DNA from: Bacteroidia bacterium
Lineage (GTDB): Bacteria > Bacteroidota > Bacteroidia > UKL13-3
Direction of reading: 5' to 3'
Assembly: GCA_021740845.1 (NCBI GenBank)
Contig: JAIOYZ010000015.1
Coordinates: 1 to 64,000, forward strand
Length of the DNA: 64,000 nt
The translations under genes were made by a program, and so were the position numbers. A model generated the notes under the pieces. The model did no database searches. It saw nothing but the letters and a program-made list of their open reading frames with translations, and was not told the DNA's origin. Positions within the stretch are counted from its first letter, which is position 1, and the number at the start of each line of letters is the position of its first letter. Shown piece after piece: positions 1 through 64,000 of the stretch.

Positions 1-110
1 CCCCTCCATACAACATGCTTACCCCCTCCGTACAACATGTATACCCCCTTGGTATAATGTATACCCCCTCCATACAACATATGTACCCGCTTGGTATAAC
101 ATGTGTAGAG
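1..110. repeat. Tandem array of about 22-bp units
   Basis: About five degenerate units of 20-22 bp lie head to tail, each beginning with a C5 run followed by TCCATACAACATG or TTGGTATAACATG. Two unit types (TCCRTACAACAT and TTGGTATAA) alternate. The array runs off the left edge of the window, so its full length is unknown. No open frame covers it. Function unknown; the units touch each other without unique spacers, so it is not a CRISPR array. Confidence 0.8.
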
Positions 111-473
111 TGTATTTTATAATGTGTAACCTCTCATTCCTACCAACAAAAAGAGCCCCGCGATTTTTCAGTTGTTACAAATTGTCAAACCAATTATTAC
201 CGCATTGTCATAGCGCCTCGTGTCACCTAACTTCTCGATTCTCGCCTGTGGATTCTTTAAAAACTTAACACTTAACACTTAACACATAAAACTCACTCCC
301 CAATACCATTTAATAACCCAAACCTACCACTAACTATTTAATAAGAATTAGTACTTGATTTATTCATACGAATGATTAATATTGCATAAGAAAAGTACTC
401 AATATTGCTTCTGCCATATTCCTACTCATTCTCAATATTTTGACTCACAGCAGTGGGACTCACCAAGCGAAGC
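111..473. other. Non-coding stretch upstream of the polysaccharide locus
   Basis: No gene is supported here. The stretch contains a short CT-rich run with irregular TCTCG words near 230-256 and a heptamer array (listed separately) at 261-296; the rest is AT-rich unique sequence. Any promoter for the locus downstream could lie here, but no clear Bacteroidota -7 box (TAnnTTTG) was identified. Confidence 0.5.
261..296 (-). repeat. AG-phased heptamer array (AGTGTTA words)
   Basis: Three consecutive ACTTAAC units followed by two diverged ones. Read on the minus strand they are AGTGTTA words with AG every seven bases, which places the array in the same family as the other heptamer arrays of this window. 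Confidence 0.75.
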
Positions 474-523
474 TGTTTTTGGTTTTAGGTTTATGGTTTT
501 GAGTTTTAGGTTTTTGTTAGTGG
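474..523 (+). repeat. AG-phased heptamer array left of four-helix-bundle gene
   Basis: Seven-base words GGTTTTA, GGTTTAT, GGTTTTG, AGTTTTA, GGTTTTT follow one another in phase. Bases 487-502 (AGGTTTATGGTTTTGA) recur exactly at 901-916, on the other side of the small gene, as a 16-bp direct repeat. Confidence 0.8.
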
Positions 524-538
524 ATTTTTAATTCCAAT

Positions 539-895
539 TTGATTTATAGAGGTTTTGAGGATTTAGATGTTTGGAAATTGAGTATGGAAAATTCCAAAGA
601 TGTAATTCAAATGGCTCAAAAAAATTTTTCTAAATATCATCCATTAGCAGACCAAATAATTCGATCTGCAATTTCTATTCCTAGTAATATTGCAGAGGGG
701 CATGAACGAAATTCAAAACTTGATTTTATTAGATTTCTGCATATTTCAAAAGGATCAAATGCAGAATTGAAAACTCAGTTAATTCTGTCTAAATCATTTA
801 TTGAAACCGATTCTCATAAACATATAGACTCCTTAATCCTAAAAACTGATTCTGTTTCGAAAATGCTTTATAAGTTAATTCAAAGTCTTAAATAG
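539..895 (+). CDS. Four-helix-bundle protein (23S rRNA intervening-sequence family)
   Basis: This 118-residue protein opens with the family signature FEDLDVWKLSM, has the SIPSNIAEG segment at about residues 46-54, and is helical throughout. The family was first seen in 23S rRNA intervening sequences and is common as scattered chromosomal copies in Bacteroidota; its biochemical role is not settled. The start is TTG at 539; an ATG at 584 would remove the signature. It is flanked on both sides by heptamer arrays sharing a 16-bp direct repeat, so it looks like a small inserted cassette rather than part of the polysaccharide operon. A second copy lies at 6820. Confidence 0.85.
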   Translation: MIYRGFEDLDVWKLSMENSKDVIQMAQKNFSKYHPLADQIIRSAISIPSNIAEGHERNSKLDFIRFLHISKGSNAELKTQLILSKSFIETDSHKHIDSLILKTDSVSKMLYKLIQSLK

Positions 896-969
896 GAGGT
901 AGGTTTATGGTTTTGATTTAGCCTTAAATCATATGTCATCCCAAAACTGAAAACCCAAAACCCAAATAC
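896..969. repeat. Heptamer arrays right of four-helix-bundle gene
   Basis: The left part repeats AGGTTTATGGTTTTGA (901-916) in direct orientation with 487-502. The right part (about 943-968) carries AAAACTG, AAAACCC, AAAACCC words, which on the minus strand are GGGTTTT/CAGTTTT, so the two parts are in opposite orientation. Confidence 0.7.
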
Positions 970-1500
970 TTGCTCGACGCCCTAATCACATCTAAAACCC
1001 GAATCAAACTCTTGCTAAAGTTTTTCCTAAACAGCAGCAAACAGGACTACTTACGTAATTTGGAATCTGAACTAGGTGACAATACCAATTCCATTCGCTT
1101 GGAGTTAAATAAATTAGAAGCAGCTGGATTATTAAAGAGTTTTAGCCAAGGCAACAAGAAAATATTCCAAAGCAATACGGAGCACCCATTATTTGGTGAT
1201 ATCAATAGCATTCTCATGAAGATTACTGGTTTGGACCAGTTAATTTCAAGAGTATTAAATAATGTAGGAGAGCTTAATGAAGTATACCTTACAGGCGATT
1301 TGGCTCAAGGTAACGATTCTGAACTAATAGACCTTATTTTAGTAGGCGATATAAACCGAGAATACTTTAGCGAATTGGTTATAAAAGCCGAAAAATATAT
1401 TCAAAAGAAAATTCGGTTTGTGGTGTTTCAACCACAAGAATTTAGAGACAAACGAGCAAAAATTCTCCAAGGGAATGATTTGCTTTTGTGGGAGAAATAA
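970..1500 (+). CDS. Winged-helix regulator with nucleotidyltransferase-like domain
   Basis: The 176-residue protein has an N-terminal winged helix (about residues 1-75; pattern RIKLLLKFF...[17 protein letters not shown], as in ArsR/MarR-type proteins) and a C-terminal half resembling a minimal nucleotidyltransferase fold (LTGDLAQG...IDLILVGD, about 107-130). The usual catalytic GSxxxGxxxxxSDxD signature is incomplete, so this domain may bind rather than transfer. Proteins of this layout often precede sugar-nucleotide dehydrogenase genes in Bacteroidota polysaccharide loci, so a role in controlling the locus is inferred from position. The start is TTG at 970; no ATG lies nearby in frame. A heptamer array separates it from tviB. 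Confidence 0.6.
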
Positions 1501-1502
1501 GA

Positions 1503-1677
1503 ATAGAAGCGAAAATCGAGGGACGAGATGCGAAAAAAAAATCGCGTTTTTATACCTTCTTTAACTCGTCTCTCACTTCTTTATCTCGTTTCTCGCATCT
1601 CGCTTCTCGACTCTTTAACTCGTTTCTCGCTTCTCGCATCTCGTCTCTCGCATCTCGTCTCTCGCTTCTAAAAAATT
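1503..1677. repeat. Inverted pair of AG-phased heptamer arrays
   Basis: The left arm (about 1503-1533) has AGAAGCG, AAATCGAG and ACGAGATGCG words. The right arm (about 1563-1675) has runs of TCTCGTC, TCTCGCA and TCTCGCT, which on the minus strand are AGAAGCG, AGAGACG, AGATGCG, again with AG every seven bases. The arms are complementary over much of their length, so the RNA could fold back. The tviB frame happens to stay open through the array for 65 codons, but that extension is pure repeat translation. Confidence 0.8.
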
Positions 1678-1682
1678 ACAAA

Positions 1683-2963
1683 ATGACACAAAATAAAATC
1701 GCCATCATCGGATTAGGCTACGTAGGCCTTCCACTAGCAGTTGCTTTTGCAGAGAAATACCAAGTAGTTGGTTTCGATATCAACCAAAAACGCGTCGATG
1801 AATTGATGCAAGGTCATGACTTTACTTTGGAAGTGTCTAATGAACTATTAAGTTCTGTTGTAAAGCCCACATCTAATGAAAATGGCTTATTGTGTACTAC
1901 AAATTTGGACGCAATAAAGGATTGTAATATTTTTATTGTTACTGTTCCTACTCCAACAGACAAACACAATAGACCGGATTTAACTCCTTTATATAAGGCG
2001 AGTGAAACTGTAGGAAAAGTTTTAAGTAAAGGTGATATTGTAGTATATGAAAGTACAGTTTATCCTGGGGTTACCGAAGAAGAGTGTATTCCAGTATTGG
2101 AAAAGGTTTCTGAATTAAAGTTTAATATTGACTTTTTTGCAGGTTATTCTCCAGAAAGGATCAATCCAGGAGATAAAGAGCATACGGTTACTAAAATATT
2201 AAAGGTTACCTCTGGCTCAACGCCAGAAATAGCTGAAGTTGTAGATCAACTATATAAATCTGTTATTGTAGCAGGTACTTTTAAAGCTAGTTCTATGAAG
2301 GTAGCAGAAGCTGCCAAAGTAATTGAAAATTCACAACGCGATATCAATATTGCTTTTGTAAATGAGTTGTCTAAAATATTCAACAAACTGGGTATCGATA
2401 CTAACGATGTGTTAGAAGCAGCTGGAACCAAATGGAATTTCTTGAAATTCAAACCGGGTTTAGTTGGTGGACATTGTATTGGTGTTGACCCATACTATTT
2501 AGCACAAAAAGCGCAGGAAGTTGGTTATCACCCAGAAATTATCCTTGCTGGTCGTCGTTTAAACGATGGCATGGGCGCTTATGTAGCTGAAGAAGTAGTG
2601 AAGTTGATGGTAAAAAAAGAAATCAATGTAAAAAATGCCCGTTGTTTGATTCTGGGTTTTACATTTAAAGAAAACTGTCCGGATGTACGAAATACCAAGG
2701 TTATCGACATTGTGAAGGAATTGAAGAATTACCATGTAACGCCTGTCATTTTCGACCCTTGGGCAAATCCTAGTGAAGTGCAACATGAATATGGTATAAA
2801 GGTGGTGAATGATATGCCATCAGGTACTTTTGAATCGGCAATATTAGCTGTTTCACACAATGAATTTAAAGGAATAGACACCCGAAGTTTACTCATTGAA
2901 AATGGGGTATTGTTTGATGTAAAGGGTTTGTTAGAAAAAGGCATTGCCGATGCAAGATTATAA
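1683..2963 (+). CDS. tviB: UDP-N-acetyl-D-glucosamine 6-dehydrogenase (TviB type)
   Basis: This enzyme oxidises UDP-GlcNAc to UDP-GlcNAcA with NAD. The 426-residue protein has the N-terminal Rossmann motif [10 protein letters not shown] (about residues 10-19), the central segment ending in the active-site Cys motif [11 protein letters not shown], and a C-terminal UDP-binding domain with [15 protein letters not shown]. The long stretch [18 protein letters not shown] matches the Vi-antigen TviB branch better than WbpA. The start was set at the ATG at 1683; upstream in-frame codons are heptamer repeat. One base separates it from the tviC-like gene. Its product would feed TviC, and also the WbpB/D/E homologues at 34.9-38.6 kb. 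Confidence 0.9.
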
Positions 2964-2964
2964 T

Positions 2965-3954
2965 ATGTACGAGATTAAATATCATACAGAAGATTTATCT
3001 GATAAAAGCTTTTTAATCACTGGCGGCGCCGGTTTTATTGGAAGCAATTTGGTTGAATACCTGATAAAATATGGGGCAGGTAAAGTTAGGGTATTAGATA
3101 ACCTATCTAATGGCTACTTTGAAAATATTCGTCCATTTATGGACCTGCCTAATTTTGAATTTATTTTAGGTGATATACGTGATTACGATACATGTGTTAA
3201 AGCATTAGATGGTATCGATTTTTTAAGTCACCAAGCGGCCTTGGGTTCTGTTCCTCGATCTATCGGTGATCCAATTACATCTAATGAAGTGAATGTAAGT
3301 GGATTTTTGAATATGCTAACAGCTGCCAAAGAATCTAAATCTTTAAAACGTATGGTTTATGCGGCATCCTCATCTACTTATGGTGATAGTCCGGCTTTAC
3401 CAAAAGTGGAAGGTAATGAAGGCAATCCTTTGTCTCCTTATGCTGTTACCAAATTGGTGAATGAATTATATGCAGATGTGTTCTCAAAAGTGTATGGATT
3501 TCACACAATCGGATTGCGTTATTTTAACGTATTTGGACCCAAGCAAAACCCAAACAATCCTTATGCAGCTGTAATCCCAATATTCTGCAAACATTTTATT
3601 GAAGGTACACAACCAACGATTAATGGAGACGGCTTAACCAGTCGTGATTTTACTTTTGTAGAAAATGCTGTGCAAGCCAATATTAAATCAATATTGTTTG
3701 AAGAATTGAGTTCTCATGAAGTGATGAATATGGCTTGTGGCGACCAAGTTACCTTAAATGAAATGGTTGACATGCTTAAAGAAATTAGTGGTAAAGATAT
3801 TTCAGCTATGTATGGTCCCGAAAGAAAGGGGGATGTGAGGCATTCGAAGGCTAGTATTGAAAAGATTAGTCAAATGATACATTATGATCCAAAGTATCGA
3901 TTTAGAATGGGAATGCAGATAGTTTTTAAATGGTATAAAGAATATAAAATATGA
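2965..3954 (+). CDS. tviC: UDP-N-acetylglucosamine(uronate) 4-epimerase (TviC/WbpP type)
   Basis: This extended SDR of 329 residues interconverts the gluco and galacto forms of the UDP-N-acetyl sugar; paired with TviB it yields UDP-GalNAcA. It has GGAGFIGSN near residue 20, a serine-rich AASSSTYGDS loop and the catalytic YAVTK. The ATG at 2965, one base after the tviB stop, is preferred; an ATG at 2950 would overlap tviB by 14 bases. Its stop overlaps the capE start in an ATGA, so translation is probably coupled. Confidence 0.88.
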   Translation: MYEIKYHTEDLSDKSFLITGGAGFIGSNLVEYLIKYGAGKVRVLDNLSNGYFENIRPFMDLPNFEFILGDIRDYDTCVKALDGIDFLSHQAALGSVPRSIGDPITSNEVNVSGFLNMLTAAKESKSLKRMVYAASSSTYGDSPALPKVEGNEGNPLSPYAVTKLVNELYADVFSKVYGFHTIGLRYFNVFGPKQNPNNPYAAVIPIFCKHFIEGTQPTINGDGLTSRDFTFVENAVQANIKSILFEELSSHEVMNMACGDQVTLNEMVDMLKEISGKDISAMYGPERKGDVRHSKASIEKISQMIHYDPKYRFRMGMQIVFKWYKEYKI

Positions 3955-4982
3955 TTCAAAGTAAGACTTTACTTATAACAGGAGGAACTGGATCTTTCGG
4001 GAACGCTGTTTTGCAGAGGTTTTTGCAAACCGAGCATTTTTCAGAAATACGTATATTTTCGCGCGATGAGAAAAAACAAGATGATATGCGTAACCAATTA
4101 AAGAGTCCAAAGCTTAGATTTTATATTGGTGATGTAAGGGATTATAATAGTATTGAACCTGCCACTCATGGGGTAGATTATATCTTCCATGCAGCTGCTT
4201 TAAAACAAGTTCCATCTTGTGAGTTTTTTCCGATGCAGGCTGTTAAAACCAATGTGGAAGGCACCCAAAATGTAATTAGGGCAGCAGCAGCTAATGGTGT
4301 AAAAAAGGTTATTTGTTTAAGTACTGATAAGGCGGCCTATCCAATCAATGCAATGGGCATTTCTAAAGCTATGATGGAAAAAGTTGCCGTAGCAGAGGCA
4401 AGAAATTTAACTGAAACTGTAGTGTGTTTGACCCGATATGGCAATGTGATGGCATCAAGAGGTTCGGTGATTCCATTGTTTATTAATCAAATTAAAAATA
4501 ATTTACCTTTAACCCTCACAGACCCTAATATGACTCGTTTTTTGATGAGTTTAAATGATGCGGTTGATTTGGTTTTATTTGCTTTTGAACATGGAAATTC
4601 AGGTGATTTATTTGTAAATAAAGCTCCTGCGGCAACTATTGGAGATTTGGCTCAAGCGGTTAAAGAGCTAGCAAAATCAGATTCTGAAATAAAAATAATT
4701 GGAACTCGTCATGGAGAAAAGTTATACGAAACTTTATGTACCCGCGAAGAAATGCAAAAAGCCGAGGACATGGGTGATTTCTACCGCGTACCAGCTGATA
4801 ATAGAGATTTAAACTATGCGATGTTCTTCTCAGAAGGAGAAAAAGAAGTAGCCCATATTGAGGATTATCACTCGCATAATACAGAGAGATTAGATGTGGA
4901 GGGAGTTAAGAAGTTGATTAGTGAGTTGGGGTTGGTTAGGAGGGAGTTGTTTGGGGAAGCGGTAGAAGAGTTTATTGTTTAA
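3951..4982 (+). CDS. capE: UDP-GlcNAc 4,6-dehydratase/5-epimerase CapE
   Basis: This is the first step from UDP-GlcNAc to UDP-N-acetyl-L-fucosamine. The 343-residue SDR carries GGTGSFGNAV (residues 9-18), HAAALKQVPSCE, and TDKAAYPINAMGISK, in which the usual catalytic Tyr is Met. That change is normal for the FlaA1/CapE family and is not a defect. The C-terminal part (GTRHGEKLYETLC ... DFYRVPADNRDLNY) is typical of CapE/WbjB/FnlA. CapF and CapG homologues follow, each separated by repeat-filled gaps. Confidence 0.92.
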   Translation: MIQSKTLLITGGTGSFGNAVLQRFLQTEHFSEIRIFSRDEKKQDDMRNQLKSPKLRFYIGDVRDYNSIEPATHGVDYIFHAAALKQVPSCEFFPMQAVKTNVEGTQNVIRAAAANGVKKVICLSTDKAAYPINAMGISKAMMEKVAVAEARNLTETVVCLTRYGNVMASRGSVIPLFINQIKNNLPLTLTDPNMTRFLMSLNDAVDLVLFAFEHGNSGDLFVNKAPAATIGDLAQAVKELAKSDSEIKIIGTRHGEKLYETLCTREEMQKAEDMGDFYRVPADNRDLNYAMFFSEGEKEVAHIEDYHSHNTERLDVEGVKKLISELGLVRRELFGEAVEEFIV

Positions 4983-5135
4983 AGAGCCAAGGCAAAAGTA
5001 AAAAGAAGCAAGTTTTTTAAGACAAAAGATAAAAGTAAAAAGACAAAAGGGTTTTGAAGATCCAAGGCAAAAGAGCCAAGGTTTTTTTAAGATAAAAGAT
5101 AAAAGCGTTGTGCTTAGCTTGGCGAAGTAAAAAAG
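4983..5135 (+). repeat. AG-phased heptamer array between capE and cupin gene
   Basis: Four blocks of seven-base words, each beginning with AG: AGAGCCA, AGGCAAA, AGTAAAA, AGAAGCA; then AGACAAA, AGATAAA, AGTAAAA, AGACAAA; then AGATCCA, AGGCAAA, AGAGCCA; then AGATAAA twice. The blocks are separated by T-rich breaks of about 8-9 bases. The same words recur at 5535, 6741, 7178 and inside capG. Confidence 0.85.
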
Positions 5136-5141
5136 ATTAAA

Positions 5142-5531
5142 GTGGGAGTGATTGAGGGAAATATTCATCGGGATGAGAGAGGGGTTGTGAGGTTTGTAAA
5201 TGACTTTGATATGAGTAGGGTTGTTAGGATGTATTGTATTGAGCCTAAATTGGGTGTTGTGAGGGCATGGCATGGCCATAAGAAAGAGACCAAGTGGTTT
5301 TATGCTGCTAAGGGTAGTTTTGTGGTGAAGGTTATTGATATGAATACTCGTTTGTTGAATCAATATGTTTTAACTGAATTGGAAAGTATGGTTCTTGAGA
5401 TACCTGGTGGAAATTATAATGGATTTGAGGCTTTGGAAGAAGGTAGCGTGCTGATGGTGTTTTCTAACTTTAGTTTAGAAAAATCTAAAGCTGATGATTT
5501 TAGGTTGAGTATTCAAGAGATGGCTTGGTAA
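5142..5531 (+). CDS. RmlC-like cupin, probable sugar-nucleotide epimerase/isomerase
   Basis: This 129-residue single-domain cupin has the core AWHGHKKETKWFYAAKG (about residues 46-62), whose H-x-H pair and following residues are typical of the dTDP-sugar epimerase/ketoisomerase (RmlC/WxcM/FdtA) superfamily. Substrate is unknown. Its place between capE and capF suggests a sugar-nucleotide intermediate of this locus. The start is GTG at 5142. It is enclosed by heptamer arrays on both sides. Confidence 0.7.
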   Translation: MGVIEGNIHRDERGVVRFVNDFDMSRVVRMYCIEPKLGVVRAWHGHKKETKWFYAAKGSFVVKVIDMNTRLLNQYVLTELESMVLEIPGGNYNGFEALEEGSVLMVFSNFSLEKSKADDFRLSIQEMAW

Positions 5532-5534
5532 GCT

Positions 5535-5613
5535 TTAAGAGCCAAGGCAAAAGTAAAAAGAGCCAAGTGTTTTTTAAGATAAAAGACAAAAGTAAAAAGA
5601 CAAAATAACTTTA
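5535..5613 (+). repeat. AG-phased heptamer array between cupin gene and capF
   Basis: Words AGAGCCA, AGGCAAA, AGTAAAA, AGAGCCA, a T-rich break, then AGATAAA, AGACAAA, AGTAAAA, AGACAAA. Word order is almost the same as in the array at 4983-5135, so the two look like copies. Confidence 0.85.
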
Positions 5614-5618
5614 GCTTG

Positions 5619-6737
5619 ATGAAAAAAATAGGAATTACGGGGCAGAATGGTTTTGTGGGATATCATTTGTATCAAACAATAAAGTTGTATAAAGAGGAAT
5701 TTGCATTAGTTGATTTTGATCGAAGCTTCTTTGGTGATGAATCAAAATTAGATGCTTTTGTGAGGGAATGTGATGTGATTGTTCATTTGGCTGCACTAAA
5801 TCGTCATAATGACCCTGAGATGATTTATCAAATGAATACAAGTTTAGTTAAAAGCTTGGTGGATTCATTGAAGAGAACTGAGAGTAATTGCCATGTTGTT
5901 ATTTCTTCATCTACTCAAGAAGAAAGAGATAACTTATATGGTAAATCCAAAAAGGAAGGGCGTTTGATGTTGGCTGATTGGGCTATGAAAGCAAATGGTC
6001 GATTCACTGGTATGGTTATCCCCAATGTGTATGGTCCATTTGGTAATCCTTTTTATAATTCGGTTATCGCTACTTTTTGTCACCAAGTATCACATGGAGA
6101 GACTCCGAAGATTGATGTTGATGGTCAATTGAAATTAATATATGTTGGTGAATTAGTGGATGAAATTTTAAAGGCAATTATAAACAATGATAATTCGCAT
6201 GAGTTAGTTATCGCTCATACTGCTGAAGCCAAAGTTTCAGAGATATTATCATTGCTTCAAAACTATAAAGAAATATATCAAGAAAAAGGAGAATTCCCCT
6301 CGATAAATAATGCCTTTGAACATAAATTATTTAATACCTTTCGTTGTTACATGGATATCAAGAATTATTTTCCCAGGAAATTTATTCAGCATCCAGATAA
6401 CAGAGGAGCATTTACAGAAATAGCACGAATAGGTATTCCTGGGCAAGTATCCTTTTCAACCACAGTTCCTGAAATCACAAGAGGCAATCATTTTCACACC
6501 AGAAAAATTGAACGCTTCGCCGTCATTAAAGGCAAAGCCCTCATCCAACTCCGCAAAATAGGAACCTCAGAAATCCATAACTTCTACCTAGACGGTAACG
6601 AACCTGCATACGTAGACATGCCCATATGGTATACACACAATATAAAAAACATCGGAGAAGATACCCTTTATACCATCTTTTGGATTAATGAACCTTACGA
6701 TACGAAGGATCCGGATACTTGGTTTGAAGTAGTGTAA
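5619..6737 (+). CDS. capF: Bifunctional reductase/epimerase CapF (UDP-L-FucNAc pathway)
   Basis: The 372-residue CapF/WbjC/FnlB-type enzyme acts on the keto-sugar made by CapE. The N-terminal SDR domain (GITGQNGFVGYHL, residues 4-16; VIHLAALNRHNDPEMIY; LYGKSKKEGR as the Y-x3-K motif) is the NADPH reductase. The C-terminal cupin domain (about 250-372; RGNHFHTRKIERFAVIKG, WYTHNIKNIG) is the C3 epimerase with metal-binding His residues. Length and domain order match the family. The ATG at 5619 is chosen over a TTG at 5616. Confidence 0.93.
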   Translation: MKKIGITGQNGFVGYHLYQTIKLYKEEFALVDFDRSFFGDESKLDAFVRECDVIVHLAALNRHNDPEMIYQMNTSLVKSLVDSLKRTESNCHVVISSSTQEERDNLYGKSKKEGRLMLADWAMKANGRFTGMVIPNVYGPFGNPFYNSVIATFCHQVSHGETPKIDVDGQLKLIYVGELVDEILKAIINNDNSHELVIAHTAEAKVSEILSLLQNYKEIYQEKGEFPSINNAFEHKLFNTFRCYMDIKNYFPRKFIQHPDNRGAFTEIARIGIPGQVSFSTTVPEITRGNHFHTRKIERFAVIKGKALIQLRKIGTSEIHNFYLDGNEPAYVDMPIWYTHNIKNIGEDTLYTIFWINEPYDTKDPDTWFEVV

Positions 6738-6740
6738 ATT

Positions 6741-6815
6741 AAGACAAAAGATAAAAGTAAAAAGATAAAAGTGTCATTAAGACAAAAGATAAAAATAAAA
6801 GGATAAAAGTTAAGG
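6741..6815 (+). repeat. AG-phased heptamer array left of second four-helix-bundle gene
   Basis: Words AGACAAA, AGATAAA, AGTAAAA, AGATAAA, a short break, then AGACAAA, AGATAAA, AATAAAA, GGATAAA. Bases 6746-6770 recur exactly, 25 of 25, at 7183-7207 on the far side of the gene. Confidence 0.85.
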
Positions 6816-6819
6816 ATAA

Positions 6820-7191
6820 ATGGAGGTTGGGAAGAATGATTTAGATGTTAGGCTTTTTAATTTTGCCGTTAATACTATAAAATTTTTGCGAACTCAAAAT
6901 CCCAGCACTGAACTAAATGTGATAAAATATCAACTGACCAAAAGTGCAACTTCAAGTGGGGCAAATTATGAAGAAGCACAAGCTGGATCTTCTAAATTAG
7001 ATTTCACTAATAAAGTTAGGATTTCTTTAAGCGAAATGAGAGAATCAAACTATTGGCTTAGAATTTTAAAGGGTATAAATGAAGATGCTAATCCTGAATT
7101 AGAAAAGCTTATTCAAGAATCAAAAGAACTAAAACTTATATTAGGTGCCATAGTTCAAAAAGCAAGAATTAATAATCAAGATAAAAGATAA
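6820..7191 (+). CDS. Four-helix-bundle protein (23S rRNA intervening-sequence family)
   Basis: This 123-residue helical protein shows the family pattern (LTKSATSSGANYEEA at about 47-61, KLDFTNKVRISLSEMRESNYWLR at about 67-89). It belongs to a more diverged subgroup than the copy at 539. It interrupts the capF-capG order seen in other L-FucNAc loci. Its last codons (QDKR, stop) are read from the heptamer array that follows, so the array begins inside the gene. Together with the flanking 25-bp direct repeat this suggests insertion as a unit. Confidence 0.85.
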   Translation: MEVGKNDLDVRLFNFAVNTIKFLRTQNPSTELNVIKYQLTKSATSSGANYEEAQAGSSKLDFTNKVRISLSEMRESNYWLRILKGINEDANPELEKLIQESKELKLILGAIVQKARINNQDKR

Positions 7192-7268
7192 AAGTAAAAA
7201 GATAAAATATAAAAGTGTAACTCGTTAGATACTTTTGTCTTGCGCCTTTTATCTTTTGTCTTTAAAAA
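7178..7268. repeat. Heptamer arrays right of second four-helix-bundle gene
   Basis: The first half is direct (AGATAAA, AGATAAA, AGTAAAA, AGATAAA, ATATAAA). The second half, from about 7230, is inverted: ACTTTTGTCTT and TTTATCTTTTGTCTT read AGACAAA, AGATAAA on the minus strand. The gene is therefore bounded by one direct and one inverted copy. Confidence 0.8.
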
Positions 7269-7275
7269 ATATACA

Positions 7276-8460
7276 ATGAAGAAGTTAAAAGTAATGACCG
7301 TCGTAGGTACTCGCCCAGAAATCATCCGCTTATCTAGGGTGATGGCGGCTTTGGATGCTAGTCCGGCGATTGAACATATTACTGTGCATACTGGGCAGAA
7401 TTATGATTACGAATTGAATGAGGTTTTTTATGCTGATTTAGGAGTAAGGAAGCCTGATTATTTTTTGAATGCTGCAGGGGCAACTGCCACAGCCACTGTT
7501 GGTCAAATATTGATTAATATTGATCCGATTTTGGAAGAAGTAAAGCCTGATGCTTTTTTAGTTTTGGGTGATACCAATTCTTGTTTGTGTGCCATTCCAG
7601 CAAAGAAGCGGCATATTCCCATTTTCCATATGGAGGCTGGGAATAGATGTTTTGACCAAAGGGTGCCAGAAGAAACAAACAGAAAAATTGTTGACCATAT
7701 ATCGGATATAAATTTAACCTACTCTGATATTGCACGCGAGTATCTTTTAAGAGAGGGATTATCGCCTGATAGGATTATTAAAACGGGTTCCCCTATGTTG
7801 GAGGTTTTAACTCGCTATATGCCTCAGATTGAAAAATCTACTATTTTAACTCAATTAAATTTGGAAAAGGGAAAATACTTTGTCGTATCAGCACATAGGG
7901 AGGAAAACATTAGCAACGACAAAAACTTTTTTGGCTTGTTAGGATCATTAAATCAGATTGCCGAAAAGTATCAATACCCAATCATAGTGAGCACGCATCC
8001 AAGGACAAGAAAGAGGTTGGAGGAGATGAAGAGCCCAGGTAAAAGTGACAAGAGCCAAGTGGGAAGTGAAAAGAGACAAGTGGAATTACATTCATTGATT
8101 CAGTGGCAAAAGCCAATGGGTTTTCATGATTATAATGCTTTACAGATTAATTCATATACCGTTTTATCTGATAGTGGAACCATAAGTGAAGAGTCGTCAA
8201 TCCTAAATTTTAGGGCTTTAAATATTAGAGATGCTCATGAAAGACCAGAGGCCATGGAAGAGGCATCTGTTATGATGGTTGGATTAAATCCAGAACGAAT
8301 ATTACAAGGATTAGCGCAATTAGAATTGCAAAAAATAGGGTCAGATCGAAATTTTAGAAAAGTTTCTGATTATTCTATGCCAAATGTAAGTGAAAAGGTT
8401 GTGAGGATAATTATTAGTTATACAGGTTATATTAAGAGGGTTGTTTGGAGTGAATCTTAA
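7276..8460 (+). CDS. capG: UDP-GlcNAc 2-epimerase family enzyme CapG (UDP-L-FucNAc)
   Basis: This non-hydrolysing 2-epimerase completes UDP-L-FucNAc. The 394-residue protein has VVGTRPEIIRL at residues 8-18, HTGQNYDYELNEVFY, LVLGDTNSCL, the HMEAGNR motif and SDSGTISEESSIL, all typical of WecB/WbjD/CapG. The ATG at 7276 begins MKKLKVMTVVGTRPE; an upstream frame extension is repeat. About 18 residues near 253-270 (KSPGKSDKSQVGSEKRQVE), between THPRTRKRLEEM and the conserved GFHDYNALQ, are encoded by eight perfect AG-phased heptamers and look inserted. The frame is intact, so the enzyme may still work. Confidence 0.88.
   Translation: MKKLKVMTVVGTRPEIIRLSRVMAALDASPAIEHITVHTGQNYDYELNEVFYADLGVRKPDYFLNAAGATATATVGQILINIDPILEEVKPDAFLVLGDTNSCLCAIPAKKRHIPIFHMEAGNRCFDQRVPEETNRKIVDHISDINLTYSDIAREYLLREGLSPDRIIKTGSPMLEVLTRYMPQIEKSTILTQLNLEKGKYFVVSAHREENISNDKNFFGLLGSLNQIAEKYQYPIIVSTHPRTRKRLEEMKSPGKSDKSQVGSEKRQVELHSLIQWQKPMGFHDYNALQINSYTVLSDSGTISEESSILNFRALNIRDAHERPEAMEEASVMMVGLNPERILQGLAQLELQKIGSDRNFRKVSDYSMPNVSEKVVRIIISYTGYIKRVVWSES
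8030..8085 (+). repeat. AG-phased heptamer array inside capG
   Basis: Eight consecutive seven-base words, all beginning with AG: AGAGCCC, AGGTAAA, AGTGACA, AGAGCCA, AGTGGGA, AGTGAAA, AGAGACA, AGTGGAA. These are the same words as in the intergenic arrays of this locus. The 56-bp array plus neighbouring bases keep the reading frame of capG open. Confidence 0.85.
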
Positions 8461-8524
8461 CTTCTTCGTATACATTCAATAACCCTAAATTTTAATATTT
8501 TTAGTTTAAATAAATTTAATCTTT

Positions 8525-9934
8525 ATGCTTTTTAATTCTTTTGAGTTTTTATTGTTTTTTCCTGGCGTTGTGCTAATATATTTTATATTTCCACACAAGT
8601 TTAGGTGGATATTTTTATTAGTTGCAAGTTATTATTTTTACATGAATTGGAAACCAGTTTATGCGGTTTTGATCTTCTTCTCAACTTTTATCACATGGGC
8701 CTGTGGTTTGTTGGTAGAAAAAGCGAAAAGTAAAACTCGAAAAAAAACATTTTTAGTTTTAAGTCTTTTGATTAATTTTTCTATACTATTTATTTATAAA
8801 TACTTTAATTTTTTAAATGAGAGCATATATAGTGTTCTTGAGGCAATGAATATTCGATGGACAGTTCCGAACCTAGATTTATTGTTGCCTGTCGGGATTT
8901 CATTCTACACATTCCAAGCAGTTGGATACACAATTGATGTGTATCGTGGTGATTTAAAGCCTGAAAAGAACCTTGGGATGTATGCATTATTCGTGTCATT
9001 TTTCCCTCAATTAGTGGCTGGTCCAATAGAACGTACTCAAAATTTATTACCTCAATTTAGAGTTGTTCATTATTTTGATTTTCAAAGGCTTGAATCTGGA
9101 ATTAAACAAATGATTTGGGGTTTTTTCATGAAGGTTGTAATTGCCGATAGGGTATCTTTGATAGTTAATGCAGCTTATAATAATACTGAATCACATAACG
9201 GGACTACCTTTTTGATTGCAAGCATATTTTTTGCCTTCCAAATTTATTGTGATTTTGCTGGTTATTCTAATATAGCCATTGGTGCAGCAAGAATTATGGG
9301 ATTTGATTTGATGACAAATTTTAAAAGACCCTATTTAGCTACCAATATTACTGAATTTTGGAGGAGATGGCATATTTCACTCTCTACTTGGTTTAGAGAT
9401 TATCTTTATATTCCTTTGGGTGGTAATAGAGTTTCGGAAAGTAGAAATGTTTTTAATGTATTTATAACTTTTGTATTAAGCGGAATTTGGCACGGGGCCA
9501 ATTGGACATTTTTTATTTGGGGATTTTTGCACGGTCTATACAATAGTGTTCAAAAAGCATTGGGTTTGGATAAATGGAAGTTTGAGAATAAAGTTTTTCT
9601 TAAATCTATAATGATATTAGTAAACTTTTTTTTGGTATCGATAGCATGGGTATTTTTTAGAGCCAATAACACCTCAGATGCTTTTTTAATCATTACTAAA
9701 ATTTTTACAGATTTTGGAGTTCCATTTATTGATCCACCCACATTATTATTTGGTTTATTTGGGTTAGCAATTTTACTAATTAAAGAAATTAGTGAAGAGT
9801 ATTTTCCAAATTCAAATTTATTTTTAGAAAGCAGTAATCCTTTCATATCTTCAATTACTTCGGCTTTGTTAATAATAATTATTTTATCAATTGGAGTTTT
9901 TGATGGTGGTCAATTTATTTATTTTCAATTTTAA
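8525..9934 (+). CDS. MBOAT-family membrane O-acyltransferase (AlgI-like)
   Basis: The 469-residue polytopic membrane protein carries the MBOAT core: PVGISFYTFQAVGYTIDVYR, QLVAGPIERTQNLLPQF, TEFWRRWHISLSTWFRDYLYIPLGG, and the catalytic-type His in SGIWHGANWTF (His near residue 323). AlgI/PatA/DltB-type members move acyl groups across the inner membrane for export to polysaccharides. The next gene encodes an SGNH-type protein, the usual periplasmic partner. It is the first gene of the strongly AT-rich block. Most likely job: O-acetylation of this locus's glycan. The acyl donor is not deducible. Confidence 0.88.
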   Translation: MLFNSFEFLLFFPGVVLIYFIFPHKFRWIFLLVASYYFYMNWKPVYAVLIFFSTFITWACGLLVEKAKSKTRKKTFLVLSLLINFSILFIYKYFNFLNESIYSVLEAMNIRWTVPNLDLLLPVGISFYTFQAVGYTIDVYRGDLKPEKNLGMYALFVSFFPQLVAGPIERTQNLLPQFRVVHYFDFQRLESGIKQMIWGFFMKVVIADRVSLIVNAAYNNTESHNGTTFLIASIFFAFQIYCDFAGYSNIAIGAARIMGFDLMTNFKRPYLATNITEFWRRWHISLSTWFRDYLYIPLGGNRVSESRNVFNVFITFVLSGIWHGANWTFFIWGFLHGLYNSVQKALGLDKWKFENKVFLKSIMILVNFFLVSIAWVFFRANNTSDAFLIITKIFTDFGVPFIDPPTLLFGLFGLAILLIKEISEEYFPNSNLFLESSNPFISSITSALLIIIILSIGVFDGGQFIYFQF

Positions 9935-9939
9935 ATTTT

Positions 9940-10860
9940 ATGCAGAATAAATCACTTAATTTCGTTTTATTACTTTTGATATTCGTAATCCTTTTTGATT
10001 GGGTTTTTGGCAAAGTATACAGCGCGTTATATTTTACTGAGAAAAGTCAAAATATTGATAGACTTATTCATTCTGCAATTGGAACCAATGAAGATGTTTT
10101 AATTTTTGGTTCCTCAAGAGCTTATCATCATTATAATCCATTAATCATAGAGGATTCTTTAAATTTGTCATGTTTTAATGTTGGGTATGGTGGTCAAAAT
10201 ATATACTACCATTTAGCAATTTTAAAATCAGCTATTGAAAGAAAGAAGCCCAAAATTGCAATACTTGATTTGATATATATTGATTATGAAAAAACGGGCA
10301 ATATTCATTCTAAAGAAAAATTGGGGGTATTATTACCATTTGTTGATAAATCACAGGCAATGAAAGAGGCGGTTTTATCTCGAGGCGCAACAGAAAGATA
10401 TAAACTATGGTCTTCAATTTATCCTTTTAATTCAAAACAGTTATATTTGATTAGAAACAATTTATCTGCTCAACGCTCTGATATCAAGGGTTTTTTACCT
10501 CTCGATAAAGTTTTGACCAAAGAGATTTCTAAAATAGACGTAAAAAGGATTGAAATAGACTCTGCTAAAATTGAATCAATATTTGAATTTATTGATTTAT
10601 GTATCAAAAACCAAATTAAAATATTTCTATTCGTTTCTCCCCATTTCGTTATACAAAAAGGGGAGAGTAATTATAAATTTTTATCAAATCTAATTTATGA
10701 TAAGTATGGTTTTGAAATTTTAAACTTTGAAACTGCAACTGAATTTATCAATGATTCCAAGTTGTTCGCTGACCCATACCATTTAAATAAAGAAGGAGCA
10801 GATCTTTACTCAAAATTTGTTGGAAATATCATTAATGATTCTTTAAATCATGGCAAATAA
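9940..10860 (+). CDS. SGNH-type membrane-anchored protein, partner of the MBOAT
   Basis: This 306-residue protein has one N-terminal membrane segment (about residues 8-26) and an extracytoplasmic SGNH/AlgX/DltD-like domain. Block I is IFGSSRAYHHY (about residues 55-65), NVGYGGQN is the oxyanion region, and DPYHLNKEGA near the C-terminus supplies the Asp-His pair. By analogy with AlgX/AlgJ it would receive the acyl group from the MBOAT protein and place it on the polymer. Only five bases separate the two genes. Confidence 0.7.
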   Translation: MQNKSLNFVLLLLIFVILFDWVFGKVYSALYFTEKSQNIDRLIHSAIGTNEDVLIFGSSRAYHHYNPLIIEDSLNLSCFNVGYGGQNIYYHLAILKSAIERKKPKIAILDLIYIDYEKTGNIHSKEKLGVLLPFVDKSQAMKEAVLSRGATERYKLWSSIYPFNSKQLYLIRNNLSAQRSDIKGFLPLDKVLTKEISKIDVKRIEIDSAKIESIFEFIDLCIKNQIKIFLFVSPHFVIQKGESNYKFLSNLIYDKYGFEILNFETATEFINDSKLFADPYHLNKEGADLYSKFVGNIINDSLNHGK

Positions 10861-10881
10861 AATAATATTTCTCAATTATTA

Positions 10882-11577
10882 ATGGAACTTAATATCATTA
10901 AAAAATACATAAAGGAATTGGTAAGACCTAATTCTTTAATTAGAATTTATAGGCATTACAAACAATTAAAATTTTTTAATAACACTTCAATTAAAATTGG
11001 ATTCGATTGTAAAATTCAAGATTCAATTTTTGGTAATTATGTTTTTGTAGGAAATAATTGTAATGTAATTAAAACCCAAGTAGGTAATTACTCTTATTTC
11101 AATTCAAATGTGAAAGTGGTTAATGCAAAAATTGGTAAATTTTGCAGCATTGGCTCAAATGTTTTTATTGGAGTTGGCGAGCATCCTGTCAATTTTGTTT
11201 CAACGCATCCAGCTTTTTATAGTAAATCAAAAGAGTTTAAGGTGTTTTCAGATGAAGAATATTTTACAGAAAATCTTTCTATCGAAATTGGAAATGATGT
11301 TTGGATAGGCGGAAATGTTACAATTTTAAATGGAGTTAAAATTGGTACAGGTTCAATAATTGCATATGGTGCTGTTGTTACTAAGGATGTTGAACCTTAT
11401 TCAATTGTAGGAGGTATTCCCGCTAAAATTATTAGATATAGATTTGAAAAAAGCGAAATTAATTTTTTAATGGACAGTAATTGGTGGGATTTACCAAACA
11501 ATGAATTTGAAACTAATTTCAAAATATTTCAGGATATAAATTTATTTAAATTTTATATAAGTGGGCTACAAAAATAA
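10882..11577 (+). CDS. Hexapeptide-repeat O-acetyltransferase (CatB/XAT type)
   Basis: The 231-residue protein has a left-handed beta-helix of hexapeptide repeats (IGKFCSIGSNVFIGVG, IEIGNDVWIGGNVTILNGVKIGTGSIIAYGAVVTKDVEPYSIVGGIPAKIIRYRF). The EHPVNFVSTHPAF loop carries the catalytic-type His of xenobiotic/virginiamycin acetyltransferases. In polysaccharide loci such enzymes acetylate a sugar with acetyl-CoA in the cytoplasm. The sugar is unknown. Its 3' end overlaps the wzx start by 17 bases. Confidence 0.8.
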   Translation: MELNIIKKYIKELVRPNSLIRIYRHYKQLKFFNNTSIKIGFDCKIQDSIFGNYVFVGNNCNVIKTQVGNYSYFNSNVKVVNAKIGKFCSIGSNVFIGVGEHPVNFVSTHPAFYSKSKEFKVFSDEEYFTENLSIEIGNDVWIGGNVTILNGVKIGTGSIIAYGAVVTKDVEPYSIVGGIPAKIIRYRFEKSEINFLMDSNWWDLPNNEFETNFKIFQDINLFKFYISGLQK

Positions 11578-12931
11578 AATTAAATTATTTCTACAAAATT
11601 TAATAAAATCGGACTCAGCCGAGAGTAGTATTTTACGAAAAAATGTTCTTTTTACTGCCATTTTTCAATTTATATCCATCATTTGCAGTTTAATTTTATT
11701 ACCAATTACTTTAAAATTTGTTTCAATTGAAGACTATGGAATATGGTTAACAATTAGTTCTATTGTATTATGGATTTCAAACTTTGATTTTGGATTAGGC
11801 TCTGGTTTAAAGAACAATTTGATTACTGCAATTGCCGTAAATGATATTCCAAAATCAAAAGCATTGATAAGCACAGCTTATATATCAATTTCTTTTATTA
11901 TGTTGTTTATAGGTGTTTTGATTTCAATATTATTTTTAATTATTGATCCAAATCAAATTCTAGGAATTGTAAATATTGATAATTTTACACTCAATTTAAC
12001 CTTAGCCATAATTCTGTTTTTTTTTATATTAAGGTTTGTTTTGCAAATTTATTTTAACATAATAGATGCCTTTCAGAAGCTTTATTTGGCAAGGTTAAAT
12101 AATGCCATTAGTCAAATATTAATAATTGTTATAATTTATGTTATGAGTTGGTTTTTTAATGGTACATTAATAATTATTGCATTAGTTTATTCTGTAGTTC
12201 CTGTTATTACCATGATAATATCAACATTTATGTTTTTTAAAAACAAATCTGAATTTACTCCAAATTTTAGATGCTTTGATATGTCCTTGAATAAAAAACT
12301 TTTTGGATTAGGATCAAAGTTTTTTTTTATACAATTGAGCAGATTAATTTTATTTCAATCAACTAATTTAATTTTATTGAGGTATTTTGGACCGAGTGAA
12401 GTTGTTGTTTTTAACGTTGCATTTAATTTATTTTCAATGATGAATATTGCATTTAGTACTGTTTCACAACCTTATTGGGCTGCATACACAAATGCTTGGA
12501 CTCTTGGAAATATAAATTGGATTAAAACTACAAATAAAAGATTGGTATTAATTTGGTTATCTATATTTTTTGTTTCTTTAATTGTATTAATCTTTTCGCA
12601 AGAAATTTATTCATTGTGGGTTGGCACTAAAATCGCAGTTCCAAAAGATTTATCTTTTTGGATTTTTATATATATGGCAGTTTTTACGTTTAGTGGAGTT
12701 TATAATATGTTTATAAATGCTACTGGAAAAGTAACAATTCAACTGATTGCTTTAGTAAGTGCTGCTATAATATTTGTTCCCCTAGTTGTTTTTTGTATTG
12801 AGAATTTAAATTTAGGTATGATTTCAATTCCTATTTGTTTGCTTTTAGTGTCAAGTTACAGTTTAGTGCTTGCTCCAATTCAATACTATTTACTTGTTAA
12901 TAACAAAGCTAAAGGTCTATTTAATTCATAA
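11561..12931 (+). CDS. wzx: Wzx-type polysaccharide flippase (MOP superfamily)
   Basis: The 456-residue protein has about twelve predicted membrane segments and the N-terminal pattern of the RfbX/Wzx branch (ILRKNVLFTAIFQF, YGIWLTISSIVLWISNFDFGLGSGLKNNL). It would flip the lipid-linked repeat unit to the periplasmic face. The GTG at 11561 is used because no ATG precedes the first membrane segment. It is followed two bases later by the polymerase-like gene, giving the usual Wzx/Wzy arrangement. Confidence 0.85.
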   Translation: MGYKNKIKLFLQNLIKSDSAESSILRKNVLFTAIFQFISIICSLILLPITLKFVSIEDYGIWLTISSIVLWISNFDFGLGSGLKNNLITAIAVNDIPKSKALISTAYISISFIMLFIGVLISILFLIIDPNQILGIVNIDNFTLNLTLAIILFFFILRFVLQIYFNIIDAFQKLYLARLNNAISQILIIVIIYVMSWFFNGTLIIIALVYSVVPVITMIISTFMFFKNKSEFTPNFRCFDMSLNKKLFGLGSKFFFIQLSRLILFQSTNLILLRYFGPSEVVVFNVAFNLFSMMNIAFSTVSQPYWAAYTNAWTLGNINWIKTTNKRLVLIWLSIFFVSLIVLIFSQEIYSLWVGTKIAVPKDLSFWIFIYMAVFTFSGVYNMFINATGKVTIQLIALVSAAIIFVPLVVFCIENLNLGMISIPICLLLVSSYSLVLAPIQYYLLVNNKAKGLFNS

Positions 12932-12933
12932 TT

Positions 12934-14334
12934 GTGGGTATTAATTTTTCTTATTTTCTGTATGCCTTAGTTGCTCTTGTTTTTCAAATTATTATTTTTT
13001 ATAATAAACTGGGCATTAGAATGCTTTATCACCCGGGAACTTATTTTTGGGTTATTTGGGTTATTTCTACCATTTCTCAATATTTATTAGTTATCCTAGA
13101 TATTGCACTTATTCCATTTCCTGATTATATAAATGAATTAAATAAATTTATTATTTTAACTAGCGTTTTTTTTGCAATTTGGGTATTAATTTATCCTTTT
13201 AAACCTTATATGACAGAAAAACCATTTAAATTTCAAATTAACAATAGAAGGTTCAAAATTTTTTTAATAATTTTGGTTGTTGGTGCTGTTTTGCAATTGA
13301 TTTATACTTGGTATAAGCTTGGTGTTACTTCCCTAAATTTAGCCGAAATAAGGCAAGAATATACAAAGGATAAAAGTGCTTATTTAGGAACAAAAGTTGA
13401 TTTCATTTTTAGCATTATAAAGTATTTAAATTTTTTTTATTTACCGTTAACAATTTTCTGTGGGTATTTATTAGCAAAACGATACTTGTTAAATAAGTCT
13501 TTTGGAATTCCTACTAAATTTTTATTAATCCCTCTTTATGTTACAATTTTATATGTTTTAACTAACGGAGGTAGGAATCCTTTAGCGGTTGGGCTCAAAC
13601 TATACTTTTTTGGATTTGCTTTTGCTATTCCCTACTATTTAAACTCAATTCAAAAGAAGTGGATTTACAAGAGAATTTTAATTGCTTCAATAGTTTTTAT
13701 TTCAATTTCAACATTAATAGCCGACTCTAGGTATGACAATGCAGGGCAAGAGAGTTTTTCAAGTAAAATTGAAAACCCTTACATTGCTTTTTTTTCTGGC
13801 TTGATTGAATACATGGGAGCCCATTATTGGGGATATCAAATTAGAAGCGATGATTCATTTAATAGTGAAAAGTTGGGTTATGGTTTTTTTACTTTTAATG
13901 GAGTTTTTAATGCAAAGCCTCCTTTGGGTAAATTTTATGGTTTTGATAAATCGTTAGGTGAGCTCTTAGGTTTTGAAGAAAATCCAATCGATTACTTTGT
14001 TTTATGGGAAAACGAAAAAGAAGGTTATTTCACAACAAATTCAATTTTCTTAGGAATTAAGTTTGATTTTGGATTTTTTGGTGGCGTTGTTTTTTTATTA
14101 TTATTTTCATGGTTAACTCATAAAATATTCTTGAACGCTCAAAGTCAAACTTCAATTTCAATGATTTCAATTTTATGGTTTTATTTAATTTTTAATTTTT
14201 GGGCGTCATCTAATTTTCAATCTGTTTTTGCTTCAAATATTATCGAAACTATTATTATGTTTATTTTGTTCAATAAAATTTTATTTAATGATATTAAAAG
14301 TAATTCAATTGAATATAGAAAAATTACTACATAA
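12934..14334 (+). CDS. wzy: Wzy-like O-antigen/capsule polymerase
   Basis: The 466-residue hydrophobic protein has roughly ten to twelve membrane segments and one large loop (about 250-370) containing the conserved-looking TLIADSRYDN and GYGFFTFNGVFN segments. Wzy proteins diverge strongly in sequence, so the call rests on topology, length, and position directly after wzx and among glycosyltransferases. The start is GTG at 12934. If right, the locus uses the Wzx/Wzy-dependent route. Confidence 0.7.
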   Translation: MGINFSYFLYALVALVFQIIIFYNKLGIRMLYHPGTYFWVIWVISTISQYLLVILDIALIPFPDYINELNKFIILTSVFFAIWVLIYPFKPYMTEKPFKFQINNRRFKIFLIILVVGAVLQLIYTWYKLGVTSLNLAEIRQEYTKDKSAYLGTKVDFIFSIIKYLNFFYLPLTIFCGYLLAKRYLLNKSFGIPTKFLLIPLYVTILYVLTNGGRNPLAVGLKLYFFGFAFAIPYYLNSIQKKWIYKRILIASIVFISISTLIADSRYDNAGQESFSSKIENPYIAFFSGLIEYMGAHYWGYQIRSDDSFNSEKLGYGFFTFNGVFNAKPPLGKFYGFDKSLGELLGFEENPIDYFVLWENEKEGYFTTNSIFLGIKFDFGFFGGVVFLLLFSWLTHKIFLNAQSQTSISMISILWFYLIFNFWASSNFQSVFASNIIETIIMFILFNKILFNDIKSNSIEYRKITT

Positions 14335-14366
14335 GAATACAGAGATAAATAGCTTTTTTCATTTAT

Positions 14367-15593
14367 ATGAAGTTGTTCATTTTAACTAAGAAAAATCCAT
14401 TTATGAATCCTAGTGCAGCCTCTAATCGGTTATTAGGTATACTTAATGGATTAAAGTCGTTTAACCTTGAGATAACTGTAATTATTTTAGGTGGGTATTT
14501 TTCAAATATTGAGTTCAAAAGATATCAAACAAATGGGTCTGTTGATGGTATTTCATATACATATCTAAACAAATTGAAAAACATTAGTTTATTTCAAAGA
14601 AGAATTAGTGAATATATAGTATATCCAATCCTTGGTTATATTTTATTTCATAAAATAAAAAAACTTTTGTCAAATTTGAATGAGGAATATTTTATCTGGC
14701 TGGAATATGACATGTTAAGTTTTCAAATTGCGCACCTATTGCCCGCCAATAATAATCTAAAGTTTTTTATCGAATTAAATGAGTTTCCTGATATTCATAA
14801 ATATAACCAATCAACTAAGTATTTCTGGCAAAGGGCATCAGCAAATAAGACATTTAATTTTTTTTTTAAAAAAATAATCCCTCGATTACATGGCATGGCT
14901 TTAATGACTGAAACTCTTTTAAGATATTACCAGCCTAAGGTTAACCCCAAAACTAAACTATTACATCTACCCATGACTGTGGATTTAAAGCGTTTTGATT
15001 TAGCCAAAACTTATGAACCAATTGAAGGGCTCAATTGCTCATATATTGCATTTGTGGGATCCATGAATGATGCCAAAGATGGCGTAAATTTATTGATTGA
15101 AGCATTTGGGTTAATTTCTAATGATTATCCTGAATATAAGTTAGCGCTTTTTGGTTTTTGGGCTTATGATACATCTAAACATTTGTATAGAATTCAAGAA
15201 TTAGGAATACAAGATAAAGTTATTTACTCTAAACCGATTGATTCAGAAAAGGTATTAAACCTTATAATGAATTCAGATATTTTAGTGTTACCGCGCCCTG
15301 ATTCCTACCAAGCTAAAGGAGGATTTCCAACTAAATTGGGTGAATATCTTGCATCATCAAAACCTGTTATCGTAACTAAAGTTGGGGAGATACCAAATTA
15401 TTTGATTGATCAAAAATCTGCATTTTTTGCAGAGCCTGGATCTGTTGAATCTTTAGCTAATGCTTTAAAATTTGTTTTGTTTGATTTGGATAAATCTGAA
15501 AGTGTGGGGCTAGAGGGAAGAAAAGTAGCTGAAATGGAATTTTCATCCATAATTCAAAGTAAAAAACTAGAAAGTTTTTTAAAAGAAATTTGA
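14367..15593 (+). CDS. GT4-like glycosyltransferase
   Basis: The 408-residue GT-B protein has a C-terminal donor domain with YIAFVGSMNDAKDGVNLLIEAF (about 225-246), LVLPRPDSYQAKGGFPTKLGEYLASSKPVIVTKVGEIPNYL and a final helix, matching glycosyltransferase family 4. Its N-terminal half is diverged. It probably adds one residue of the repeat unit at the cytoplasmic face; donor and acceptor are unknown. Confidence 0.8.
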   Translation: MKLFILTKKNPFMNPSAASNRLLGILNGLKSFNLEITVIILGGYFSNIEFKRYQTNGSVDGISYTYLNKLKNISLFQRRISEYIVYPILGYILFHKIKKLLSNLNEEYFIWLEYDMLSFQIAHLLPANNNLKFFIELNEFPDIHKYNQSTKYFWQRASANKTFNFFFKKIIPRLHGMALMTETLLRYYQPKVNPKTKLLHLPMTVDLKRFDLAKTYEPIEGLNCSYIAFVGSMNDAKDGVNLLIEAFGLISNDYPEYKLALFGFWAYDTSKHLYRIQELGIQDKVIYSKPIDSEKVLNLIMNSDILVLPRPDSYQAKGGFPTKLGEYLASSKPVIVTKVGEIPNYLIDQKSAFFAEPGSVESLANALKFVLFDLDKSESVGLEGRKVAEMEFSSIIQSKKLESFLKEI

Positions 15594-15619
15594 AATTAAT
15601 ACTAAAATAATTTTTTAAT

Positions 15620-16717
15620 ATGAAGTTTATAAACAAGTTTTTGAGAAACCTTGCACCATACAAAGTTGCATCTCATAAAGTATGGGAAGTTTCTAATCAA
15701 GAAAGAAAAGAAATTCTGAAGTTAGATTGGAATGAAGCTACAATCCCACCTTCCCCGAAAGTTAAAGAAAGGCTAAAGAATTTAGTTGAAGATGAAAGTA
15801 TATTTTTCTTGTATCCTAGCACAAATAATGAGGAAATTTTACAAAGACTGAGTATGTATGTTAAACTGCCAGTAGATAATATCCAATATTTTGCAAGTTC
15901 AGATTCCTTACATGAATATTTGGTTAGAATGTATATTACTGTTGGCGACCCTATATTAATACTTGGTCCAACATATGACCATTTTAGGTTAACAAGTCAG
16001 TCACAAGGGGCGGTCGTAAGTTTTTTTAATTACAATGAAAATTTTGAATTAGATGAGAAATTATTTCAGAGTTCAATTAATGAATTGAATCCTAGTTTAG
16101 TTTATATATGTAACCCCAATAACCCTTCTGGGAATTTGATTTCAAGAGAATTTTTAGTAAAAATAATTTCAAAATTTCCTGAAATAATTTTTTTAGTAGA
16201 TGAAGCATATTATGAGTTTTCAAGAGAATCTATTTCAAATGAAGTTGTTAATTTCCCCAATTTATTTGTAACTAGGACATTTTCAAAAGCTTTTGCACTA
16301 GCAAATTTTAGGGCAGGTTATCTTATTTCCGATGTAAATAATATTCAACAAGTTTCTAAAATTCGTAATCCAAAAAATTTCACCACTTTTGCTCAAGAAG
16401 CAGTGATTGGTGCTCTTTCAGATATTGAGTACATGGAAAAATATGTATCTGAGGTACTTGAAACAAGGGATTGGTTCTGTAATGAATTAATAAAATTACC
16501 ATTTATTGAAAGAGTATTTGAAAGTAAAGCAAATTTTGTTTTAATAAGATTTATTAGTTTCGATATTAAAATGTTGGTATACAATCAGTTGAATTCTAAG
16601 AATATTTTTGTTCGGAATTTATTGCATTCAGACATGCTAGTAAATACGCTTCGCATATCTATTGGAAATAGAATGCAAATGGAGAAAGTATTAGCAGAAT
16701 TTAACTCAATTAAATGA
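15620..16717 (+). CDS. PLP-dependent aminotransferase, HisC-like
   Basis: The 365-residue fold-type I aminotransferase resembles histidinol-phosphate aminotransferase: LDWNEATIPPSP, a YPSTNN substrate loop, YICNPNNPSGN, the VDEAYYEF Asp/Tyr pair, and the PLP Lys in TRTFSKAFALANFRAGY. A true histidine-pathway role is unlikely inside a polysaccharide locus. It overlaps by four bases with a HAD phosphatase gene and precedes an ATP-grasp gene. This suggests that the three make or attach an amino-acid-like or phospho-amino substituent. That role is inferred from context. Confidence 0.8.
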   Translation: MKFINKFLRNLAPYKVASHKVWEVSNQERKEILKLDWNEATIPPSPKVKERLKNLVEDESIFFLYPSTNNEEILQRLSMYVKLPVDNIQYFASSDSLHEYLVRMYITVGDPILILGPTYDHFRLTSQSQGAVVSFFNYNENFELDEKLFQSSINELNPSLVYICNPNNPSGNLISREFLVKIISKFPEIIFLVDEAYYEFSRESISNEVVNFPNLFVTRTFSKAFALANFRAGYLISDVNNIQQVSKIRNPKNFTTFAQEAVIGALSDIEYMEKYVSEVLETRDWFCNELIKLPFIERVFESKANFVLIRFISFDIKMLVYNQLNSKNIFVRNLLHSDMLVNTLRISIGNRMQMEKVLAEFNSIK

Positions 16718-17373
16718 AAAATCTTGTAATTTTTGATTTTTGTGATACCCTAGTTAATTTTCAGACGGCAAATGAATTTTGCAGATATATTTTAAAGAAA
16801 AGGTCAAAATATTTATTCATATATTTGGATTTTATCTTAGAGGGTCTAATGATTTATAGATTAATTCAAAAGTTAAAAATAAGTAATGACCTACAAAAGT
16901 TACTACTTCTTAAAGCATTAAAAGGCTTAACAAAAGAAGAATTAGATACTTTTGGAATTGAATTTGTTGATGAGGTGATTGAAAAAAGCATAAATCGAGA
17001 TGTATTTTCGTATTTTACTAAGCATCAAGGAGATGGAGATGTTGTTGTGATTAATTCAGGAGGATATGAGTCTTACCTAAAATACTTTGCAATCAAGCAT
17101 AATGTGACCTATTGTTACTCAAGTCAATTTAGATATGACGGTAATGTTTTTGTCGGAAGTATCGCAGGTGATGATTGTTTAGGAATTGAAAAAGTAAAAA
17201 GAATGAAAAAAGATTCAATATTAGAAAAATCATACACTGAAATTATTGTATTTTCTGATAGTCCTACTGATATGCCAATTTTTGATTTGGCTGATCGAAA
17301 AGTTGCTGTTATCAAGACAAAAATTATCCCAACTTGGTGTCAAACAAATTTTGAAATTATATGTTTAAAATAA
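16714..17373 (+). CDS. HAD-family phosphatase (SerB-like, subclass IB)
   Basis: The 219-residue HAD hydrolase carries motif I DFCDTLV (residues 8-14; nucleophile Asp8 and Asp12), motif II INSGG at about 112-116, a Lys near KVKRMKK and motif IV FSDSPTDMPIFD. An all-helical cap follows motif I as in phosphoserine-phosphatase relatives. It is translationally coupled by overlap to the aminotransferase upstream and by 13 bases to the ATP-grasp gene downstream. The substrate is presumably made by those neighbours. Confidence 0.8.
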   Translation: MKNLVIFDFCDTLVNFQTANEFCRYILKKRSKYLFIYLDFILEGLMIYRLIQKLKISNDLQKLLLLKALKGLTKEELDTFGIEFVDEVIEKSINRDVFSYFTKHQGDGDVVVINSGGYESYLKYFAIKHNVTYCYSSQFRYDGNVFVGSIAGDDCLGIEKVKRMKKDSILEKSYTEIIVFSDSPTDMPIFDLADRKVAVIKTKIIPTWCQTNFEIICLK

Positions 17374-18299
17374 AAAAAATAATTAAAAATCTGCGATATA
17401 AAGGAGACTTTGGGTATTTCTTGGCAAGAATCCTTACATATTTGAATAGATTTCAAAAAGGGAGTTATTTATCTGATAAAGCCTTCATTACAAAAAGGTT
17501 CTTAAAAGCTCATTCCTATCCAATAAATTGGAATGACCCGCAATCACTTAATGAAAAACTACAAATATTAAAATGGAAATATACAACTCATTTGCATTCA
17601 AATGTATCAGATAAATTTTCCGCTCGGGATTTTATTAATAAAAAGTTTGGTGAGGAATTTCTGATTCCATTGGTATTTGAAACAAAAAACCCCAATGAGA
17701 TTACACCAGCAAGCATTCCTGATTTCCCTGTTATCGTAAAGGCAAATCATGATGCCGGAAATAACTATATCATTCGAGATAAGAAAAATGTTGAATGGGA
17801 TAAGCTTCAAAAAGATTGCCGTTGGTGGTTGTCTTGGAACTACTATTATGCTGACCGTGAACAACAATATAAAAATATTGAAAGACGTATCATTGTCGAG
17901 AAGTTATTAATTACTGATGAAGGTAAAATACCAAATGATTATAAATTAAATTTTATCAATGGTAATCTGGAATTTGTATATGTTTCAATAGACAGAGAGG
18001 GTGGTAATTATCGGAATATCTATGATGCTAATTGGATACCATTAAATTTTAAATGGGCAAATAAAAACAAAATGCCCAAAACTAAAAGAGGTCCAGAAAT
18101 TGGCCCACCCCAAAGTTGGGAACTGATGCGTAAATTAGGGGGAGAAATTGCACAATTATTTCCTTATGTTCGTGTTGACTTTTATGATGTAAATGGTAAA
18201 CCATATTTTGGAGAGATAACACTTTGTCATGGCGGAGGATTTGATAAATTCGAACCATTAGAGGTTGATTTTGAATTAGGGAAAAAACTAAGTATTTAA
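17361..18299 (+). CDS. ATP-grasp TupA-like protein
   Basis: The 312-residue protein matches the TupA-like ATP-grasp family found in polysaccharide loci: LNEKLQILKWKY, VSDKFSARDFI, the PVIVKANHDAGNN nucleotide-binding strand, IVEKLL and the metal-binding VRVDFYDVNGKPYFGEITL. TupA was linked to teichuronopeptide synthesis, so members are suspected amide ligases joining an amino acid to a uronic acid. UDP-GalNAcA made by TviB/TviC would be a plausible target; this is inference. Confidence 0.8.
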   Translation: MFKIKKIIKNLRYKGDFGYFLARILTYLNRFQKGSYLSDKAFITKRFLKAHSYPINWNDPQSLNEKLQILKWKYTTHLHSNVSDKFSARDFINKKFGEEFLIPLVFETKNPNEITPASIPDFPVIVKANHDAGNNYIIRDKKNVEWDKLQKDCRWWLSWNYYYADREQQYKNIERRIIVEKLLITDEGKIPNDYKLNFINGNLEFVYVSIDREGGNYRNIYDANWIPLNFKWANKNKMPKTKRGPEIGPPQSWELMRKLGGEIAQLFPYVRVDFYDVNGKPYFGEITLCHGGGFDKFEPLEVDFELGKKLSI

Positions 18300-18300
18300 T

Positions 18301-19419
18301 ATGCTCAAATTTAAAGAGATAGCATCAAAAAATTATATTAATTTTCGTGGTTGGGCAACTAATAAAAAGTTTCTAATTATAGAAAGTGATGATTGGGGGA
18401 CAATAAGAATGCCCTCCAAAAAAGTATATGAGACGCTTTTAGAGAAAAATATTGAAGTAGACCGATTCAGTTTTGATAAGCAAGATGCTTTAGAATCCTC
18501 AGAAGATTTGACTTGTTTGTTTGATGTTTTAGAAAGTGTGAATGATACAAAGGGAAATCCTGCGGTTTTAACGGCATATCACGTGATGGCAAATCCCAAT
18601 TTTGAGTCGATTGAGGCCAATGGAAAAAATAGTTATGTGCATGAAACGATTATAGATACCTATAAAAGAAATTTACATACAGAAAATACTTTTGAATGGA
18701 TAAAAAAAGGGATGAAAAAAGGACTATATATTCCTCAATTTCATGGCAGAGAGCACATTCAAGTTAAAAGATGGATGGAAGCCATAAACTCAAATTCTAC
18801 TAAAGAAAAAATTGCCTTCGAAAATAAAGCCATTATTTGGACTGGTTCACCGAATGATTCAAATCCCTATAAAAAAGATTATTTTAAAGGGTTTGACTGC
18901 GAAACTGAACAAGAGGCTAAAGAAGTAGAAGTCATTCATCGGGATGGACTTCGTTTGTTTAAGGAAATTTTTGGTATGGAATCTATCACTTTTCAGGCAC
19001 AGGGTAGTGTTTGGGGAGACCATATATTACCAATGTTACATGAACAAGGAGTTCGATTAATTGGAGGCCAGCAAACCTACCCTAGCATTGGTGGTTACAA
19101 AACAGCAAATAAATATTGGGGTTCAAAAAATTCATTCGGCCAAATACATTGGCGGAGAAATTGTATGTTTGAGCCCGCAAGAAATCAAAATTTTGATTGG
19201 GTAGGTAAATGTTTAGCGGAAATTGAAATTGCATTTCGTTGGAGTAAACCAGCTGTGATTAGCTCACATAGAGAAAATTTTATAGGAAGTATTTTTGAAG
19301 AAAACAGAACCCAATCCCTACAAAAACTAGAAAGCTTACTTAAAAAGGTTCTTCAAAAATGGCCAGACGTGCAATTCATAAGCTCTGCCCGATTAGCTGA
19401 TATTATGCTGAAATCATAG
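18301..19419 (+). CDS. Polysaccharide deacetylase-like protein, copy 1
   Basis: The 372-residue protein belongs to a poorly described Bacteroidota family and is paralogous to the next gene. It shows IIESDDWGTIRMPS (about 27-40), which resembles the DD metal motif of CE4 deacetylases, QFHGREH with an H-x3-H pair, VWGDHILPML, and a late SSHRENF. A beta/alpha-barrel deacetylase or glycosidase fold is likely; activity is unproven. It begins one base after the TupA-like stop, and both copies lie in the middle of the glycosyltransferase block. Confidence 0.6.
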   Translation: MLKFKEIASKNYINFRGWATNKKFLIIESDDWGTIRMPSKKVYETLLEKNIEVDRFSFDKQDALESSEDLTCLFDVLESVNDTKGNPAVLTAYHVMANPNFESIEANGKNSYVHETIIDTYKRNLHTENTFEWIKKGMKKGLYIPQFHGREHIQVKRWMEAINSNSTKEKIAFENKAIIWTGSPNDSNPYKKDYFKGFDCETEQEAKEVEVIHRDGLRLFKEIFGMESITFQAQGSVWGDHILPMLHEQGVRLIGGQQTYPSIGGYKTANKYWGSKNSFGQIHWRRNCMFEPARNQNFDWVGKCLAEIEIAFRWSKPAVISSHRENFIGSIFEENRTQSLQKLESLLKKVLQKWPDVQFISSARLADIMLKS

Positions 19420-19429
19420 TAAATTTGTT

Positions 19430-20533
19430 TTGAAAGAATACCTAAAAAAACATTTTATCAATGCTCGGGGTAAACGAACCTCTAAAAAACTATTAGTCAT
19501 CGAATCAGATGATTGGGGCTCGATTCGCATTCCCAATAAAGAAGTTCAGGAATACTTGTTTAATAAACAGCTAATTAAACAAACTGATCCATTTTCCACT
19601 TTTGATTGTTTAGAAAGTGCGAATGATTATGAGTCTCTTTTTGAAGTGTTGAAGAACCATAAAGATGATCATGATAAACACCCTGTTCTAACGGCTAACA
19701 TGGTGATGGCGAATCCAGATTTTGAGAAAATAAAAGCAAATCAATTCCAATCCTTTTATTCTGAGTCATTTGCAAAAACCTATGAAACCTATTATCCTAA
19801 TCAACAGACTTTTGAAGCTTTACAAAAGGGTATTGAGCAGAAACTGGTATTCCCTCAATTTCATGCCCGTGAGCATCTGAATGCATTGCAATGGTTGAAA
19901 CGTTTGCAAAGTGGTGATAAACGCTTTTTAATAGCCTTTGATGTTAACTGTTTTGCCATAGATGATCTTGCAAAAGGAAATAACAGAGTTAATTTGATGG
20001 CTAGTTATGATTATCAAAATGAGGAAGAGCTTGATTTTGTTAAGGAAAGCATCAATGAAGGGCTACAACTTTTTGAACAAACCTTTGGCTTTGGTTCCAA
20101 AACCACTATTGCTCCTTGTTATGTGTGGAATGACCATATTGAAAACGTATTGAACCAAAGTGGTGTCAAAAGTTTACAAAGTTCCTACATTCAACAAAAA
20201 AATCGTAGCGGGCGGCACGAACGTGTTTGGCAAAAAATGGGCAGTTCAAATCAATTCCAACAAAAATATTTTGTACGTAACGTATTATTTGAAACAGCTT
20301 TGAGCCATAAAGCTAACTGGGTAGAAAAGGCATTAGAGAGCATTTCCATTGCTTTTTTTTGGGGGAAGCCTGCTATCATAGGCTCACATCGTATTAACTA
20401 TGTATCTGGGTTGTCTTTGGAAAATAGAGAAAATTCTTTGAGTCAATTGGATGAGTTATTAAAAAGAGTGATTATTAAATGGCCAGATATTAAGTTTATT
20501 AATTCAAAACAATTATTTGATATGTATTCATAG
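19430..20533 (+). CDS. Polysaccharide deacetylase-like protein, copy 2
   Basis: The 367-residue paralogue of the preceding gene keeps all its landmark motifs: VIESDDWGSIRIPN, NMVMANPDFE, QFHAREH, YVWNDHIENVL and GSHRINY. Overall the two are clearly diverged, so the duplication is not recent and the copies may have different substrates. The start is TTG at 19430, ten bases after the previous stop. The shared Asp and His positions are the best guess for metal ligands. Confidence 0.6.
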   Translation: MKEYLKKHFINARGKRTSKKLLVIESDDWGSIRIPNKEVQEYLFNKQLIKQTDPFSTFDCLESANDYESLFEVLKNHKDDHDKHPVLTANMVMANPDFEKIKANQFQSFYSESFAKTYETYYPNQQTFEALQKGIEQKLVFPQFHAREHLNALQWLKRLQSGDKRFLIAFDVNCFAIDDLAKGNNRVNLMASYDYQNEEELDFVKESINEGLQLFEQTFGFGSKTTIAPCYVWNDHIENVLNQSGVKSLQSSYIQQKNRSGRHERVWQKMGSSNQFQQKYFVRNVLFETALSHKANWVEKALESISIAFFWGKPAIIGSHRINYVSGLSLENRENSLSQLDELLKRVIIKWPDIKFINSKQLFDMYS

Positions 20534-20534
20534 T

Positions 20535-21605
20535 ATGGCTAAAATTTGCATAATATCCCCTTCATTAAAATTAGGAGGAATTGAGCGCGCATTAACAACT
20601 CTTGCTATTGAGTTTTTTAATAAAGGACATGATGTTCATTTTATAACTTGTTTAAAAGCTGACCATTTTTTTAAACTTCCAAATTTAATTCCAATTACAG
20701 AGCCTAATTTTCTGAGGTCAAATTCATTTAATAATAAGATATCTTATTACCCTAAGTTGATATATTTTATAAGAAAAGAGGTTATGAAAATAAATCCTGA
20801 TAGGGTATTAGTTTTTGGAGATTTATTTTGTCCGATTGTTCTTTTGGCTTTATTAAATTCAAAATATCAAGTTTATATTTCTGACCGAACCATACCAAAT
20901 TATAAGTTTAAATTTCCAATACCTCAATTAAAAAAGATGCTTTATCCCCTTTCGGCTGGTTTTATCGCTCAAACTGAAAGGTCATATAAGTATAAAGAAA
21001 GTATTTTTGGAAATAAAATCAGAATGATGGTTATACCAAATGCTTTAAAGGAAATTCAGTTTGATGTTGGAATACAGAAAGGTAATCAAATTTTGTATGC
21101 AGGGCGATTTGCATGGGAAAAAGATCCCGAGATACTTATAAAAAGTATGCCATATGTTCTAGAACATTGTCCTGATTGGATTTTAAAAATGGCAGGTACT
21201 GGCCCATTGTTGGAGCCAATGAAAACTTTAGCTAAAAAATTGGGTGTAAGTGAAAATGTTAAATTTGTTGGCAAAGTTAGCAATGTAGGAGACTTATATG
21301 CAGAATCAAGTCTTTTAGTTCTACCTTCAATTGTTGAAGGTTTTCCAAATACTTTAATTGAGGCCATGGCAATGGGTATTCCAACTATTTGCTTTCAAGA
21401 CATCCCATTTGAAGATATTATAAAAAATGGAGTGAATGGAGTAGTTTTAAATGACAGGAAATTTGAAACATTGGGGAATGCCATTGTGGAAATAATACAG
21501 AATATAGAAAAGACTAAGTTAATTTCATTAAATGCTATTGAAGTGAAGGAAAAATTTGAATCAAAAAAAATTTCTCAAGAGTTTTTAATTTTTATGGGTA
21601 TATGA
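20535..21605 (+). CDS. GT4 glycosyltransferase
   Basis: The 356-residue GT-B enzyme has an N-terminal ISPSLKLGGIERALTTLA acceptor-domain motif, QILYAGRFAWEKDPEILIKSM at the start of the donor domain, and the nucleotide-sugar-binding block PSIVEGFPNTLIEAMAMGIPTI with its E-x7-E pair. The ATG at 20535 directly follows the previous stop. It probably adds one residue of the repeat unit, in the cytoplasm. Confidence 0.87.
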   Translation: MAKICIISPSLKLGGIERALTTLAIEFFNKGHDVHFITCLKADHFFKLPNLIPITEPNFLRSNSFNNKISYYPKLIYFIRKEVMKINPDRVLVFGDLFCPIVLLALLNSKYQVYISDRTIPNYKFKFPIPQLKKMLYPLSAGFIAQTERSYKYKESIFGNKIRMMVIPNALKEIQFDVGIQKGNQILYAGRFAWEKDPEILIKSMPYVLEHCPDWILKMAGTGPLLEPMKTLAKKLGVSENVKFVGKVSNVGDLYAESSLLVLPSIVEGFPNTLIEAMAMGIPTICFQDIPFEDIIKNGVNGVVLNDRKFETLGNAIVEIIQNIEKTKLISLNAIEVKEKFESKKISQEFLIFMGI

Positions 21606-22543
21606 TGAATAAAATATTGAACTTTTATTTTTTATTACCACATGATAGTACATTTGGTATTTTCTCTAAAATATTGAATAGAATTGCCGCTAGATTTTTT
21701 AAGAGAATATTAGACTATTTTGTTCCTGCTTATTTTCTGAAAACACAGCATCTATTTTATAATTGTTTAAATACCTCCCCACGGGAACGAAAGGTTATTA
21801 TTTCACTAACCTCTTTCCCCGCAAGAATAGATGATGCATGGATAGTAATTGAATGTTTGTTTAGGCAAACGTATAAGGCCGATAGAATAATTTTATGGTT
21901 ATCAGAGTCACAATTTGAAGGTATTCCCATACCAAAAAGTCTTTTGAATCAAAAACATAGAGGTTTGGAGATTAAGTTTGTTAAGGATGATTTTAAGGCG
22001 CATAAAAAATACCTTTATGCATTCGATAACAATGAAGATAATTATATTGTTACAGTGGATGATGATTTGTATTATGATCAAAATTTATTGAGAAATTTAA
22101 TTGAACTTAAAGCTAAATATCCTAATTCAGTTCCATCCAATAGAGCTCATAAAATATCTTTAAAAAAAAATGGAGATATAAAAAAATATTTCCAATGGAA
22201 TCACAATTATACAAGCAATATACCTTCTTATTTATTGGTTCAAACGGGTGGTTTTGGAACTTTGTATAGTCGAACTGATTTAGATAGTTCTTATAATAAC
22301 ACTCAAATTATTAAAGAAGTCATACCCTATGCAGATGATTTATGGATGAAAGTTCAAACATTATTGGCAAACAAAAAAGTTGTTACTAACGAAAAGTATA
22401 ATAAAGACCCGCTTACTATTAAAAAAAGTCAAATGGAAAAACTAGTAAAAAGAAATGTAATAGATGGAGGGAATGATAAACAGTTTCTTGCTTTATTAGA
22501 TTTTTTTAATTTAGGTAAGTTGGAGAAATACAGAAATATTTAA
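21602..22543 (+). CDS. GT-A-type glycosyltransferase
   Basis: The 313-residue protein has a GT-A core: VIISLTSFPARIDDAWIVIECLFRQTYKADRIILWLSE (about 62-99) and the metal-binding VTVDDDLYYD (about 149-158). This matches the small family of FkbM/GT2-like transferases annotated as glycosyltransferases in capsule loci. It starts within an ATGA overlap with the preceding gene. Donor and acceptor are unknown. Confidence 0.7.
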   Translation: MMNKILNFYFLLPHDSTFGIFSKILNRIAARFFKRILDYFVPAYFLKTQHLFYNCLNTSPRERKVIISLTSFPARIDDAWIVIECLFRQTYKADRIILWLSESQFEGIPIPKSLLNQKHRGLEIKFVKDDFKAHKKYLYAFDNNEDNYIVTVDDDLYYDQNLLRNLIELKAKYPNSVPSNRAHKISLKKNGDIKKYFQWNHNYTSNIPSYLLVQTGGFGTLYSRTDLDSSYNNTQIIKEVIPYADDLWMKVQTLLANKKVVTNEKYNKDPLTIKKSQMEKLVKRNVIDGGNDKQFLALLDFFNLGKLEKYRNI

Positions 22544-22550
22544 TATTTCT

Positions 22551-23693
22551 ATGAAAAAAAAACTCATTATAGGAATAACAGCTGAAGGTTCAGTGAATTT
22601 ATTGTCAGGTCAATTAGCCTATTTTAAATCACTTGGTTATGATACCTATTTATTGGCGCCTTATAGTGAAAGGTCGGCTGCATTTTGTGAGAGGGAGGGT
22701 TGTGTGCACCTAATTATTAAAATTGAGCGAGAAATTTCACCCATTAAGGATTTAAAATCACTTTGGGAAATATATAAGATTTTTAAGCGAATTGATCCAG
22801 ATATAGTTAATCTAGGAACTCCAAAAGTTTCACTTTTGGGGATGGTAGCTGCTTTTTTAATTGGTGTTCCAAAAAGAATTTACACCTGTAGAGGTTTTAG
22901 ATTTGAGCATGAAAATGGAATCAAGCGTTGGGTTTTAATAAGTATGGAAAAAATAACTTCCTTTTTTGCGCACAAAGTTATTTGTATTAGTAAATCAGTG
23001 GAAACTTTAGGGTTGAGAAATAAAATTTTTTCAAAAAATAAAAGTGAAGTTATTTTTAAAGGAAGCAGTAATGGCGTTAACCTTACCTTATTTAATCCTG
23101 AAAATGAAAAGTTAAAAAGTGCTCATCAACAATTGAAACAAAAATACCAATTACAATCCAAATTTATTTTTGGATTTTTGGGACGAATGGTGGATAGAAA
23201 AGGGATAAATGAGTTGTTTGAGGTGTTTTGCGAACTATATTCCAATCATTCAAATATTGCTTTACTATTAGTTGGCCCATTTGAATTAAGCCAAATACAA
23301 GATAAAACATTGGTTGATAAAATTAATAGACATCCGGGCATTATTAATTACGGAAAAGTAAGTCAAGAAGATGTTCCAGGAATTATGTTGACATTGGATG
23401 TTTTTGTATTACCTGCATGGTGGGAAGGATTTGGCAATGTGCTTGTGCAAGCAGCAGCTATGGGTATACCCGTAATATCCACCTATGGAACTGGGACGAT
23501 TGATGCCGTTTCTGAGAATTTTAATGGTATTTTAGTTCCTGTAAAGGATAAAATAGCCTTAAAAGAGGCTATGGTTACTTTGATGGATGATGATAAATTA
23601 AGAATGAATTATGGAAAGAATGGAAAGGTTTGGGCACAGCATTTCGACCGTAAATTAATTTGGGATGAAATGCATAAAATTTACCAAAATTAA
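22551..23693 (+). CDS. GT4 glycosyltransferase (PglA/CapM-like)
   Basis: The 380-residue GT-B enzyme has the N-terminal GITAEGSVNLLSGQLAYFKSLGYD, YTCRGFRFEH, CISKSVE and the donor-domain FGFLGRMVDRKGINELFEVF and PAWWEGFGNVLVQAAAMGIPVISTYGTG. It resembles the transferases that add the second sugar after a PglC-type priming enzyme, and it directly precedes such a gene. It could therefore be the first glycosyl transfer onto the primed lipid. Confidence 0.85.
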   Translation: MKKKLIIGITAEGSVNLLSGQLAYFKSLGYDTYLLAPYSERSAAFCEREGCVHLIIKIEREISPIKDLKSLWEIYKIFKRIDPDIVNLGTPKVSLLGMVAAFLIGVPKRIYTCRGFRFEHENGIKRWVLISMEKITSFFAHKVICISKSVETLGLRNKIFSKNKSEVIFKGSSNGVNLTLFNPENEKLKSAHQQLKQKYQLQSKFIFGFLGRMVDRKGINELFEVFCELYSNHSNIALLLVGPFELSQIQDKTLVDKINRHPGIINYGKVSQEDVPGIMLTLDVFVLPAWWEGFGNVLVQAAAMGIPVISTYGTGTIDAVSENFNGILVPVKDKIALKEAMVTLMDDDKLRMNYGKNGKVWAQHFDRKLIWDEMHKIYQN

Positions 23694-23695
23694 AT

Positions 23696-24301
23696 ATGTA
23701 TAGCAAATTTTTTAAACGATTTTTGGATTTAGCATTTTCAATGATTTTGATTGTTCTTTTATTCCCATTGATTTTAATTGTGGTTATTGGATTGGGATTG
23801 TATAATAAAGGCACACCATTTTTCACCCAATTAAGACCAGGTAAAAATGAAAAGGTTTTTAAATTGATTAAGTTCAAAACGATGCGAGATGGCTTTGATA
23901 ATATTGGAAATCCACTACCAGATAAACAAAGAATAACGCCCTTAGGATATTGGGTTCGAAAATTATCTATTGACGAATTGCCTCAATTATTTAATGTTTT
24001 AAAAGGGGAAATGAGTTTAATAGGGCCAAGACCATTATTGGTTAAATATTTGGTCTTATATAATGATAGGCAAAAGCGTCGACATCTTGCCAAACCTGGA
24101 ATTACTGGATGGGCACAAATTAATGGGCGAAATTCAATTTCATGGAATGACAAATTTGAATTAGATATTTATTATGTGGAGCATATTTCGTTTTTGTTTG
24201 ACATTAAAATTTTACTACTTACCTTCGTAAAACTATTTAAAACTAAACAAGTAAATGCTTCGGAGGGTATAACAATGCAACCATTTGAAGGAAATAATTA
24301 A
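23696..24301 (+). CDS. PglC-type monotopic phosphoglycosyltransferase (initiating enzyme)
   Basis: The 201-residue protein has a single N-terminal re-entrant hydrophobic helix (about 12-34) and the soluble core of the polyprenyl-phosphate phosphoglycosyl transferases: FKLIKFKTMRDG, the catalytic LSIDELPQLFNVLKGEMS (Asp-Glu dyad), IGPRPLL and KPGITGWAQINGR. It starts the repeat unit by moving a sugar phosphate onto undecaprenyl phosphate. The PglD-like and PglE-like genes nearby suggest a 4-amino-sugar donor of the bacillosamine/quinovosamine kind. Confidence 0.88.
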   Translation: MYSKFFKRFLDLAFSMILIVLLFPLILIVVIGLGLYNKGTPFFTQLRPGKNEKVFKLIKFKTMRDGFDNIGNPLPDKQRITPLGYWVRKLSIDELPQLFNVLKGEMSLIGPRPLLVKYLVLYNDRQKRRHLAKPGITGWAQINGRNSISWNDKFELDIYYVEHISFLFDIKILLLTFVKLFKTKQVNASEGITMQPFEGNN

Positions 24302-24307
24302 TATTAT

Positions 24308-24532
24308 ATGGAACAAAATTTTTTAAACTTAGTAAAAGAGGTTCTTGAAATTGAGAATCTTGAAATTAATATGGATGACGATTTTCGCTCACTTGAGGTT
24401 TGGGATTCATTGGCAAATTTGTCGCTAGTTGCAATGATAGATGATGAGTTTGGGGTTGTTATTGAATCTCAGAGGTTCAAAGAATTGAAAACCTTTAGGG
24501 ATATCTTTAATGAAATAGAGAAAACAAAATAA
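24308..24532 (+). CDS. Acyl carrier protein 1
   Basis: The 74-residue acidic helical protein has the phosphopantetheine attachment motif in VWDSLANLSLV (Ser near residue 38). It differs strongly from a housekeeping AcpP and lies among acyl-modifying genes, so it probably carries a dedicated acyl chain for glycan decoration. It is the first gene of the acyl module, seven bases after the phosphoglycosyltransferase. A second ACP lies at 27967. Confidence 0.88.
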   Translation: MEQNFLNLVKEVLEIENLEINMDDDFRSLEVWDSLANLSLVAMIDDEFGVVIESQRFKELKTFRDIFNEIEKTK

Positions 24533-24534
24533 TT

Positions 24535-25278
24535 TTGATTTCTGATACTTTACAAGGTAAAACCATATTAGTTACAGGAGGTTCTTCTGGCATAGGAAAA
24601 CAGCTAGCTATTGATTTATCTAACTACGGAGCTAACTTAGTTTTAATTGGTAGGGATAAAGAAAAATTAGCTAGCACAAAAGAAAGTTGCAACAGAAATG
24701 TTGATATAAAGTGCTTTTCTTATGATTTAACTGCAACCGATTTTATTGAAAAATTTGCTCATTTTCTTGATGGTAATTTAGATGGGGTCGTTTTCAATGC
24801 GGGTAGGGTTAAGGTAAATCCTGTTCAATTTATTAGTAAATCTGAGATTGATGAATTTTTTGATATAAATATCAAAAGTAGTATGATAATATCTCAATTT
24901 CTGATAAGGAAAAAAAAGTTAAATACTGCCGCATCCATAGTTTTCGTATCTTCTATTGCTACTAAAAAGCCCACTGTGGCTAATTCAATTTATAATGCAT
25001 CCAAAGGGGCTGTGAATAGTTTTGCTCAATCTTTGGCAATAGAGGTTGCCTCTAAAAAAGTTAGAGTTAACACCATATTACCAGGATATGTAGAAACTAA
25101 TATTTTGGGGAGGGTTAGAACAGAAGAGGAAATTGAAAAGCATCAGAAAGAATATCTATTAGGTAGATTTGGAGAACCAAAGGATATATCAAATTTAATA
25201 TGTTTTCTTTTATCTGATTTATCTTTATGGATGACCGGAAGCCAAATTTCTATTGATGGGGGATACTCAATAAAATAA
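24535..25278 (+). CDS. SDR, FabG-like 3-oxoacyl-ACP reductase 1
   Basis: The 247-residue classical SDR has TGGSSGIGKQ (about 14-23), FNAGRV for NNAG, the catalytic FVSSIA Ser and YNASKGA, and the C-terminal GSQISIDGGYS. Its place next to an ACP and KASIII-type genes points to reduction of a 3-oxoacyl-ACP. FNAG instead of NNAG shows it is diverged from housekeeping FabG. The start is TTG at 24535, directly after the ACP stop. Confidence 0.8.
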   Translation: MISDTLQGKTILVTGGSSGIGKQLAIDLSNYGANLVLIGRDKEKLASTKESCNRNVDIKCFSYDLTATDFIEKFAHFLDGNLDGVVFNAGRVKVNPVQFISKSEIDEFFDINIKSSMIISQFLIRKKKLNTAASIVFVSSIATKKPTVANSIYNASKGAVNSFAQSLAIEVASKKVRVNTILPGYVETNILGRVRTEEEIEKHQKEYLLGRFGEPKDISNLICFLLSDLSLWMTGSQISIDGGYSIK

Positions 25279-25284
25279 ACAAAT

Positions 25285-25911
25285 ATGAATTTAGTAATAA
25301 TTGGTGCAAGTGGATTGGCAAGGGAGGTTTTTGACCTTGCTAATATTTGTTATAAGGACGTTCCAGGATTTAGAATCAAAGGGTTTTTAAGTGATGGGCC
25401 TTCAAATATAGAAGAAATGGGGTATCCGCCTGTATTGAATACAGTTGATGGGTATGAAATATCTCCTGGTGACTTGTTTTTTTGTGCAATTGGAAAAGTA
25501 AGTGATAGGAAAAAAACTACCGAAATTATCTTAACAAAGGGGGGGCGGTTTATTAATTTAATCCACCCAACTGCTATTATTTCTCCTAGTGCAAAAATAG
25601 GAGTTGGTGTTGCTATTAAAGCATTTTCATCCTTGGCTAGTGACGTAACTATTGGAAATTTTGTTTATTTGCAGAGTTCTGTTATAATTGGTCATGATGT
25701 AAAAATAGGGGATTATTGCCAAGTCAACTCCTTTGCTTTTTTTGCTGGCCATGTTCAAATAGAAGAGTTATGTACAATAAATGCAGGAGCAAAACTTATT
25801 CAAAATGTCAAGGTAGGGCGAGCGGCTGTTGTGGGGATTGGCAGTGTTGTTTTAAGTAGAGTAAAAAGTGAAACTACTGTTTTTGGTGTTCCAGCAAAAA
25901 TAATTTTATGA
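25285..25911 (+). CDS. NeuD/PglD-like sugar N-acyltransferase
   Basis: The 208-residue protein has an N-terminal Rossmann-like sugar-nucleotide domain (LVIIGASGLAREVFDLA) and a C-terminal left-handed beta-helix (HPTAIISPSAKIG ... VIIGHDVKIGDYCQVN ... FGVPAKII). The IGHDVKIG His corresponds to the general base of PglD. PglD acylates the 4-amino group of a UDP-4-amino sugar using acetyl-CoA. Surrounded by ACP and ketosynthase genes, this enzyme may instead use the acyl-ACP made here. The start is in line with the family. Confidence 0.82.
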   Translation: MNLVIIGASGLAREVFDLANICYKDVPGFRIKGFLSDGPSNIEEMGYPPVLNTVDGYEISPGDLFFCAIGKVSDRKKTTEIILTKGGRFINLIHPTAIISPSAKIGVGVAIKAFSSLASDVTIGNFVYLQSSVIIGHDVKIGDYCQVNSFAFFAGHVQIEELCTINAGAKLIQNVKVGRAAVVGIGSVVLSRVKSETTVFGVPAKIIL

Positions 25912-26870
25912 TGCTTTCAAGTAAAATTAATGGTATAAAAGTATTTGGGATGGCATCAGCTACTCCTAAGAATTATATTAATTCAGATTCAGCAACTTTC
26001 GGCTATTTTCAAAGTTATGAGGAGCAAACAACTTCTGATTTGGGCTTTATTGCAGCCAAAAGATTATTAGAGGATTTTGAAATAGATACGGAAGATATTG
26101 GGTATTTAGTATTTGGTTCAAAAACGCCTGATTACAGAAGTCCTACAAGCGCTGCGGTACTTCAGTCCCGCTTAAAGATAGGTATAGATTGTATTTGTTA
26201 CGATGTTAATATTGGGTCAAATGGATTTATACATATGATTCAATTAGGTGCATCTATTCTTGGTTCAATAAACAAAAAATTCGGACTCATTATAATTGGA
26301 GATACACCGTCTAAATTGAGAAAAGGGTCGGAGGATAATCCTTACCTTATTTCAGATGCATCAACTGCAATCTTGTTGAAGAAGGAAGAAAATGACAATT
26401 GTGAGCTATCGTTTTACAATAAGTCTATCGGGCGTTCTTATGAAAGTTTAATATTAAGGGCGGGCGGTTTTAGAGATTTAGATTTCGAAAATCCATTTGA
26501 CGCAACTAACACAAAAAACTTTGTTGTGTTCGAAAATTTGAATAAAATAAAACAAGAATTTAGAAACGCATTATCAGATTTCCCATTATTACTCACTCCA
26601 ACTAATCAGGTGTTTATTCATAGTAATTTATTGAATTGTTTAGAAGTTGGGGATTACTATGCTCTACAAAGAACCATTTTAGCTGATAGCTCCGAACTTC
26701 CAATTTTATTGTCGAAAATAACTACAGATTTGAATAAACCTTTAGCTTTTTGGTCAGGTGGTGAAGGTATAGCAATATACGGAATGGAGTTAAATCATTT
26801 GCCGAAATGTTTGCCAACAATTTCCACAAATGATGTATTTTTAGATTACAAAGTTAGTCATCAAATGTAA
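25908..26870 (+). CDS. KASIII-like protein lacking the catalytic Cys
   Basis: The 320-residue thiolase-fold protein is clearly homologous to the KASIII encoded next. Where the neighbour has DINLACSGF, this one has DVNIGSNGF, so the nucleophile Cys is Ser (about residue 104). The catalytic His is kept (VFIHSN), but the Asn loop (GNNSSNSIP in the neighbour) is replaced by ADSSELPIL. About 20 residues are also missing near residue 35. It is probably a non-condensing partner, as in KS/chain-length-factor pairs, not a pseudogene: the frame is intact and coupled to both neighbours. Confidence 0.78.
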   Translation: MMLSSKINGIKVFGMASATPKNYINSDSATFGYFQSYEEQTTSDLGFIAAKRLLEDFEIDTEDIGYLVFGSKTPDYRSPTSAAVLQSRLKIGIDCICYDVNIGSNGFIHMIQLGASILGSINKKFGLIIIGDTPSKLRKGSEDNPYLISDASTAILLKKEENDNCELSFYNKSIGRSYESLILRAGGFRDLDFENPFDATNTKNFVVFENLNKIKQEFRNALSDFPLLLTPTNQVFIHSNLLNCLEVGDYYALQRTILADSSELPILLSKITTDLNKPLAFWSGGEGIAIYGMELNHLPKCLPTISTNDVFLDYKVSHQM

Positions 26871-26877
26871 GGTAAAT

Positions 26878-27951
26878 ATGCTAGTAAGTAGATTTAAAGG
26901 ATTTAAAATTGGAGCATTATCGGTTGCTGTACCATCTCATAAAATTCAAATAAGCGATTTTTATGAATCATTTGGAAAAGATTTAGTGGACAAGTTTTCT
27001 GAAATGGCAGGCGTAAAACAAATTGCACATACTTCTTTAAAACAGACCGCATCAGATTTAGGGTTTATAGCAGCTGAAAAGGTTTTTGAAAGTGGTAAAG
27101 CTAAAAGAGAAGATATTGGTGTTTTGGTATTTGTTAGCCAAAAGCCAGATTTTAGAATCCCTGCTACCTCATTTGTTCTCCAGAAAAGATTAGGTTTAGG
27201 AGAGAATGTTATTTGTCAAGATATAAATTTGGCATGTTCAGGATTTATATTTGGGTTACAAACATCACTGTCTATATTATCAAATTTAAAAGGCAAAAAA
27301 GCACTATTGATTACTGCCGATACCTCCTATAAAACGATGTCGCCACAAGATAGGACAATGTTTATGCTTTTTGGTGATAGCGGTTCGGCGGTGGTATTGG
27401 AGAAAGACGATTTAAATAGAGAACAAATATTTGAATTAGCATTTAGAACAAATGGAGATAAATTTAAAAGCATAATAACCCCCGCAGGGGCTTTTAGGAA
27501 TAGGAATTTAAAGCCTATTGATGAGGTTTGGTCTGACGATATTGTTAGGAATGATTATAATACCCATATGAAAGGTATGGCTGTTTTCGAATTTTCAATA
27601 ACAGATGTACCAAAACTAATTAATGATTTTTATAAATATACTAATACAGATGCAAGCAGTTATGATAATTTTATTTTGCATCAGGCTAATTTATACATAT
27701 TGAAACAATTGTCAAGAAAATGCAAAATTCCTTTTGAGAAAATACCTTTGTCAATAGATAGGTTTGGAAATAATAGTAGTAATTCTATACCATTAGTTTT
27801 AAGCGATCATTTTTCAAATGCCGACAATAAAACTTTGAGATTGTTGATTTCTGGTTTTGGAGCCGGGTTATCATGGGCATGTGGAGCCATAAATATAGAT
27901 ACTCAAAATATTTTGCCAATATTTATTAGTGATGATTTTTTTATTGAGTAA
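26878..27951 (+). CDS. 3-oxoacyl-ACP synthase III (FabH-like)
   Basis: The 357-residue KASIII enzyme has a complete Cys-His-Asn triad: DINLACSGF (Cys near residue 120), FILHQAN, and FGNNSSNSIPL, plus MFGDSGSAVVL-type and GFGAGLSWACG segments. It would condense a starter acyl-CoA or acyl-ACP with malonyl-ACP. It sits directly after its inactive-looking paralogue and before an ACP gene, so a heterodimer acting on these dedicated carriers is likely. Confidence 0.88.
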   Translation: MLVSRFKGFKIGALSVAVPSHKIQISDFYESFGKDLVDKFSEMAGVKQIAHTSLKQTASDLGFIAAEKVFESGKAKREDIGVLVFVSQKPDFRIPATSFVLQKRLGLGENVICQDINLACSGFIFGLQTSLSILSNLKGKKALLITADTSYKTMSPQDRTMFMLFGDSGSAVVLEKDDLNREQIFELAFRTNGDKFKSIITPAGAFRNRNLKPIDEVWSDDIVRNDYNTHMKGMAVFEFSITDVPKLINDFYKYTNTDASSYDNFILHQANLYILKQLSRKCKIPFEKIPLSIDRFGNNSSNSIPLVLSDHFSNADNKTLRLLISGFGAGLSWACGAINIDTQNILPIFISDDFFIE

Positions 27952-27966
27952 TTAAAAATTTAAAAT

Positions 27967-28206
27967 ATGAATAATTTAGATAAATACAATCAAGTTTTTT
28001 GCGAAACATTTTCTGTTAATTCAGATGTTTTAGGAACAAATTTTAGCAACGACACTATTGAAAATTGGGATTCAGTATTACAATTGAGTTTAGTTACAAG
28101 TATCGAAGATGCCTTTGATGTAATGTTTGAACCAGAAGAAATTATGGATTTCAAATCCTACGAAAAAGGCAAAGTAATACTTCTAAAATATGATGTAATA
28201 ATATAG
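27967..28206 (+). CDS. Acyl carrier protein 2
   Basis: This 79-residue acidic protein has the attachment Ser in NWDSVLQLSLV (about residue 38). It is distinct in sequence from the ACP at 24308. Two carriers in one module suggest separate loading and extension roles, or separate acyl chains; the sequence does not say which. Confidence 0.85.
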   Translation: MNNLDKYNQVFCETFSVNSDVLGTNFSNDTIENWDSVLQLSLVTSIEDAFDVMFEPEEIMDFKSYEKGKVILLKYDVII

Positions 28207-28213
28207 ATTTTAA

Positions 28214-28957
28214 ATGCGATTAAACGGTAAAATAGCATTAATAACAGGTGCAAATAAAGGAATTGGTTTGGCTATAACCCAAAGATTTTTAGGAGAAGGA
28301 GCCATCGTTTATGCAGGAATAAAAAATGTTGCCGAAGCATCTTCAGACCTAAATATACTCAAAACTAAATTTGATAGTCAATTAAATATTATCAAACTTA
28401 ATGTTACTGAATCAGAAAATTGTAAAGAGGTTTTTCAGCAAATTAAAAAGAGTTGTGATAAAATAGATGTGTTAGTAAATAACGCGGGTATTGTTAGCTA
28501 CGAACTAGTACCCTTTATTGATTTTGAGAAACTTCAATTGATGATTCAAACTAATGTTGTTGGTTTGATAAAAATGTGTCAATTGGCGTCAAGGTATATG
28601 GCTAGGCAGAAATCAGGTTCAATTATTAATATTTCTTCCATAGTTTCTTTGAAGGGAGCTTCTGGCCAGGCAGCCTATTCTGCAACAAAGGGAGCGGTAA
28701 ATTCTTTTACTCTTAGTTTAGCTAAAGAGTTAGCTAATTCTAATATAAGGGTAAATGCAATTGCGCCTGGAATGGTTTCAACTGAGAGATTAAAGCAAAT
28801 ATCTCAAGAGAAATTTGGGGATAAGGTTAGCCAAATCGGATTTGGAAGGATGGCAAGCCCAGACGAGATTGCCGATATATGCTTATTTTTCGCCTCTGAT
28901 GAATCATCTTATGTTACCGGACAATTGCTTGGAGCAGATGGAAGCCTTACAATTTAG
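28214..28957 (+). CDS. SDR, FabG-like 3-oxoacyl-ACP reductase 2
   Basis: The 247-residue classical SDR has TGANKGIGLA (residues 11-20), VNNAGIV, the catalytic ISSIVSLKGASGQAAYSATKGA and SYVTGQLLGADGS. It is closer to canonical FabG than the copy at 24535. Two ketoreductases with one active KASIII fit a product with two hydroxyl groups, or two rounds of extension; this is inference. Confidence 0.83.
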   Translation: MRLNGKIALITGANKGIGLAITQRFLGEGAIVYAGIKNVAEASSDLNILKTKFDSQLNIIKLNVTESENCKEVFQQIKKSCDKIDVLVNNAGIVSYELVPFIDFEKLQLMIQTNVVGLIKMCQLASRYMARQKSGSIINISSIVSLKGASGQAAYSATKGAVNSFTLSLAKELANSNIRVNAIAPGMVSTERLKQISQEKFGDKVSQIGFGRMASPDEIADICLFFASDESSYVTGQLLGADGSLTI

Positions 28958-28959
28958 AT

Positions 28960-30345
28960 ATGATATTTGATATAGATATAAAAGAACCATCAACTGTTGC
29001 TCTTAAAGACGATGGAGGAAATATTCTAAAATATGGTGAATTGGCTAATATACTGCGTGATAAAAGTGATATATTACCAAAAAGGTCTTTAGTTTTTGTT
29101 TTAGCAGATAATTCTACTTCAGTAGTAAGCTTTTTAATTACTTGCTTTGAAAACAAATGGGTTCCTTTGTTATTGAATGGAGATTTAGACTCTTTATTGT
29201 TAGAAAATTATATTCATACCTACAAGCCAAATGCTATTTTTAGCATGGGGTTAAATCTTGGTTTAGATGTTTACAAAACAATAGGTTGGGATAATTATAA
29301 AATTGATAGTATCAATTCTGAAAATTTAGACTTACACGATGATTTAAGTTTTTTATTACCCACTTCTGGAAGTACTGGAAGTCCTAAATTAGTTAGACAC
29401 TCTTATAATAACATAATTTTTAGTGCAAAGAGTGTTTCAAGTTTTTTTGAAATCCAAACTTCTGATGTAGGATTAGGAATACTACCTGTGTATTATACAA
29501 TGGGTTTTTCAGTTATAACAAGCCATTTACAAGCTGGTGCTAAAGTCGTATTAAGCAATTATTCACTAACTGACCGTGGATTTTGGGATATTTTAAAGAA
29601 TGATGGGATTACAATTTTAACAGGTGTGCCATATACGTTTGAGGTTATGTTTAAAATGAGATTTGAAAGAATTAAAATTGAAAGTCTCAGAATTATATCT
29701 CAAGGTGGTGGGAAATTATCTGAGTCATTATGGAATGGTTTACAGGTATATGCCGAGAAAAATAACATACAGTTTATTCCAACATATGGACAAACTGAAG
29801 GCACTGCTCGAATGTCGTACCTAGAATCTGAGAGTGTTAAAGAAAAAATTGGAAGCATTGGTAAGGCTATACCTGGAGGTTATTTTGATATTTTGGGTGA
29901 AAATAATACAATTATTGAGGAGATAGAGGCGTCTGGCGAGTTAATATACCGGGGAGACAATGTTACCCTAGGATACGCCGAAGCCTTGCAGGATTTATCT
30001 AAAGGTGATGAAAGATTTGGAGTATTAAATACCGGAGATATAGTAAGGAGAGATAAAGATTCGTTTTATTTTATAATCGGAAGGAAAAAGAGGTTTTTAA
30101 AAATATTTGGACTTAGAATATCTCTAGATGAAGTTGAAAGCTTAATTAAAAATAATTTTGAAACTGATTGTTATGCCAGCGGAGATGATACATCTTTAAA
30201 GGTATTTACTACTAATATAGACATTGTTGATGAATTAAAAATGTGGCTTTCATCAAAATTAAATTTATTTCACCAGGCAATACATATTGATTTTATTGAG
30301 GAGATACCAAGAAATACTGCGGGAAAAGTTATTTTTAATAAATGA
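28960..30345 (+). CDS. ANL-superfamily acyl ligase (acyl-ACP/CoA synthetase-like)
   Basis: The 461-residue adenylating enzyme has the A3 loop LPTSGSTGSPKLVRH (about 127-141), PTYGQTEGTARM (A5), NTGDIVRRDKDSFYFIIGRKKRFLKIFGLR (A7/A8 hinge) and a C-terminal PRNTAGKVIF Lys. It is shorter than typical acyl-CoA synthetases and the N-terminal subdomain is reduced. In this setting it probably loads an acid onto an ACP. It begins two bases after the SDR stop and overlaps the next gene by four. Confidence 0.82.
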   Translation: MIFDIDIKEPSTVALKDDGGNILKYGELANILRDKSDILPKRSLVFVLADNSTSVVSFLITCFENKWVPLLLNGDLDSLLLENYIHTYKPNAIFSMGLNLGLDVYKTIGWDNYKIDSINSENLDLHDDLSFLLPTSGSTGSPKLVRHSYNNIIFSAKSVSSFFEIQTSDVGLGILPVYYTMGFSVITSHLQAGAKVVLSNYSLTDRGFWDILKNDGITILTGVPYTFEVMFKMRFERIKIESLRIISQGGGKLSESLWNGLQVYAEKNNIQFIPTYGQTEGTARMSYLESESVKEKIGSIGKAIPGGYFDILGENNTIIEEIEASGELIYRGDNVTLGYAEALQDLSKGDERFGVLNTGDIVRRDKDSFYFIIGRKKRFLKIFGLRISLDEVESLIKNNFETDCYASGDDTSLKVFTTNIDIVDELKMWLSSKLNLFHQAIHIDFIEEIPRNTAGKVIFNK

Positions 30346-30965
30346 AAGTAATACGTTTAATTTCCCCATATAGGTCTACAAATAATTATTTAGTTGATAT
30401 AGGTGAAAATAATTTCATAGGAGTTGATATTGGTAATATCGATATTGAAACAGTACTAAGAAAAATAGGTTTTCCAACTGGCAAAATAGTAGCATATTTC
30501 TTAACTCACGCTCATGCAGATCATTGCATGGGTATAAAAGATGTTCATGCCAAATTTAATATGCCAATTTATTGTTCAGAATCTTGTATTGTTGAAATAG
30601 GTGATTCGAGAAAAAATTTTTCCTTTTATTCTGATGAAATTAAGCTTTTTGAATATAATCTACCATTTCAAAAGGTAGAAGATTTTCAAGAGATCAATAT
30701 TGGAGGGGTAAAAATTAAAACCATTTTGGTTCCGGGACACAGTCAAGGATGCGCTGCTTTTTTATTTAATGATATTATGTTCACAGGAGATTTTTTAATG
30801 TTGAACCACAAAACACCACTTAAATTTCCAAATAGTAACCTTAAGCACTACAAAGAATCTCTCAATAAATTCTTGAATCTAAATTTTGGAATTGAAAAAT
30901 TTTATCCTGGGCATGGAGAGACTTTTCAACAAATTTCACAGATTAAACATTTAAGTGTCCATTAG
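30342..30965 (+). CDS. Metallo-beta-lactamase-fold hydrolase (glyoxalase II/BaeB-like)
   Basis: The 207-residue protein has the metal motif THAHADH (His56, His58, Asp60, His61), VPGHSQGCAAF, FTGDF and PGHGE, as in glyoxalase II relatives. Similar hydrolases in trans-AT polyketide clusters clear acyl groups from carriers, and a thioester-editing or releasing role would suit the neighbouring ACPs. The link is by context. It ends the translationally coupled acyl module. Confidence 0.8.
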   Translation: MKVIRLISPYRSTNNYLVDIGENNFIGVDIGNIDIETVLRKIGFPTGKIVAYFLTHAHADHCMGIKDVHAKFNMPIYCSESCIVEIGDSRKNFSFYSDEIKLFEYNLPFQKVEDFQEINIGGVKIKTILVPGHSQGCAAFLFNDIMFTGDFLMLNHKTPLKFPNSNLKHYKESLNKFLNLNFGIEKFYPGHGETFQQISQIKHLSVH

Positions 30966-31017
30966 ATATAAAAACATTATCACAATTATATAATTTAGAT
31001 ATTAAAATAATTTATTC

Positions 31018-32148
31018 ATGAACAATAAAATATGGCTCTCTTCCCCGCACATGGGAGGCAAGGAGCAAGAATTTGTAAAAGAAGCTTTTGATACCAATTG
31101 GGTGGCTCCTTTAGGTCCAAATGTAGATGGATTGGAAAAGGATTTGGAGGCCTTTACAGGTGCAAAACATGCGGCTGCCTTAAGTTCGGGAACCTCTGCC
31201 ATACATTTAGCATTAATTATGTTAGGTGTAAAAGCAGGTGATTATGTATTATGCCAAAGTTTTACTTTTAGTGCATCTGCTAATCCAATTGCATATCAAG
31301 GAGCAACTCCAGTATTTATAGATTCCGAAAAAGATACTTGGAATATGAGTCCTGAATATTTGGAGAAAGCTATAATAGAGCTAATATCTAAAGACCAAAA
31401 GCCAAAAGCTATTATACCAGTGCATCTTTATGGTGTGCCGGCAAAGATGGATGAGATAATGGCGATTGTGGCGAAATATGATATTCCAGTGATTGAGGAT
31501 GCCGCAGAGGCTTTGGGTTCAACCTTAAATGGAAAAGCTTGTGGTACCTATGGGCAGTTGGGTGTTTTATCATTTAATGGTAATAAAATTATTACAACCT
31601 CTGGTGGTGGTGCATTGATTTCTGATAACGAGGATTACATTACTAGATCAAGGTTCTTAGCAACACAAGCAAGAGACAATGCTCCGCATTACCAACATTC
31701 ACATATTGGTTATAATTATAGAATGAGTAATATTACTGCTGGTATTGGCCGCGGACAGATGTTGGTTTTAAATGATAGAGTAGCTCAGCGCAGGTTTAAT
31801 TTTGAGTTTTACAAAAAGGCATTTGCAGGCTATGTAGGAATTAGTTTTGTGGAAGAATTACCTGGCGCTTTTGCCAACAGATGGCTCACATGTATTTTGG
31901 TTGATTCAAATTTAACAAATGGCAAAACCCGCGAGGACATAAGAATAGCTTTAGAGAAAGAAAACATTGAATGCAGACCATTATGGAAACCCATGCATTT
32001 GCAACCCATATTTGCAGATGCTCCATTTTATGGTGATGGAACAGCAGAAAAACTTTTTAAAGATGGCCTTTGCTTACCTAGTGGTTCTAATTTAACTGAG
32101 AAAGATTTGAATAGGGTGGTTGAGGCTATAAAATTAGTTTTAAATTAA
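31018..32148 (+). CDS. PglE-like UDP-4-keto-sugar aminotransferase (DegT family)
   Basis: The 376-residue PLP enzyme begins IWLSSPHMGGKEQEFV, the hallmark of the PglE/LegC branch that aminates C4 of UDP-4-keto-6-deoxy-GlcNAc. It has SSGTSAIHLALIMLGV, VIEDAAEALGS, and the PLP Lys in SFNGNKIITTSGGGAL. With the PglD-like acyltransferase and PglC-like transferase it would supply an N-acylated 4-amino sugar. A retaining 4,6-dehydratase (PglF type) for its substrate is not in the window. The gene is followed by a terminator. Confidence 0.88.
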   Translation: MNNKIWLSSPHMGGKEQEFVKEAFDTNWVAPLGPNVDGLEKDLEAFTGAKHAAALSSGTSAIHLALIMLGVKAGDYVLCQSFTFSASANPIAYQGATPVFIDSEKDTWNMSPEYLEKAIIELISKDQKPKAIIPVHLYGVPAKMDEIMAIVAKYDIPVIEDAAEALGSTLNGKACGTYGQLGVLSFNGNKIITTSGGGALISDNEDYITRSRFLATQARDNAPHYQHSHIGYNYRMSNITAGIGRGQMLVLNDRVAQRRFNFEFYKKAFAGYVGISFVEELPGAFANRWLTCILVDSNLTNGKTREDIRIALEKENIECRPLWKPMHLQPIFADAPFYGDGTAEKLFKDGLCLPSGSNLTEKDLNRVVEAIKLVLN

Positions 32149-32171
32149 TTTCAAATAGGATCTCTGTGAAC

Positions 32172-32285
32172 TTCATTGCTCTTCTCCTCACCTTCCCAGA
32201 GAAACGGTGAATGCTCAATTAAATAAAAAAGTTTCCAAACAATAATCTCAGATTCAAAAAAGGGTCTGAGATTTTTGTTTTAATA
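32172..32285. repeat. Duplicated terminator region, copy 1
   Basis: About 110 bp containing GTGAATGCTCAATT, an A-rich tract, TTCCAAACAATAATCTCAGA and the terminator. It is repeated with minor changes at 34650-34755. The pair encloses the Wzi-like and second phosphoglycosyltransferase genes. Confidence 0.85.
32244..32281 (+). terminator. Rho-independent terminator after the acyl/aminotransferase genes
   Basis: A perfect 9-bp stem, AATCTCAGA with TCTGAGATT, encloses a 12-base loop and is followed by T5GT4. It marks the end of the long transcription unit that includes the acyl module. Confidence 0.85.
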
Positions 32286-32313
32286 TTGGTGTGTTAAAGA
32301 TTTATTTTAAGTG

Positions 32314-33978
32314 ATGAAAAAAAATATCGTGATTCTTATTCTGAGTTTTGTATTTGCTTCAAAATTGTACTCCCAATCACCATCTATTCCTTACGATAAT
32401 GATTATTACAACAAAATCCATAACCTGGAAGTTGAATCAGGTGGTTTTACTAATTATTTTCATTCAAGTGTTAATCCTATTACAAGATTAGATTTGTCAA
32501 ATTTTTTAAGGGATTCTGTTTTTTCATCAAAATTAGGAAATGACAAACGTGTAAAATACCTACTATCGGATAATGTGCTTTTTGATGAAAATACTAAATT
32601 GAAACCCAAGAATAGAACTTTTTATAAGTTTGAAAATTCAATGTTTCATTTCAAAGATACTCTATATGTCCTCAGCATAAATCCAATTCTAAATATCGGC
32701 ATTGGAGAAGATTTTCAAAACCACCAAAAAACAAGCTATAACACAAGGGGATTGGAGGTATATGGTTCGATTTATAGGAAGATTAGTTTTTATTCTTACC
32801 TAACAGATAATATTGTTTTGCCATTAAATTTTGTAAATGATTATGTGAAAAAGAATGGCGTTTATCCAACTGCAAGTTTGACCAAGGGATTGGGAAATGG
32901 CGCTTATAATTTTCTCCAAGCAAGGGGTTATATTAGTATTAACCCAATAAAACCAATTTTTTTACAATTTGGACATGATAGGAATTTTATTGGAGATGGT
33001 TACAGAAGTTTTATAATGAGCGACTTTGGAAAGGAATTTTTATTTGGGAAATTAAATTTTCATGCTCATAAAATTAATTATTTGTTCCTTGGAGGTCAAA
33101 TGATTAATAATTCCAGGAGATCAGAGCGTGATTTCACATTTGATAAAAAGTATATTGCATATCACCAACTTTCTATAAACGCAACTAAAAGATTAAATTT
33201 TTCATTTTTTGAAACAGTTGTTTTCAGCAGAACAGATACCAATGGAAATAACTCTGGATTTGATTTTAGTTATGCAAATCCTGTCATATTTTATAGATCT
33301 GTTGAGCATGGATTAAATAGTTCTGATAATGCAATGTTAGGTTTAACGTATAAGTTTATTCCTGCAAAAAGTGTTTTAGTTTATGGTCAATTTGTTTTAG
33401 ATGAATTTAAATTAGATGAATTGATAGCTAGGAAGGGGTGGTATGCAAATAAATATGCCATTCAAACTGGGATAAAATGGATTAAACCACTTAAAATAGA
33501 AAATTTGTGGCTCCAGGGTGAGTATAATCTAGTTAGGCCATACACTTTTATGCATTTTAAAAAGTCACAAAGTTTTGTGCATTATAATTCACCTGTAGGG
33601 CATCCACTTGGGGCTAATTTCAAGGAAGTAATTCTAACTGCTAATTATTATTTGGGGCAAAAAATATCCATAAATATGACTTTAATAAAATACTTAAAGG
33701 GATTGGATAAAGATACAATGAATTGGGGTGGAGATATTGTAAATAAGGTTTACACAACTGCTGTAAGTCTTTATGGAAATAAAATTGGACAAGGGATGGC
33801 CACAAATGTAACTGTTTTTGATTTAGTGATAAGTTACTCTGTTTATCATAATTTATACATTGATTTAAATTATATTAATAGAAATTCTAATTCCCAACTC
33901 TCAACTGAAAATACTAGGACAAATGCAGTTTTAATTGGCATTCGTTATAATATAGCTAGACCTAGGATGTTGTTTTAA
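32314..33978 (+). CDS. Wzi-like capsule assembly outer-membrane protein
   Basis: The 554-residue protein has a signal peptide (cleavage after SKLYS/Q near residue 21) and alternating amphipathic strands of a beta-barrel. The segment LQFGHDRNFIGDGYRSFIMSDFG matches the capsule-assembly Wzi family common in Bacteroidota. Wzi-like proteins help fix capsule at the cell surface, so the product of this locus may be a capsule or surface-retained polymer. The ATG at 32314 is preferred over a GTG one codon earlier. It is bounded by duplicated terminator regions together with the next gene. Confidence 0.8.
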   Translation: MKKNIVILILSFVFASKLYSQSPSIPYDNDYYNKIHNLEVESGGFTNYFHSSVNPITRLDLSNFLRDSVFSSKLGNDKRVKYLLSDNVLFDENTKLKPKNRTFYKFENSMFHFKDTLYVLSINPILNIGIGEDFQNHQKTSYNTRGLEVYGSIYRKISFYSYLTDNIVLPLNFVNDYVKKNGVYPTASLTKGLGNGAYNFLQARGYISINPIKPIFLQFGHDRNFIGDGYRSFIMSDFGKEFLFGKLNFHAHKINYLFLGGQMINNSRRSERDFTFDKKYIAYHQLSINATKRLNFSFFETVVFSRTDTNGNNSGFDFSYANPVIFYRSVEHGLNSSDNAMLGLTYKFIPAKSVLVYGQFVLDEFKLDELIARKGWYANKYAIQTGIKWIKPLKIENLWLQGEYNLVRPYTFMHFKKSQSFVHYNSPVGHPLGANFKEVILTANYYLGQKISINMTLIKYLKGLDKDTMNWGGDIVNKVYTTAVSLYGNKIGQGMATNVTVFDLVISYSVYHNLYIDLNYINRNSNSQLSTENTRTNAVLIGIRYNIARPRMLF

Positions 33979-34003
33979 AACTTAGTTAATTGTTTTTATT
34001 GAA

Positions 34004-34621
34004 TTGAGAAAATTATTTGATTTCATTTTTGCAATAGTGGGATTAATAATAACCTTTCCATTTTTATTAATAATAGGTATCGCCTTAAAATTGGATACAA
34101 ATGGTCCAATTTTTTTTAAACAAAAGAGAATAGGAAAATTTGGCAAAGAATTTAAGATTCTAAAATTCAGAACCATGAAAATAAATGCATGGGAAGATGG
34201 CTTATTAACTATTGGGGATAAGGATAGTCGAGTTACAAGAATCGGGTATTTTTTGAGAAAGTACAAACTAGATGAATTGCCACAATTAATCAATGTTTTA
34301 AAAGGTGAAATGAGTATTGTTGGTCCAAGGCCTGAATTACAATATTTTACTGATATGTATACATTGGAGCAAAAGGAAATATTAAATGTATTACCAGGTA
34401 TTACTGATGAGGCAACAATTTTGTACAGAAATGAAAGTGAAATTTTAGCCAATGTTTCAAATCCAAAAGAGTATTATATTCAAACCATAATGCCCCATAA
34501 AATAGAACTAAACCGAATATTCATAAATAATCCAAGTTTGGCAAATTATTTCAGAATTATTTTCAAGACGATTAAGATTATTTTTCTTAAATCCCCAAAT
34601 AAAATTCACCAACTAAAATAA
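34004..34621 (+). CDS. Second monotopic phosphoglycosyltransferase
   Basis: The 205-residue protein has an N-terminal re-entrant helix (about 5-27), LKFRTMKINAWEDG, the catalytic KLDELPQLINVLKGEMSIVGPRPE, and ITDEATILYRNE in place of the usual ITGWAQ/ GITG loop. This last difference separates it from the copy at 23696 and points to another sugar or lipid. The start is TTG at 34004. It lies with the Wzi-like gene between two copies of a terminator. Two priming enzymes in one locus suggest two repeat units, or alternative initiation. Confidence 0.82.
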   Translation: MRKLFDFIFAIVGLIITFPFLLIIGIALKLDTNGPIFFKQKRIGKFGKEFKILKFRTMKINAWEDGLLTIGDKDSRVTRIGYFLRKYKLDELPQLINVLKGEMSIVGPRPELQYFTDMYTLEQKEILNVLPGITDEATILYRNESEILANVSNPKEYYIQTIMPHKIELNRIFINNPSLANYFRIIFKTIKIIFLKSPNKIHQLK

Positions 34622-34649
34622 CATTAGCGGAATTATTTGAAAGATTATC

Positions 34650-34755
34650 TATGCTCTTCGCGCCTTCCGTGAGAACCGGTAAATGCTCAATTAGATAAAA
34701 AAAATTCCAAACAATAATCTCAGATTCTTAAAAGGGTCTGGGATTTTTTTTTATT
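34650..34755. repeat. Duplicated terminator region, copy 2
   Basis: It matches 32172-32285 in order: a GAGAACCGGTAAATGCTCAA segment, an A-rich tract, TTCCAAACAATAATCTCAGA, a short loop, and the closing arm with a T run. Confidence 0.85.
34716..34752 (+). terminator. Rho-independent terminator after second phosphoglycosyltransferase
   Basis: AATCTCAGA pairs with TCTGGGATT (one G-T pair) around a 12-base loop and is followed by nine T. It differs from the 32244 copy mainly in the loop. Confidence 0.85.
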
Positions 34756-34769
34756 TACAAGGTAGAAAG

Positions 34770-34824
34770 GACCCAATCTCACGGAGGCCACTGAGTAAAC
34801 GCGGAGTTCACGGAGTTTTTTGCA
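34770..34824. repeat. CACGGAG-type short-period repeat
   Basis: The words CACGGAGGC, CACTGAGTA, ACGCGGAGTT, CACGGAGTT follow at about 9-10 base spacing. Related runs occur at 36106-36200, and the arrays flanking the GxxExxY gene also have a period near 9. Confidence 0.7.
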
Positions 34825-34871
34825 TTTCATAGAGCCAAAATAAAGGAATATATTGCAGGCTAAATACTTTA

Positions 34872-36149
34872 TTGGTTTTGGAAGCAGCAAAAAACGATAT
34901 AACATTTACTTTAATTGGCAATGGGCATATTGGCAAAAGGCATGCGGCTATTATTGAAGCTTTGCCTGATGCTGAGTTGGTTATTGGGAAGCGAGAAGCG
35001 AGAGACGAGAATCGAGAAGGAGAGGAGACATTAGAAGGGCTAAGGCAAAAAGTGGAAGAGGATTTGCCAGAAGCCAGAAGCCAGAAGCTAGTAACCGTTA
35101 TCGCTACCCCCAATTATCTCCATTGCAAGCAAGCAATTGCTGCTATGGAAAATGGGTCAGATGTGATTATTGAGAAGCCAATGGGCTTGAATGCTGAGGA
35201 ATGTAGATTGGTGATAAAGCGAGCGAGTGAGTTGGATAAGAAAGTATTTTGTGTGATGCAAAACAGGTACTCTCCTCCTTCAGTTTGGTTAAAAGATTTG
35301 ATTGGTTCAAACCGATTAGGAAAAATATTCCAAGTGCAGGTAAATTGTTTTTGGAATAGAAATGAGAGTTACTACCAAGGAAGTTCTTGGAAGGGAAAAC
35401 TGGAAAAAGATGGTGGGACTTTATTTACTCAATTTAGTCATTTTGTGGATACGCTGTTTTGGTTGTTTGGGGATATTGAGCCTATATCTGCGCAGTTTTT
35501 TAATCACAATCATCCGTATATAGAATTTGAGGATAGTGGTGTTATTAGTGCTGTTAGAGTTAAGAATGAAGAGTTAAGAATTAAGAGCCCTATTAACTCT
35601 TCACTCTTACCTCTTACCTCAGAAAATACTCTTACCTCTTCACTCTTACCTCTTAACTCAAAAAGTGCTCTTCACTCTTCACTCTTACCTCTTACCTCAG
35701 AAAATACTCTTACCTCTCCACTCTTACCTCTTCACTCAAAAAGTGCTCTTAACTCTTCACTCTTACCTCTTCACTCTTTCCCAATTCAAATAAACTACTC
35801 CACCTCCGCTTATGCACAAAATTTGGAAAGCAGCATTACCATTTTGGCGGAGAATGGAAATGTGAAGGTTGGTGGGCAATATATGGATCAGGTTTTAGTT
35901 TGTAATATCAAGGATTATGAGATGCCTGAGCTAAAGCCAACCTTGCCTCCTAATAATTATGGAACCTATAAGGGCAGTGCCAGCAACCATGAATATGTTT
36001 ATAAGAATGTATTGGACGTACTTAATGGATTAGCAGAGATTGATTGTACAGCGGAAGAGGGTTTGAAAGTAGTGGAGTTTATTGAGAAAGTGTATGCGTT
36101 AGACCCTTTCTCACGGAGCCCACAGAAGAGGCACGGAGAACACAGATAA
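34872..36149 (+). CDS. wbpB: WbpB/WlbA-like UDP-GlcNAcA 3-dehydrogenase with repeat insertions
   Basis: This Gfo/Idh/MocA oxidoreductase oxidises C3 of UDP-GlcNAcA, the step before amination by WbpE. The N-terminal GNGHIGKRHAAIIEAL, IATPNYLHC and VIIEKPMGLNAEE (EKP motif) and the later GGTLFTQFSHFVDTLFWLFGDIEP fit WbpB/WlbA. At 425 residues it is about 100 longer than the family. The excess comes from two runs encoded by short-period repeats: about residues 39-73 (KREARDENREG and following) and about 229-302 (26-residue units NSSLLPLTSENTLTSSLLPL...). The frame is intact; whether the enzyme folds is uncertain. The start is TTG at 34872. Confidence 0.78.
   Translation: MVLEAAKNDITFTLIGNGHIGKRHAAIIEALPDAELVIGKREARDENREGEETLEGLRQKVEEDLPEARSQKLVTVIATPNYLHCKQAIAAMENGSDVIIEKPMGLNAEECRLVIKRASELDKKVFCVMQNRYSPPSVWLKDLIGSNRLGKIFQVQVNCFWNRNESYYQGSSWKGKLEKDGGTLFTQFSHFVDTLFWLFGDIEPISAQFFNHNHPYIEFEDSGVISAVRVKNEELRIKSPINSSLLPLTSENTLTSSLLPLNSKSALHSSLLPLTSENTLTSPLLPLHSKSALNSSLLPLHSFPIQINYSTSAYAQNLESSITILAENGNVKVGGQYMDQVLVCNIKDYEMPELKPTLPPNNYGTYKGSASNHEYVYKNVLDVLNGLAEIDCTAEEGLKVVEFIEKVYALDPFSRSPQKRHGEHR
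34988..35090 (+). repeat. AG-phased heptamer array inside wbpB, first insertion
   Basis: AGCGAGA and AGACGAGA words run into a diverged purine-rich middle and then three exact AGCCAGA units (35069-35088). It sits where the family has the beta-strand/loop between the dinucleotide-binding Gly motif and the conserved TPNYLH. Confidence 0.8.
35556..35778. repeat. CTCTTAC heptamer array with 78-bp higher-order unit inside wbpB
   Basis: A short direct part (AGAGTTA, AGAATTA, AGAG) is followed by a long inverted part of CTCTTAC, CTCTTCA and CTTAACT words, which on the minus strand are AGGTAAG and AGTGAAG. Within it a 78-bp unit occurs about 2.3 times (CACTCTTACC at 35602 and again at 35680). Since 78 is divisible by three, it encodes a 26-residue protein repeat. 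Confidence 0.85.
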
Positions 36150-36200
36150 AAAATCTGCGTCCTCAGCGAGTACTTGGCGCCCTCCGCGAGAATGGGTAAT
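36106..36200. repeat. CACGGAG-type short-period repeat between wbpB and wbpD
   Basis: CTCACGGAGCC, CACAGAAGAGG, CACGGAGAA, CACAGAT, then the reverse orientation CTCAGCGAG, CCTCCGCGAG. It begins inside the last codons of wbpB (DPFSRSPQKRHGEHR), so the C-terminus of the protein is read from repeat. Confidence 0.7.
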
Positions 36201-36224
36201 GAGTAAACATATAATAAAAAAAAC

Positions 36225-36800
36225 ATGAAGAAATACTATTCCCATGAAACCGCAATAATAGACGAAGGCTGCACTATAGGTGAAGGCACGAAGGTGTGGC
36301 ACTTCTCTCATGTTATGTCCAATTGCGTGATAGGAGAGAATTGCAATATTGGTCAGAATGTGGTGGTGTCTCCAGAAGTTGTTTTGGGGAGAAATGTTAA
36401 GGTGCAGAACAATGTTAGTATTTATACAGGTGTTATCTGTGAAGACGATGTGTTTTTAGGTCCGAGCATGGTATTTACCAATGTAATAAACCCAAGAAGT
36501 GCGGTATCTAGACGTGAGGAGTACAAGCCAACACTAGTGCGCAAAGGAGCATCCATTGGTGCTAATGCAACTATAGTTTGTGGGAATGAAATTGGTGCTT
36601 ATGCAATGGTTGGCGCTGGAGCGGTAATTACGAAACCTGTTCCGGCCTATGCTTTGGTGGTAGGTAATCCTGCAAAGCAAATTGGATGGGTGAGTGAATA
36701 CGGTAATCGTTTGCATTTTGATGAGAAAGGTTTTACAATTTGCGAGGAGAGCGGCGAAAAATACAGGAAACAGGATAAAGTTGTGGTTCGGATTGTTTAA
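36225..36800 (+). CDS. wbpD: WbpD/WlbB-like 3-N-acetyltransferase
   Basis: The 191-residue hexapeptide-repeat enzyme acetylates the 3-amino group of UDP-GlcNAc3NA with acetyl-CoA. It shows the family opening YYSHETAIIDEGCTIGEGTKVWHFSHVM with the catalytic-type His, a regular left-handed beta-helix, VFTNVINPRSAVSRR, and VVGNPAKQIGWVSEYG. Length matches WbpD. It lies between the WbpB-like and WbpE-like genes, separated from the latter by a GxxExxY cassette. Confidence 0.92.
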   Translation: MKKYYSHETAIIDEGCTIGEGTKVWHFSHVMSNCVIGENCNIGQNVVVSPEVVLGRNVKVQNNVSIYTGVICEDDVFLGPSMVFTNVINPRSAVSRREEYKPTLVRKGASIGANATIVCGNEIGAYAMVGAGAVITKPVPAYALVVGNPAKQIGWVSEYGNRLHFDEKGFTICEESGEKYRKQDKVVVRIV

Positions 36801-36848
36801 ATCTCACGCAGATTTTGCAGATTTGTGTTTTTTATTGTGACTTATGTT

Positions 36849-37320
36849 TTAACACAAAGGACACAAAGAAATCACAAAGAGCACTATGGAAGATTTTAAT
36901 GAAAATGAATTGTCGAAAGTGGCTATAGATTGTGCAATAAAAGTGCATAGAAATCTGGGGCCTGGATTACTTGAATCAGTTTACAAAGAATGTTTGTATT
37001 TTGAATTGGGTAAAATGAATCTATTAGTTGAGAAAGAAAAGCCCTTGCCAGTGGTTTATGAGAGCATAAAATTAGAATGTGGTTATCGAGCAGATATTGT
37101 CATTAATAATAAATTGATTTTGGAATTAAAATCGGTAGAAGGAATAAATGAAATTCATGTTGCTCAAACTTTAACTTATCTGAAGCTTTCTAGTTGTAAA
37201 TTGGCTTTATTGATTAATTTTAATGTTTTATATTTAAAGGACGGTTTGAAAAGAATAATAAAGGGTAAGCTATAATGACTTTGTGTTCTTTGTGAAAATC
37301 TTTGTGTCCTTTGTGTTTAA
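36849..37320. repeat. Inverted repeat flanking the GxxExxY gene
   Basis: AACACAAAGGACACAAAG (36851-36868) has a perfect 18-bp inverted partner at 37300-37317. Diverged copies of the same short-period CACAAAG words lie just inside each arm. The arms frame the gene at 36886-37275 like terminal repeats. Confidence 0.88.
36886..37275 (+). CDS. GxxExxY protein (PD-(D/E)XK-like)
   Basis: The 129-residue protein has the name-giving GLLESVY (about residues 27-33), followed by YRADIVINNKLILELKSVEG, where Asp, Glu and Lys match a PD-(D/E)XK nuclease core. The family is scattered in many bacteria, often in several copies per genome; its function is unknown. Here it splits the wbpB-wbpD-wbpE order and is framed by an 18-bp inverted repeat, so it looks like an inserted unit. 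Confidence 0.88.
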   Translation: MEDFNENELSKVAIDCAIKVHRNLGPGLLESVYKECLYFELGKMNLLVEKEKPLPVVYESIKLECGYRADIVINNKLILELKSVEGINEIHVAQTLTYLKLSSCKLALLINFNVLYLKDGLKRIIKGKL

Positions 37321-37354
37321 AAAAATCTATGAACACCGTGAGAAAGGGTAACCT

Positions 37355-38596
37355 ATGAAAATACAAATGGTTGACTTAAAAAGTCAGTACGAAAAAATTA
37401 AGAGTGAAGTAGATAATGGAATCCAAGAAGTAATTAATAATACCCAGTTTATTAAAGGTCCGCAAATAAAGCAATTTGAAGATGCTTTGGCACTTGAATT
37501 GGGTGTTAAGCATGTGATTGCATGTGCTAATGGCACTGATGCCTTACAAATTGCTATGATGGGTCTAGGGTTGAAACCTGGTGATGAAATAATTTTGCCT
37601 GTATTTACATATGTAGCTACCGCGGAAGTGATTGCTTTGTTAGGACTAACACCCGTAATGGTGGATGTGGATCCTGATACATTTTGTATTGATGTTAATT
37701 TGATTGAATCGAAAATAACATGCAAAACAAAAGCTATAGTGCCGGTTCATTTGTTTGGGCAATGTGCGGATATGGATGCCATAATGGAGATTGCGAATAA
37801 GCATAATTTGTTTGTAATTGAGGATACGGCTCAAGCGATTGGCGCTGTTTATAGAAGCGAGAAGCGAGATACGAGAGACGAGAAAAGAGTGTCCAGAAGC
37901 CAGGAGTCAGAATCCAGCCATTCGGCAAGCTCAGGGACTATTCAGATTTTAGATTATAACAGCCAGGAGCCAGAAGCCAGAAGCCAGTGGCAAAGTGCTG
38001 GTTCTATCGGGAACATCGGTACAACCTCCTTCTTCCCAAGCAAGAACCTCGGTTGTTATGGTGATGGTGGAGCGTTAATGACCAATGATGATGAGTTGGC
38101 TAAGAAAATTAGAATGATTTGCAACCATGGCCAAAGTGTTCAATATGTACATGATGTAATTGGGGTAAATTCAAGATTGGATTCTATTCAAGCTGCCATC
38201 CTAAATGCCAAGTTGCCTCATCTAAAAAGTTACGAATTAGCGAGAAATGAAGCAGCAAACCTTTACGATAAGCTTTTAGGTAATATACCAAATATTGTTA
38301 TCCCAAAACGTAATACCAACTCTACCCATGTTTTTCATCAATACACCTTAAAGATAGTTAATTTGGACAGAGATTCTCTTAGGAAAAAGCTGGCTGATGC
38401 AGGAATACCTTCTATGGTTTATTATCCAATTGAATTACATAAGCAAAATGCTTTTTCCTCTTTTCATCAAGATGGAGATTTTTATCCTGTAAGTGAAATG
38501 CTTTGTCAATCTGTTTTATCATTGCCAATACACACTGAAATGACACATGAAATGGTGGAATACATTTGCAAACATTTAATTGATTCAATAAATTAG
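37355..38596 (+). CDS. wbpE: WbpE/WlbC-like UDP-3-keto-GlcNAcA aminotransferase with repeat insertion
   Basis: This DegT-family PLP enzyme transfers an amino group to C3 of the keto-sugar made by WbpB. It has QMVDLKSQYEKIK, CANGTDALQIAMMGLGL, VIEDTAQAIGA and the PLP Lys in TSFFPSKNLGCYGDGGA, all typical of WbpE. At 413 residues it is about 50 longer than usual. The excess (about residues 167-213) is encoded by an AG-phased heptamer array between IGAVY and GSIGNIGTTSFFPSK. The frame is kept. A terminator follows at 38635. Confidence 0.85.
   Translation: MKIQMVDLKSQYEKIKSEVDNGIQEVINNTQFIKGPQIKQFEDALALELGVKHVIACANGTDALQIAMMGLGLKPGDEIILPVFTYVATAEVIALLGLTPVMVDVDPDTFCIDVNLIESKITCKTKAIVPVHLFGQCADMDAIMEIANKHNLFVIEDTAQAIGAVYRSEKRDTRDEKRVSRSQESESSHSASSGTIQILDYNSQEPEARSQWQSAGSIGNIGTTSFFPSKNLGCYGDGGALMTNDDELAKKIRMICNHGQSVQYVHDVIGVNSRLDSIQAAILNAKLPHLKSYELARNEAANLYDKLLGNIPNIVIPKRNTNSTHVFHQYTLKIVNLDRDSLRKKLADAGIPSMVYYPIELHKQNAFSSFHQDGDFYPVSEMLCQSVLSLPIHTEMTHEMVEYICKHLIDSIN
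37853..37995 (+). repeat. AG-phased heptamer array inside wbpE
   Basis: Nine words in phase (AGAAGCG, AGAAGCG, AGATACG, AGAGACG, AGAAAAG, AGTGTCC, AGAAGCC, AGGAGTC, AGAATCC), a unique stretch of about 55 bases, then AGCCAGG, AGCCAGA, AGCCAGA, AGCCAGT. The insert is about 140 bp and falls just before the PLP-binding segment. Confidence 0.85.
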
Positions 38597-38634
38597 ATAG
38601 AATTATAAGTTAATTTCAATCAAATTTTTTTAAG

Positions 38635-38666
38635 AAGCCCGGGCTAAAAAGTTCGGGCTTTTTGTT
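38635..38666 (+). terminator. Rho-independent terminator at the end of the polysaccharide locus
   Basis: AAGCCCG pairs with CGGGCTT around a 12-base loop and is followed by a T-rich tail (TTTTGTTTTT). Confidence 0.85.
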
Positions 38667-38737
38667 TTTATTTTATAAATCCGCGCCATGAAATATAAAG
38701 TGTAGATGGTGCATTAGTTAGGCAAGCCAACCTACCT

Positions 38738-38855
38738 AACACCTAAAACTTAAAACTTAACACTTAAAACTACCAACCCACAACATTTCCCTACACTACC
38801 TGCAGCTAAAGCTGTAGGCTATTGATTTTTTTAAAACTTAAAACTTAAAACTTTC
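38738..38855. repeat. REP-like palindrome with flanking heptamer arrays (single copy)
   Basis: CTTAAAA heptamers (AGTTTTA on the minus strand) lie on both sides of CCCACAACATTTCCCTACA, the palindrome CCTGCAGCTAAAGCTGTAGG (38799-38818) and CTATTGAT. The same roughly 80-bp element occurs three times in tandem at 49583-49866. The rest of the gap between wbpE and the next gene (38600-38939) shows no gene. Confidence 0.85.
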
Positions 38856-38939
38856 TTCATTATCCCATAAACACGATTAACTTTATGTAATTGGAAGTTT
38901 GGTGCTTTGAGCTAAGGAATTTTGATTTAAATTGCATCA

Positions 38940-41900
38940 ATGAAAAATTGGCCAAAGGTCTTGCTAGTTTTTGTTCAATTGGGAATGGTGCTTTTTGGTG
39001 TGAACTCTGTTAACGCTCAGTCCATTTCCAATTTGAGAGTTTCAGGAAACCCTCTTGGTTTTTGTCCTGGGCAATCCTATACCTTCCTTTTTGATACTCT
39101 TGGTCCAATTGGTCCGTCCACTTTTCAAATTCAGGTTTCTAATTCTTCTGGGTCATTTAGTAGCCCAATTGCGAGCGCTAGTGGAAGCTCAACATCCATA
39201 AATTTACTTATTCCAAATAGTGCTTCATCGGGTGCTAACTATGCCTTTAGGGTTATAAGAACTTCCCCAAGTCTTTTGGTTTCTGATACACTCAAGAATA
39301 AATTGATTTCTAAGCCAACTCCTTCATTTTCTTTTTCCCCCAATGCTGCTTGTCCTGATAACGATGTGAGTTTTACCAATTCTAGCACAGGAAATGGATC
39401 CTTAAACTATGCTTGGAATTTTGCCAGAACCTATACTTATGGTGCGCCTGTGGCTAGTTCAATTGCTAGTCCTGTGGTTCGGTTCAACCCGTTTTATGGA
39501 GGTGCAACTGTAAGTTATGAAGTACAATTAGTTGTTACAGATGCTTATGGTTGTAAGGATAGCACTTCTCAGAATGTGGGTGTAAAGCAAAGGCCGCTTG
39601 CCCAATTGGCCGATTCCAATATTTTCTCTTCGCCTCCTTTTTCTAATTGCCAGGGTAGCCCGAGCGCAAGCAATCCGCAGTTTAGATTAACGGTAGATAA
39701 TCAATGTCAGGTTCAAAATACCATTGCCTCCATTTCTATTAATTGGGGTGAGGGCACACCAGTTAGTTTCCCCGGAACTTTTTTACAAACTAGTTATACG
39801 TATACTACTTTAGGTGCTTATAATTTGGAGCTAACTGCTACCAATAATAATGGATGTATTACTACACAATCGTATGCTGTAAGCAATCAAATAAATCCCA
39901 CTTTAACCTTAAGCGGACCAGCAAACAAGCAAGGTTGCGCGCCTTTTGTGTATCCCATTGTGATGAACAATCATCATAGCAATTCGGGAGGAACTTACTA
40001 TGTTTTTGATTTTGATGATGGGAGTCCTTTATTGCGCATTGATACTCTTGGTTCAGACACTATTTGGCATACCTTTATTAACAATTCTTGTAGCAAACCG
40101 GGGGGCGCATATATTGTTAAAGCAAAAGCTTATAATTTATGCGATAGTACTCCTGCCTCTTTGGGGAATTTTAGAATTTATGCCAAACCAAGGGCTGGAT
40201 TTAGTTTGGGTTCTGATACCATTATTTGTGCAAACTCTTCCATTGCTCCAATAAATACAACCCAATCGGCACAGTATGGATTATCATGCGCAACCACTAC
40301 CAATTACCAATGGACTTTCACTGGAGGAGTACCAGCCACGAGCACTGCTTCAACTCCGCCAAGTATTAGCTATGCCTTGCCAGGAAATTACCCCATTCGC
40401 TTAATAGCAAGCAATCCTTGTGGGAACGATACGTTTATTAAAACTGTTTGTGTTCAAGCCGCACCTACTGCTAATTTTTCATTTTCTCAATTGCCAAGCA
40501 GCAAATGTTCAGAGAGCGTTTTGAACCTAAACAATATATCTAGTACCCTAACACAATGTTTGCCAGGCCAATTTTTGTGGGAAGTAAGAGATAGTGCCAG
40601 CAATACTTTAATTAATCCCGGGTTGAAGTTTATTTACTTAGCAGGAAATGCAGATACACTTGAGCCTACCCTTAAATTTTTGAAAGCAGGCAAATACCGT
40701 TTGCGATTGAAAGTTACCAATGCATGTGGGGTTCATACAAAAGATAGCATATTAACTGTTAAAGATATTCCTAAAGTGGTTCTTCCTGCACCACAAACTT
40801 ATTGCGATACGACACAAATTGAGTTTAATGGACTACAATCCAATCATGTGGCAAATTATGATAGTAGTTTTGGTAGTTTAACGGCATTTGCTTGGACAAT
40901 TTCCCCCAGTTCTTTTGCCTTTGTTTCTGGCAATGCGAGCAGCAAATCGCCAAAGATAAAATTGTATGGAAATGGAGTGAGTTCTCAAGATTATCAAATA
41001 ATCCATACTGCCCAAAATGAGTGTGGTTTTTCATTGGCAGATACACAATTGGTAAGCATAAACGCTCAATCGCATACCATTGCTTCTGCTACAGATACCA
41101 TGATTTGTTCGGGAGCAAGTACCTCCATTTCTTTATCGAGCAGTTTGCCAAGTGGAGTAACTTATACTTGGCGTGCCTTTGCTAGTTCTCCTAATCTTAG
41201 TGGGTATTCTAATCAAACCACTGGAGTAAGCGGACCAATTAATCAGGTTCTAAATTTGGTTGGTAATTCTGTGGAATATGTCACCTATAGAATTGTAGCT
41301 AAACATGCCGCTACCAATTGTATTGGCGATTCGGTTGATATTAGAATTTACCTGCAAACCCCAATTGGAAACAATAGTATCTCTGGCTCTGCAGCCTATT
41401 GTATTGGAGGTGTTTCACCAACTCAAATAGGTCAAGTGCCAATTGGTGGAAATGGATTTTATAGTTTTCAATGGCAAAAATGGAATGGAAGTTCTTGGGT
41501 AAATACAGGCGTTTCGGATACCTTAAAAGATTATACTCCACCATATTTGGTTCAAACCGAATTTTACAGAAGGCAAGTAACAAGTGGATGGTGCAATGGG
41601 AGTTTGGGCTCTTTTAGCAATATAGATACCTTATTAATTTACCAAAAACCAATAGTAAATGCTGGCTTAGATTTTTATAAATGTAAGAATGAAACCAACT
41701 TCAAATTACAAGGAATTCCTGCTGGTGGCAATTGGTTTGGAACACATGTTTATGCTGGAGATAGTTTTAATTTAACAGCTGCAAGCGCAGGTATTTATTC
41801 GTTAATTTATTCGTATACCAATGCAAATTCTTGTTCCAATTCTGATACCGTAAACCTAAGAATTTTCAGTTTTCCAACAGTTAATGCAGGTTCAGATTTT

Positions 41901-44900
41901 TCTATTTGTGAAGGTCCGGATTCTTTATTATTAACTGGTTTTACGCCCGCTGGTGGCACTTGGTTAGGATTAGGAATTACCACAACAAATTACTTTAAAC
42001 CAGCAGTAACAGGGGCTGGTTTGTTTAATTTAGTTTATCAATACAACGATACAAATGGATGTGTGGGTAGAGACACTATACAGGTAAGGGTATTTGCAAA
42101 GCCCAATCCAAATTTCGCATTGCAAACACAATATTGCCCTAACGATACACAAACTCTATTTTCGGTTCATAATTTCTCATCCACCATTATTTCTTATACT
42201 TGGCAAGTGAGCAATTTGGGTGGATTTTCCAATACAATTTTAAGTAGTTTTTCCATTTCGAATCCACTAGTAACTTTACCCGAAAACCAAGGTAATTCGG
42301 ATATCAATTATAGTCTTAAATTACTTGTTATTAGTGCCGATGGATGCAAGGATAGTATTACAAAAAATACCTTTTTGAGAAGGAGGCCGGATGCGCAATT
42401 TTCTGCCAATGGCCTTGGAAATTGTGGACCTTTAACCATCGGCTTGAGCAATGCCACCAATAATGTAAGTAGCAGATGGCAATGGACGGTTTTACCTAAT
42501 AGTGGTGTATTGGTTCAAACCGATACTAGCCAAAACCCAAGTGTATTTTTACCCGAAAATTTAAGTAGTGCAAGCATTAACTACCAGCTAAAATTAATTG
42601 CATTTAGAAACGATTTAACCCTGAGTTGCTCGGATACTAACACGCAATTTAATTCACTTTACCCACGACCAAATGCTGATTTTTCTATCAATCCTTTAGA
42701 TAGCGGTTGCGGCCCATTTTCGGCAAGTTTTATAAATCTGTCTGATCCAAAAAACGCGGAAAGTATTGCTAGCATGAGCTTCAATTGGGACTTTGGGGCA
42801 AAGGGAAATGATACCACAAAAAATGCTTCTCGGGTTTATACAAATACAGGTATTGTAGATAGTGTTTATGAGGTGAAATTAATTGCTACAAGTGCTTGGG
42901 GTTGTAAGGATACAGTCGATAAACAAGTGATTGTTAAGCCCAATGCTAAGGCAAGTTTTAGTACTGGAATTACGGTTTCTTGTGCACCTTTTTCTATTAA
43001 TTCAAGTGCTGTAATTGCACAAGATTTTCCTGCTGCAAATGGTATTTATTCTTGGTATGCCAATGGGGTTTTACTTGGAACTGGAATTACTTTTCCGGGT
43101 TATCTTTTGGCTAACCCAAGCGATAGTGTAGAGATAAAATTAAAGGTGCTTAGCAAGAATGGATGTTTAGCAGATAGTGTCTCGCAAAAATATTTTACCA
43201 TAGAAAATCCAAGGCCTAATTTTTATGCAGTGGATAGCATTGCATGTAGTGGTTCAAGCATTGATTTAATAAATACCTCTATACCATTAAGCGGACTAAA
43301 TTATAGATGGGAATTGGGTTCAAGTAATACTATTTCTACTGCTCTTAATCCACAAATAAATGTAAGAAATTTTGCAACATTGGATACTGTTTTTGTAGTT
43401 AAATTAGTAGGAATTGCAGGTGGAAGTGGTTGCTTGGATTCTATAAGTAAATCCATTTTAATTAAGCCCTTGCCAAAGGTTAATTTTACTTTGAGTGATA
43501 CCTTTGCCTGTTATCCTAAAACAGTTTTAGCAAGCAATACAAGCGGTGTAATTCCGAGTATAAATAACCTAAGTTTTAAGTGGAGTTTATTAGAAACGGG
43601 TGCAAGTTTGAGCAATGATACAAGTTCCATTCAAACACAAGTTTCTTTTGTAGATAACCAAAGTGGTTTTTCAAATTTTTATACCTTGAAACTTAAGGTG
43701 GCAAGTGATTTTGGATGTTGGGATAGTCTTACTAAAAGCCTACGAATTCCAACTAGACCCATTGCTAATTTCACTTTTGTGAGCGATAGTTTTTGTGGAG
43801 GAATCAATTTTAATGCAAGTAATACCAGTGAATATTCAAGCACGTATTTATGGGGTAGTCCGCATGCTGCTGTAAGTTTTAATAATGTAAATCTGTTTGA
43901 ACCAAACCTAAGTTTTGCCTCACATTATGGGTTGCAAGATTCTATCTATTCCGTTCAATTGATTGCAAGTACAGCAGATGATTGCTACGATACCAACGAA
44001 GTTTCTGTAAAGGTTTTTCCATTGCCTACCAGTAGTTTTTATACAAATTTAGATAGCGGTTGTGCAAGATTTGATGCGGTATTAAAAATAAATGCAATCG
44101 TAAAAACACCAGCAACTTTTTTATGGAATTTGGGTGATGGAAACCAAGTTACTTCGGTTCAAGATTCCGTTGTTCATGGTTTTTTGGGAGCGCAAAATAG
44201 GGATACAAGTTATAGCATTCAGTTGATAACTGTGTCGGAAAATGGGTGTAAAGATACCTTGGTTCAAACCAATTTTATAAAAGTTTTGGGTGAACCAAAA
44301 TCTGTTTTTACCACCAATGTAGATACCAGTTGTTCGCCAATTGGTTTATACGTTTTGAACCAAAGTTATGGTTCACCACAAAATTATTTATGGGATTTTG
44401 GAAATGGAGAAACTAGCAATTTGGCTGAGCCAATTAATTTGCCAATTGTTTATTCTGCCTATGATAGCATTACAACTTTTGTCGTTAAATTGGCGGTTTC
44501 AAATCTGTGCGGAGCGGATACCAGTGAAAAGAATTTAACTGTTTTACCCGATTTGGTTCAAGCCAAATTTAATGCCTCTGCCAAGCTAGGATGCGAAAGT
44601 TTGCGAGTTGTTTTTACCGATAATAGCACAGCAGGCGAAAATATAGCTTGGGATTTTGGCGATGGATTTACCTCCACAACTAGAAATCCTATTCATACAT
44701 ATACTGCACCAGGCACGTATTTAGCAAAGCAATATGTGAGCAACAATTGCAATTTTGATACAACAAGTATTTTGATTACGGTTTATCCAAAACCCAATTT
44801 TAGTTTGAACCCAATAGCCAATCCAATTTGTGAGAGGAATGCTATTCAGTTTGGTGTTCAATTGGTGGATACTGGCTCCATAGTTTGGCATTTTGGCGAC

Positions 44901-46343
44901 GGAGATTCATCTACCTCTTATAGCCCAAACCATAAGTATTTAGGTTCAGGTAAATTTGTTTACGAAGCAATTGTTACCTCTAATTATTCTAATTGTTCCA
45001 ACACCATTATAGATAGCTTATTTGTTTTGCCGCTTCCAAGTGTTTCTATTTTGGTAGATACCAATAGAGGATGTTTGGGTCAGGCGTTTCAATATAGTTT
45101 AAACAGCAATGGAAACCATTATTATTCCTGGGATTTTGGCGATAGTTCTTACACAGTTGGTGAAACAGTTGCACCACATGTTTATTCAAGTTCTGGAACG
45201 CATTTAGTGAAATTGGTGGGCACATCAGTAGAAGGTTGCCAAGACTCAAGTGTTTTGCCAATTACGGTTTGGCCTAACCCAATTGCTCAATTTGATTATA
45301 CTCCAAAAGATACCTGTGCTGGTCCTTCTTGGGTTAGGTTTACCAATTTATCTATTGGCGCAAATGCTTACCATTGGGATTTTGGAAATGGCAATACCAG
45401 CACCGCTTTAAACGGCTTTGAGTATTACCAAGGGTTGGCAAAATATCCTATTCAATTAATTGCCACCAATACTTTTTATTGCAGCGATACCTTGGTTCAA
45501 ACCTTTGAAATTTTAAATAAACCCATAGCCTTTTTTAGCTTTTTAGACTCTAGCGGATGCTTGCCCTACCAAGTAGATTTTACAAATAGCAGCGTAGGCG
45601 GTTCTAAATATGTTTGGTATTTTGGAGATGGCAATCAATCAACAGATGAGAATCCTAGTCATGTTTATACAACGCCTGGTATTTACCATGTAACTTTATT
45701 TTTACAACCCGGCAACGTGTGCAACGATAGCTTTACACATCCTCGTCCGATTAAAATTGATGAGAAAGTTGGGCTCACTTTTACCCACGAATTAATAGAA
45801 GATAAGAAGCCGTATAGGGAAGTGATTTTTAAAACTAGCGCTTTTAACAATTACAATTATGTTTGGGAATTTGGCGATGGAACCAAAGGTTTTGGAGAAA
45901 GCACTTTTCATCGCTATGCCGAGAAAGATTCGGGATGTTTTAATGTGGTGATGTTTGTAAACACCAGCAATAATTGCGATACCAGTTTTATAGATAGTAT
46001 TTGTTTGCCATCTTATTGGGAAGGTTTGTATGTTCCCAATGCATTTACACCTGATTATGGAAGTGAGGAAGTGCGGGTGTTTAAGCCAGCAGGAGTGGAG
46101 TTAATTTCTTATCATATTAAGATTTACAACAAGTGGGGCGAATTGGTTTGGGAGAGCAATGGCTTACAAAATGGTTCTCCAGCAGAAGGTTGGAATGGAG
46201 TTGATTTAAATGGCGTTCCTTGCATGGCCGGAACCTATATTTGGGATATTGAAGCGGCTTTTAGCAGTGGGAAAACTTGGGATGGAATGGAGCAAAAGAA
46301 AGATAATTTTTATAGACGAGGTAGCTTAAACTTGATACGATGA
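38940..46343 (+). CDS. Giant PKD-repeat protein with T9SS type-B C-terminal domain
   Basis: This 2467-residue exported protein has a signal peptide ending NSVNAQ/S near residue 27. It carries many immunoglobulin-like/PKD-like domains, with clear WDFGDG-type motifs in the last quarter (about residues 1900-2350: WDFGDGFTS, WHFGDGDSS, WDFGDSSYT, WDFGNGNTS, WYFGDGNQS, WEFGDGTKG) and more diverged ones upstream. The last 90 or so residues (YVPNAFTPDYG ... IKIYNKWGELVW ... GWNGVDLNG ... GTYIWDIEAAF) are the gliding-motility-associated (CHU_C) domain recognised by the type IX system. It probably acts as a surface adhesin or scaffold. Its stop overlaps the PorP/SprF gene start. Confidence 0.92.
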   Translation: MKNWPKVLLVFVQLGMVLFGVNSVNAQSISNLRVSGNPLGFCPGQSYTFLFDTLGPIGPSTFQIQVSNSSGSFSSPIASASGSSTSINLLIPNSASSGANYAFRVIRTSPSLLVSDTLKNKLISKPTPSFSFSPNAACPDNDVSFTNSSTGNGSLNYAWNFARTYTYGAPVASSIASPVVRFNPFYGGATVSYEVQLVVTDAYGCKDSTSQNVGVKQRPLAQLADSNIFSSPPFSNCQGSPSASNPQFRLTVDNQCQVQNTIASISINWGEGTPVSFPGTFLQTSYTYTTLGAYNLELTATNNNGCITTQSYAVSNQINPTLTLSGPANKQGCAPFVYPIVMNNHHSNSGGTYYVFDFDDGSPLLRIDTLGSDTIWHTFINNSCSKPGGAYIVKAKAYNLCDSTPASLGNFRIYAKPRAGFSLGSDTIICANSSIAPINTTQSAQYGLSCATTTNYQWTFTGGVPATSTASTPPSISYALPGNYPIRLIASNPCGNDTFIKTVCVQAAPTANFSFSQLPSSKCSESVLNLNNISSTLTQCLPGQFLWEVRDSASNTLINPGLKFIYLAGNADTLEPTLKFLKAGKYRLRLKVTNACGVHTKDSILTVKDIPKVVLPAPQTYCDTTQIEFNGLQSNHVANYDSSFGSLTAFAWTISPSSFAFVSGNASSKSPKIKLYGNGVSSQDYQIIHTAQNECGFSLADTQLVSINAQSHTIASATDTMICSGASTSISLSSSLPSGVTYTWRAFASSPNLSGYSNQTTGVSGPINQVLNLVGNSVEYVTYRIVAKHAATNCIGDSVDIRIYLQTPIGNNSISGSAAYCIGGVSPTQIGQVPIGGNGFYSFQWQKWNGSSWVNTGVSDTLKDYTPPYLVQTEFYRRQVTSGWCNGSLGSFSNIDTLLIYQKPIVNAGLDFYKCKNETNFKLQGIPAGGNWFGTHVYAGDSFNLTAASAGIYSLIYSYTNANSCSNSDTVNLRIFSFPTVNAGSDFSICEGPDSLLLTGFTPAGGTWLGLGITTTNYFKPAVTGAGLFNLVYQYNDTNGCVGRDTIQVRVFAKPNPNFALQTQYCPNDTQTLFSVHNFSSTIISYTWQVSNLGGFSNTILSSFSISNPLVTLPENQGNSDINYSLKLLVISADGCKDSITKNTFLRRRPDAQFSANGLGNCGPLTIGLSNATNNVSSRWQWTVLPNSGVLVQTDTSQNPSVFLPENLSSASINYQLKLIAFRNDLTLSCSDTNTQFNSLYPRPNADFSINPLDSGCGPFSASFINLSDPKNAESIASMSFNWDFGAKGNDTTKNASRVYTNTGIVDSVYEVKLIATSAWGCKDTVDKQVIVKPNAKASFSTGITVSCAPFSINSSAVIAQDFPAANGIYSWYANGVLLGTGITFPGYLLANPSDSVEIKLKVLSKNGCLADSVSQKYFTIENPRPNFYAVDSIACSGSSIDLINTSIPLSGLNYRWELGSSNTISTALNPQINVRNFATLDTVFVVKLVGIAGGSGCLDSISKSILIKPLPKVNFTLSDTFACYPKTVLASNTSGVIPSINNLSFKWSLLETGASLSNDTSSIQTQVSFVDNQSGFSNFYTLKLKVASDFGCWDSLTKSLRIPTRPIANFTFVSDSFCGGINFNASNTSEYSSTYLWGSPHAAVSFNNVNLFEPNLSFASHYGLQDSIYSVQLIASTADDCYDTNEVSVKVFPLPTSSFYTNLDSGCARFDAVLKINAIVKTPATFLWNLGDGNQVTSVQDSVVHGFLGAQNRDTSYSIQLITVSENGCKDTLVQTNFIKVLGEPKSVFTTNVDTSCSPIGLYVLNQSYGSPQNYLWDFGNGETSNLAEPINLPIVYSAYDSITTFVVKLAVSNLCGADTSEKNLTVLPDLVQAKFNASAKLGCESLRVVFTDNSTAGENIAWDFGDGFTSTTRNPIHTYTAPGTYLAKQYVSNNCNFDTTSILITVYPKPNFSLNPIANPICERNAIQFGVQLVDTGSIVWHFGDGDSSTSYSPNHKYLGSGKFVYEAIVTSNYSNCSNTIIDSLFVLPLPSVSILVDTNRGCLGQAFQYSLNSNGNHYYSWDFGDSSYTVGETVAPHVYSSSGTHLVKLVGTSVEGCQDSSVLPITVWPNPIAQFDYTPKDTCAGPSWVRFTNLSIGANAYHWDFGNGNTSTALNGFEYYQGLAKYPIQLIATNTFYCSDTLVQTFEILNKPIAFFSFLDSSGCLPYQVDFTNSSVGGSKYVWYFGDGNQSTDENPSHVYTTPGIYHVTLFLQPGNVCNDSFTHPRPIKIDEKVGLTFTHELIEDKKPYREVIFKTSAFNNYNYVWEFGDGTKGFGESTFHRYAEKDSGCFNVVMFVNTSNNCDTSFIDSICLPSYWEGLYVPNAFTPDYGSEEVRVFKPAGVELISYHIKIYNKWGELVWESNGLQNGSPAEGWNGVDLNGVPCMAGTYIWDIEAAFSSGKTWDGMEQKKDNFYRRGSLNLIR

Positions 46344-47401
46344 AAAGCAGATTAATCCTCCTCTTTTTTCTTATATTTTGTGCTCGGTTTCTGCAAGCAC
46401 AAGATCCCGTTTATTCTTTAAGTTTTGAACACAAATCCTTGATGAATCCAAGTTTGATTGGAAGAGATGGAGAAGGTAAAGTTAGGGTTGGAAGTGTATA
46501 TAGAAATTTGTACAAACCACTTTATGGAAATTTGCAAGCAAGCGCTGTTACTGCAGATTATAGCTTTTGTAATTCCATCATCGCAATTGGACTTATTGCA
46601 GGTAATGAAACCCAAGGTGGAGGTTTTCTTAAAACCAATAATATGGCTGGAATATTGGGGTTAAGAAAAAATATCAAGCGAGATTGGGCCTTAAATGCGG
46701 GGTTTCAATTCGGTTTGATCAAACAAAATTTAGATTGGGGAAATTTAGTTTTTTCGGATCAGTTGAACCCGATATTTGGTCCTATTTACCAAAGCTCCAA
46801 TGATAATTTAAGATTGAGTTCAAAGCTCTCGGCAGATTTGGGTTTTGGACTTGACTTAACCCATTTCAACTATGGCAAAAACGGTTCAAAAAATGGGATG
46901 AATTTTGGGTTTGCCATGATGCACGCCACCAACAATACTAATTTGGGTGTATTAACCAACTATGTTTTGCCACGACGATACACATTTCATGGCAATTGGA
47001 TACATAGGAAGAATCCAAACAACAGTGCAAATTCATTTCAAATAATGGCAAGATACGACCAGCAATATCAGTTTAAACAATGTTTGCTGCGCATGAATTA
47101 TTTCTTTTTAGATGAGTTTTCATTAGGACTAGGTTATAGAGGATCTTATAGCTTTGCGGGCAATATTAATTCACCCTTGTTTGTAGCTAATTTCGCTTTG
47201 AACCAACAATTAAATTTCCAAGTATTGTATGAATATTCCTTAGGAGGAAGTGGATTGCTAAATGCAGGAAATACCTTTGAAATAGGATTGATTTTTAGAT
47301 CAGCATCTTCCTATTGTATTTCGGATGGAAAGGTAACCAAAAGCCGAGGAAGAAATGTTTGTCCGGTTTTCAATAAAACCAAATCTGCTCCAACGTTTTA
47401 G
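46340..47401 (+). CDS. PorP/SprF-family type IX secretion membrane protein
   Basis: The 353-residue outer-membrane protein has a signal peptide (cleavage near LQAQ/D, residue 21) followed by the family opening DPVYSLSFEHKSLMNPSLIGRDG and a beta-barrel of alternating strands, ending FALNQQLNFQVLYEYSLGGSGL...FEIGLIF. PorP/SprF proteins are encoded next to type-B T9SS cargos and are needed for their secretion or attachment. The four-base ATGA overlap with the giant cargo gene supports a dedicated pair. Confidence 0.92.
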   Translation: MKSRLILLFFLIFCARFLQAQDPVYSLSFEHKSLMNPSLIGRDGEGKVRVGSVYRNLYKPLYGNLQASAVTADYSFCNSIIAIGLIAGNETQGGGFLKTNNMAGILGLRKNIKRDWALNAGFQFGLIKQNLDWGNLVFSDQLNPIFGPIYQSSNDNLRLSSKLSADLGFGLDLTHFNYGKNGSKNGMNFGFAMMHATNNTNLGVLTNYVLPRRYTFHGNWIHRKNPNNSANSFQIMARYDQQYQFKQCLLRMNYFFLDEFSLGLGYRGSYSFAGNINSPLFVANFALNQQLNFQVLYEYSLGGSGLLNAGNTFEIGLIFRSASSYCISDGKVTKSRGRNVCPVFNKTKSAPTF

Positions 47402-48010
47402 AATATAGAGTCCAGAATCCAGAATCCAGAGAAATTAGCCCTGGGATTGGAGAGATGATAGAATTATTTTCCCATGGCTTTAGCCATATTTTTAAATGTT
47501 TTGGGTTTAAGGTTTTGGGTTTTTGGAAAAAACACGATTAGATGAAAATAATCAATAGCCCGAGGCTTTAGCCTCGGGGATTCGAGAGAAGATGAAATTA
47601 TTGATCCCATGGCTTTAGCCATATTGTTAAAGGTTTTGGGTTTACAGTTTTGGGTTTTTGGGAGAAACACGATATGAGGAAATTAATCAATAGGCCGGGG
47701 CTTCAGGAAGGCGGGAATCCAGAAGCGAGAAACGAGATGCGAGAGACGAGAAAAATTGTTCCCATGGCTTTAGCCATATTGAAAAATGTTTTGGGTTTAA
47801 GGTTTTGGGTTTTGGGAAAAAACATGATAAAAGGAAATTAATCAATAGCCCGGGGCTTCAGCCCTGGGATTGGAGAGATGATGGAGTTATTGTTCCCATG
47901 GCTTTAGCCATATTGTTAAAGGTTTTGGGTTTACGGTTTTGGGTTTTGGGAAAAAAAACATGAGATAGGAAAATAATCAATAGCCCAGGGCTTCAGCCCT
48001 GGGATTATTT
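47402..48010. repeat. Composite REP-like/heptamer repeat region A
   Basis: Four units of about 135-155 bp begin at AATCAATAG (47550, 47685, 47840, 47975). Each has a head palindrome such as CCCGGGGCTTCAGCCCTGGG, a spacer that may contain AGAAGCG/AGAGACG heptamers (47718-47752), the second palindrome in TTCCCATGGCTTTAGCCATATTG, and then heptamers GGTTTTG/GGTTTAA. Open frames here are repeat translations and were not annotated. The rest, to 48113, is AT-rich and unique. Confidence 0.9.
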
Positions 48011-48113
48011 TTGTATAATATTTTAAAATTTTTGTTTTATAAATAATGAAGATTCACGAGTATTGAGGCGTATTTGTGGGTGATTTATGATAATAAAAAA
48101 TTGAAATTATAAT

Positions 48114-49085
48114 ATGAATAAAATAGATGAATGCTTAGAGAAACAAATTAGTGGCTTAACACATCCTGAGCTTAGCTGTTTGTATGATTTTGCCGAGGAA
48201 ATTCCAAGCGAGTTAATAGAGCAAGTTTTGCTTTTGCCGAGGGAAACCTTGATAGCAGATTTAGTGCGTATTTTGGAAGGGGCGGAGGATTACCATTCTG
48301 TTGTTAAATCGCAGTTTGGAGAAATACATGAAATTCCTTACGACGAGGACTTTGAGTATGGTTTTCAATGCATTCATTCTCTTTTTATATTGGGCGAAAT
48401 AGGTGCGGATGAAACACTCCCTGCTGTGGTAGGATACATTGAAAAAATGCCTTTGCTAGATTATATGTATAGCGATTGTGTTACTGAGTATGTTTGGATG
48501 TATTTCCATGGAATCTATGCCGAAAAAAAGCAGGATTTGGAAGCACTTTTGTGCGACGAAAGTTTTGGCGAAACAGCACGTATAGCTGTTTCAAATGGAA
48601 TTGGATCTTGGTATATTTTTCATCCAGAACATAGGGCAGAAAGTTTACTTTTTTGGGAACGAGTATCTTTGAAGTTGGCCGAAAATTTGGATGCAGATTC
48701 TTCTCTTGATGGGGAGTTGCTATCTTATGTGGCCTGCAATATTATAGATGCCAAATTGAAGGAGTTATTACCATTGTTAGAAAGCCTTGATGAAAGAGGA
48801 TATTTGCAAACAAATGTAATTGGCGATATAGATTCCATAAAAGATGATTTGCTAGACGATGGGCCAACAAGACCAGAAATGCCCTTGCTTACCATTTATG
48901 AGATATATGAAGAGTTAGGTGATTTAGATGCCTTTGATGATATTGACCTATTTGATGAAGATGAATCCAGCGATGGTGCTTTTCCACTAATAGAACCCGT
49001 TCGTTCCGACCCTAAAATTGGCAGAAACGAACCTTGTCCATGCGGCAGTGGAAAAAAGTATAAAAAATGTTGTATGGCTGATTAG
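48114..49085 (+). CDS. DUF1186/SEC-C motif protein
   Basis: The 323-residue acidic protein has an N-terminal DUF1186-like helical part (about 10-270; [44 protein letters not shown]) and ends in a SEC-C zinc-binding motif, [17 protein letters not shown]. The SEC-C tail of SecA binds zinc and ribosomes/SecB; in stand-alone proteins it probably mediates protein contacts. Function unknown. It is the only gene inside the repeat-rich region and is flanked on both sides by the same composite repeats. Confidence 0.75.
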
Positions 49086-49109
49086 TTCTTGTTTTATATT
49101 TTATTTTGG

Positions 49110-49470
49110 AGGAAAAGAATCCAGCCTGCCCGATGGAGCTTCAGAAGGCGGGAATTTAGAGGCGAGAAACGAGAGACGAGAGACGAGAAAATGAATTTTG
49201 ATCCCCATGGCTTTAGCCATATTGAAAGATGTTTTGGGTTTACGGTTTTGGGTTTTTGGGAGAAACACGATAAGAGGAAATTAATCAATAGGCCGGGGCT
49301 TCAGGAAGGCGGGAATCCAGAAGCGAGAAGCGAGAGACGAGAGACGAGAAAATGAATTTTGGTTCCCATGGCTTTAGCCATATTGTTAAAGGTTTTGGGT
49401 TTAAGGTTTTGGGTTTTGGGAGAACATGAGATAGGAAAATAATCAATATCCCAGGGCTTCAGCCCTGGGA
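49110..49470. repeat. Composite REP-like/heptamer repeat region B
   Basis: Two further composite units (AATCAATAG at 49283 and 49441) plus a leading partial unit. Heptamer runs AGAAACG/AGAGACG lie at about 49160-49190 and 49320-49350, CCATGGCTTTAGCCATATTG occurs at 49204 and 49367, and GGTTTTGGGTTT words follow each. The last head palindrome is CCCAGGGCTTCAGCCCTGGG (49450-49469). Confidence 0.9.
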
Positions 49471-49499
49471 TTGGATGATTTGAATAAATTAATAAACAA

Positions 49500-49528
49500 A
49501 AAAGCCCGAGCAACGCTCTGGCTTTTTT
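49500..49528 (+). terminator. Rho-independent terminator downstream of the SEC-C gene
   Basis: AAGCCCGAGC pairs with GCTCTGGCTT (one mismatch) around a three-base loop and is followed by TTTTTG. The stem and T run fit an intrinsic terminator for the (+) strand; the A-rich left side may let it act in both directions. Confidence 0.7.
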
Positions 49529-49582
49529 GCCTTAAATCTTAAATTATCGCATCAATTTTTCGGATTGCAACAAACCAACAAA

Positions 49583-49866
49583 CCCCACAACATTTCCCTA
49601 CACTACCTGCAGCTAAAGCTGTAGGCTATTGATATTTCTTAAAACTTAAAACTTAAAACTCCCTTCCCACAACATTTCCCTACACTACCTGCAGCTAAAG
49701 CTGTAGGCTATTGATTTTTCTTAAAACTTAAAACTTAAAACTCCCACCCCACAACATTTCCCTACACTACCTGCAGCTAAAGCTGTAGGCTATTGATTTT
49801 TCTTAAAACCTAAAACCTAAAACCTAAAACCTAAAACCTAAAACCTAAAACCTAAAACTCAAAACT
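49583..49866. repeat. Three tandem 82-bp REP-like elements plus AAAACCT heptamers
   Basis: Units start with CCCACAACATTTCCC at 49584, 49666 and 49748, exactly 82 bp apart. Each contains CCTACACTA, the palindrome CCTGCAGCTAAAGCTGTAGG, CTATTGAT and CTTAAAA heptamers. The last unit runs into eight AAAACCT repeats (AGGTTTT on the minus strand). On the minus strand the order is heptamers, AATCAATAG, palindrome, the same as in the composite repeats. Confidence 0.92.
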
Positions 49867-49869
49867 CTC

Positions 49870-51531
49870 CTACAACCCATAAACCTGCTTGTTCTTTGGA
49901 TAGCGAATTTCGTATGTGAAGGTGATTTTTTTACTTTCTTTGGCGCCTAGTTTTAGGTTCCATTTTAGGCTGCCTGTCAGTTCGTCTAAGTGTGCACCAT
50001 CGCCATCTATAAGCGTAACTTTTATCTCGTTTGGATTTTGCGATACAGGTATTTGATCTTCCAAATTCATAAGCACTGGAATTCCTTTAGTGTTTCTTAT
50101 AACCAATTCAATGGAGCGGGTTTCAATGCGTTCGTTTTCGATGGTTTTTACCTTGGTTTTTTCTTTTACTTTTTTGCGGGTCATAACAATGGTTTTGTCT
50201 TTGCCTAGGTTAAAATCTAAGGTGTCGTTGGTGCTTTGGTTGCTTACAAATGTTTCTCCTACATATGCGCCGTCAAAATAAATGCGGGCGGCTCCAGGTA
50301 AAATATTCAAATCTTCCCAACCGGTTACTCTTCCCATTAAAAATGCATCTTGACAAATTTTTGGTACCGCAGCAAAAGCTAAAATCATAGGGATGTTTTG
50401 TTCCTTTATCATTACTTTATGGGGTTTGTTATCGCTTTCTATTTCGTATTTCAACTTTATTTCGTACTCGGTTCTAATTAAATTTTCGGTGATATTGATG
50501 TATTCAGAAAGGTCTTCGTCGGCCGCCATATTTTTTTCTTCTGCATTTTCTCTATAACTATCTGTAGCTGTCACTCTACTCATTGGCATGGCACTGTTCA
50601 TAGAAGTTGCTTTGAGTGCTTTGTACTTTCTGTATTGCTGAAAACCGATATACCAATTGGCCAAAACAGGTTTTATATTTCTTTCCATAGGATTGCTGGT
50701 GCTTAATGTTAAAGCGGCATTTTTCCAGTTTATTCCTGAGTATTGTTTAACATGAGCAAATGATTTCAATTCTATTTGGTTAGTAGCAGAACTTGCCACC
50801 AAATCGTAATTAGGTACCCAACTGGCTTGCTGAATAAAATAGTTGAAATTGATTTGTGAATTTCCTCCAGATTCAGAGTAAATACTAATTATCACTTGTT
50901 GAATAGGTGCAGCTTGAATTCCATTTTCTTCTATGGTTCCGTTTTGCAAAAGAATAAGTTGGTTATAACGATTGGTTAACCGGGTGGTTTCTTTACTCAA
51001 TTTGTTTTTTCTTTTGTTCCACTTTAATTCTTCCTCCAATATTTCGTTTAATTTTTCCCTAGTAAAAGCCATGCTTTCTTTTAGTACCGGCAATGAATCT
51101 TTTGGCGAATCACCTCTGATAAGTCGGTTGCCCAGCAACATTTTTTTCTCTTGTGCCAATACGCTTAAATGGTTTTCTACCGATTGCAAATTGTAGGAAT
51201 TTTCTTCCATAGAATCTAATACCAAAGCAATGGCTTTATCATAAATATTGGCCACTTGTTTTTTCTCTCTGTACTTAACTTGGTGACGAGTTTCCATAAC
51301 CAAACCACCCTTGCTATTTGCTTGCAAAGTGGCTGCTTGAATGTATGGAGAGATGTTCTCAAAAATAAATTCGTTGTTTCCAGATTGTAAATAAATGGGT
51401 TCAGAATAATACAAATGTGCTCCTTGTAAATACACATTTACCTTTTGTAAGTGAGCGGTAATAGGCTTTGCGCCAAATGAATTTGAAATTTGAAGTGCAG
51501 TAAAAAGCACTAAAGCTAAAATGGATCTCAT
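49870..51531 (-). CDS. Mucoidy inhibitor MuiA-like, DUF4139 protein
   Basis: The 553-residue secreted protein has a signal peptide (cleavage after NSFGA, residue 21), an N-terminal domain with VYLQGAHLYYSEPIYLQSGNNEFIFENISPYIQ, a central coiled-coil stretch (about 95-200) and a C-terminal DUF4139 beta-rich domain ending KITFTYEIRYPKNKQVYGL. This order is that of the MuiA family, named for an effect on mucoid colonies; the biochemical role is unknown. The gene is convergent with the SEC-C gene across the repeat region and divergent from the sigma factor. Confidence 0.82.
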   Translation of the reverse strand: MRSILALVLFTALQISNSFGAKPITAHLQKVNVYLQGAHLYYSEPIYLQSGNNEFIFENISPYIQAATLQANSKGGLVMETRHQVKYREKKQVANIYDKAIALVLDSMEENSYNLQSVENHLSVLAQEKKMLLGNRLIRGDSPKDSLPVLKESMAFTREKLNEILEEELKWNKRKNKLSKETTRLTNRYNQLILLQNGTIEENGIQAAPIQQVIISIYSESGGNSQINFNYFIQQASWVPNYDLVASSATNQIELKSFAHVKQYSGINWKNAALTLSTSNPMERNIKPVLANWYIGFQQYRKYKALKATSMNSAMPMSRVTATDSYRENAEEKNMAADEDLSEYINITENLIRTEYEIKLKYEIESDNKPHKVMIKEQNIPMILAFAAVPKICQDAFLMGRVTGWEDLNILPGAARIYFDGAYVGETFVSNQSTNDTLDFNLGKDKTIVMTRKKVKEKTKVKTIENERIETRSIELVIRNTKGIPVLMNLEDQIPVSQNPNEIKVTLIDGDGAHLDELTGSLKWNLKLGAKESKKITFTYEIRYPKNKQVYGL

Positions 51532-51622
51532 ATAATTATTTTTAGTTGGTTTCTGCTCCTTGGATGCATGAGGTTTTAGAATTCCATAAAAATTCCTGAA
51601 AAAAAATTCATCTTTGTTTTGA

Positions 51623-52243
51623 ATGCCTGATACACTTGCAAAAAAGAGTGACGAAGAATTAGTTGAGATTTACCAATCGAGTTCCAATCGAGAGGTATTG
51701 GGGGAGTTGTTTAAACGACATACACTTTTGTGTTTTGCTGTTTGCAATAAATACCTTAAAAACGAAGATGCTTCCCACGATGCGGTGATGCATATTTTTG
51801 AGCAATTGTTTACGCTATTAAAGAAACATCAGATTTCAAATTTTCGGTCGTGGTTGCACAGCGTTTGCCGCAACCATTGTTTAATGATATTGCGCAAACC
51901 CCAGCTTTTTAGCAGCCTTACAGAAAATGAAGAAGATTCTGAAACTAATTTTATGGAAAACCAATTGGTTTTGCATCTAAAAGAAGCAGAAGAAAATTTA
52001 GAATACAAATTGCAGGAACTAGAAAATGCATTAAGTGGTTTGAACCAAAAACAACAGCAATGTCTTCAGTTATTTTATTTGGAGCAATTAAGTTATGAAG
52101 AGGTAAGTAAGAAAACAGGATTAACAATAAACGAGGTAAAAAGTGCCCTGCAAAATGGAAAGAGAAATTTAAAAAATAGCTTGGCAGAAAAAGGCATCAG
52201 CTATTTATTAATTTGGATGATATGGATACAACAAAGTGCATAA
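51623..52243 (+). CDS. ECF-type RNA polymerase sigma factor
   Basis: The 206-residue sigma-70 family protein has region 2 (LGELFKRHTLLCFAVCNKYLKNEDASHDAVMHIFEQLF, about 28-65; then FRSWLHSVCRNHCLMILRK) and region 4 with a helix-turn-helix (LNQKQQQCLQLFYLEQLSYEEVSKKTGLTINEVKSALQNGKRNLK). Region 3 is absent, as in ECF factors. The 3' end overlaps the putative anti-sigma gene by 22 bases. It is divergent from the MuiA-like gene with a 91-bp gap. Confidence 0.9.
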   Translation: MPDTLAKKSDEELVEIYQSSSNREVLGELFKRHTLLCFAVCNKYLKNEDASHDAVMHIFEQLFTLLKKHQISNFRSWLHSVCRNHCLMILRKPQLFSSLTENEEDSETNFMENQLVLHLKEAEENLEYKLQELENALSGLNQKQQQCLQLFYLEQLSYEEVSKKTGLTINEVKSALQNGKRNLKNSLAEKGISYLLIWMIWIQQSA

Positions 52244-53268
52244 GTAACCGAGATTGGGAAGCCTATTCTCGAGGCGAATTGGGTTCAGCCCAAATTGCTG
52301 TATTGCAGGCGCACTGTGCTTCTTGTGAGATTTGTGCTGATATTAAAGAAGGAATTGATGCCATGAGAAATCCTTCTTTATTGAGCCAGAAAGTAGATAG
52401 TATAAATAAAGAAATAGAGGAGAAACTAAATCCAAAGAAGGATAAAATTATTCCTATTTATTATTGGTTAGCCGCTGCTGCCGTGTTTTTTGCTGTTAGT
52501 TTATTCGTTTTGAACCTAGATAAAAAAGTGGATTCGGTTCAGCAAGATTTGGTAAGCAAAACAATAGAAAAGTTGGATACCTCAAATAATGTAAATGAAG
52601 TAGAAGTGCCTAAAAAGGAATTGGCAATTCAAACTCAAGCCAAGCCTAAAAAGCCCGTAGTTAAGGTTTTTCGGCCTGAACCAATATTAGTTGCAGCAAC
52701 TAATTCGAGAACGGAAAGTGATGAACTTGCACCAGAAGCAAAAAATGAAACTCGATTGGCAGCACAACAAGAAACAGTTTTGGCCTTGAAAACTAAAGAA
52801 ACGGTTTTAGAAGAGGACCTTCCAATAAGTAAAATTGAAACCCGAGATATTAAAGTGGAGGAAGATATAAGTAAGAAAATTTTAGTTGCTAAACCTGCTA
52901 GTGTCGAAAAAAAAGCGGTTAAATACAAATCCATTTACCCTTCAAATTTTGCTAATAACCAAAATGTGCAATTGGATAATTTTTCCAATTTCAATTCCGT
53001 ACAAAATTTTGCGATAGATACTTTACCAATTGCCATTGCTAGGGAAATGTATAGTCAAACAATATACGATTCGGCATTACAATTAATACAACCAATTCTT
53101 CAAAACCCAGTTTCCAATTGGTACGAGGAGGCTTTATGGTTAAAAAGTCAAATTTTACTAGCGCAAAAGGATTTGGTTCAAACCGAAATTGTTTTGACCC
53201 AAATAATTGCCCTAAAAGGAAAATACCAAATTTTAGCAGAAACACAATTAAAGGCTTTAAAGAAATAG
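52222..53268 (+). CDS. Probable membrane-bound anti-sigma factor
   Basis: The 348-residue protein has an N-terminal zinc-binding anti-sigma motif in LQAHCASCEIC (H-x3-C-x2-C, about residues 27-37), one membrane segment IYYWLAAAAVFFAVSLFVL (about 75-94), a Lys/Glu-rich linker, and a C-terminal part resembling tetratricopeptide-like helices (about 270-345). It would hold the ECF factor at the inner membrane and sense a periplasmic signal. The ATG at 52222 is preferred over a TTG at 52213. The overlap with the sigma gene supports translational coupling. Confidence 0.8.
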   Translation: MDTTKCISNRDWEAYSRGELGSAQIAVLQAHCASCEICADIKEGIDAMRNPSLLSQKVDSINKEIEEKLNPKKDKIIPIYYWLAAAAVFFAVSLFVLNLDKKVDSVQQDLVSKTIEKLDTSNNVNEVEVPKKELAIQTQAKPKKPVVKVFRPEPILVAATNSRTESDELAPEAKNETRLAAQQETVLALKTKETVLEEDLPISKIETRDIKVEEDISKKILVAKPASVEKKAVKYKSIYPSNFANNQNVQLDNFSNFNSVQNFAIDTLPIAIAREMYSQTIYDSALQLIQPILQNPVSNWYEEALWLKSQILLAQKDLVQTEIVLTQIIALKGKYQILAETQLKALKK

Positions 53269-53355
53269 GGGAGGGTTGGGAAATGTTCTCCTAGATTATT
53301 TTATTGGAAAGATTTCTATTATTTGGATTTTAGTTACCTAATTGGCTAACTTTGT

Positions 53356-54039
53356 TTGGTGGAGGAAAAATTTATTAGGAACATTTTTTATTACAAGGAC
53401 TTTTACCTTGACTTTTTTAAATCTCTTAAACCAGAGGTAAGGAAAAAGTTTAACTGGACTTTGCAGCTTATTGCAACTCTTGACCGGGTTCCTGAAAAAT
53501 ATTTTAAACACATAACAAATTCGACTGGACTTTTTGAAATAAGAGTGGAAGTAGGTTCTGATATTTACAGGGTATTTTGTTTTTTCGATAAGGGGCATTT
53601 AGTAATATTGGCAAATGGATTTCAAAAGAAATCTCAAAAGACTCCTGCTAGCGAAATTGAATTGGCTGAAAAAATTAAAAAACAGTATTTTGAAGAATTG
53701 GAAGATAAAAAAAAAATAATAGTAACGATAAATATGAGCAAGAATAATAAAAATCTAATGTCTTTTGCCGAACATTTGGATAACCAATATGGGGAAAAAG
53801 GAACTGAAAAAAGGGAGAAATATGAGGAGGGTTTTGAGGCATTTAAACTTGGTGTAATGCTTCAAGAATTGCGCAAGGAGCAAGGAATGACTCAAGAACA
53901 ACTCGCTCAAAAATGTGGCACTACCAAAACCTATATTTCTCGCATAGAAAATAATGCTAGTGATATTCGCCTTTCCACTTTAATGAGGATAATCCGCGAA
54001 GGCCTTGGTGGACACTTAAAATTGCATGTTGATATTTAA
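53356..54039 (+). CDS. Fused HigB-like toxin and HigA-like antitoxin
   Basis: Residues 1-115 match the phage-Gp49/HigB toxin family (EIRVEVGSDIYRVFCFFDKGHLVILANGFQKKSQKTP). Residues 127-227 match HigA with an XRE helix-turn-helix (LRKEQGMTQEQLAQKCGTTKTYISRIENNASDIRL). In relatives these are two genes. Here an A10 tract (53707-53716) at the junction keeps one frame: with nine A the toxin would end at once in TAA TAG. An internal ATG at 53734 could start free antitoxin (101 residues). The start is TTG at 53356 or GTG at 53359. Confidence 0.85.
   Translation: MVEEKFIRNIFYYKDFYLDFFKSLKPEVRKKFNWTLQLIATLDRVPEKYFKHITNSTGLFEIRVEVGSDIYRVFCFFDKGHLVILANGFQKKSQKTPASEIELAEKIKKQYFEELEDKKKIIVTINMSKNNKNLMSFAEHLDNQYGEKGTEKREKYEEGFEAFKLGVMLQELRKEQGMTQEQLAQKCGTTKTYISRIENNASDIRLSTLMRIIREGLGGHLKLHVDI
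53707..53716 (+). other. A10 homopolymer at the toxin-antitoxin junction
   Basis: Ten consecutive A lie between the HigB-like and HigA-like parts. Loss of one A, in DNA or by polymerase slippage, gives AAA AAA AAA TAA TAG, a double stop directly after the toxin domain. Confidence 0.8.
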
Positions 54040-54057
54040 ATAGTTTAGGCTTAAATC

Positions 54058-54555
54058 CTATTCCATTTCTATAAGTAGCATGTTTTTTTCTACTACTTGT
54101 TTCGGTTCAACCAAAACTTTTTTCACTTTTGCTTCGCCATCGGCTTTGATTACGTTTTCCATTTTCATGGCTTCCAAAACCAAAAGTCCATCGCCTTTTT
54201 TTACAGTATCGCCTTCTTGAACCAAAACACGAAGCACCAATCCAGGCATTGGAGCTTTTAGATTATTGTTTTTGCTACCCATTAATTTATCCATTCCCAA
54301 TTGGTGCAAAAGGGCGTCGTACTTGTCTTTTATAGCAATTTCTTGCTTAACACCGTTAACGCCAATTACCATTCCTTTGCCATTTTCTGTTTTGCTCAGC
54401 AGCTCAATATTGTAGCTTTTATGGTTAATTAAAACATGGTATTTGTTGGGCGCTAATTTTACCGCATCGGCATTTACCGCCTGCCCATCCAATACTGCAA
54501 CCCCAGAAAGTAGGTCGTAAATAAATTCTTGTTCGTTTACCTGAATATTTAACAT
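54058..54555 (-). CDS. Biotinyl carrier protein of an acyl-CoA carboxylase
   Basis: The 165-residue protein ends in a biotinyl/lipoyl domain with MPGLVLRVLVQEGDTVKKGDGLLVLEAMKMEN, where the Lys of EAMKMEN is the biotinylation site. It resembles the separate carrier subunit of propionyl/methylcrotonyl-type carboxylases in Bacteroidota. The ATG at 54555 (MLNIQVNEQEF) is used; the 15 residues upstream are not conserved in character. It is divergent from the M1 peptidase gene with only 33 bp between starts, so the promoters must overlap. Confidence 0.88.
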   Translation of the reverse strand: MLNIQVNEQEFIYDLLSGVAVLDGQAVNADAVKLAPNKYHVLINHKSYNIELLSKTENGKGMVIGVNGVKQEIAIKDKYDALLHQLGMDKLMGSKNNNLKAPMPGLVLRVLVQEGDTVKKGDGLLVLEAMKMENVIKADGEAKVKKVLVEPKQVVEKNMLLIEME

Positions 54556-54588
54556 GAAAATTTCTTTTATTGCAACCCAATTCACGTT

Positions 54589-57150
54589 ATGAGAAAACAC
54601 ATTCTTCTGCTATCCATCACATTCATTGGGATGATGGGGTGCAAAATAAGTAAAAATAGTCAGGCCAACTCCATAGAAAAAATAATTTTAGAAGATGTGG
54701 TAGTTTCTCCTCAAACTGAGAAGGAAAAGCCAAGCTACCACCCCATGGAAACTAGGATTGTAGATTTGCTACACACACAATTATTTCTATCATTTGATTA
54801 CCAAAAGCAATGGGCTTATGGAACTGCTGTTTTAACCCTAAAACCCTATTGCCAAACACTAGCCAGTTTTAAATTAGATGCACAAGGTTTCGGTTTGAAC
54901 CAAGTTGCGAGGATTAAAGGGAAAGATACTTTAAACCTAAGCTATTCCTACGATTCGGTTCAGCTTGAAATAAAATTAGATAAAGATTTATTGCTAAGTG
55001 ATACCTTAAAATTATTGGTTCAATACATTGCTAAACCCAACGAAATTAAAACCAAAGGTGGCAAAGCGATTACCGATTCTAGAGGTTTGTATTTTATTAA
55101 TCCATTGGGGACTGATCCCAATAAGCCTCGCCAGATTTGGAGTCAGGGCGAAACGCAATACAATTCTTGCTGGTTCCCAACTGTTGATGCACCCAATGAA
55201 AAGCATACACAAGACATTTACTTAACCATTGATTCTACCGATGTATCCTTGAGCAATGGTTTATTGATGGGTTCAAAAAAAGAAAAGAATGGCCAACACA
55301 CAGACCATTGGCAACAATTGAAACCGCATGCGCCGTATTTAACCATGATTGCCATTGGGGATTTTAGAATTACCAAAGAGCAATGGAGAGGTAAAGAAGT
55401 AAGCTATTATTTAGAACCACAATTTGCGCCTTATGCCAAAACCATTTTTGGTAAAACACCTCAGATGTTAGAAACCTATTCGCGCATAACTGGTGTTGAT
55501 TATCCTTGGGATAAATTCTCTCAGGTTGTGTGTAGAGATTTTGTGAGTGGCGCTATGGAAAACACTACAGCCGTGGTACATTACGAGATGGTGCAACATA
55601 CAGACCGCGAGCATTTAGATAATCCAATGGAAGATATTATTGCCCACGAATTGTTTCACCATTGGTTTGGAGATTTGGTTACAAGCAGAAGTTGGAGCAA
55701 TATTCCTTTAAACGAAAGTTTTGCTACTTATGGCGAGTATTTATACAATGAAGCCACCTACGGAAAACTTTTTGCTGATGCAGTTTTTGCTAAAAATTGG
55801 GATGCCTATTTGATGAGTAAGAAGAAGCATGATGTTAGTCCGCACCGCTTGGTTTACGAAAATCCGGATGAAGTTTTTGATGTGGTGAGCTACCAAAAAG
55901 GTTCTTGGATTTTACATTGTTTAAGAGCAGAAATTGGCGACGATGCATTCTTTAAAGGGATTAAAAACTATTTGGTAAACAATGCATACAGCACCACAGA
56001 TTTTGCAGATTTACGTCATGCTATGGAGCTCGCATCAGGCAAGGATTTAAACTTGTTTTTCAACCAATGGTTTGAAGGAACTGGCCACCCAATAGTGAGT
56101 GTTAATTCGTATTTGGAGTCGACAACCAGGCAATGGAAAGTGGAAATAAAACAATTGCAAGGTGCCAATTATGGTATGTTTTATCTTAAAACACAATTGA
56201 GTTCTGTTTGGAAATTAAACGACGAATTAAGTTTGGTTCAAACCAAGCCTATAGATTTAGGAAGTGCTTATGAAATGTTTACGCTTGAGCCACCTGTAGG
56301 AATGGAAGGTGCCGAATTGGTATCTTATTGGCTTGATCCAAATGGAAATTTGCCTGCCATTTTACTTGAAAAAAAATCACCAGAAGCGTGGTTGTTGCAA
56401 TTGAAAATGGCTAGTTCATACCAAGGTAAATTAAGGGCCATGCGTAGGATAATTGATTTGCCAGAAGCGCCTGTAAATATTACCAAAGAGGCAATTCAGT
56501 ATTTCTTAAATAACTCCGAAACTGCCTATCAAATTCTTGGGTTGAAAATATTAGAAAAGGCAGAAGCTCTTTACGATAATTTTGAGCCAGATGTTAAGAA
56601 AATTTGCATCGAAGGTGGCACACCTAAATTGCGCGAAGAAGCATTTTATGTATTAAGCATAAAGGCTAAATATGAAATTAGTAAGCCACTTTTCTTAAAA
56701 GGACTTGAAGATAGTTCGTACGAAGTAATGGCAACTTGTTTGGAGGTATTAAACTCGTATGAGCCTTCGTTGGCATTGGCAAAATGTGCAGAGTTGGAAG
56801 TGCATAAAACTGGGTCGGTTCAAAAAGTAATTGCTTCTATTTATGCAAGCGAGGCGCAAGAAAACAAGAATGCGTATTACCTATCTATTTTGGGTAAATA
56901 TGGTTATACAAGAAGTTCTATTTTAAGAATTTATGGTCAGTATTTACAACGCCAAAACGCACAAGTATTGGCAGAAGGAATTACTATTTTGTCTAATTAT
57001 TATGCCTTGAATAGTGATAGAGATAAAGCAAGACTGATGCAAAATGTACTTATTAACTTAGAAGAAAAATCTGCAGAAAAAACATTTTTTCAATCGAAGC
57101 AATTTCAGGATTTTAGGACTAAAGTTGATTTAGATTTCTTGGATTATTAA
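54589..57150 (+). CDS. M1-family aminopeptidase, lipoprotein
   Basis: The 853-residue zinc peptidase has a lipoprotein signal with lipobox MMGC (Cys18), the substrate-binding GAMENTTAVV, and HELFHHWFGDLV (HExxH, about residues 353-357) followed by the third zinc ligand in NESFATY (about 376). The C-terminal part (about 600-853) is helical and HEAT-like. It probably trims peptides in the periplasm or at the outer membrane. Its stop codon overlaps by four bases with that of the convergent DUF1223 gene. Confidence 0.92.
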   Translation: MRKHILLLSITFIGMMGCKISKNSQANSIEKIILEDVVVSPQTEKEKPSYHPMETRIVDLLHTQLFLSFDYQKQWAYGTAVLTLKPYCQTLASFKLDAQGFGLNQVARIKGKDTLNLSYSYDSVQLEIKLDKDLLLSDTLKLLVQYIAKPNEIKTKGGKAITDSRGLYFINPLGTDPNKPRQIWSQGETQYNSCWFPTVDAPNEKHTQDIYLTIDSTDVSLSNGLLMGSKKEKNGQHTDHWQQLKPHAPYLTMIAIGDFRITKEQWRGKEVSYYLEPQFAPYAKTIFGKTPQMLETYSRITGVDYPWDKFSQVVCRDFVSGAMENTTAVVHYEMVQHTDREHLDNPMEDIIAHELFHHWFGDLVTSRSWSNIPLNESFATYGEYLYNEATYGKLFADAVFAKNWDAYLMSKKKHDVSPHRLVYENPDEVFDVVSYQKGSWILHCLRAEIGDDAFFKGIKNYLVNNAYSTTDFADLRHAMELASGKDLNLFFNQWFEGTGHPIVSVNSYLESTTRQWKVEIKQLQGANYGMFYLKTQLSSVWKLNDELSLVQTKPIDLGSAYEMFTLEPPVGMEGAELVSYWLDPNGNLPAILLEKKSPEAWLLQLKMASSYQGKLRAMRRIIDLPEAPVNITKEAIQYFLNNSETAYQILGLKILEKAEALYDNFEPDVKKICIEGGTPKLREEAFYVLSIKAKYEISKPLFLKGLEDSSYEVMATCLEVLNSYEPSLALAKCAELEVHKTGSVQKVIASIYASEAQENKNAYYLSILGKYGYTRSSILRIYGQYLQRQNAQVLAEGITILSNYYALNSDRDKARLMQNVLINLEEKSAEKTFFQSKQFQDFRTKVDLDFLDY

Positions 57151-57914
57151 GGAGCAAAAGTTAATTGGTCGACTGCTCTGATGCGCCAAGTATTTTTATC
57201 TTGAACAAATACCACTAACCTGTAATTTTCTAAATTTAGTTCGTGGTTCATGTAAATTTTAAACATGCCCTCCTTGTTATTAATTGGGTGGGTGGTAAAG
57301 TCTCTTACAACATTGTGGTGGTGCAGAATTAACCCAGAATTTTCGCCACCTTTTACTTGGCTGTTTATTTCTTTTTGAACCAAAGCCACGCGAATTTCAC
57401 AAGAATCGTAATCGCCCCAATATTGGTAAGCTACCATTAAGCTATCTTCATTTTCTACGGCAGTAACACCACTTCTTAGAAAGTTGGGAGAACCTTGGGA
57501 AAGTGTATTTGAAATAATGGTTCCAATTCCTCTTTTGTCTGCGCCTGCATAATCTTTATCGCTGCCATTTACAAAAACCATGGGCGTGTACAAAGCGTTT
57601 AATTTCTTTTTGTACATGTATTCTTGCTGACGAAGACTATAGGCAGAATCGGAAAATGGGTCTACCCAACCAGAGCGATTCCAAATTACTACATGGTAAT
57701 CTATTACATAAACAGGCATTTTATTGCTATCGCTTATGTTTACCACTTCTTTTAAAAATTCATCGGCAAATGGGCAACTGCTGCAACCTTCGGAGGAGAA
57801 TAATTCAACCAAAACACTAGGTTGAAAAAGTTTAGGTTCTGGATTACTTAGTTGAGCAGAAGAAGAAAAATAGCCTAAGGCCAAACAGAAAAAGAATATT
57901 GTTTTTTTTATCAT
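57147..57914 (-). CDS. DUF1223 secreted thioredoxin-like protein
   Basis: The 255-residue exported protein has a signal peptide (cleavage after YFSSSAQ, residue 21) and the DUF1223 opening VLVELFSSEGCSSCPFADEFL with a CxxC pair, then DYHVVIWNRSGWVDPFSDSAYSLRQQEYM and TPMVFVNGSDKDYAGAD. The fold is related to thioredoxin; function unknown. It starts within an ATGA overlap with the M28 peptidase stop, so the two form an operon. Confidence 0.87.
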   Translation of the reverse strand: MIKKTIFFFCLALGYFSSSAQLSNPEPKLFQPSVLVELFSSEGCSSCPFADEFLKEVVNISDSNKMPVYVIDYHVVIWNRSGWVDPFSDSAYSLRQQEYMYKKKLNALYTPMVFVNGSDKDYAGADKRGIGTIISNTLSQGSPNFLRSGVTAVENEDSLMVAYQYWGDYDSCEIRVALVQKEINSQVKGGENSGLILHHHNVVRDFTTHPINNKEGMFKIYMNHELNLENYRLVVFVQDKNTWRIRAVDQLTFAP

Positions 57915-59674
57915 TTGAAAAGTAACTTTTGAGTATCTACAATTTGGTTATTAACTATTAGAGTGCAATGGTAAATTCCCTTTGCCTGAAAACCATGAAT
58001 AAAAAGCACTTCGTTTATTTCTTTGTCCAAAACCAATTCAGTTTCATGTACTTTATTTCCTTGCATATCGGTAATGAGCAATTGAGCAACTTGTTTCTTT
58101 TGAGACAAGCTGGTCCAAATGCTTAAGCTTAGGGTTTCATCAATAGGATTGGGATTTACTGGTAAAAGTTGCACCGTTTTTTCTTTATAAGAATTATTGT
58201 TAAGTCCTGTTGCAGGAACGCCCAAAACCTTCACATATTTTTCTATGGCAAACAAACTTTCTACGCCTTCCTCATTTTGCCTAGCTACCGAAACAAAATA
58301 GAAACTATCCTTTTTTACATGATAGGTTTTTAAATCAGTTGCACCAATCAAAGTGAAAATGGTATCAAAATCATTGCTTCTGCTTCTAAAACCAATTCGG
58401 TAATTATTGGGCGAAATTGGGTTTTTAATAATCACACTTAAACCATTTCCATCGTTAACCAAATCAAATTCAGGTATGGCTGGTCCCATGGCAGCCGTGG
58501 CCGCAGAGATTCCATTGAGGTAGCAATTGCGCAAAAGATAATTGGTGTTTACGTACAAGCTATCGTATTTTCCATCTTGGTTAAAGTCCTTACCCAAAAC
58601 ATCTCTTGTGGTGTGTTGCCTATCGGTATAGCCTGCGCCATTACTCGCATCTCCGTGTTCGTTGGCGCTGGTAAAACGTATGGCAGTATAGCCTTGTTGC
58701 CTAAAAGGAATATGATCGCCACCTCTACCAACACGGTCTTCTGCATTCATAATATTTACCTTTGTTTTAATGCTCATCATTGGAAGCATTTCTTCTTCAA
58801 ACTCCAGTTTACAAAAGCGTGCAAATCCTTTGTGTGCAGAGTAATTGGCTCCTGCGCTAAAGATTCTTACATTCATACTATCTACTTCATTTTCTCCCGG
58901 ACAACCAGGATCAGAAGCTGTTTTGCCACAAATAACACCGCCAATCACATCGTTGTTTAAAACGGCTCTTAGGTTCAAACCATTATTTTTACAATAAACC
59001 GCAAAGGCATTGGCACCATCTAAACCTTGTTCTTCGCCAATAGTGAGCATAAAAACTAAGGTTCTTGGGTACAAGTTTTTACTCATTACCCTCGCTAATT
59101 CTAAAACTAGAGCCACTCCGCTTCCATTGTCTTCCATGCCTTGCGCTAGGCAAAGGGTATCACAAACAGATTCGCAACGACTGTCTAAATGAGCTTCAAT
59201 TAAAATAAAATCCTTTAGGCTAGAATCTGTTCCAGGCAAAATTGCCATTACATTTCTATGTTGGTTTTTATTGCAAATAGTTTGGTCGAATTGAAAATAA
59301 CCCACCAATAATTTGTTATCGTTAGCAGTATTAAAACCTTCAAATTTGCTGTTTCCCCAGCGGCGTGCGGCTCCAATTCCGTTTGAGAAAGAAACAGTAT
59401 CAGAGGCCGTATTTCTGTTTTCAAAATTTTCCAATTCGTGCAAATAGCTTCCCAAAGAATCCGCATTGAGTTGGGTAAAAAGATTGCTTACTACAGCGTT
59501 TTTAGTGCTTGCCGAGCTTGCAGGGTAAAAGTCCTTTGGGTTAAAGTTTCCCTTTAAAACCTGTTCGGCTTTTGGGTGCGTTAATACAAAGTTGCTTTGC
59601 GCAATAATTTCTGTTTGAACCAAAAATAGGATCAAGAAAAGATGGAAATAGATAACTCGTAATTTTATTTTCAT
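57911..59674 (-). CDS. M28-family zinc peptidase with T9SS type-A tail
   Basis: The 587-residue protein has a signal peptide (to about residue 25). The M28 catalytic domain has EAHLDSRC, MEDNGSGVALVLELAR, TIGEEQGLDGANAF and DHIPFRQQGYTAIRF, which supply the His, Asp, Glu-Glu and His positions of the two-zinc site. The last 80 or so residues (LLPVNPNPIDETLSLSIW ... LLITDMQGNKV ... GIYHCTLIVNNQIVDTQKLLFK) are a type-A T9SS sorting domain. It should be secreted across the outer membrane. The ATG at 59674 is used; the longer frame adds MNPKR. Confidence 0.88.
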   Translation of the reverse strand: MKIKLRVIYFHLFLILFLVQTEIIAQSNFVLTHPKAEQVLKGNFNPKDFYPASSASTKNAVVSNLFTQLNADSLGSYLHELENFENRNTASDTVSFSNGIGAARRWGNSKFEGFNTANDNKLLVGYFQFDQTICNKNQHRNVMAILPGTDSSLKDFILIEAHLDSRCESVCDTLCLAQGMEDNGSGVALVLELARVMSKNLYPRTLVFMLTIGEEQGLDGANAFAVYCKNNGLNLRAVLNNDVIGGVICGKTASDPGCPGENEVDSMNVRIFSAGANYSAHKGFARFCKLEFEEEMLPMMSIKTKVNIMNAEDRVGRGGDHIPFRQQGYTAIRFTSANEHGDASNGAGYTDRQHTTRDVLGKDFNQDGKYDSLYVNTNYLLRNCYLNGISAATAAMGPAIPEFDLVNDGNGLSVIIKNPISPNNYRIGFRSRSNDFDTIFTLIGATDLKTYHVKKDSFYFVSVARQNEEGVESLFAIEKYVKVLGVPATGLNNNSYKEKTVQLLPVNPNPIDETLSLSIWTSLSQKKQVAQLLITDMQGNKVHETELVLDKEINEVLFIHGFQAKGIYHCTLIVNNQIVDTQKLLFK

Positions 59675-59732
59675 ACGTTTTGGGTTCAACTCAAAAATAA
59701 AGAAATGGGTTCAAACCAACACCATAAGCAAC

Positions 59733-60644
59733 TTAGTTTTTACTTACTTGTATTAAATCGTAAACGGCCTCTTCGGCAGTTTTAAATTGAAACTGAAAAC
59801 CTGCATCCTCAATTTTTTGCGACGAAATTTGTTGGTTGGCAACTAGCATGGGAGCAATTTCTCCAAACAGAATGCGCAAAACAAATTCTGGAATACCGGG
59901 TAAGAAAAATGGTCGGTGAAGATTTTTGCAGATTAATTGAGTGAGCTTTTTATTGCTTTCGGTTTTAGGCCCAACTCCATTAAAAATGCCCGAAAGGTTT
60001 TTGTTTTCGGCCAAATAAATAAAAATTTTACTGAGGTCGTTGATGTGAATCCAAGGAGTTTGCATGTTTCCATTTCCAAGTGGAGCAGCCAAACCCAAAT
60101 TAACAATTGGTGCTAGTTCTTTAATAAATCCGCCTTGGGTGCTCAAAATAATTCCTATTCTCACAATGCCAACTCTAATTCCCAAGTCTTGTATTTTAAG
60201 ACTTTCGGCCTCCCATTTTATGCATACATCGGCCAAAAAGGTATTCCCGGGTTTTGTGCTTTCTAAAGTATTTGCGGGAGGATTGTTACCATAAAAGCCC
60301 ACTGCAGAAGCGGCAATAAAGGTTTTTATGCCATGTGAATTTTCTTTTAAAGATTTATAAAGTAGCTGGGTAGATTGGATTCTACTTTCTAAAATTTCTT
60401 GTTTATGCGCACTTGTCCAGCGTTTTTCTGCAACACCAGCACCTGCCAAATGAAAGATAATTTCATTTTCTTTTAATGCAGTTAAATCCAAATCCCCTTT
60501 TTCTGGGTCCCAGAAATAAGATTTCTGTTTATTTTTTTTAGGATTTCTGCTCAGCCAACTAACCTCGTAGCCAAGTAATTCAAGATTTTTTGTTAGGTTT
60601 GAACCTAATAAACCAGAGCCTCCAGTAATGAGTATTTTTGTCAT
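59733..60644 (-). CDS. TIGR01777-family SDR epimerase
   Basis: The 303-residue protein has ITGGSGLLGSNLTKNL (residues 5-20), FHLAGAGVAEKRWTSAHKQEILESRIQST, ASAVGFYGNNPP, a conserved MQTPWIHINDL and the C-terminal DUF1731-like PFFLPGIPEFVLRILFGEIAPMLVANQQISSQKIEDAGFQF. This is the YfcH/TIGR01777 family, whose substrate is unknown. It is divergent from the B12-binding MerR regulator with 33 bp between starts, an arrangement that may place it under that regulator. Confidence 0.88.
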   Translation of the reverse strand: MTKILITGGSGLLGSNLTKNLELLGYEVSWLSRNPKKNKQKSYFWDPEKGDLDLTALKENEIIFHLAGAGVAEKRWTSAHKQEILESRIQSTQLLYKSLKENSHGIKTFIAASAVGFYGNNPPANTLESTKPGNTFLADVCIKWEAESLKIQDLGIRVGIVRIGIILSTQGGFIKELAPIVNLGLAAPLGNGNMQTPWIHINDLSKIFIYLAENKNLSGIFNGVGPKTESNKKLTQLICKNLHRPFFLPGIPEFVLRILFGEIAPMLVANQQISSQKIEDAGFQFQFKTAEEAVYDLIQVSKN

Positions 60645-60677
60645 AATGATTTCTAATAAAACAATCTAAGCACCTCA

Positions 60678-61595
60678 ATGTTTAAGAAAGATAATCCATA
60701 TTTAAAAAATACTTTGGGAACCTTTTCAATTAAAGACATTGAGGCCGTTACAGGCATCAAAAGCCATACGCTCAGAATATGGGAGCAGCGCTATGGCATT
60801 ATTGTACCTAAGCGCAGCGAAACCAATATTCGTTATTACGACGATTCTGATTTGAAAACCTTATTAAATATAAGCGTTTTAAACGACAATGGCTATAAAA
60901 TTTCTGAAATAGCCAAAATGCCAAAAGATACAATTTGCGAAAAAGTTGTTCAAATTGGTCAGTCTTGTTGCGAGTTTAAATTTCATATCCGCTCTTTTGT
61001 TTCAGCAATGATGAGTTTTGATGAAACAGGTTTTCATAAATTACTCAATACCTTTATCCTTCAATTTGGTTTGGAGGAAGCCTTTCTAAAAATTGTATTT
61101 CCTTTTCTTACAGAAGTGGGATTGCTTTGGCAAGTTGGTACCATATTGCCTTCACATGAACATTTTGCTTCTAATATTATTAAGCAAAAGCTTTATGTTG
61201 CCATTGATGGTCAGGTTGGGAAAGTAAATCCTAACAAGAAGAAATTTTTACTCTTCCTCCCAGAAAGTGAGAAACATTCCTTGGGTTTGTTATTTGCTAA
61301 TTACCTCATTCGCAATCGGGGCCATGAACTATTATACTTGGGGCAAGAAGTTCCACTAGTAGATTTACATGAGGCCTTTGGAAATGATTGTCCAGATTAT
61401 ATCTTAACCATGATGACCGCCGCACAACCGGATATTGACAAACAAGAATACGTGAATTACCTAAGTGCGAATTGGCCAAATTCTAAAATTATTTTAACGG
61501 GTCCGCAGTTTGTAAATGCAGAATTGAGTTTAAATGAAAACACACAAGCCATTAAATCTCTGGCTGCATTTATTGAGTTTTTAAATGCTATATAA
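60678..61595 (+). CDS. CarH/LitR-like MerR regulator with B12-binding photoreceptor domain
   Basis: The 305-residue protein has an N-terminal MerR helix-turn-helix (FSIKDIEAVTGIKSHTLRIWEQRYGIIVPKR, about 17-47), a four-helix domain with the diagnostic W-x9-EH motif (Trp151, Glu161, His162) and a B12-binding domain (PESEKHSLGLLFANYLIRNRGHELLYLGQEVP) in which the His of EKHSLG is the expected cobalt ligand. CarH-type proteins repress carotenoid or photoprotection genes in the dark and are inactivated by light acting on adenosylcobalamin. The divergent SDR gene is a likely target. Confidence 0.87.
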   Translation: MFKKDNPYLKNTLGTFSIKDIEAVTGIKSHTLRIWEQRYGIIVPKRSETNIRYYDDSDLKTLLNISVLNDNGYKISEIAKMPKDTICEKVVQIGQSCCEFKFHIRSFVSAMMSFDETGFHKLLNTFILQFGLEEAFLKIVFPFLTEVGLLWQVGTILPSHEHFASNIIKQKLYVAIDGQVGKVNPNKKKFLLFLPESEKHSLGLLFANYLIRNRGHELLYLGQEVPLVDLHEAFGNDCPDYILTMMTAAQPDIDKQEYVNYLSANWPNSKIILTGPQFVNAELSLNENTQAIKSLAAFIEFLNAI

Positions 61596-61603
61596 ATAAG
61601 TCT

Positions 61604-62302
61604 TTAATTCTCCGAGCCACCAGACATGGCGCCTAATAGAAGGTTCAATTCTTGTTCGGTCACCACTTGATAAGTGGCCGGAATTTCAAACATCTTATCT
61701 TCAATTGGTATAGATTGAATCATCTTCACTTTCATTACCATCGTCATGCCGTTTTCTGTAATGCTATATTGCATCAAAAATCCATTAATAGACTTTAAAT
61801 TAGAATCGTTTTCTGTATTGTAAGGCGGCAGTTCTTTGGTAAACCAGCATTCATTTATGGTTGTATCGAAAGGTGTTTTAATATACACCAAAGCCTTTTG
61901 GCAACGCTTGTCGGCAATGGTTTTGTACTCATCTACAACAACCACGCTTGTTTCCTTGCTAATGGTATCTGTTCTCAAACTTTTCTTAACTTCCACCAAC
62001 TCGCTATCGGTTTGGATCAAAGCGAATTTTTTACCGAAAATATTGAGCAAAACAGTAGTCTTTTTGGTTTCGCCATCGTAGATAGTAGAGTTTTTTCCTT
62101 TACCACCTAAGCCCATTTCCATACGAGTCTTTTTATCCTTAAAATAAAAGCTTGCATCGTGAGGTAAAAGATGTTCGTTGCGTTTTACATCAGCGTTTAA
62201 ATTTTGGTAGCTTATATCATAAAAAAGCTTGCCTTCTTTAATCAAAGTCTGACCCCAAGTTTGGCTTGAGATAAAAAGTAGAATGGTGAAAAAGGATTTC
62301 AT
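61604..62302 (-). CDS. Secreted GLPGLI/DUF4412-like protein
   Basis: The 232-residue protein has a signal peptide (cleavage after SSQTWG, residue 17) and a beta-rich body with LIKEGKLFYDISYQ, YFKDKKTRMEMGLGGKGKNSTIYDGETKKTTVLLNIFGKKFAL and CQKALVYIKTPFDTTINECWFTKELPP. This resembles Bacteroidota GLPGLI/DUF4412 proteins of a LolA-like fold; function unknown. It is convergent with the CarH-like gene (8 bp apart) and two bases from the crotonase gene, with which it is probably co-transcribed. Confidence 0.6.
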   Translation of the reverse strand: MKSFFTILLFISSQTWGQTLIKEGKLFYDISYQNLNADVKRNEHLLPHDASFYFKDKKTRMEMGLGGKGKNSTIYDGETKKTTVLLNIFGKKFALIQTDSELVEVKKSLRTDTISKETSVVVVDEYKTIADKRCQKALVYIKTPFDTTINECWFTKELPPYNTENDSNLKSINGFLMQYSITENGMTMVMKVKMIQSIPIEDKMFEIPATYQVVTEQELNLLLGAMSGGSEN

Positions 62303-62303
62303 T

Positions 62304-63080
62304 TTACCAACTTAATTTTTCTTTATTTAAAAATGCCGAAATACCACGTTTGCAATCATCAGAAGCGCGCGCCTCTGCATTCATTTCTGATGCGTAGCTA
62401 ATTGCGTTTTCTAAGCTCAACTCCGGAACCTTGGCCAACATTTTCTTAGTGCTAGCAATGCTTTGCGCCGAAGTGTGTTTGCAAAGTTTAACCGCAAATT
62501 TATGCACTTCCTCCTCAATAATTTTGGGATCTATAACACCAGAAATCAATTGGTATTCCAAAGCTTTTTGGCCATCAAAAATATCGCCTGTCAACAAAAT
62601 CTGACGAGCAATTTTCTCACCTACTGTGCGCAATAAAAATACCATAACAATGGCGGGTATAAAGCCAATTTTTACTTCGGTATAAGCAAACTTGGCATTG
62701 AAATCTGCAAAGCAAAAATCGCAAATAGTAGCCAAGCCGCAACCTCCAGCAAAGGCCGGACCTTCAACTCTCGATATTACAATTTTTGGAGATTGATAGA
62801 TTTGTAAAAATAGCCCTGCTAAATGTTGGCTATCTGCTAAATTTTCTTGGTAGGTATTGTTTTGTAGCTTTTGCAAGGAAGCTAAATCAGCACCAGAACA
62901 AAATGCTTCTCCATTAGATTTAAGAACAATAACCTTGCAATTTTCATCTTTCTCAGCCTTGCTTAAAGCATCTTTAATGGCTTGCACAAATTCAAAACTC
63001 AAGGCATTTCTTTTCTCTGGTCGGTTTAAGGTAAGGTAACCAACTCTATCTATTACTTCGTATAAAACCAAATCATCCAT
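62304..63080 (-). CDS. Enoyl-CoA hydratase/isomerase (crotonase family)
   Basis: The 258-residue enzyme has the crotonase core: GYLTLNRPEKRNALS, EAFCSGADLASLQ (oxyanion-hole region) and RVEGPAFAGGCGLATICDFCFADFNAKFAYTEVKIGFIPAI. The second catalytic Glu position reads TEVKIGF, in line with methylglutaconyl-CoA hydratase-like members in Bacteroidota. With the biotinyl carrier at 54 kb it hints at leucine/propionate catabolism, but this link is weak. It lies two bases after the ComEC stop on the minus strand. Confidence 0.87.
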   Translation of the reverse strand: MDDLVLYEVIDRVGYLTLNRPEKRNALSFEFVQAIKDALSKAEKDENCKVIVLKSNGEAFCSGADLASLQKLQNNTYQENLADSQHLAGLFLQIYQSPKIVISRVEGPAFAGGCGLATICDFCFADFNAKFAYTEVKIGFIPAIVMVFLLRTVGEKIARQILLTGDIFDGQKALEYQLISGVIDPKIIEEEVHKFAVKLCKHTSAQSIASTKKMLAKVPELSLENAISYASEMNAEARASDDCKRGISAFLNKEKLSW

Positions 63081-63082
63081 AC

Positions 63083-64000
63083 TTACAATGATACTTCAAA
63101 GGCTCCATTTTCTGAAATATCGTAGAAAGGTATTCTCAAATTAGTAAGAATTTTTTGAATAGCCTTTCTCTTTTTAAACGGCAAATCCTTACACAAAATG
63201 GCCTTTTCAATATGTTTGCCTTTTATCATTTCTTGCAAAAGAATATACTTCGAGCCATGCAAAACCAAAAATGATATCTCCTTGCTAGTGGATTTTGTGC
63301 CAGAGTTAGCCACCAAAATCGGCTTCATTTCTGGCAAATTTAACTCGTAGTTAAAAGAGTCTAATTCGGTTTGAACCAAATTTTTAATTCCGGAATGCAG
63401 GTAATTGGGCAGAATTGCTCGCTCAAAATTCTCACTCCCTTCCTGATTTTCTTGGGTAAAATATAAACTAGCATTTTGGCCTTTTGTAATTTGCAAAGCC
63501 ATACCTTTCTTTACTTCATACACGCAAAATTTTGCAATTTGATTTTGAGAATAATTAGTCCAAACCCAATTGAATTGCCACAAAAGAATTAGGGTCAAAC
63601 CGAATTTTAAAAACAGCAAATCTCTTTTTTGAAAATAAATAATGGTGCAAACAAGCAACAAAAAATAGATGCCAACTTGTAGCGGGTTCCAAAACAATTT
63701 ATCGATATAGGAGTAAGGTAAATTGGCGATGAAAAAGGCCGTTTTATGGGTGAGCCAAATAAGCAAACTCGTTAACTTTCCTGCCCATAAAGCCAAGACT
63801 GGAAAGGGCGAAACTAGTAACAATAGAATTCCTGAATAGATGATAAAACTAGCCAACGGAATTATTAACAAGTTGGCAATTAAAAAATAATTGGGCAATT
63901 GATGGAAATAATAAATGCTAATTGGCAGAGTAAGAATTTGTGCAGAAATGGAAACAGCAAAAACTTTCCAAATATGGTCTAGAAATTTATGAGGGAAAAT
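63083..64000 (-). CDS. comEC: ComEC/Rec2-family DNA internalisation protein, C-terminal part
   Basis: The frame is open to the window edge, so the gene is 5'-truncated here. The first visible residues include VSISAQILTLPISIYYFHQLPNYFLIANLLIIPL, a hallmark of the ComEC competence transmembrane domain, followed by more membrane segments and a soluble tail. The tail is short and lacks a complete metallo-beta-lactamase domain, as is common in Bacteroidota ComEC. ComEC forms the inner-membrane channel for single-stranded DNA during natural transformation. Confidence 0.82.
   Translation of the reverse strand: MFPHKFLDHIWKVFAVSISAQILTLPISIYYFHQLPNYFLIANLLIIPLASFIIYSGILLLLVSPFPVLALWAGKLTSLLIWLTHKTAFFIANLPYSYIDKLFWNPLQVGIYFLLLVCTIIYFQKRDLLFLKFGLTLILLWQFNWVWTNYSQNQIAKFCVYEVKKGMALQITKGQNASLYFTQENQEGSENFERAILPNYLHSGIKNLVQTELDSFNYELNLPEMKPILVANSGTKSTSKEISFLVLHGSKYILLQEMIKGKHIEKAILCKDLPFKKRKAIQKILTNLRIPFYDISENGAFEVSL

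Follow-up and report, generated by a model that had tools for sequence, protein, structure and literature searches.

A nine-gene cassette pairing a predicted inactive with an intact KASIII in a Bacteroidota polysaccharide locus: a candidate ketosynthase heterodimer

Gene content of the cassette and its surroundings

The window analysed here, a stretch of 64,000 nucleotides from a Bacteroidia bacterium, contains ten ORFs at 24308-32148 that are co-directional on the + strand and are preceded by the gene for a PglC-type transferase. The intergenic gaps among the first nine genes do not exceed 15 bases, with two pairs overlapping by 4, and the gap ahead of the tenth, an aminotransferase gene, is 52. 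The assignments were checked against Pfam and NCBIfam; coordinates and family matches agreed with a previous sequence-only reading, which had described ten near-contiguous genes following a PglC-type gene.

We refer to the first nine genes (24308-30965) as the cassette. Two acyl carrier proteins with a WDS motif are encoded in it, ACP1 (24308..24532; PF00550, PP-binding, E 3.3e-9) and ACP2 (27967..28206); the latter gave no match in the Pfam and NCBIfam scans and has orthologues at the same position in nine other distinct loci (L089-L097). Among the 38 loci examined that lack the cassette, 35 possess an ACP best matching ACP1, and 3 of these also have one best matching ACP2. The cassette also encodes SDR1 (24535..25278; PF13561/PF00106), which resembles 3-oxoacyl reductases and is found at 39-53% in related cassettes, and the FabG-like SDR2 (28214..28957), whose top NCBIfam match, TIGR01830 (3-oxoacyl-ACP reductase), scored 211.6 bits, under the cut-off of 297.75. 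The reductase roles of both proteins are unsure because their top Pfam name, PF13561, is that of an enoyl-reductase family. A dehydratase gene is absent from the nine, suggesting a hydroxyacyl chain, although a dehydratase of the host itself could act in trans.

The PglD/NeuD/VioB-type N-acyltransferase (25285..25911; TIGR03570, 177.5 bits, cut-off 160.8) shares 63-77% identity with its counterparts in related cassettes, versus 24-42% in other loci. Its His137, invariant among the aligned copies, aligns with a His of the perosamine N-acetyltransferase PerB (4ea7) whose position is occupied by Asn in chain 4eaa and by Ala in chain 4eab. The TSGSTG motif and Lys456 of the ANL acyl-adenylating ligase (28960..30345; PF00501, AMP-binding, E 5e-38) are invariant in 9/9 aligned copies; its substrate was sought among the nearest solved structures, which returned generic matches only. 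In the MBL-fold hydrolase (30342..30965; PF00753, Lactamase_B), His56, His58, Asp60, His61, His133, Asp150 and His191 are invariant in the seven copies aligned. This enzyme may be non-essential, since in L092 and L095 no MBL gene directly follows that of the ANL.

Upstream of the cassette lies a GT4-type glycosyltransferase gene (22551..23693, +; PF00534), whose product is the probable transferase for the acylated sugar. A homologue with 47-73% identity was found upstream in all eight distinct related cassette loci with an upstream flank (L089-L096), versus a best-matching ORF of at most 36% identity in 21 of the 38 non-cassette loci, several of which are short stretches; judged by these identities, the gene travels with the cassette. 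The adjacent gene, encoding a PglC/WcaJ-type initiating sugar-phosphate transferase (23696..24301, +; PF02397, E 4.2e-59), has counterparts at 54-62% in the related cassette-bearing loci L089, L091, L095 and L096 and at 50-59% in many non-cassette loci, and by the same measure is not cassette-specific. The sequence-only reading had named CapE, CapF and CapG as the source of L-FucNAc. Three genes resembling these are indeed present on the + strand, at 3951-4982, 5616-6737 and 7240-8460, with other ORFs interspersed; the CapG-like product matched WecB (233.2 bits) above the cut-off of 210.15, but those resembling CapE (FnlA, 544.8 bits) and CapF (WbjC-type reductase, 228.7 bits) fell below the NCBIfam equivalog cut-offs of 730 and 500. 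A supply of UDP-L-FucNAc is the probable function of the three. A search of the window for a DNA pattern for a repeat gave 0 matches.

The tenth gene encodes a PglE/LegC-type sugar aminotransferase (31018..32148, +; PF01041, DegT). Its nearest solved chains are 1o61 (E 2.9e-99) and 4ztc (E 1.6e-98), which we take to be C. jejuni PglE, and a PglE-type enzyme of this kind would make the 4-amino acceptor. The gene stands directly behind that of the MBL in L091 and one gene later in L089; its presence at 61-85% identity in 11/38 fetched loci without the cassette rules it out as a member of the cassette proper. No PglF-type UDP-GlcNAc 4,6-dehydratase was found within the window; the genome has one on another contig (C65:56077-57975), a 48% match to a PglF-like protein of L068. 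To call the module self-contained, as had been done, is thus too strong.

The ketosynthase pair and its recurrence

The two central genes of the cassette encode KASIII paralogues, KSb (25908..26870, +) and KSa (26878..27951, +; PF08541/PF08545). KSa is intact, with Cys120, His268 and Asn298. KSb, in which the Cys is replaced by Ser and the His and Asn are lost, is predicted to be catalytically dead; its Pfam match was confined to the KASIII N-domain and was weak (21.2 bits against a cut-off of 24). The sequence-only reading had labelled the first KASIII-like and the second KASIII; the loss of the nucleophile from KSb rules out two equivalent KASIII. No defence-system match was found for KSb, the ANL or the MBL.

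The order ACP1-SDR1-PglD-KSb-KSa-ACP2-SDR2-ANL was observed in nine distinct loci, the window and L089-L096, usually with the MBL gene next after that of the ANL; the contig of L093 stops within the ANL. Eight further distinct loci reproduce the order of the first eight genes, so that chance does not account for the run. L098, identical to L096 over the nine cassette genes, was left out of the counts, and L092, L096 and L115, which are the same contigs as L049, L050 and L091, respectively, were counted once each. L094 comes from an isolate, Gelidibacter mesophilus DSM 14095. The labels of the MAG contigs of L093 (Bdellovibrio) and L097 (Spirochaetia) may reflect mis-binning.

In all nine loci the KSb gene sits immediately before that of KSa. 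In all nine complete KSb copies another residue takes the place of the nucleophile Cys, S in four, N in two, G in two and H in one, whereas the Cys-His-Asn triad is kept in 10/10 copies of KSa, the window's included. The triad is also present in the 50 KAS (ORFs over 300 aa) from the 38 non-cassette loci and in 11/11 KAS from the nine next-best genomes of the class (L106-L114). The KSb of L091 keeps the aligned His and Asn beside Ser, as the sole such copy among the nine complete ones, and the partial KSb of L097, whose nucleophile region lies off the contig, keeps both as well; by their residues these two may not be fully inert. The 40 loci fetched for this comparison were picked by similarity to KSb, so that they do not sample KASIII at random, and divergent copies could be missed, because single-sequence searches gave the KSb of L050 only 1.1e-22. 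A profile search of the class genomes detected no KSb beyond the three positive genomes, which match by construction, their own KSb being part of the profile; the residues of weaker profile matches were read for the nine genomes with loci L106-L114 and for those fetched earlier.

KSb (nine sequences) and KSa each form one clade (SH-aLRT 99 for both). The mean pairwise identity is 0.33 for KSb versus 0.60 for KSa, indicating that KSb evolves faster, with the exception of one loop region; the best conserved stretch of KSb, residues 61-100, holds the loop TPDYR.P. The distances of KSb and KSa correlate at 0.90; as PglD (0.87) and SDR2 (0.84) come close (ACP2 left out), this correlation may reflect only shared history. 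The AlphaFold2 model of KSb, of moderate confidence (pLDDT 70.1, pTM 0.76; 50 residues under pLDDT 50), shows a whole thiolase fold. Its best structural match was 4efi (Z 26.4, rmsd 3.5 over 301 residues), followed at Z of about 22 by PqsBC chains tied with OleA and FabH chains. In the model residues 1-307 align with KASIII structures, ruling out a truncated fragment.

A model for acyl assembly and competing readings

We consider it rather probable that the cassette builds a short oxygenated acyl chain by way of a KSb/KSa heterodimer and, prior to priming by PglC, attaches it to a UDP-4-amino-4,6-dideoxy sugar at the 4-amino group. We infer the heterodimer, the order of reactions, the roles of the two ACPs and the acyl structure as follows. 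The ANL, as starter loader, would activate a carboxylic acid and load it onto ACP2, and SDR2 would act on the loaded acid before or after condensation. The KSb/KSa heterodimer would then condense the starter with malonyl-ACP1, KSa being the sole catalyst and KSb serving as a scaffold and as a cross-subunit wall. The 3-oxo group would be reduced by SDR1, and PglD would take the 3-hydroxyacyl (or dihydroxyacyl) chain off ACP1, the condensation and final carrier, and pass it to the sugar amine; the MBL, as an editing thioesterase, would clear stalled or mis-loaded thioesters. The acylated sugar would then be primed by PglC for a surface polysaccharide. By analogy, KSb and KSa probably pair into a KASIII heterodimer that acts in the manner of PqsB/PqsC and lies outside that family. 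More tentatively, they may represent an independently evolved second kind of KASIII heterodimer, in which KSb shapes the active site of KSa as a chain-length factor shapes that of KS-alpha, primed by a dedicated ANL, using two separate ACPs and producing, in scattered Bacteroidota, an acyl decoration of surface glycans not seen before; a literature search of open-licence PMC papers returned no paper describing an inactive KASIII, or a cassette like this one, within polysaccharide loci.

DpsC is a KASIII-fold acyltransferase in which Ser replaces Cys, and KSb could similarly be another enzyme, for instance one of this fold using Ser for starter loading or acyl transfer. Four of its nine copies do carry Ser at the nucleophile position, that of L091 together with His and Asn; however, the other five hold Gly (two), Asn (two) or His (one), and L091 is alone in having both remaining residues, so that we find this alternative quite unlikely. 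A common catalytic function is hard to keep because the nucleophile position is so varied. The low identity of KSb and its variable length (320-366 aa) might instead be the mark of a decaying duplicate, with KSa homodimers running the cassette. We give this little credence, as the ORF is open and always right before KSa in all nine loci, the copies form one clade, 28 positions are invariant, a C-terminal tail is common to most copies, and dN/dS is 0.22 for the one computable pair, with dS near saturation.

Other readings concern the product. The cassette could make 3,5-dihydroxyhexanoyl as in F. psychrophilum by repeated condensation starting with acetyl-CoA, which would leave the ANL and the second ACP an accessory role. 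Two reductases without a dehydratase would suit such a chain, and the PglC/PglD/PglE context together with CapE/F/G matches two sugars of the F. psychrophilum polysaccharide as published; yet the gene set, with its dead and live KAS and its two ACPs, is unlike the wfp set as described, and the conservation of the ANL active site in all nine copies implies a loaded starter acid, which makes this outcome unlikely. The proposal that an acyl chain is built on dedicated carriers for a 4-amino sugar, already put forward in the sequence-only reading, is sustained by the family matches and by two precedents, while a dihydroxyhexanoyl structure is not fixed by the data. PqsA and PqsE are the ANL and MBL parts of a likeness to pqsA-E. 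With the dead/live KASIII added (PqsBC: PMC4807248), this partial resemblance, drawn from the published description, could point to a diffusible acyl compound (a signal or secondary metabolite) whose position in a glycan locus is incidental; we regard this as highly improbable, given that a PglD-type gene lies inside the cassette in 9/9 loci and that the glycosyltransferase is co-inherited in the eight other flanked loci.

According to the account in PMC6519341, the N-acyl groups carried by 4-amino sugars have an influence on serotype specificity. The organisation of the carriers and condensing enzymes for such groups is largely inferred from gene content. The fixed pairing of dead and live KASIII in this cassette constitutes a testable system for non-catalytic KASIII control of chain building, and the cassette itself provides a sequence signature by which acylated glycans can be predicted for Bacteroidota not yet in culture.

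Relation to known systems

In the bacillosamine pathway of C. jejuni the N-acetyl group comes from acetyl-CoA, whereas the chain proposed here would be built on an ACP. That PglC/PglD/PglE/PglF pathway, as cited in PMC6519341, is alike in that its PglE-, PglD- and PglC-type enzymes act in the order proposed here and differs in its PglF, for which the window has no counterpart.

By its gene families the locus also resembles the wfp and vio types, with an ACP beside a KASIII and a putative ketoreductase in a glycan locus, a PglD with its His and a PglE-type aminotransferase. In the viosamine island of P. syringae, as reported, vioA, vioB, vioS, vioR and acp provide an aminotransferase, a VioB acyltransferase, a KASIII, a reductase and an ACP for an N-(3-hydroxy-1-oxobutyl) sugar; loss of vioR removes the N-hydroxybutyryl sugar, and vioR and vioB mutants are devoid of it in their flagellin glycan (PMC3927599). 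That island differs in acting on dTDP-viosamine and flagellin and, as described in the same source, comprises seven ORFs with a single KASIII and without an ANL, an MBL, a second ACP or a dead KAS. The solved F. psychrophilum polysaccharide carries a 3,5-dihydroxyhexanoyl amide on Qui2NAc4N, and its R1-group genes (wfpC-G, pglE, pglF and fln), as described, likewise include a dedicated ACP, two KAS, a ketoacyl reductase, PglD and PglC homologues and L-FucNAc genes (PMC6519341). As a precedent, this system stands for the general chemistry but not for the gene set: its description gives one ACP and one reductase versus two ACPs, two SDRs, an ANL and an MBL in the cassette, and two KAS versus a dead and a live one; an ANL or MBL is unmentioned in the description of that cluster, which also has ORFs of unknown function (PMC6519341). 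The gene letters suggest for it the order KAS-ACP-KAS-reductase, the order found in L058, L061, L062 and L071, where both KAS are intact.

The trait that the cassette appears to share with PqsBC of Pseudomonas aeruginosa is an adjacent KASIII pair in which one member lacks catalytic residues: in the solved structure, as published, PqsB lacks them and forms a heterodimer with the active PqsC (PMC4807248). The substrate and product described there are octanoyl-CoA and an alkylquinolone. Membership of KSb/KSa in the PqsBC class was rejected, as KSa has the Asn and PqsC was not among the 58 chains matched by the KSa profile at E 1e-10 or less. The KSb profile matched PqsC at 2.8e-6 and many FabH-type chains far more strongly, with no chain named PqsB among the best 60 of 66 matching chains; by this result and by the structural tie at Z of about 22, KSb may still be kin to the PqsBC subunits. 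PqsC is described as lacking the triad Asn (PMC4807248), whereas KSa keeps Asn298; because KSa has the full triad, the role of a dead partner can be studied here, unlike in PqsBC, beside a complete catalyst.

Loss of active-site residues in one of two adjacent KASIII genes

The cassette ACP1-SDR1-PglD-KSb-KSa-ACP2-SDR2-ANL(-MBL) (24308-30965, + strand) contains two adjacent KASIII genes, which the sequence-only reading had listed as KASIII-like and KASIII. That description overlooked the loss of active-site residues in KSb (25908-26870), which aligns with KASIII but carries Ser instead of the nucleophile Cys and has lost the His and Asn positions. The gene that follows it, KSa (26878-27951), retains Cys120, His268 and Asn298. 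All nine complete KSb copies have another residue at the nucleophile position, namely Ser (four copies), Asn (two), Gly (two) or His (one), and the KSa triad was kept in 10 of 10 copies, among them that of L097, a related locus that starts within KSb; the aligned His and Asn were still present in one complete KSb (L091) and in the partial KSb of L097. Among 40 loci chosen by similarity to KSb, in which KAS longer than 300 aa were read, the only dead KAS were the KSb copies of the two cassette loci (L049 and L050), each immediately 5' of an intact KSa; in the 38 loci without the cassette, Cys-His-Asn was kept in 50 of 50.

In a tree of 69 KAS obtained by a quick method, the KSb (nine rows) and KSa (10 rows) proteins each fell on one side of a branch (SH-aLRT 99), the exact place of the window and L096 KSb being unsure because their two long branches meet. 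KSb copies share a mean pairwise identity of 0.33, against 0.60 among KSa and 0.67 among PglD. The best conserved stretch of KSb comprises residues 61-100, with the motif TPDYR.P, and a V[ST]HE[IM]-like C-terminal tail is common to most copies. The FabH loop expected to match residues 61-100 extends into the active site of the partner subunit. An AlphaFold2 model of KSb, built from the nine-row alignment (pLDDT 70.1, pTM 0.76), matched KASIII structures over almost its full length, with 4efi at a Foldseek E of 1.1e-19 (Z 26.4, rmsd 3.5 over 301 residues); the rows below 4efi, including PqsBC, OleA and FabH chains, were tied at Z about 22. Since the match runs nearly end to end, the modelled KSb looks like a complete pseudo-enzyme, not a fragment.

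Recurrence and frequency of the cassette

When the KSa trio was used to scan the species genomes of GTDB, 10 loci were returned, a lower bound because the scan relied on two short peptide patterns. The order from ACP1 to ANL was identical in the window and in L089-L096, that is, in nine distinct loci; L098 equals L096 across the cassette genes, and the contig of L093 ends inside ANL. MBL follows ANL in six of the eight loci with a continuing contig (the window, L089, L090, L091, L094 and L096) and does not in L092 and L095. One locus, L094, is from an isolate (Gelidibacter mesophilus DSM 14095), and the remaining complete cassette loci are in records labelled as MAGs, mostly of Bacteroidota. 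The cassette's gene content and order are established, as are its conservation and the loss of residues.

The cassette is rare yet scattered. A profile search of the class sample gave KSb-grade matches (E 1.1e-118 or better) in 3 of 395 genomes, that of the window counted, and found no KSb beyond these three, whose KSb were already in the profile; with the KSa of these genomes set aside, the best remaining match was at 3.5e-61. Of the weaker matches, those read in the nine next-best class genomes with loci had intact KAS in 11 of 11 cases. Within the family, KSb was found in 3 of 64 genomes, that of the window counted, residues having been read in all 11 genomes above threshold. In the phylum sample, a KSb-grade match was found in the window's genome alone of 395, by a single-sequence search that may miss divergent copies.

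Eight loci (L051-L057 and L059) make up a sister KAS group, which the tree places together with KSa and KSb at a value of 100. Its KAS are intact, one per cassette, and all eight loci have a longer ANL (509-514 aa). In the seven with a continuing contig (not L053), this ANL is followed by two SDRs, an ACP, an MBL hydrolase and a 268-286 aa protein, which in L059, the one locus tested, matches the GNAT family; the three loci inspected (L051, L054 and L059) hold an additional small carrier-like ORF. As the sister loci also carry an ANL, ANL-primed acyl cassettes look like a wider theme.

The surrounding polysaccharide locus

The ten ORFs listed in the sequence-only reading are all present on a single strand and almost contiguous. 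Their assignments agreed with Pfam and NCBIfam, except for ACP2 (27967-28206), which lacks a family match but has a WDS motif and orthologues at the same position in related loci. The aminotransferase (31018-32148) is PglE-like as proposed; it is, however, part of the locus and not of the cassette, because 61-85% counterparts occur in 11 of the 38 cassette-free loci.

Upstream of the cassette, 22551-23693 encodes a glycosyltransferase of GT4 type and 23696-24301 a priming transferase of PglC/WcaJ type. The GT4 homologue is 47-73% identical in all eight distinct related loci with an upstream flank (L089-L096), and an ORF best matching it occurs in 21 of the 38 non-cassette loci at 36% identity or less. 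VioT is strict in recognising the N-acyl modification (PMC3927599); by analogy, the co-inherited GT4 would fit an acyl-specific acceptor or donor. Elsewhere in the window there are Wzx-, Wzy- and sugar-nucleotide genes, among them CapE/F/G-like genes that could be the source of L-FucNAc. No long PglF-type dehydratase was found within the window; one is present on another contig of the same genome, where the ORFs of at least 150 aa in the surrounding 19.9 kb gave no match to KASIII.

Other features of the window were also recorded. Two adjacent proteins (18301-19419 and 19430-20533), alike by eye and without a Pfam match (nor, for the first, an NCBIfam match at 1e-10), have relatives in 10 or more of the 40 loci chosen by similarity to KSb and look like a conserved polysaccharide-locus family without a name. 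Small ORFs unrelated to sugar pathways (539-895, 6820-7191 and 36886-37275) lie between polysaccharide genes; two encode small proteins alike by eye, presumably of the S23/four-helix type, and one a PDDEXK_3 protein (Pfam). A 78-base tandem repeat (35593-35776; 2.3 copies, 96% matches) is in frame within a Gfo/Idh oxidoreductase ORF (34872-36149), repeats at 1556-1669 are close to the start of ORF 1488-2963, and 47435-49865 holds dense repeat arrays, which include TAAAACC x 7.9 as well as periods of 82, 134-161 and 290 bases. Adjoining the polysaccharide locus are a 2467-aa protein (38940-46343), which we take to end in a C-terminal gliding/secretion-type domain, and the product of 46340-47401, presumably PorP-like.

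Proposed acylation route and known systems

From these data we infer a KSb/KSa heterodimer and the following chemistry: ANL (28960-30345) would load a starter onto ACP2, KSa within the heterodimer would condense it with malonyl-ACP1, the SDRs would reduce the product, PglD (25285-25911) would transfer it to a sugar amine, and MBL (30342-30965) would serve in editing. ACP1 (24308-24532) is the probable condensation and final carrier, as an ACP best matching it occurs in 35 of the 38 other loci and only three also have one best matching ACP2, which lies near ANL. Judged by their conserved residues, PglD, ANL and MBL look active: the invariant His137 of PglD corresponds in the alignment to a His of perosamine N-acetyltransferase whose position is occupied by Asn or Ala in the 4eaa and 4eab chains, all nine aligned ANL sequences retain Lys456 and the TSGSTG motif, and the seven metal-binding positions of MBL are conserved in all seven aligned sequences. 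Pfam's best hit for either SDR bears the name of an enoyl-reductase family, and the best NCBIfam hit for SDR2 is 3-oxoacyl-ACP reductase. Since no dehydratase gene was seen within the cassette, and related loci hold no unnamed ORF of at least 120 aa inside it, hydroxyl groups should stay on the acyl product unless a host dehydratase acts in trans.

The general chemistry and the dead/live KASIII pairing are already precedented; no earlier description of this gene combination was found in the open-licence PMC literature. The wfp genes of F. psychrophilum (PMC6519341) and the viosamine island (PMC3927599), the latter backed by mutants, provide precedents for the general idea. The likeness to PqsBC lies in a dead/live KASIII pair proposed to work alike (PMC4807248). 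KSa gave no match to PqsC at E 1e-10, and PqsC lacks the triad Asn (PMC4807248), whereas KSa keeps it.
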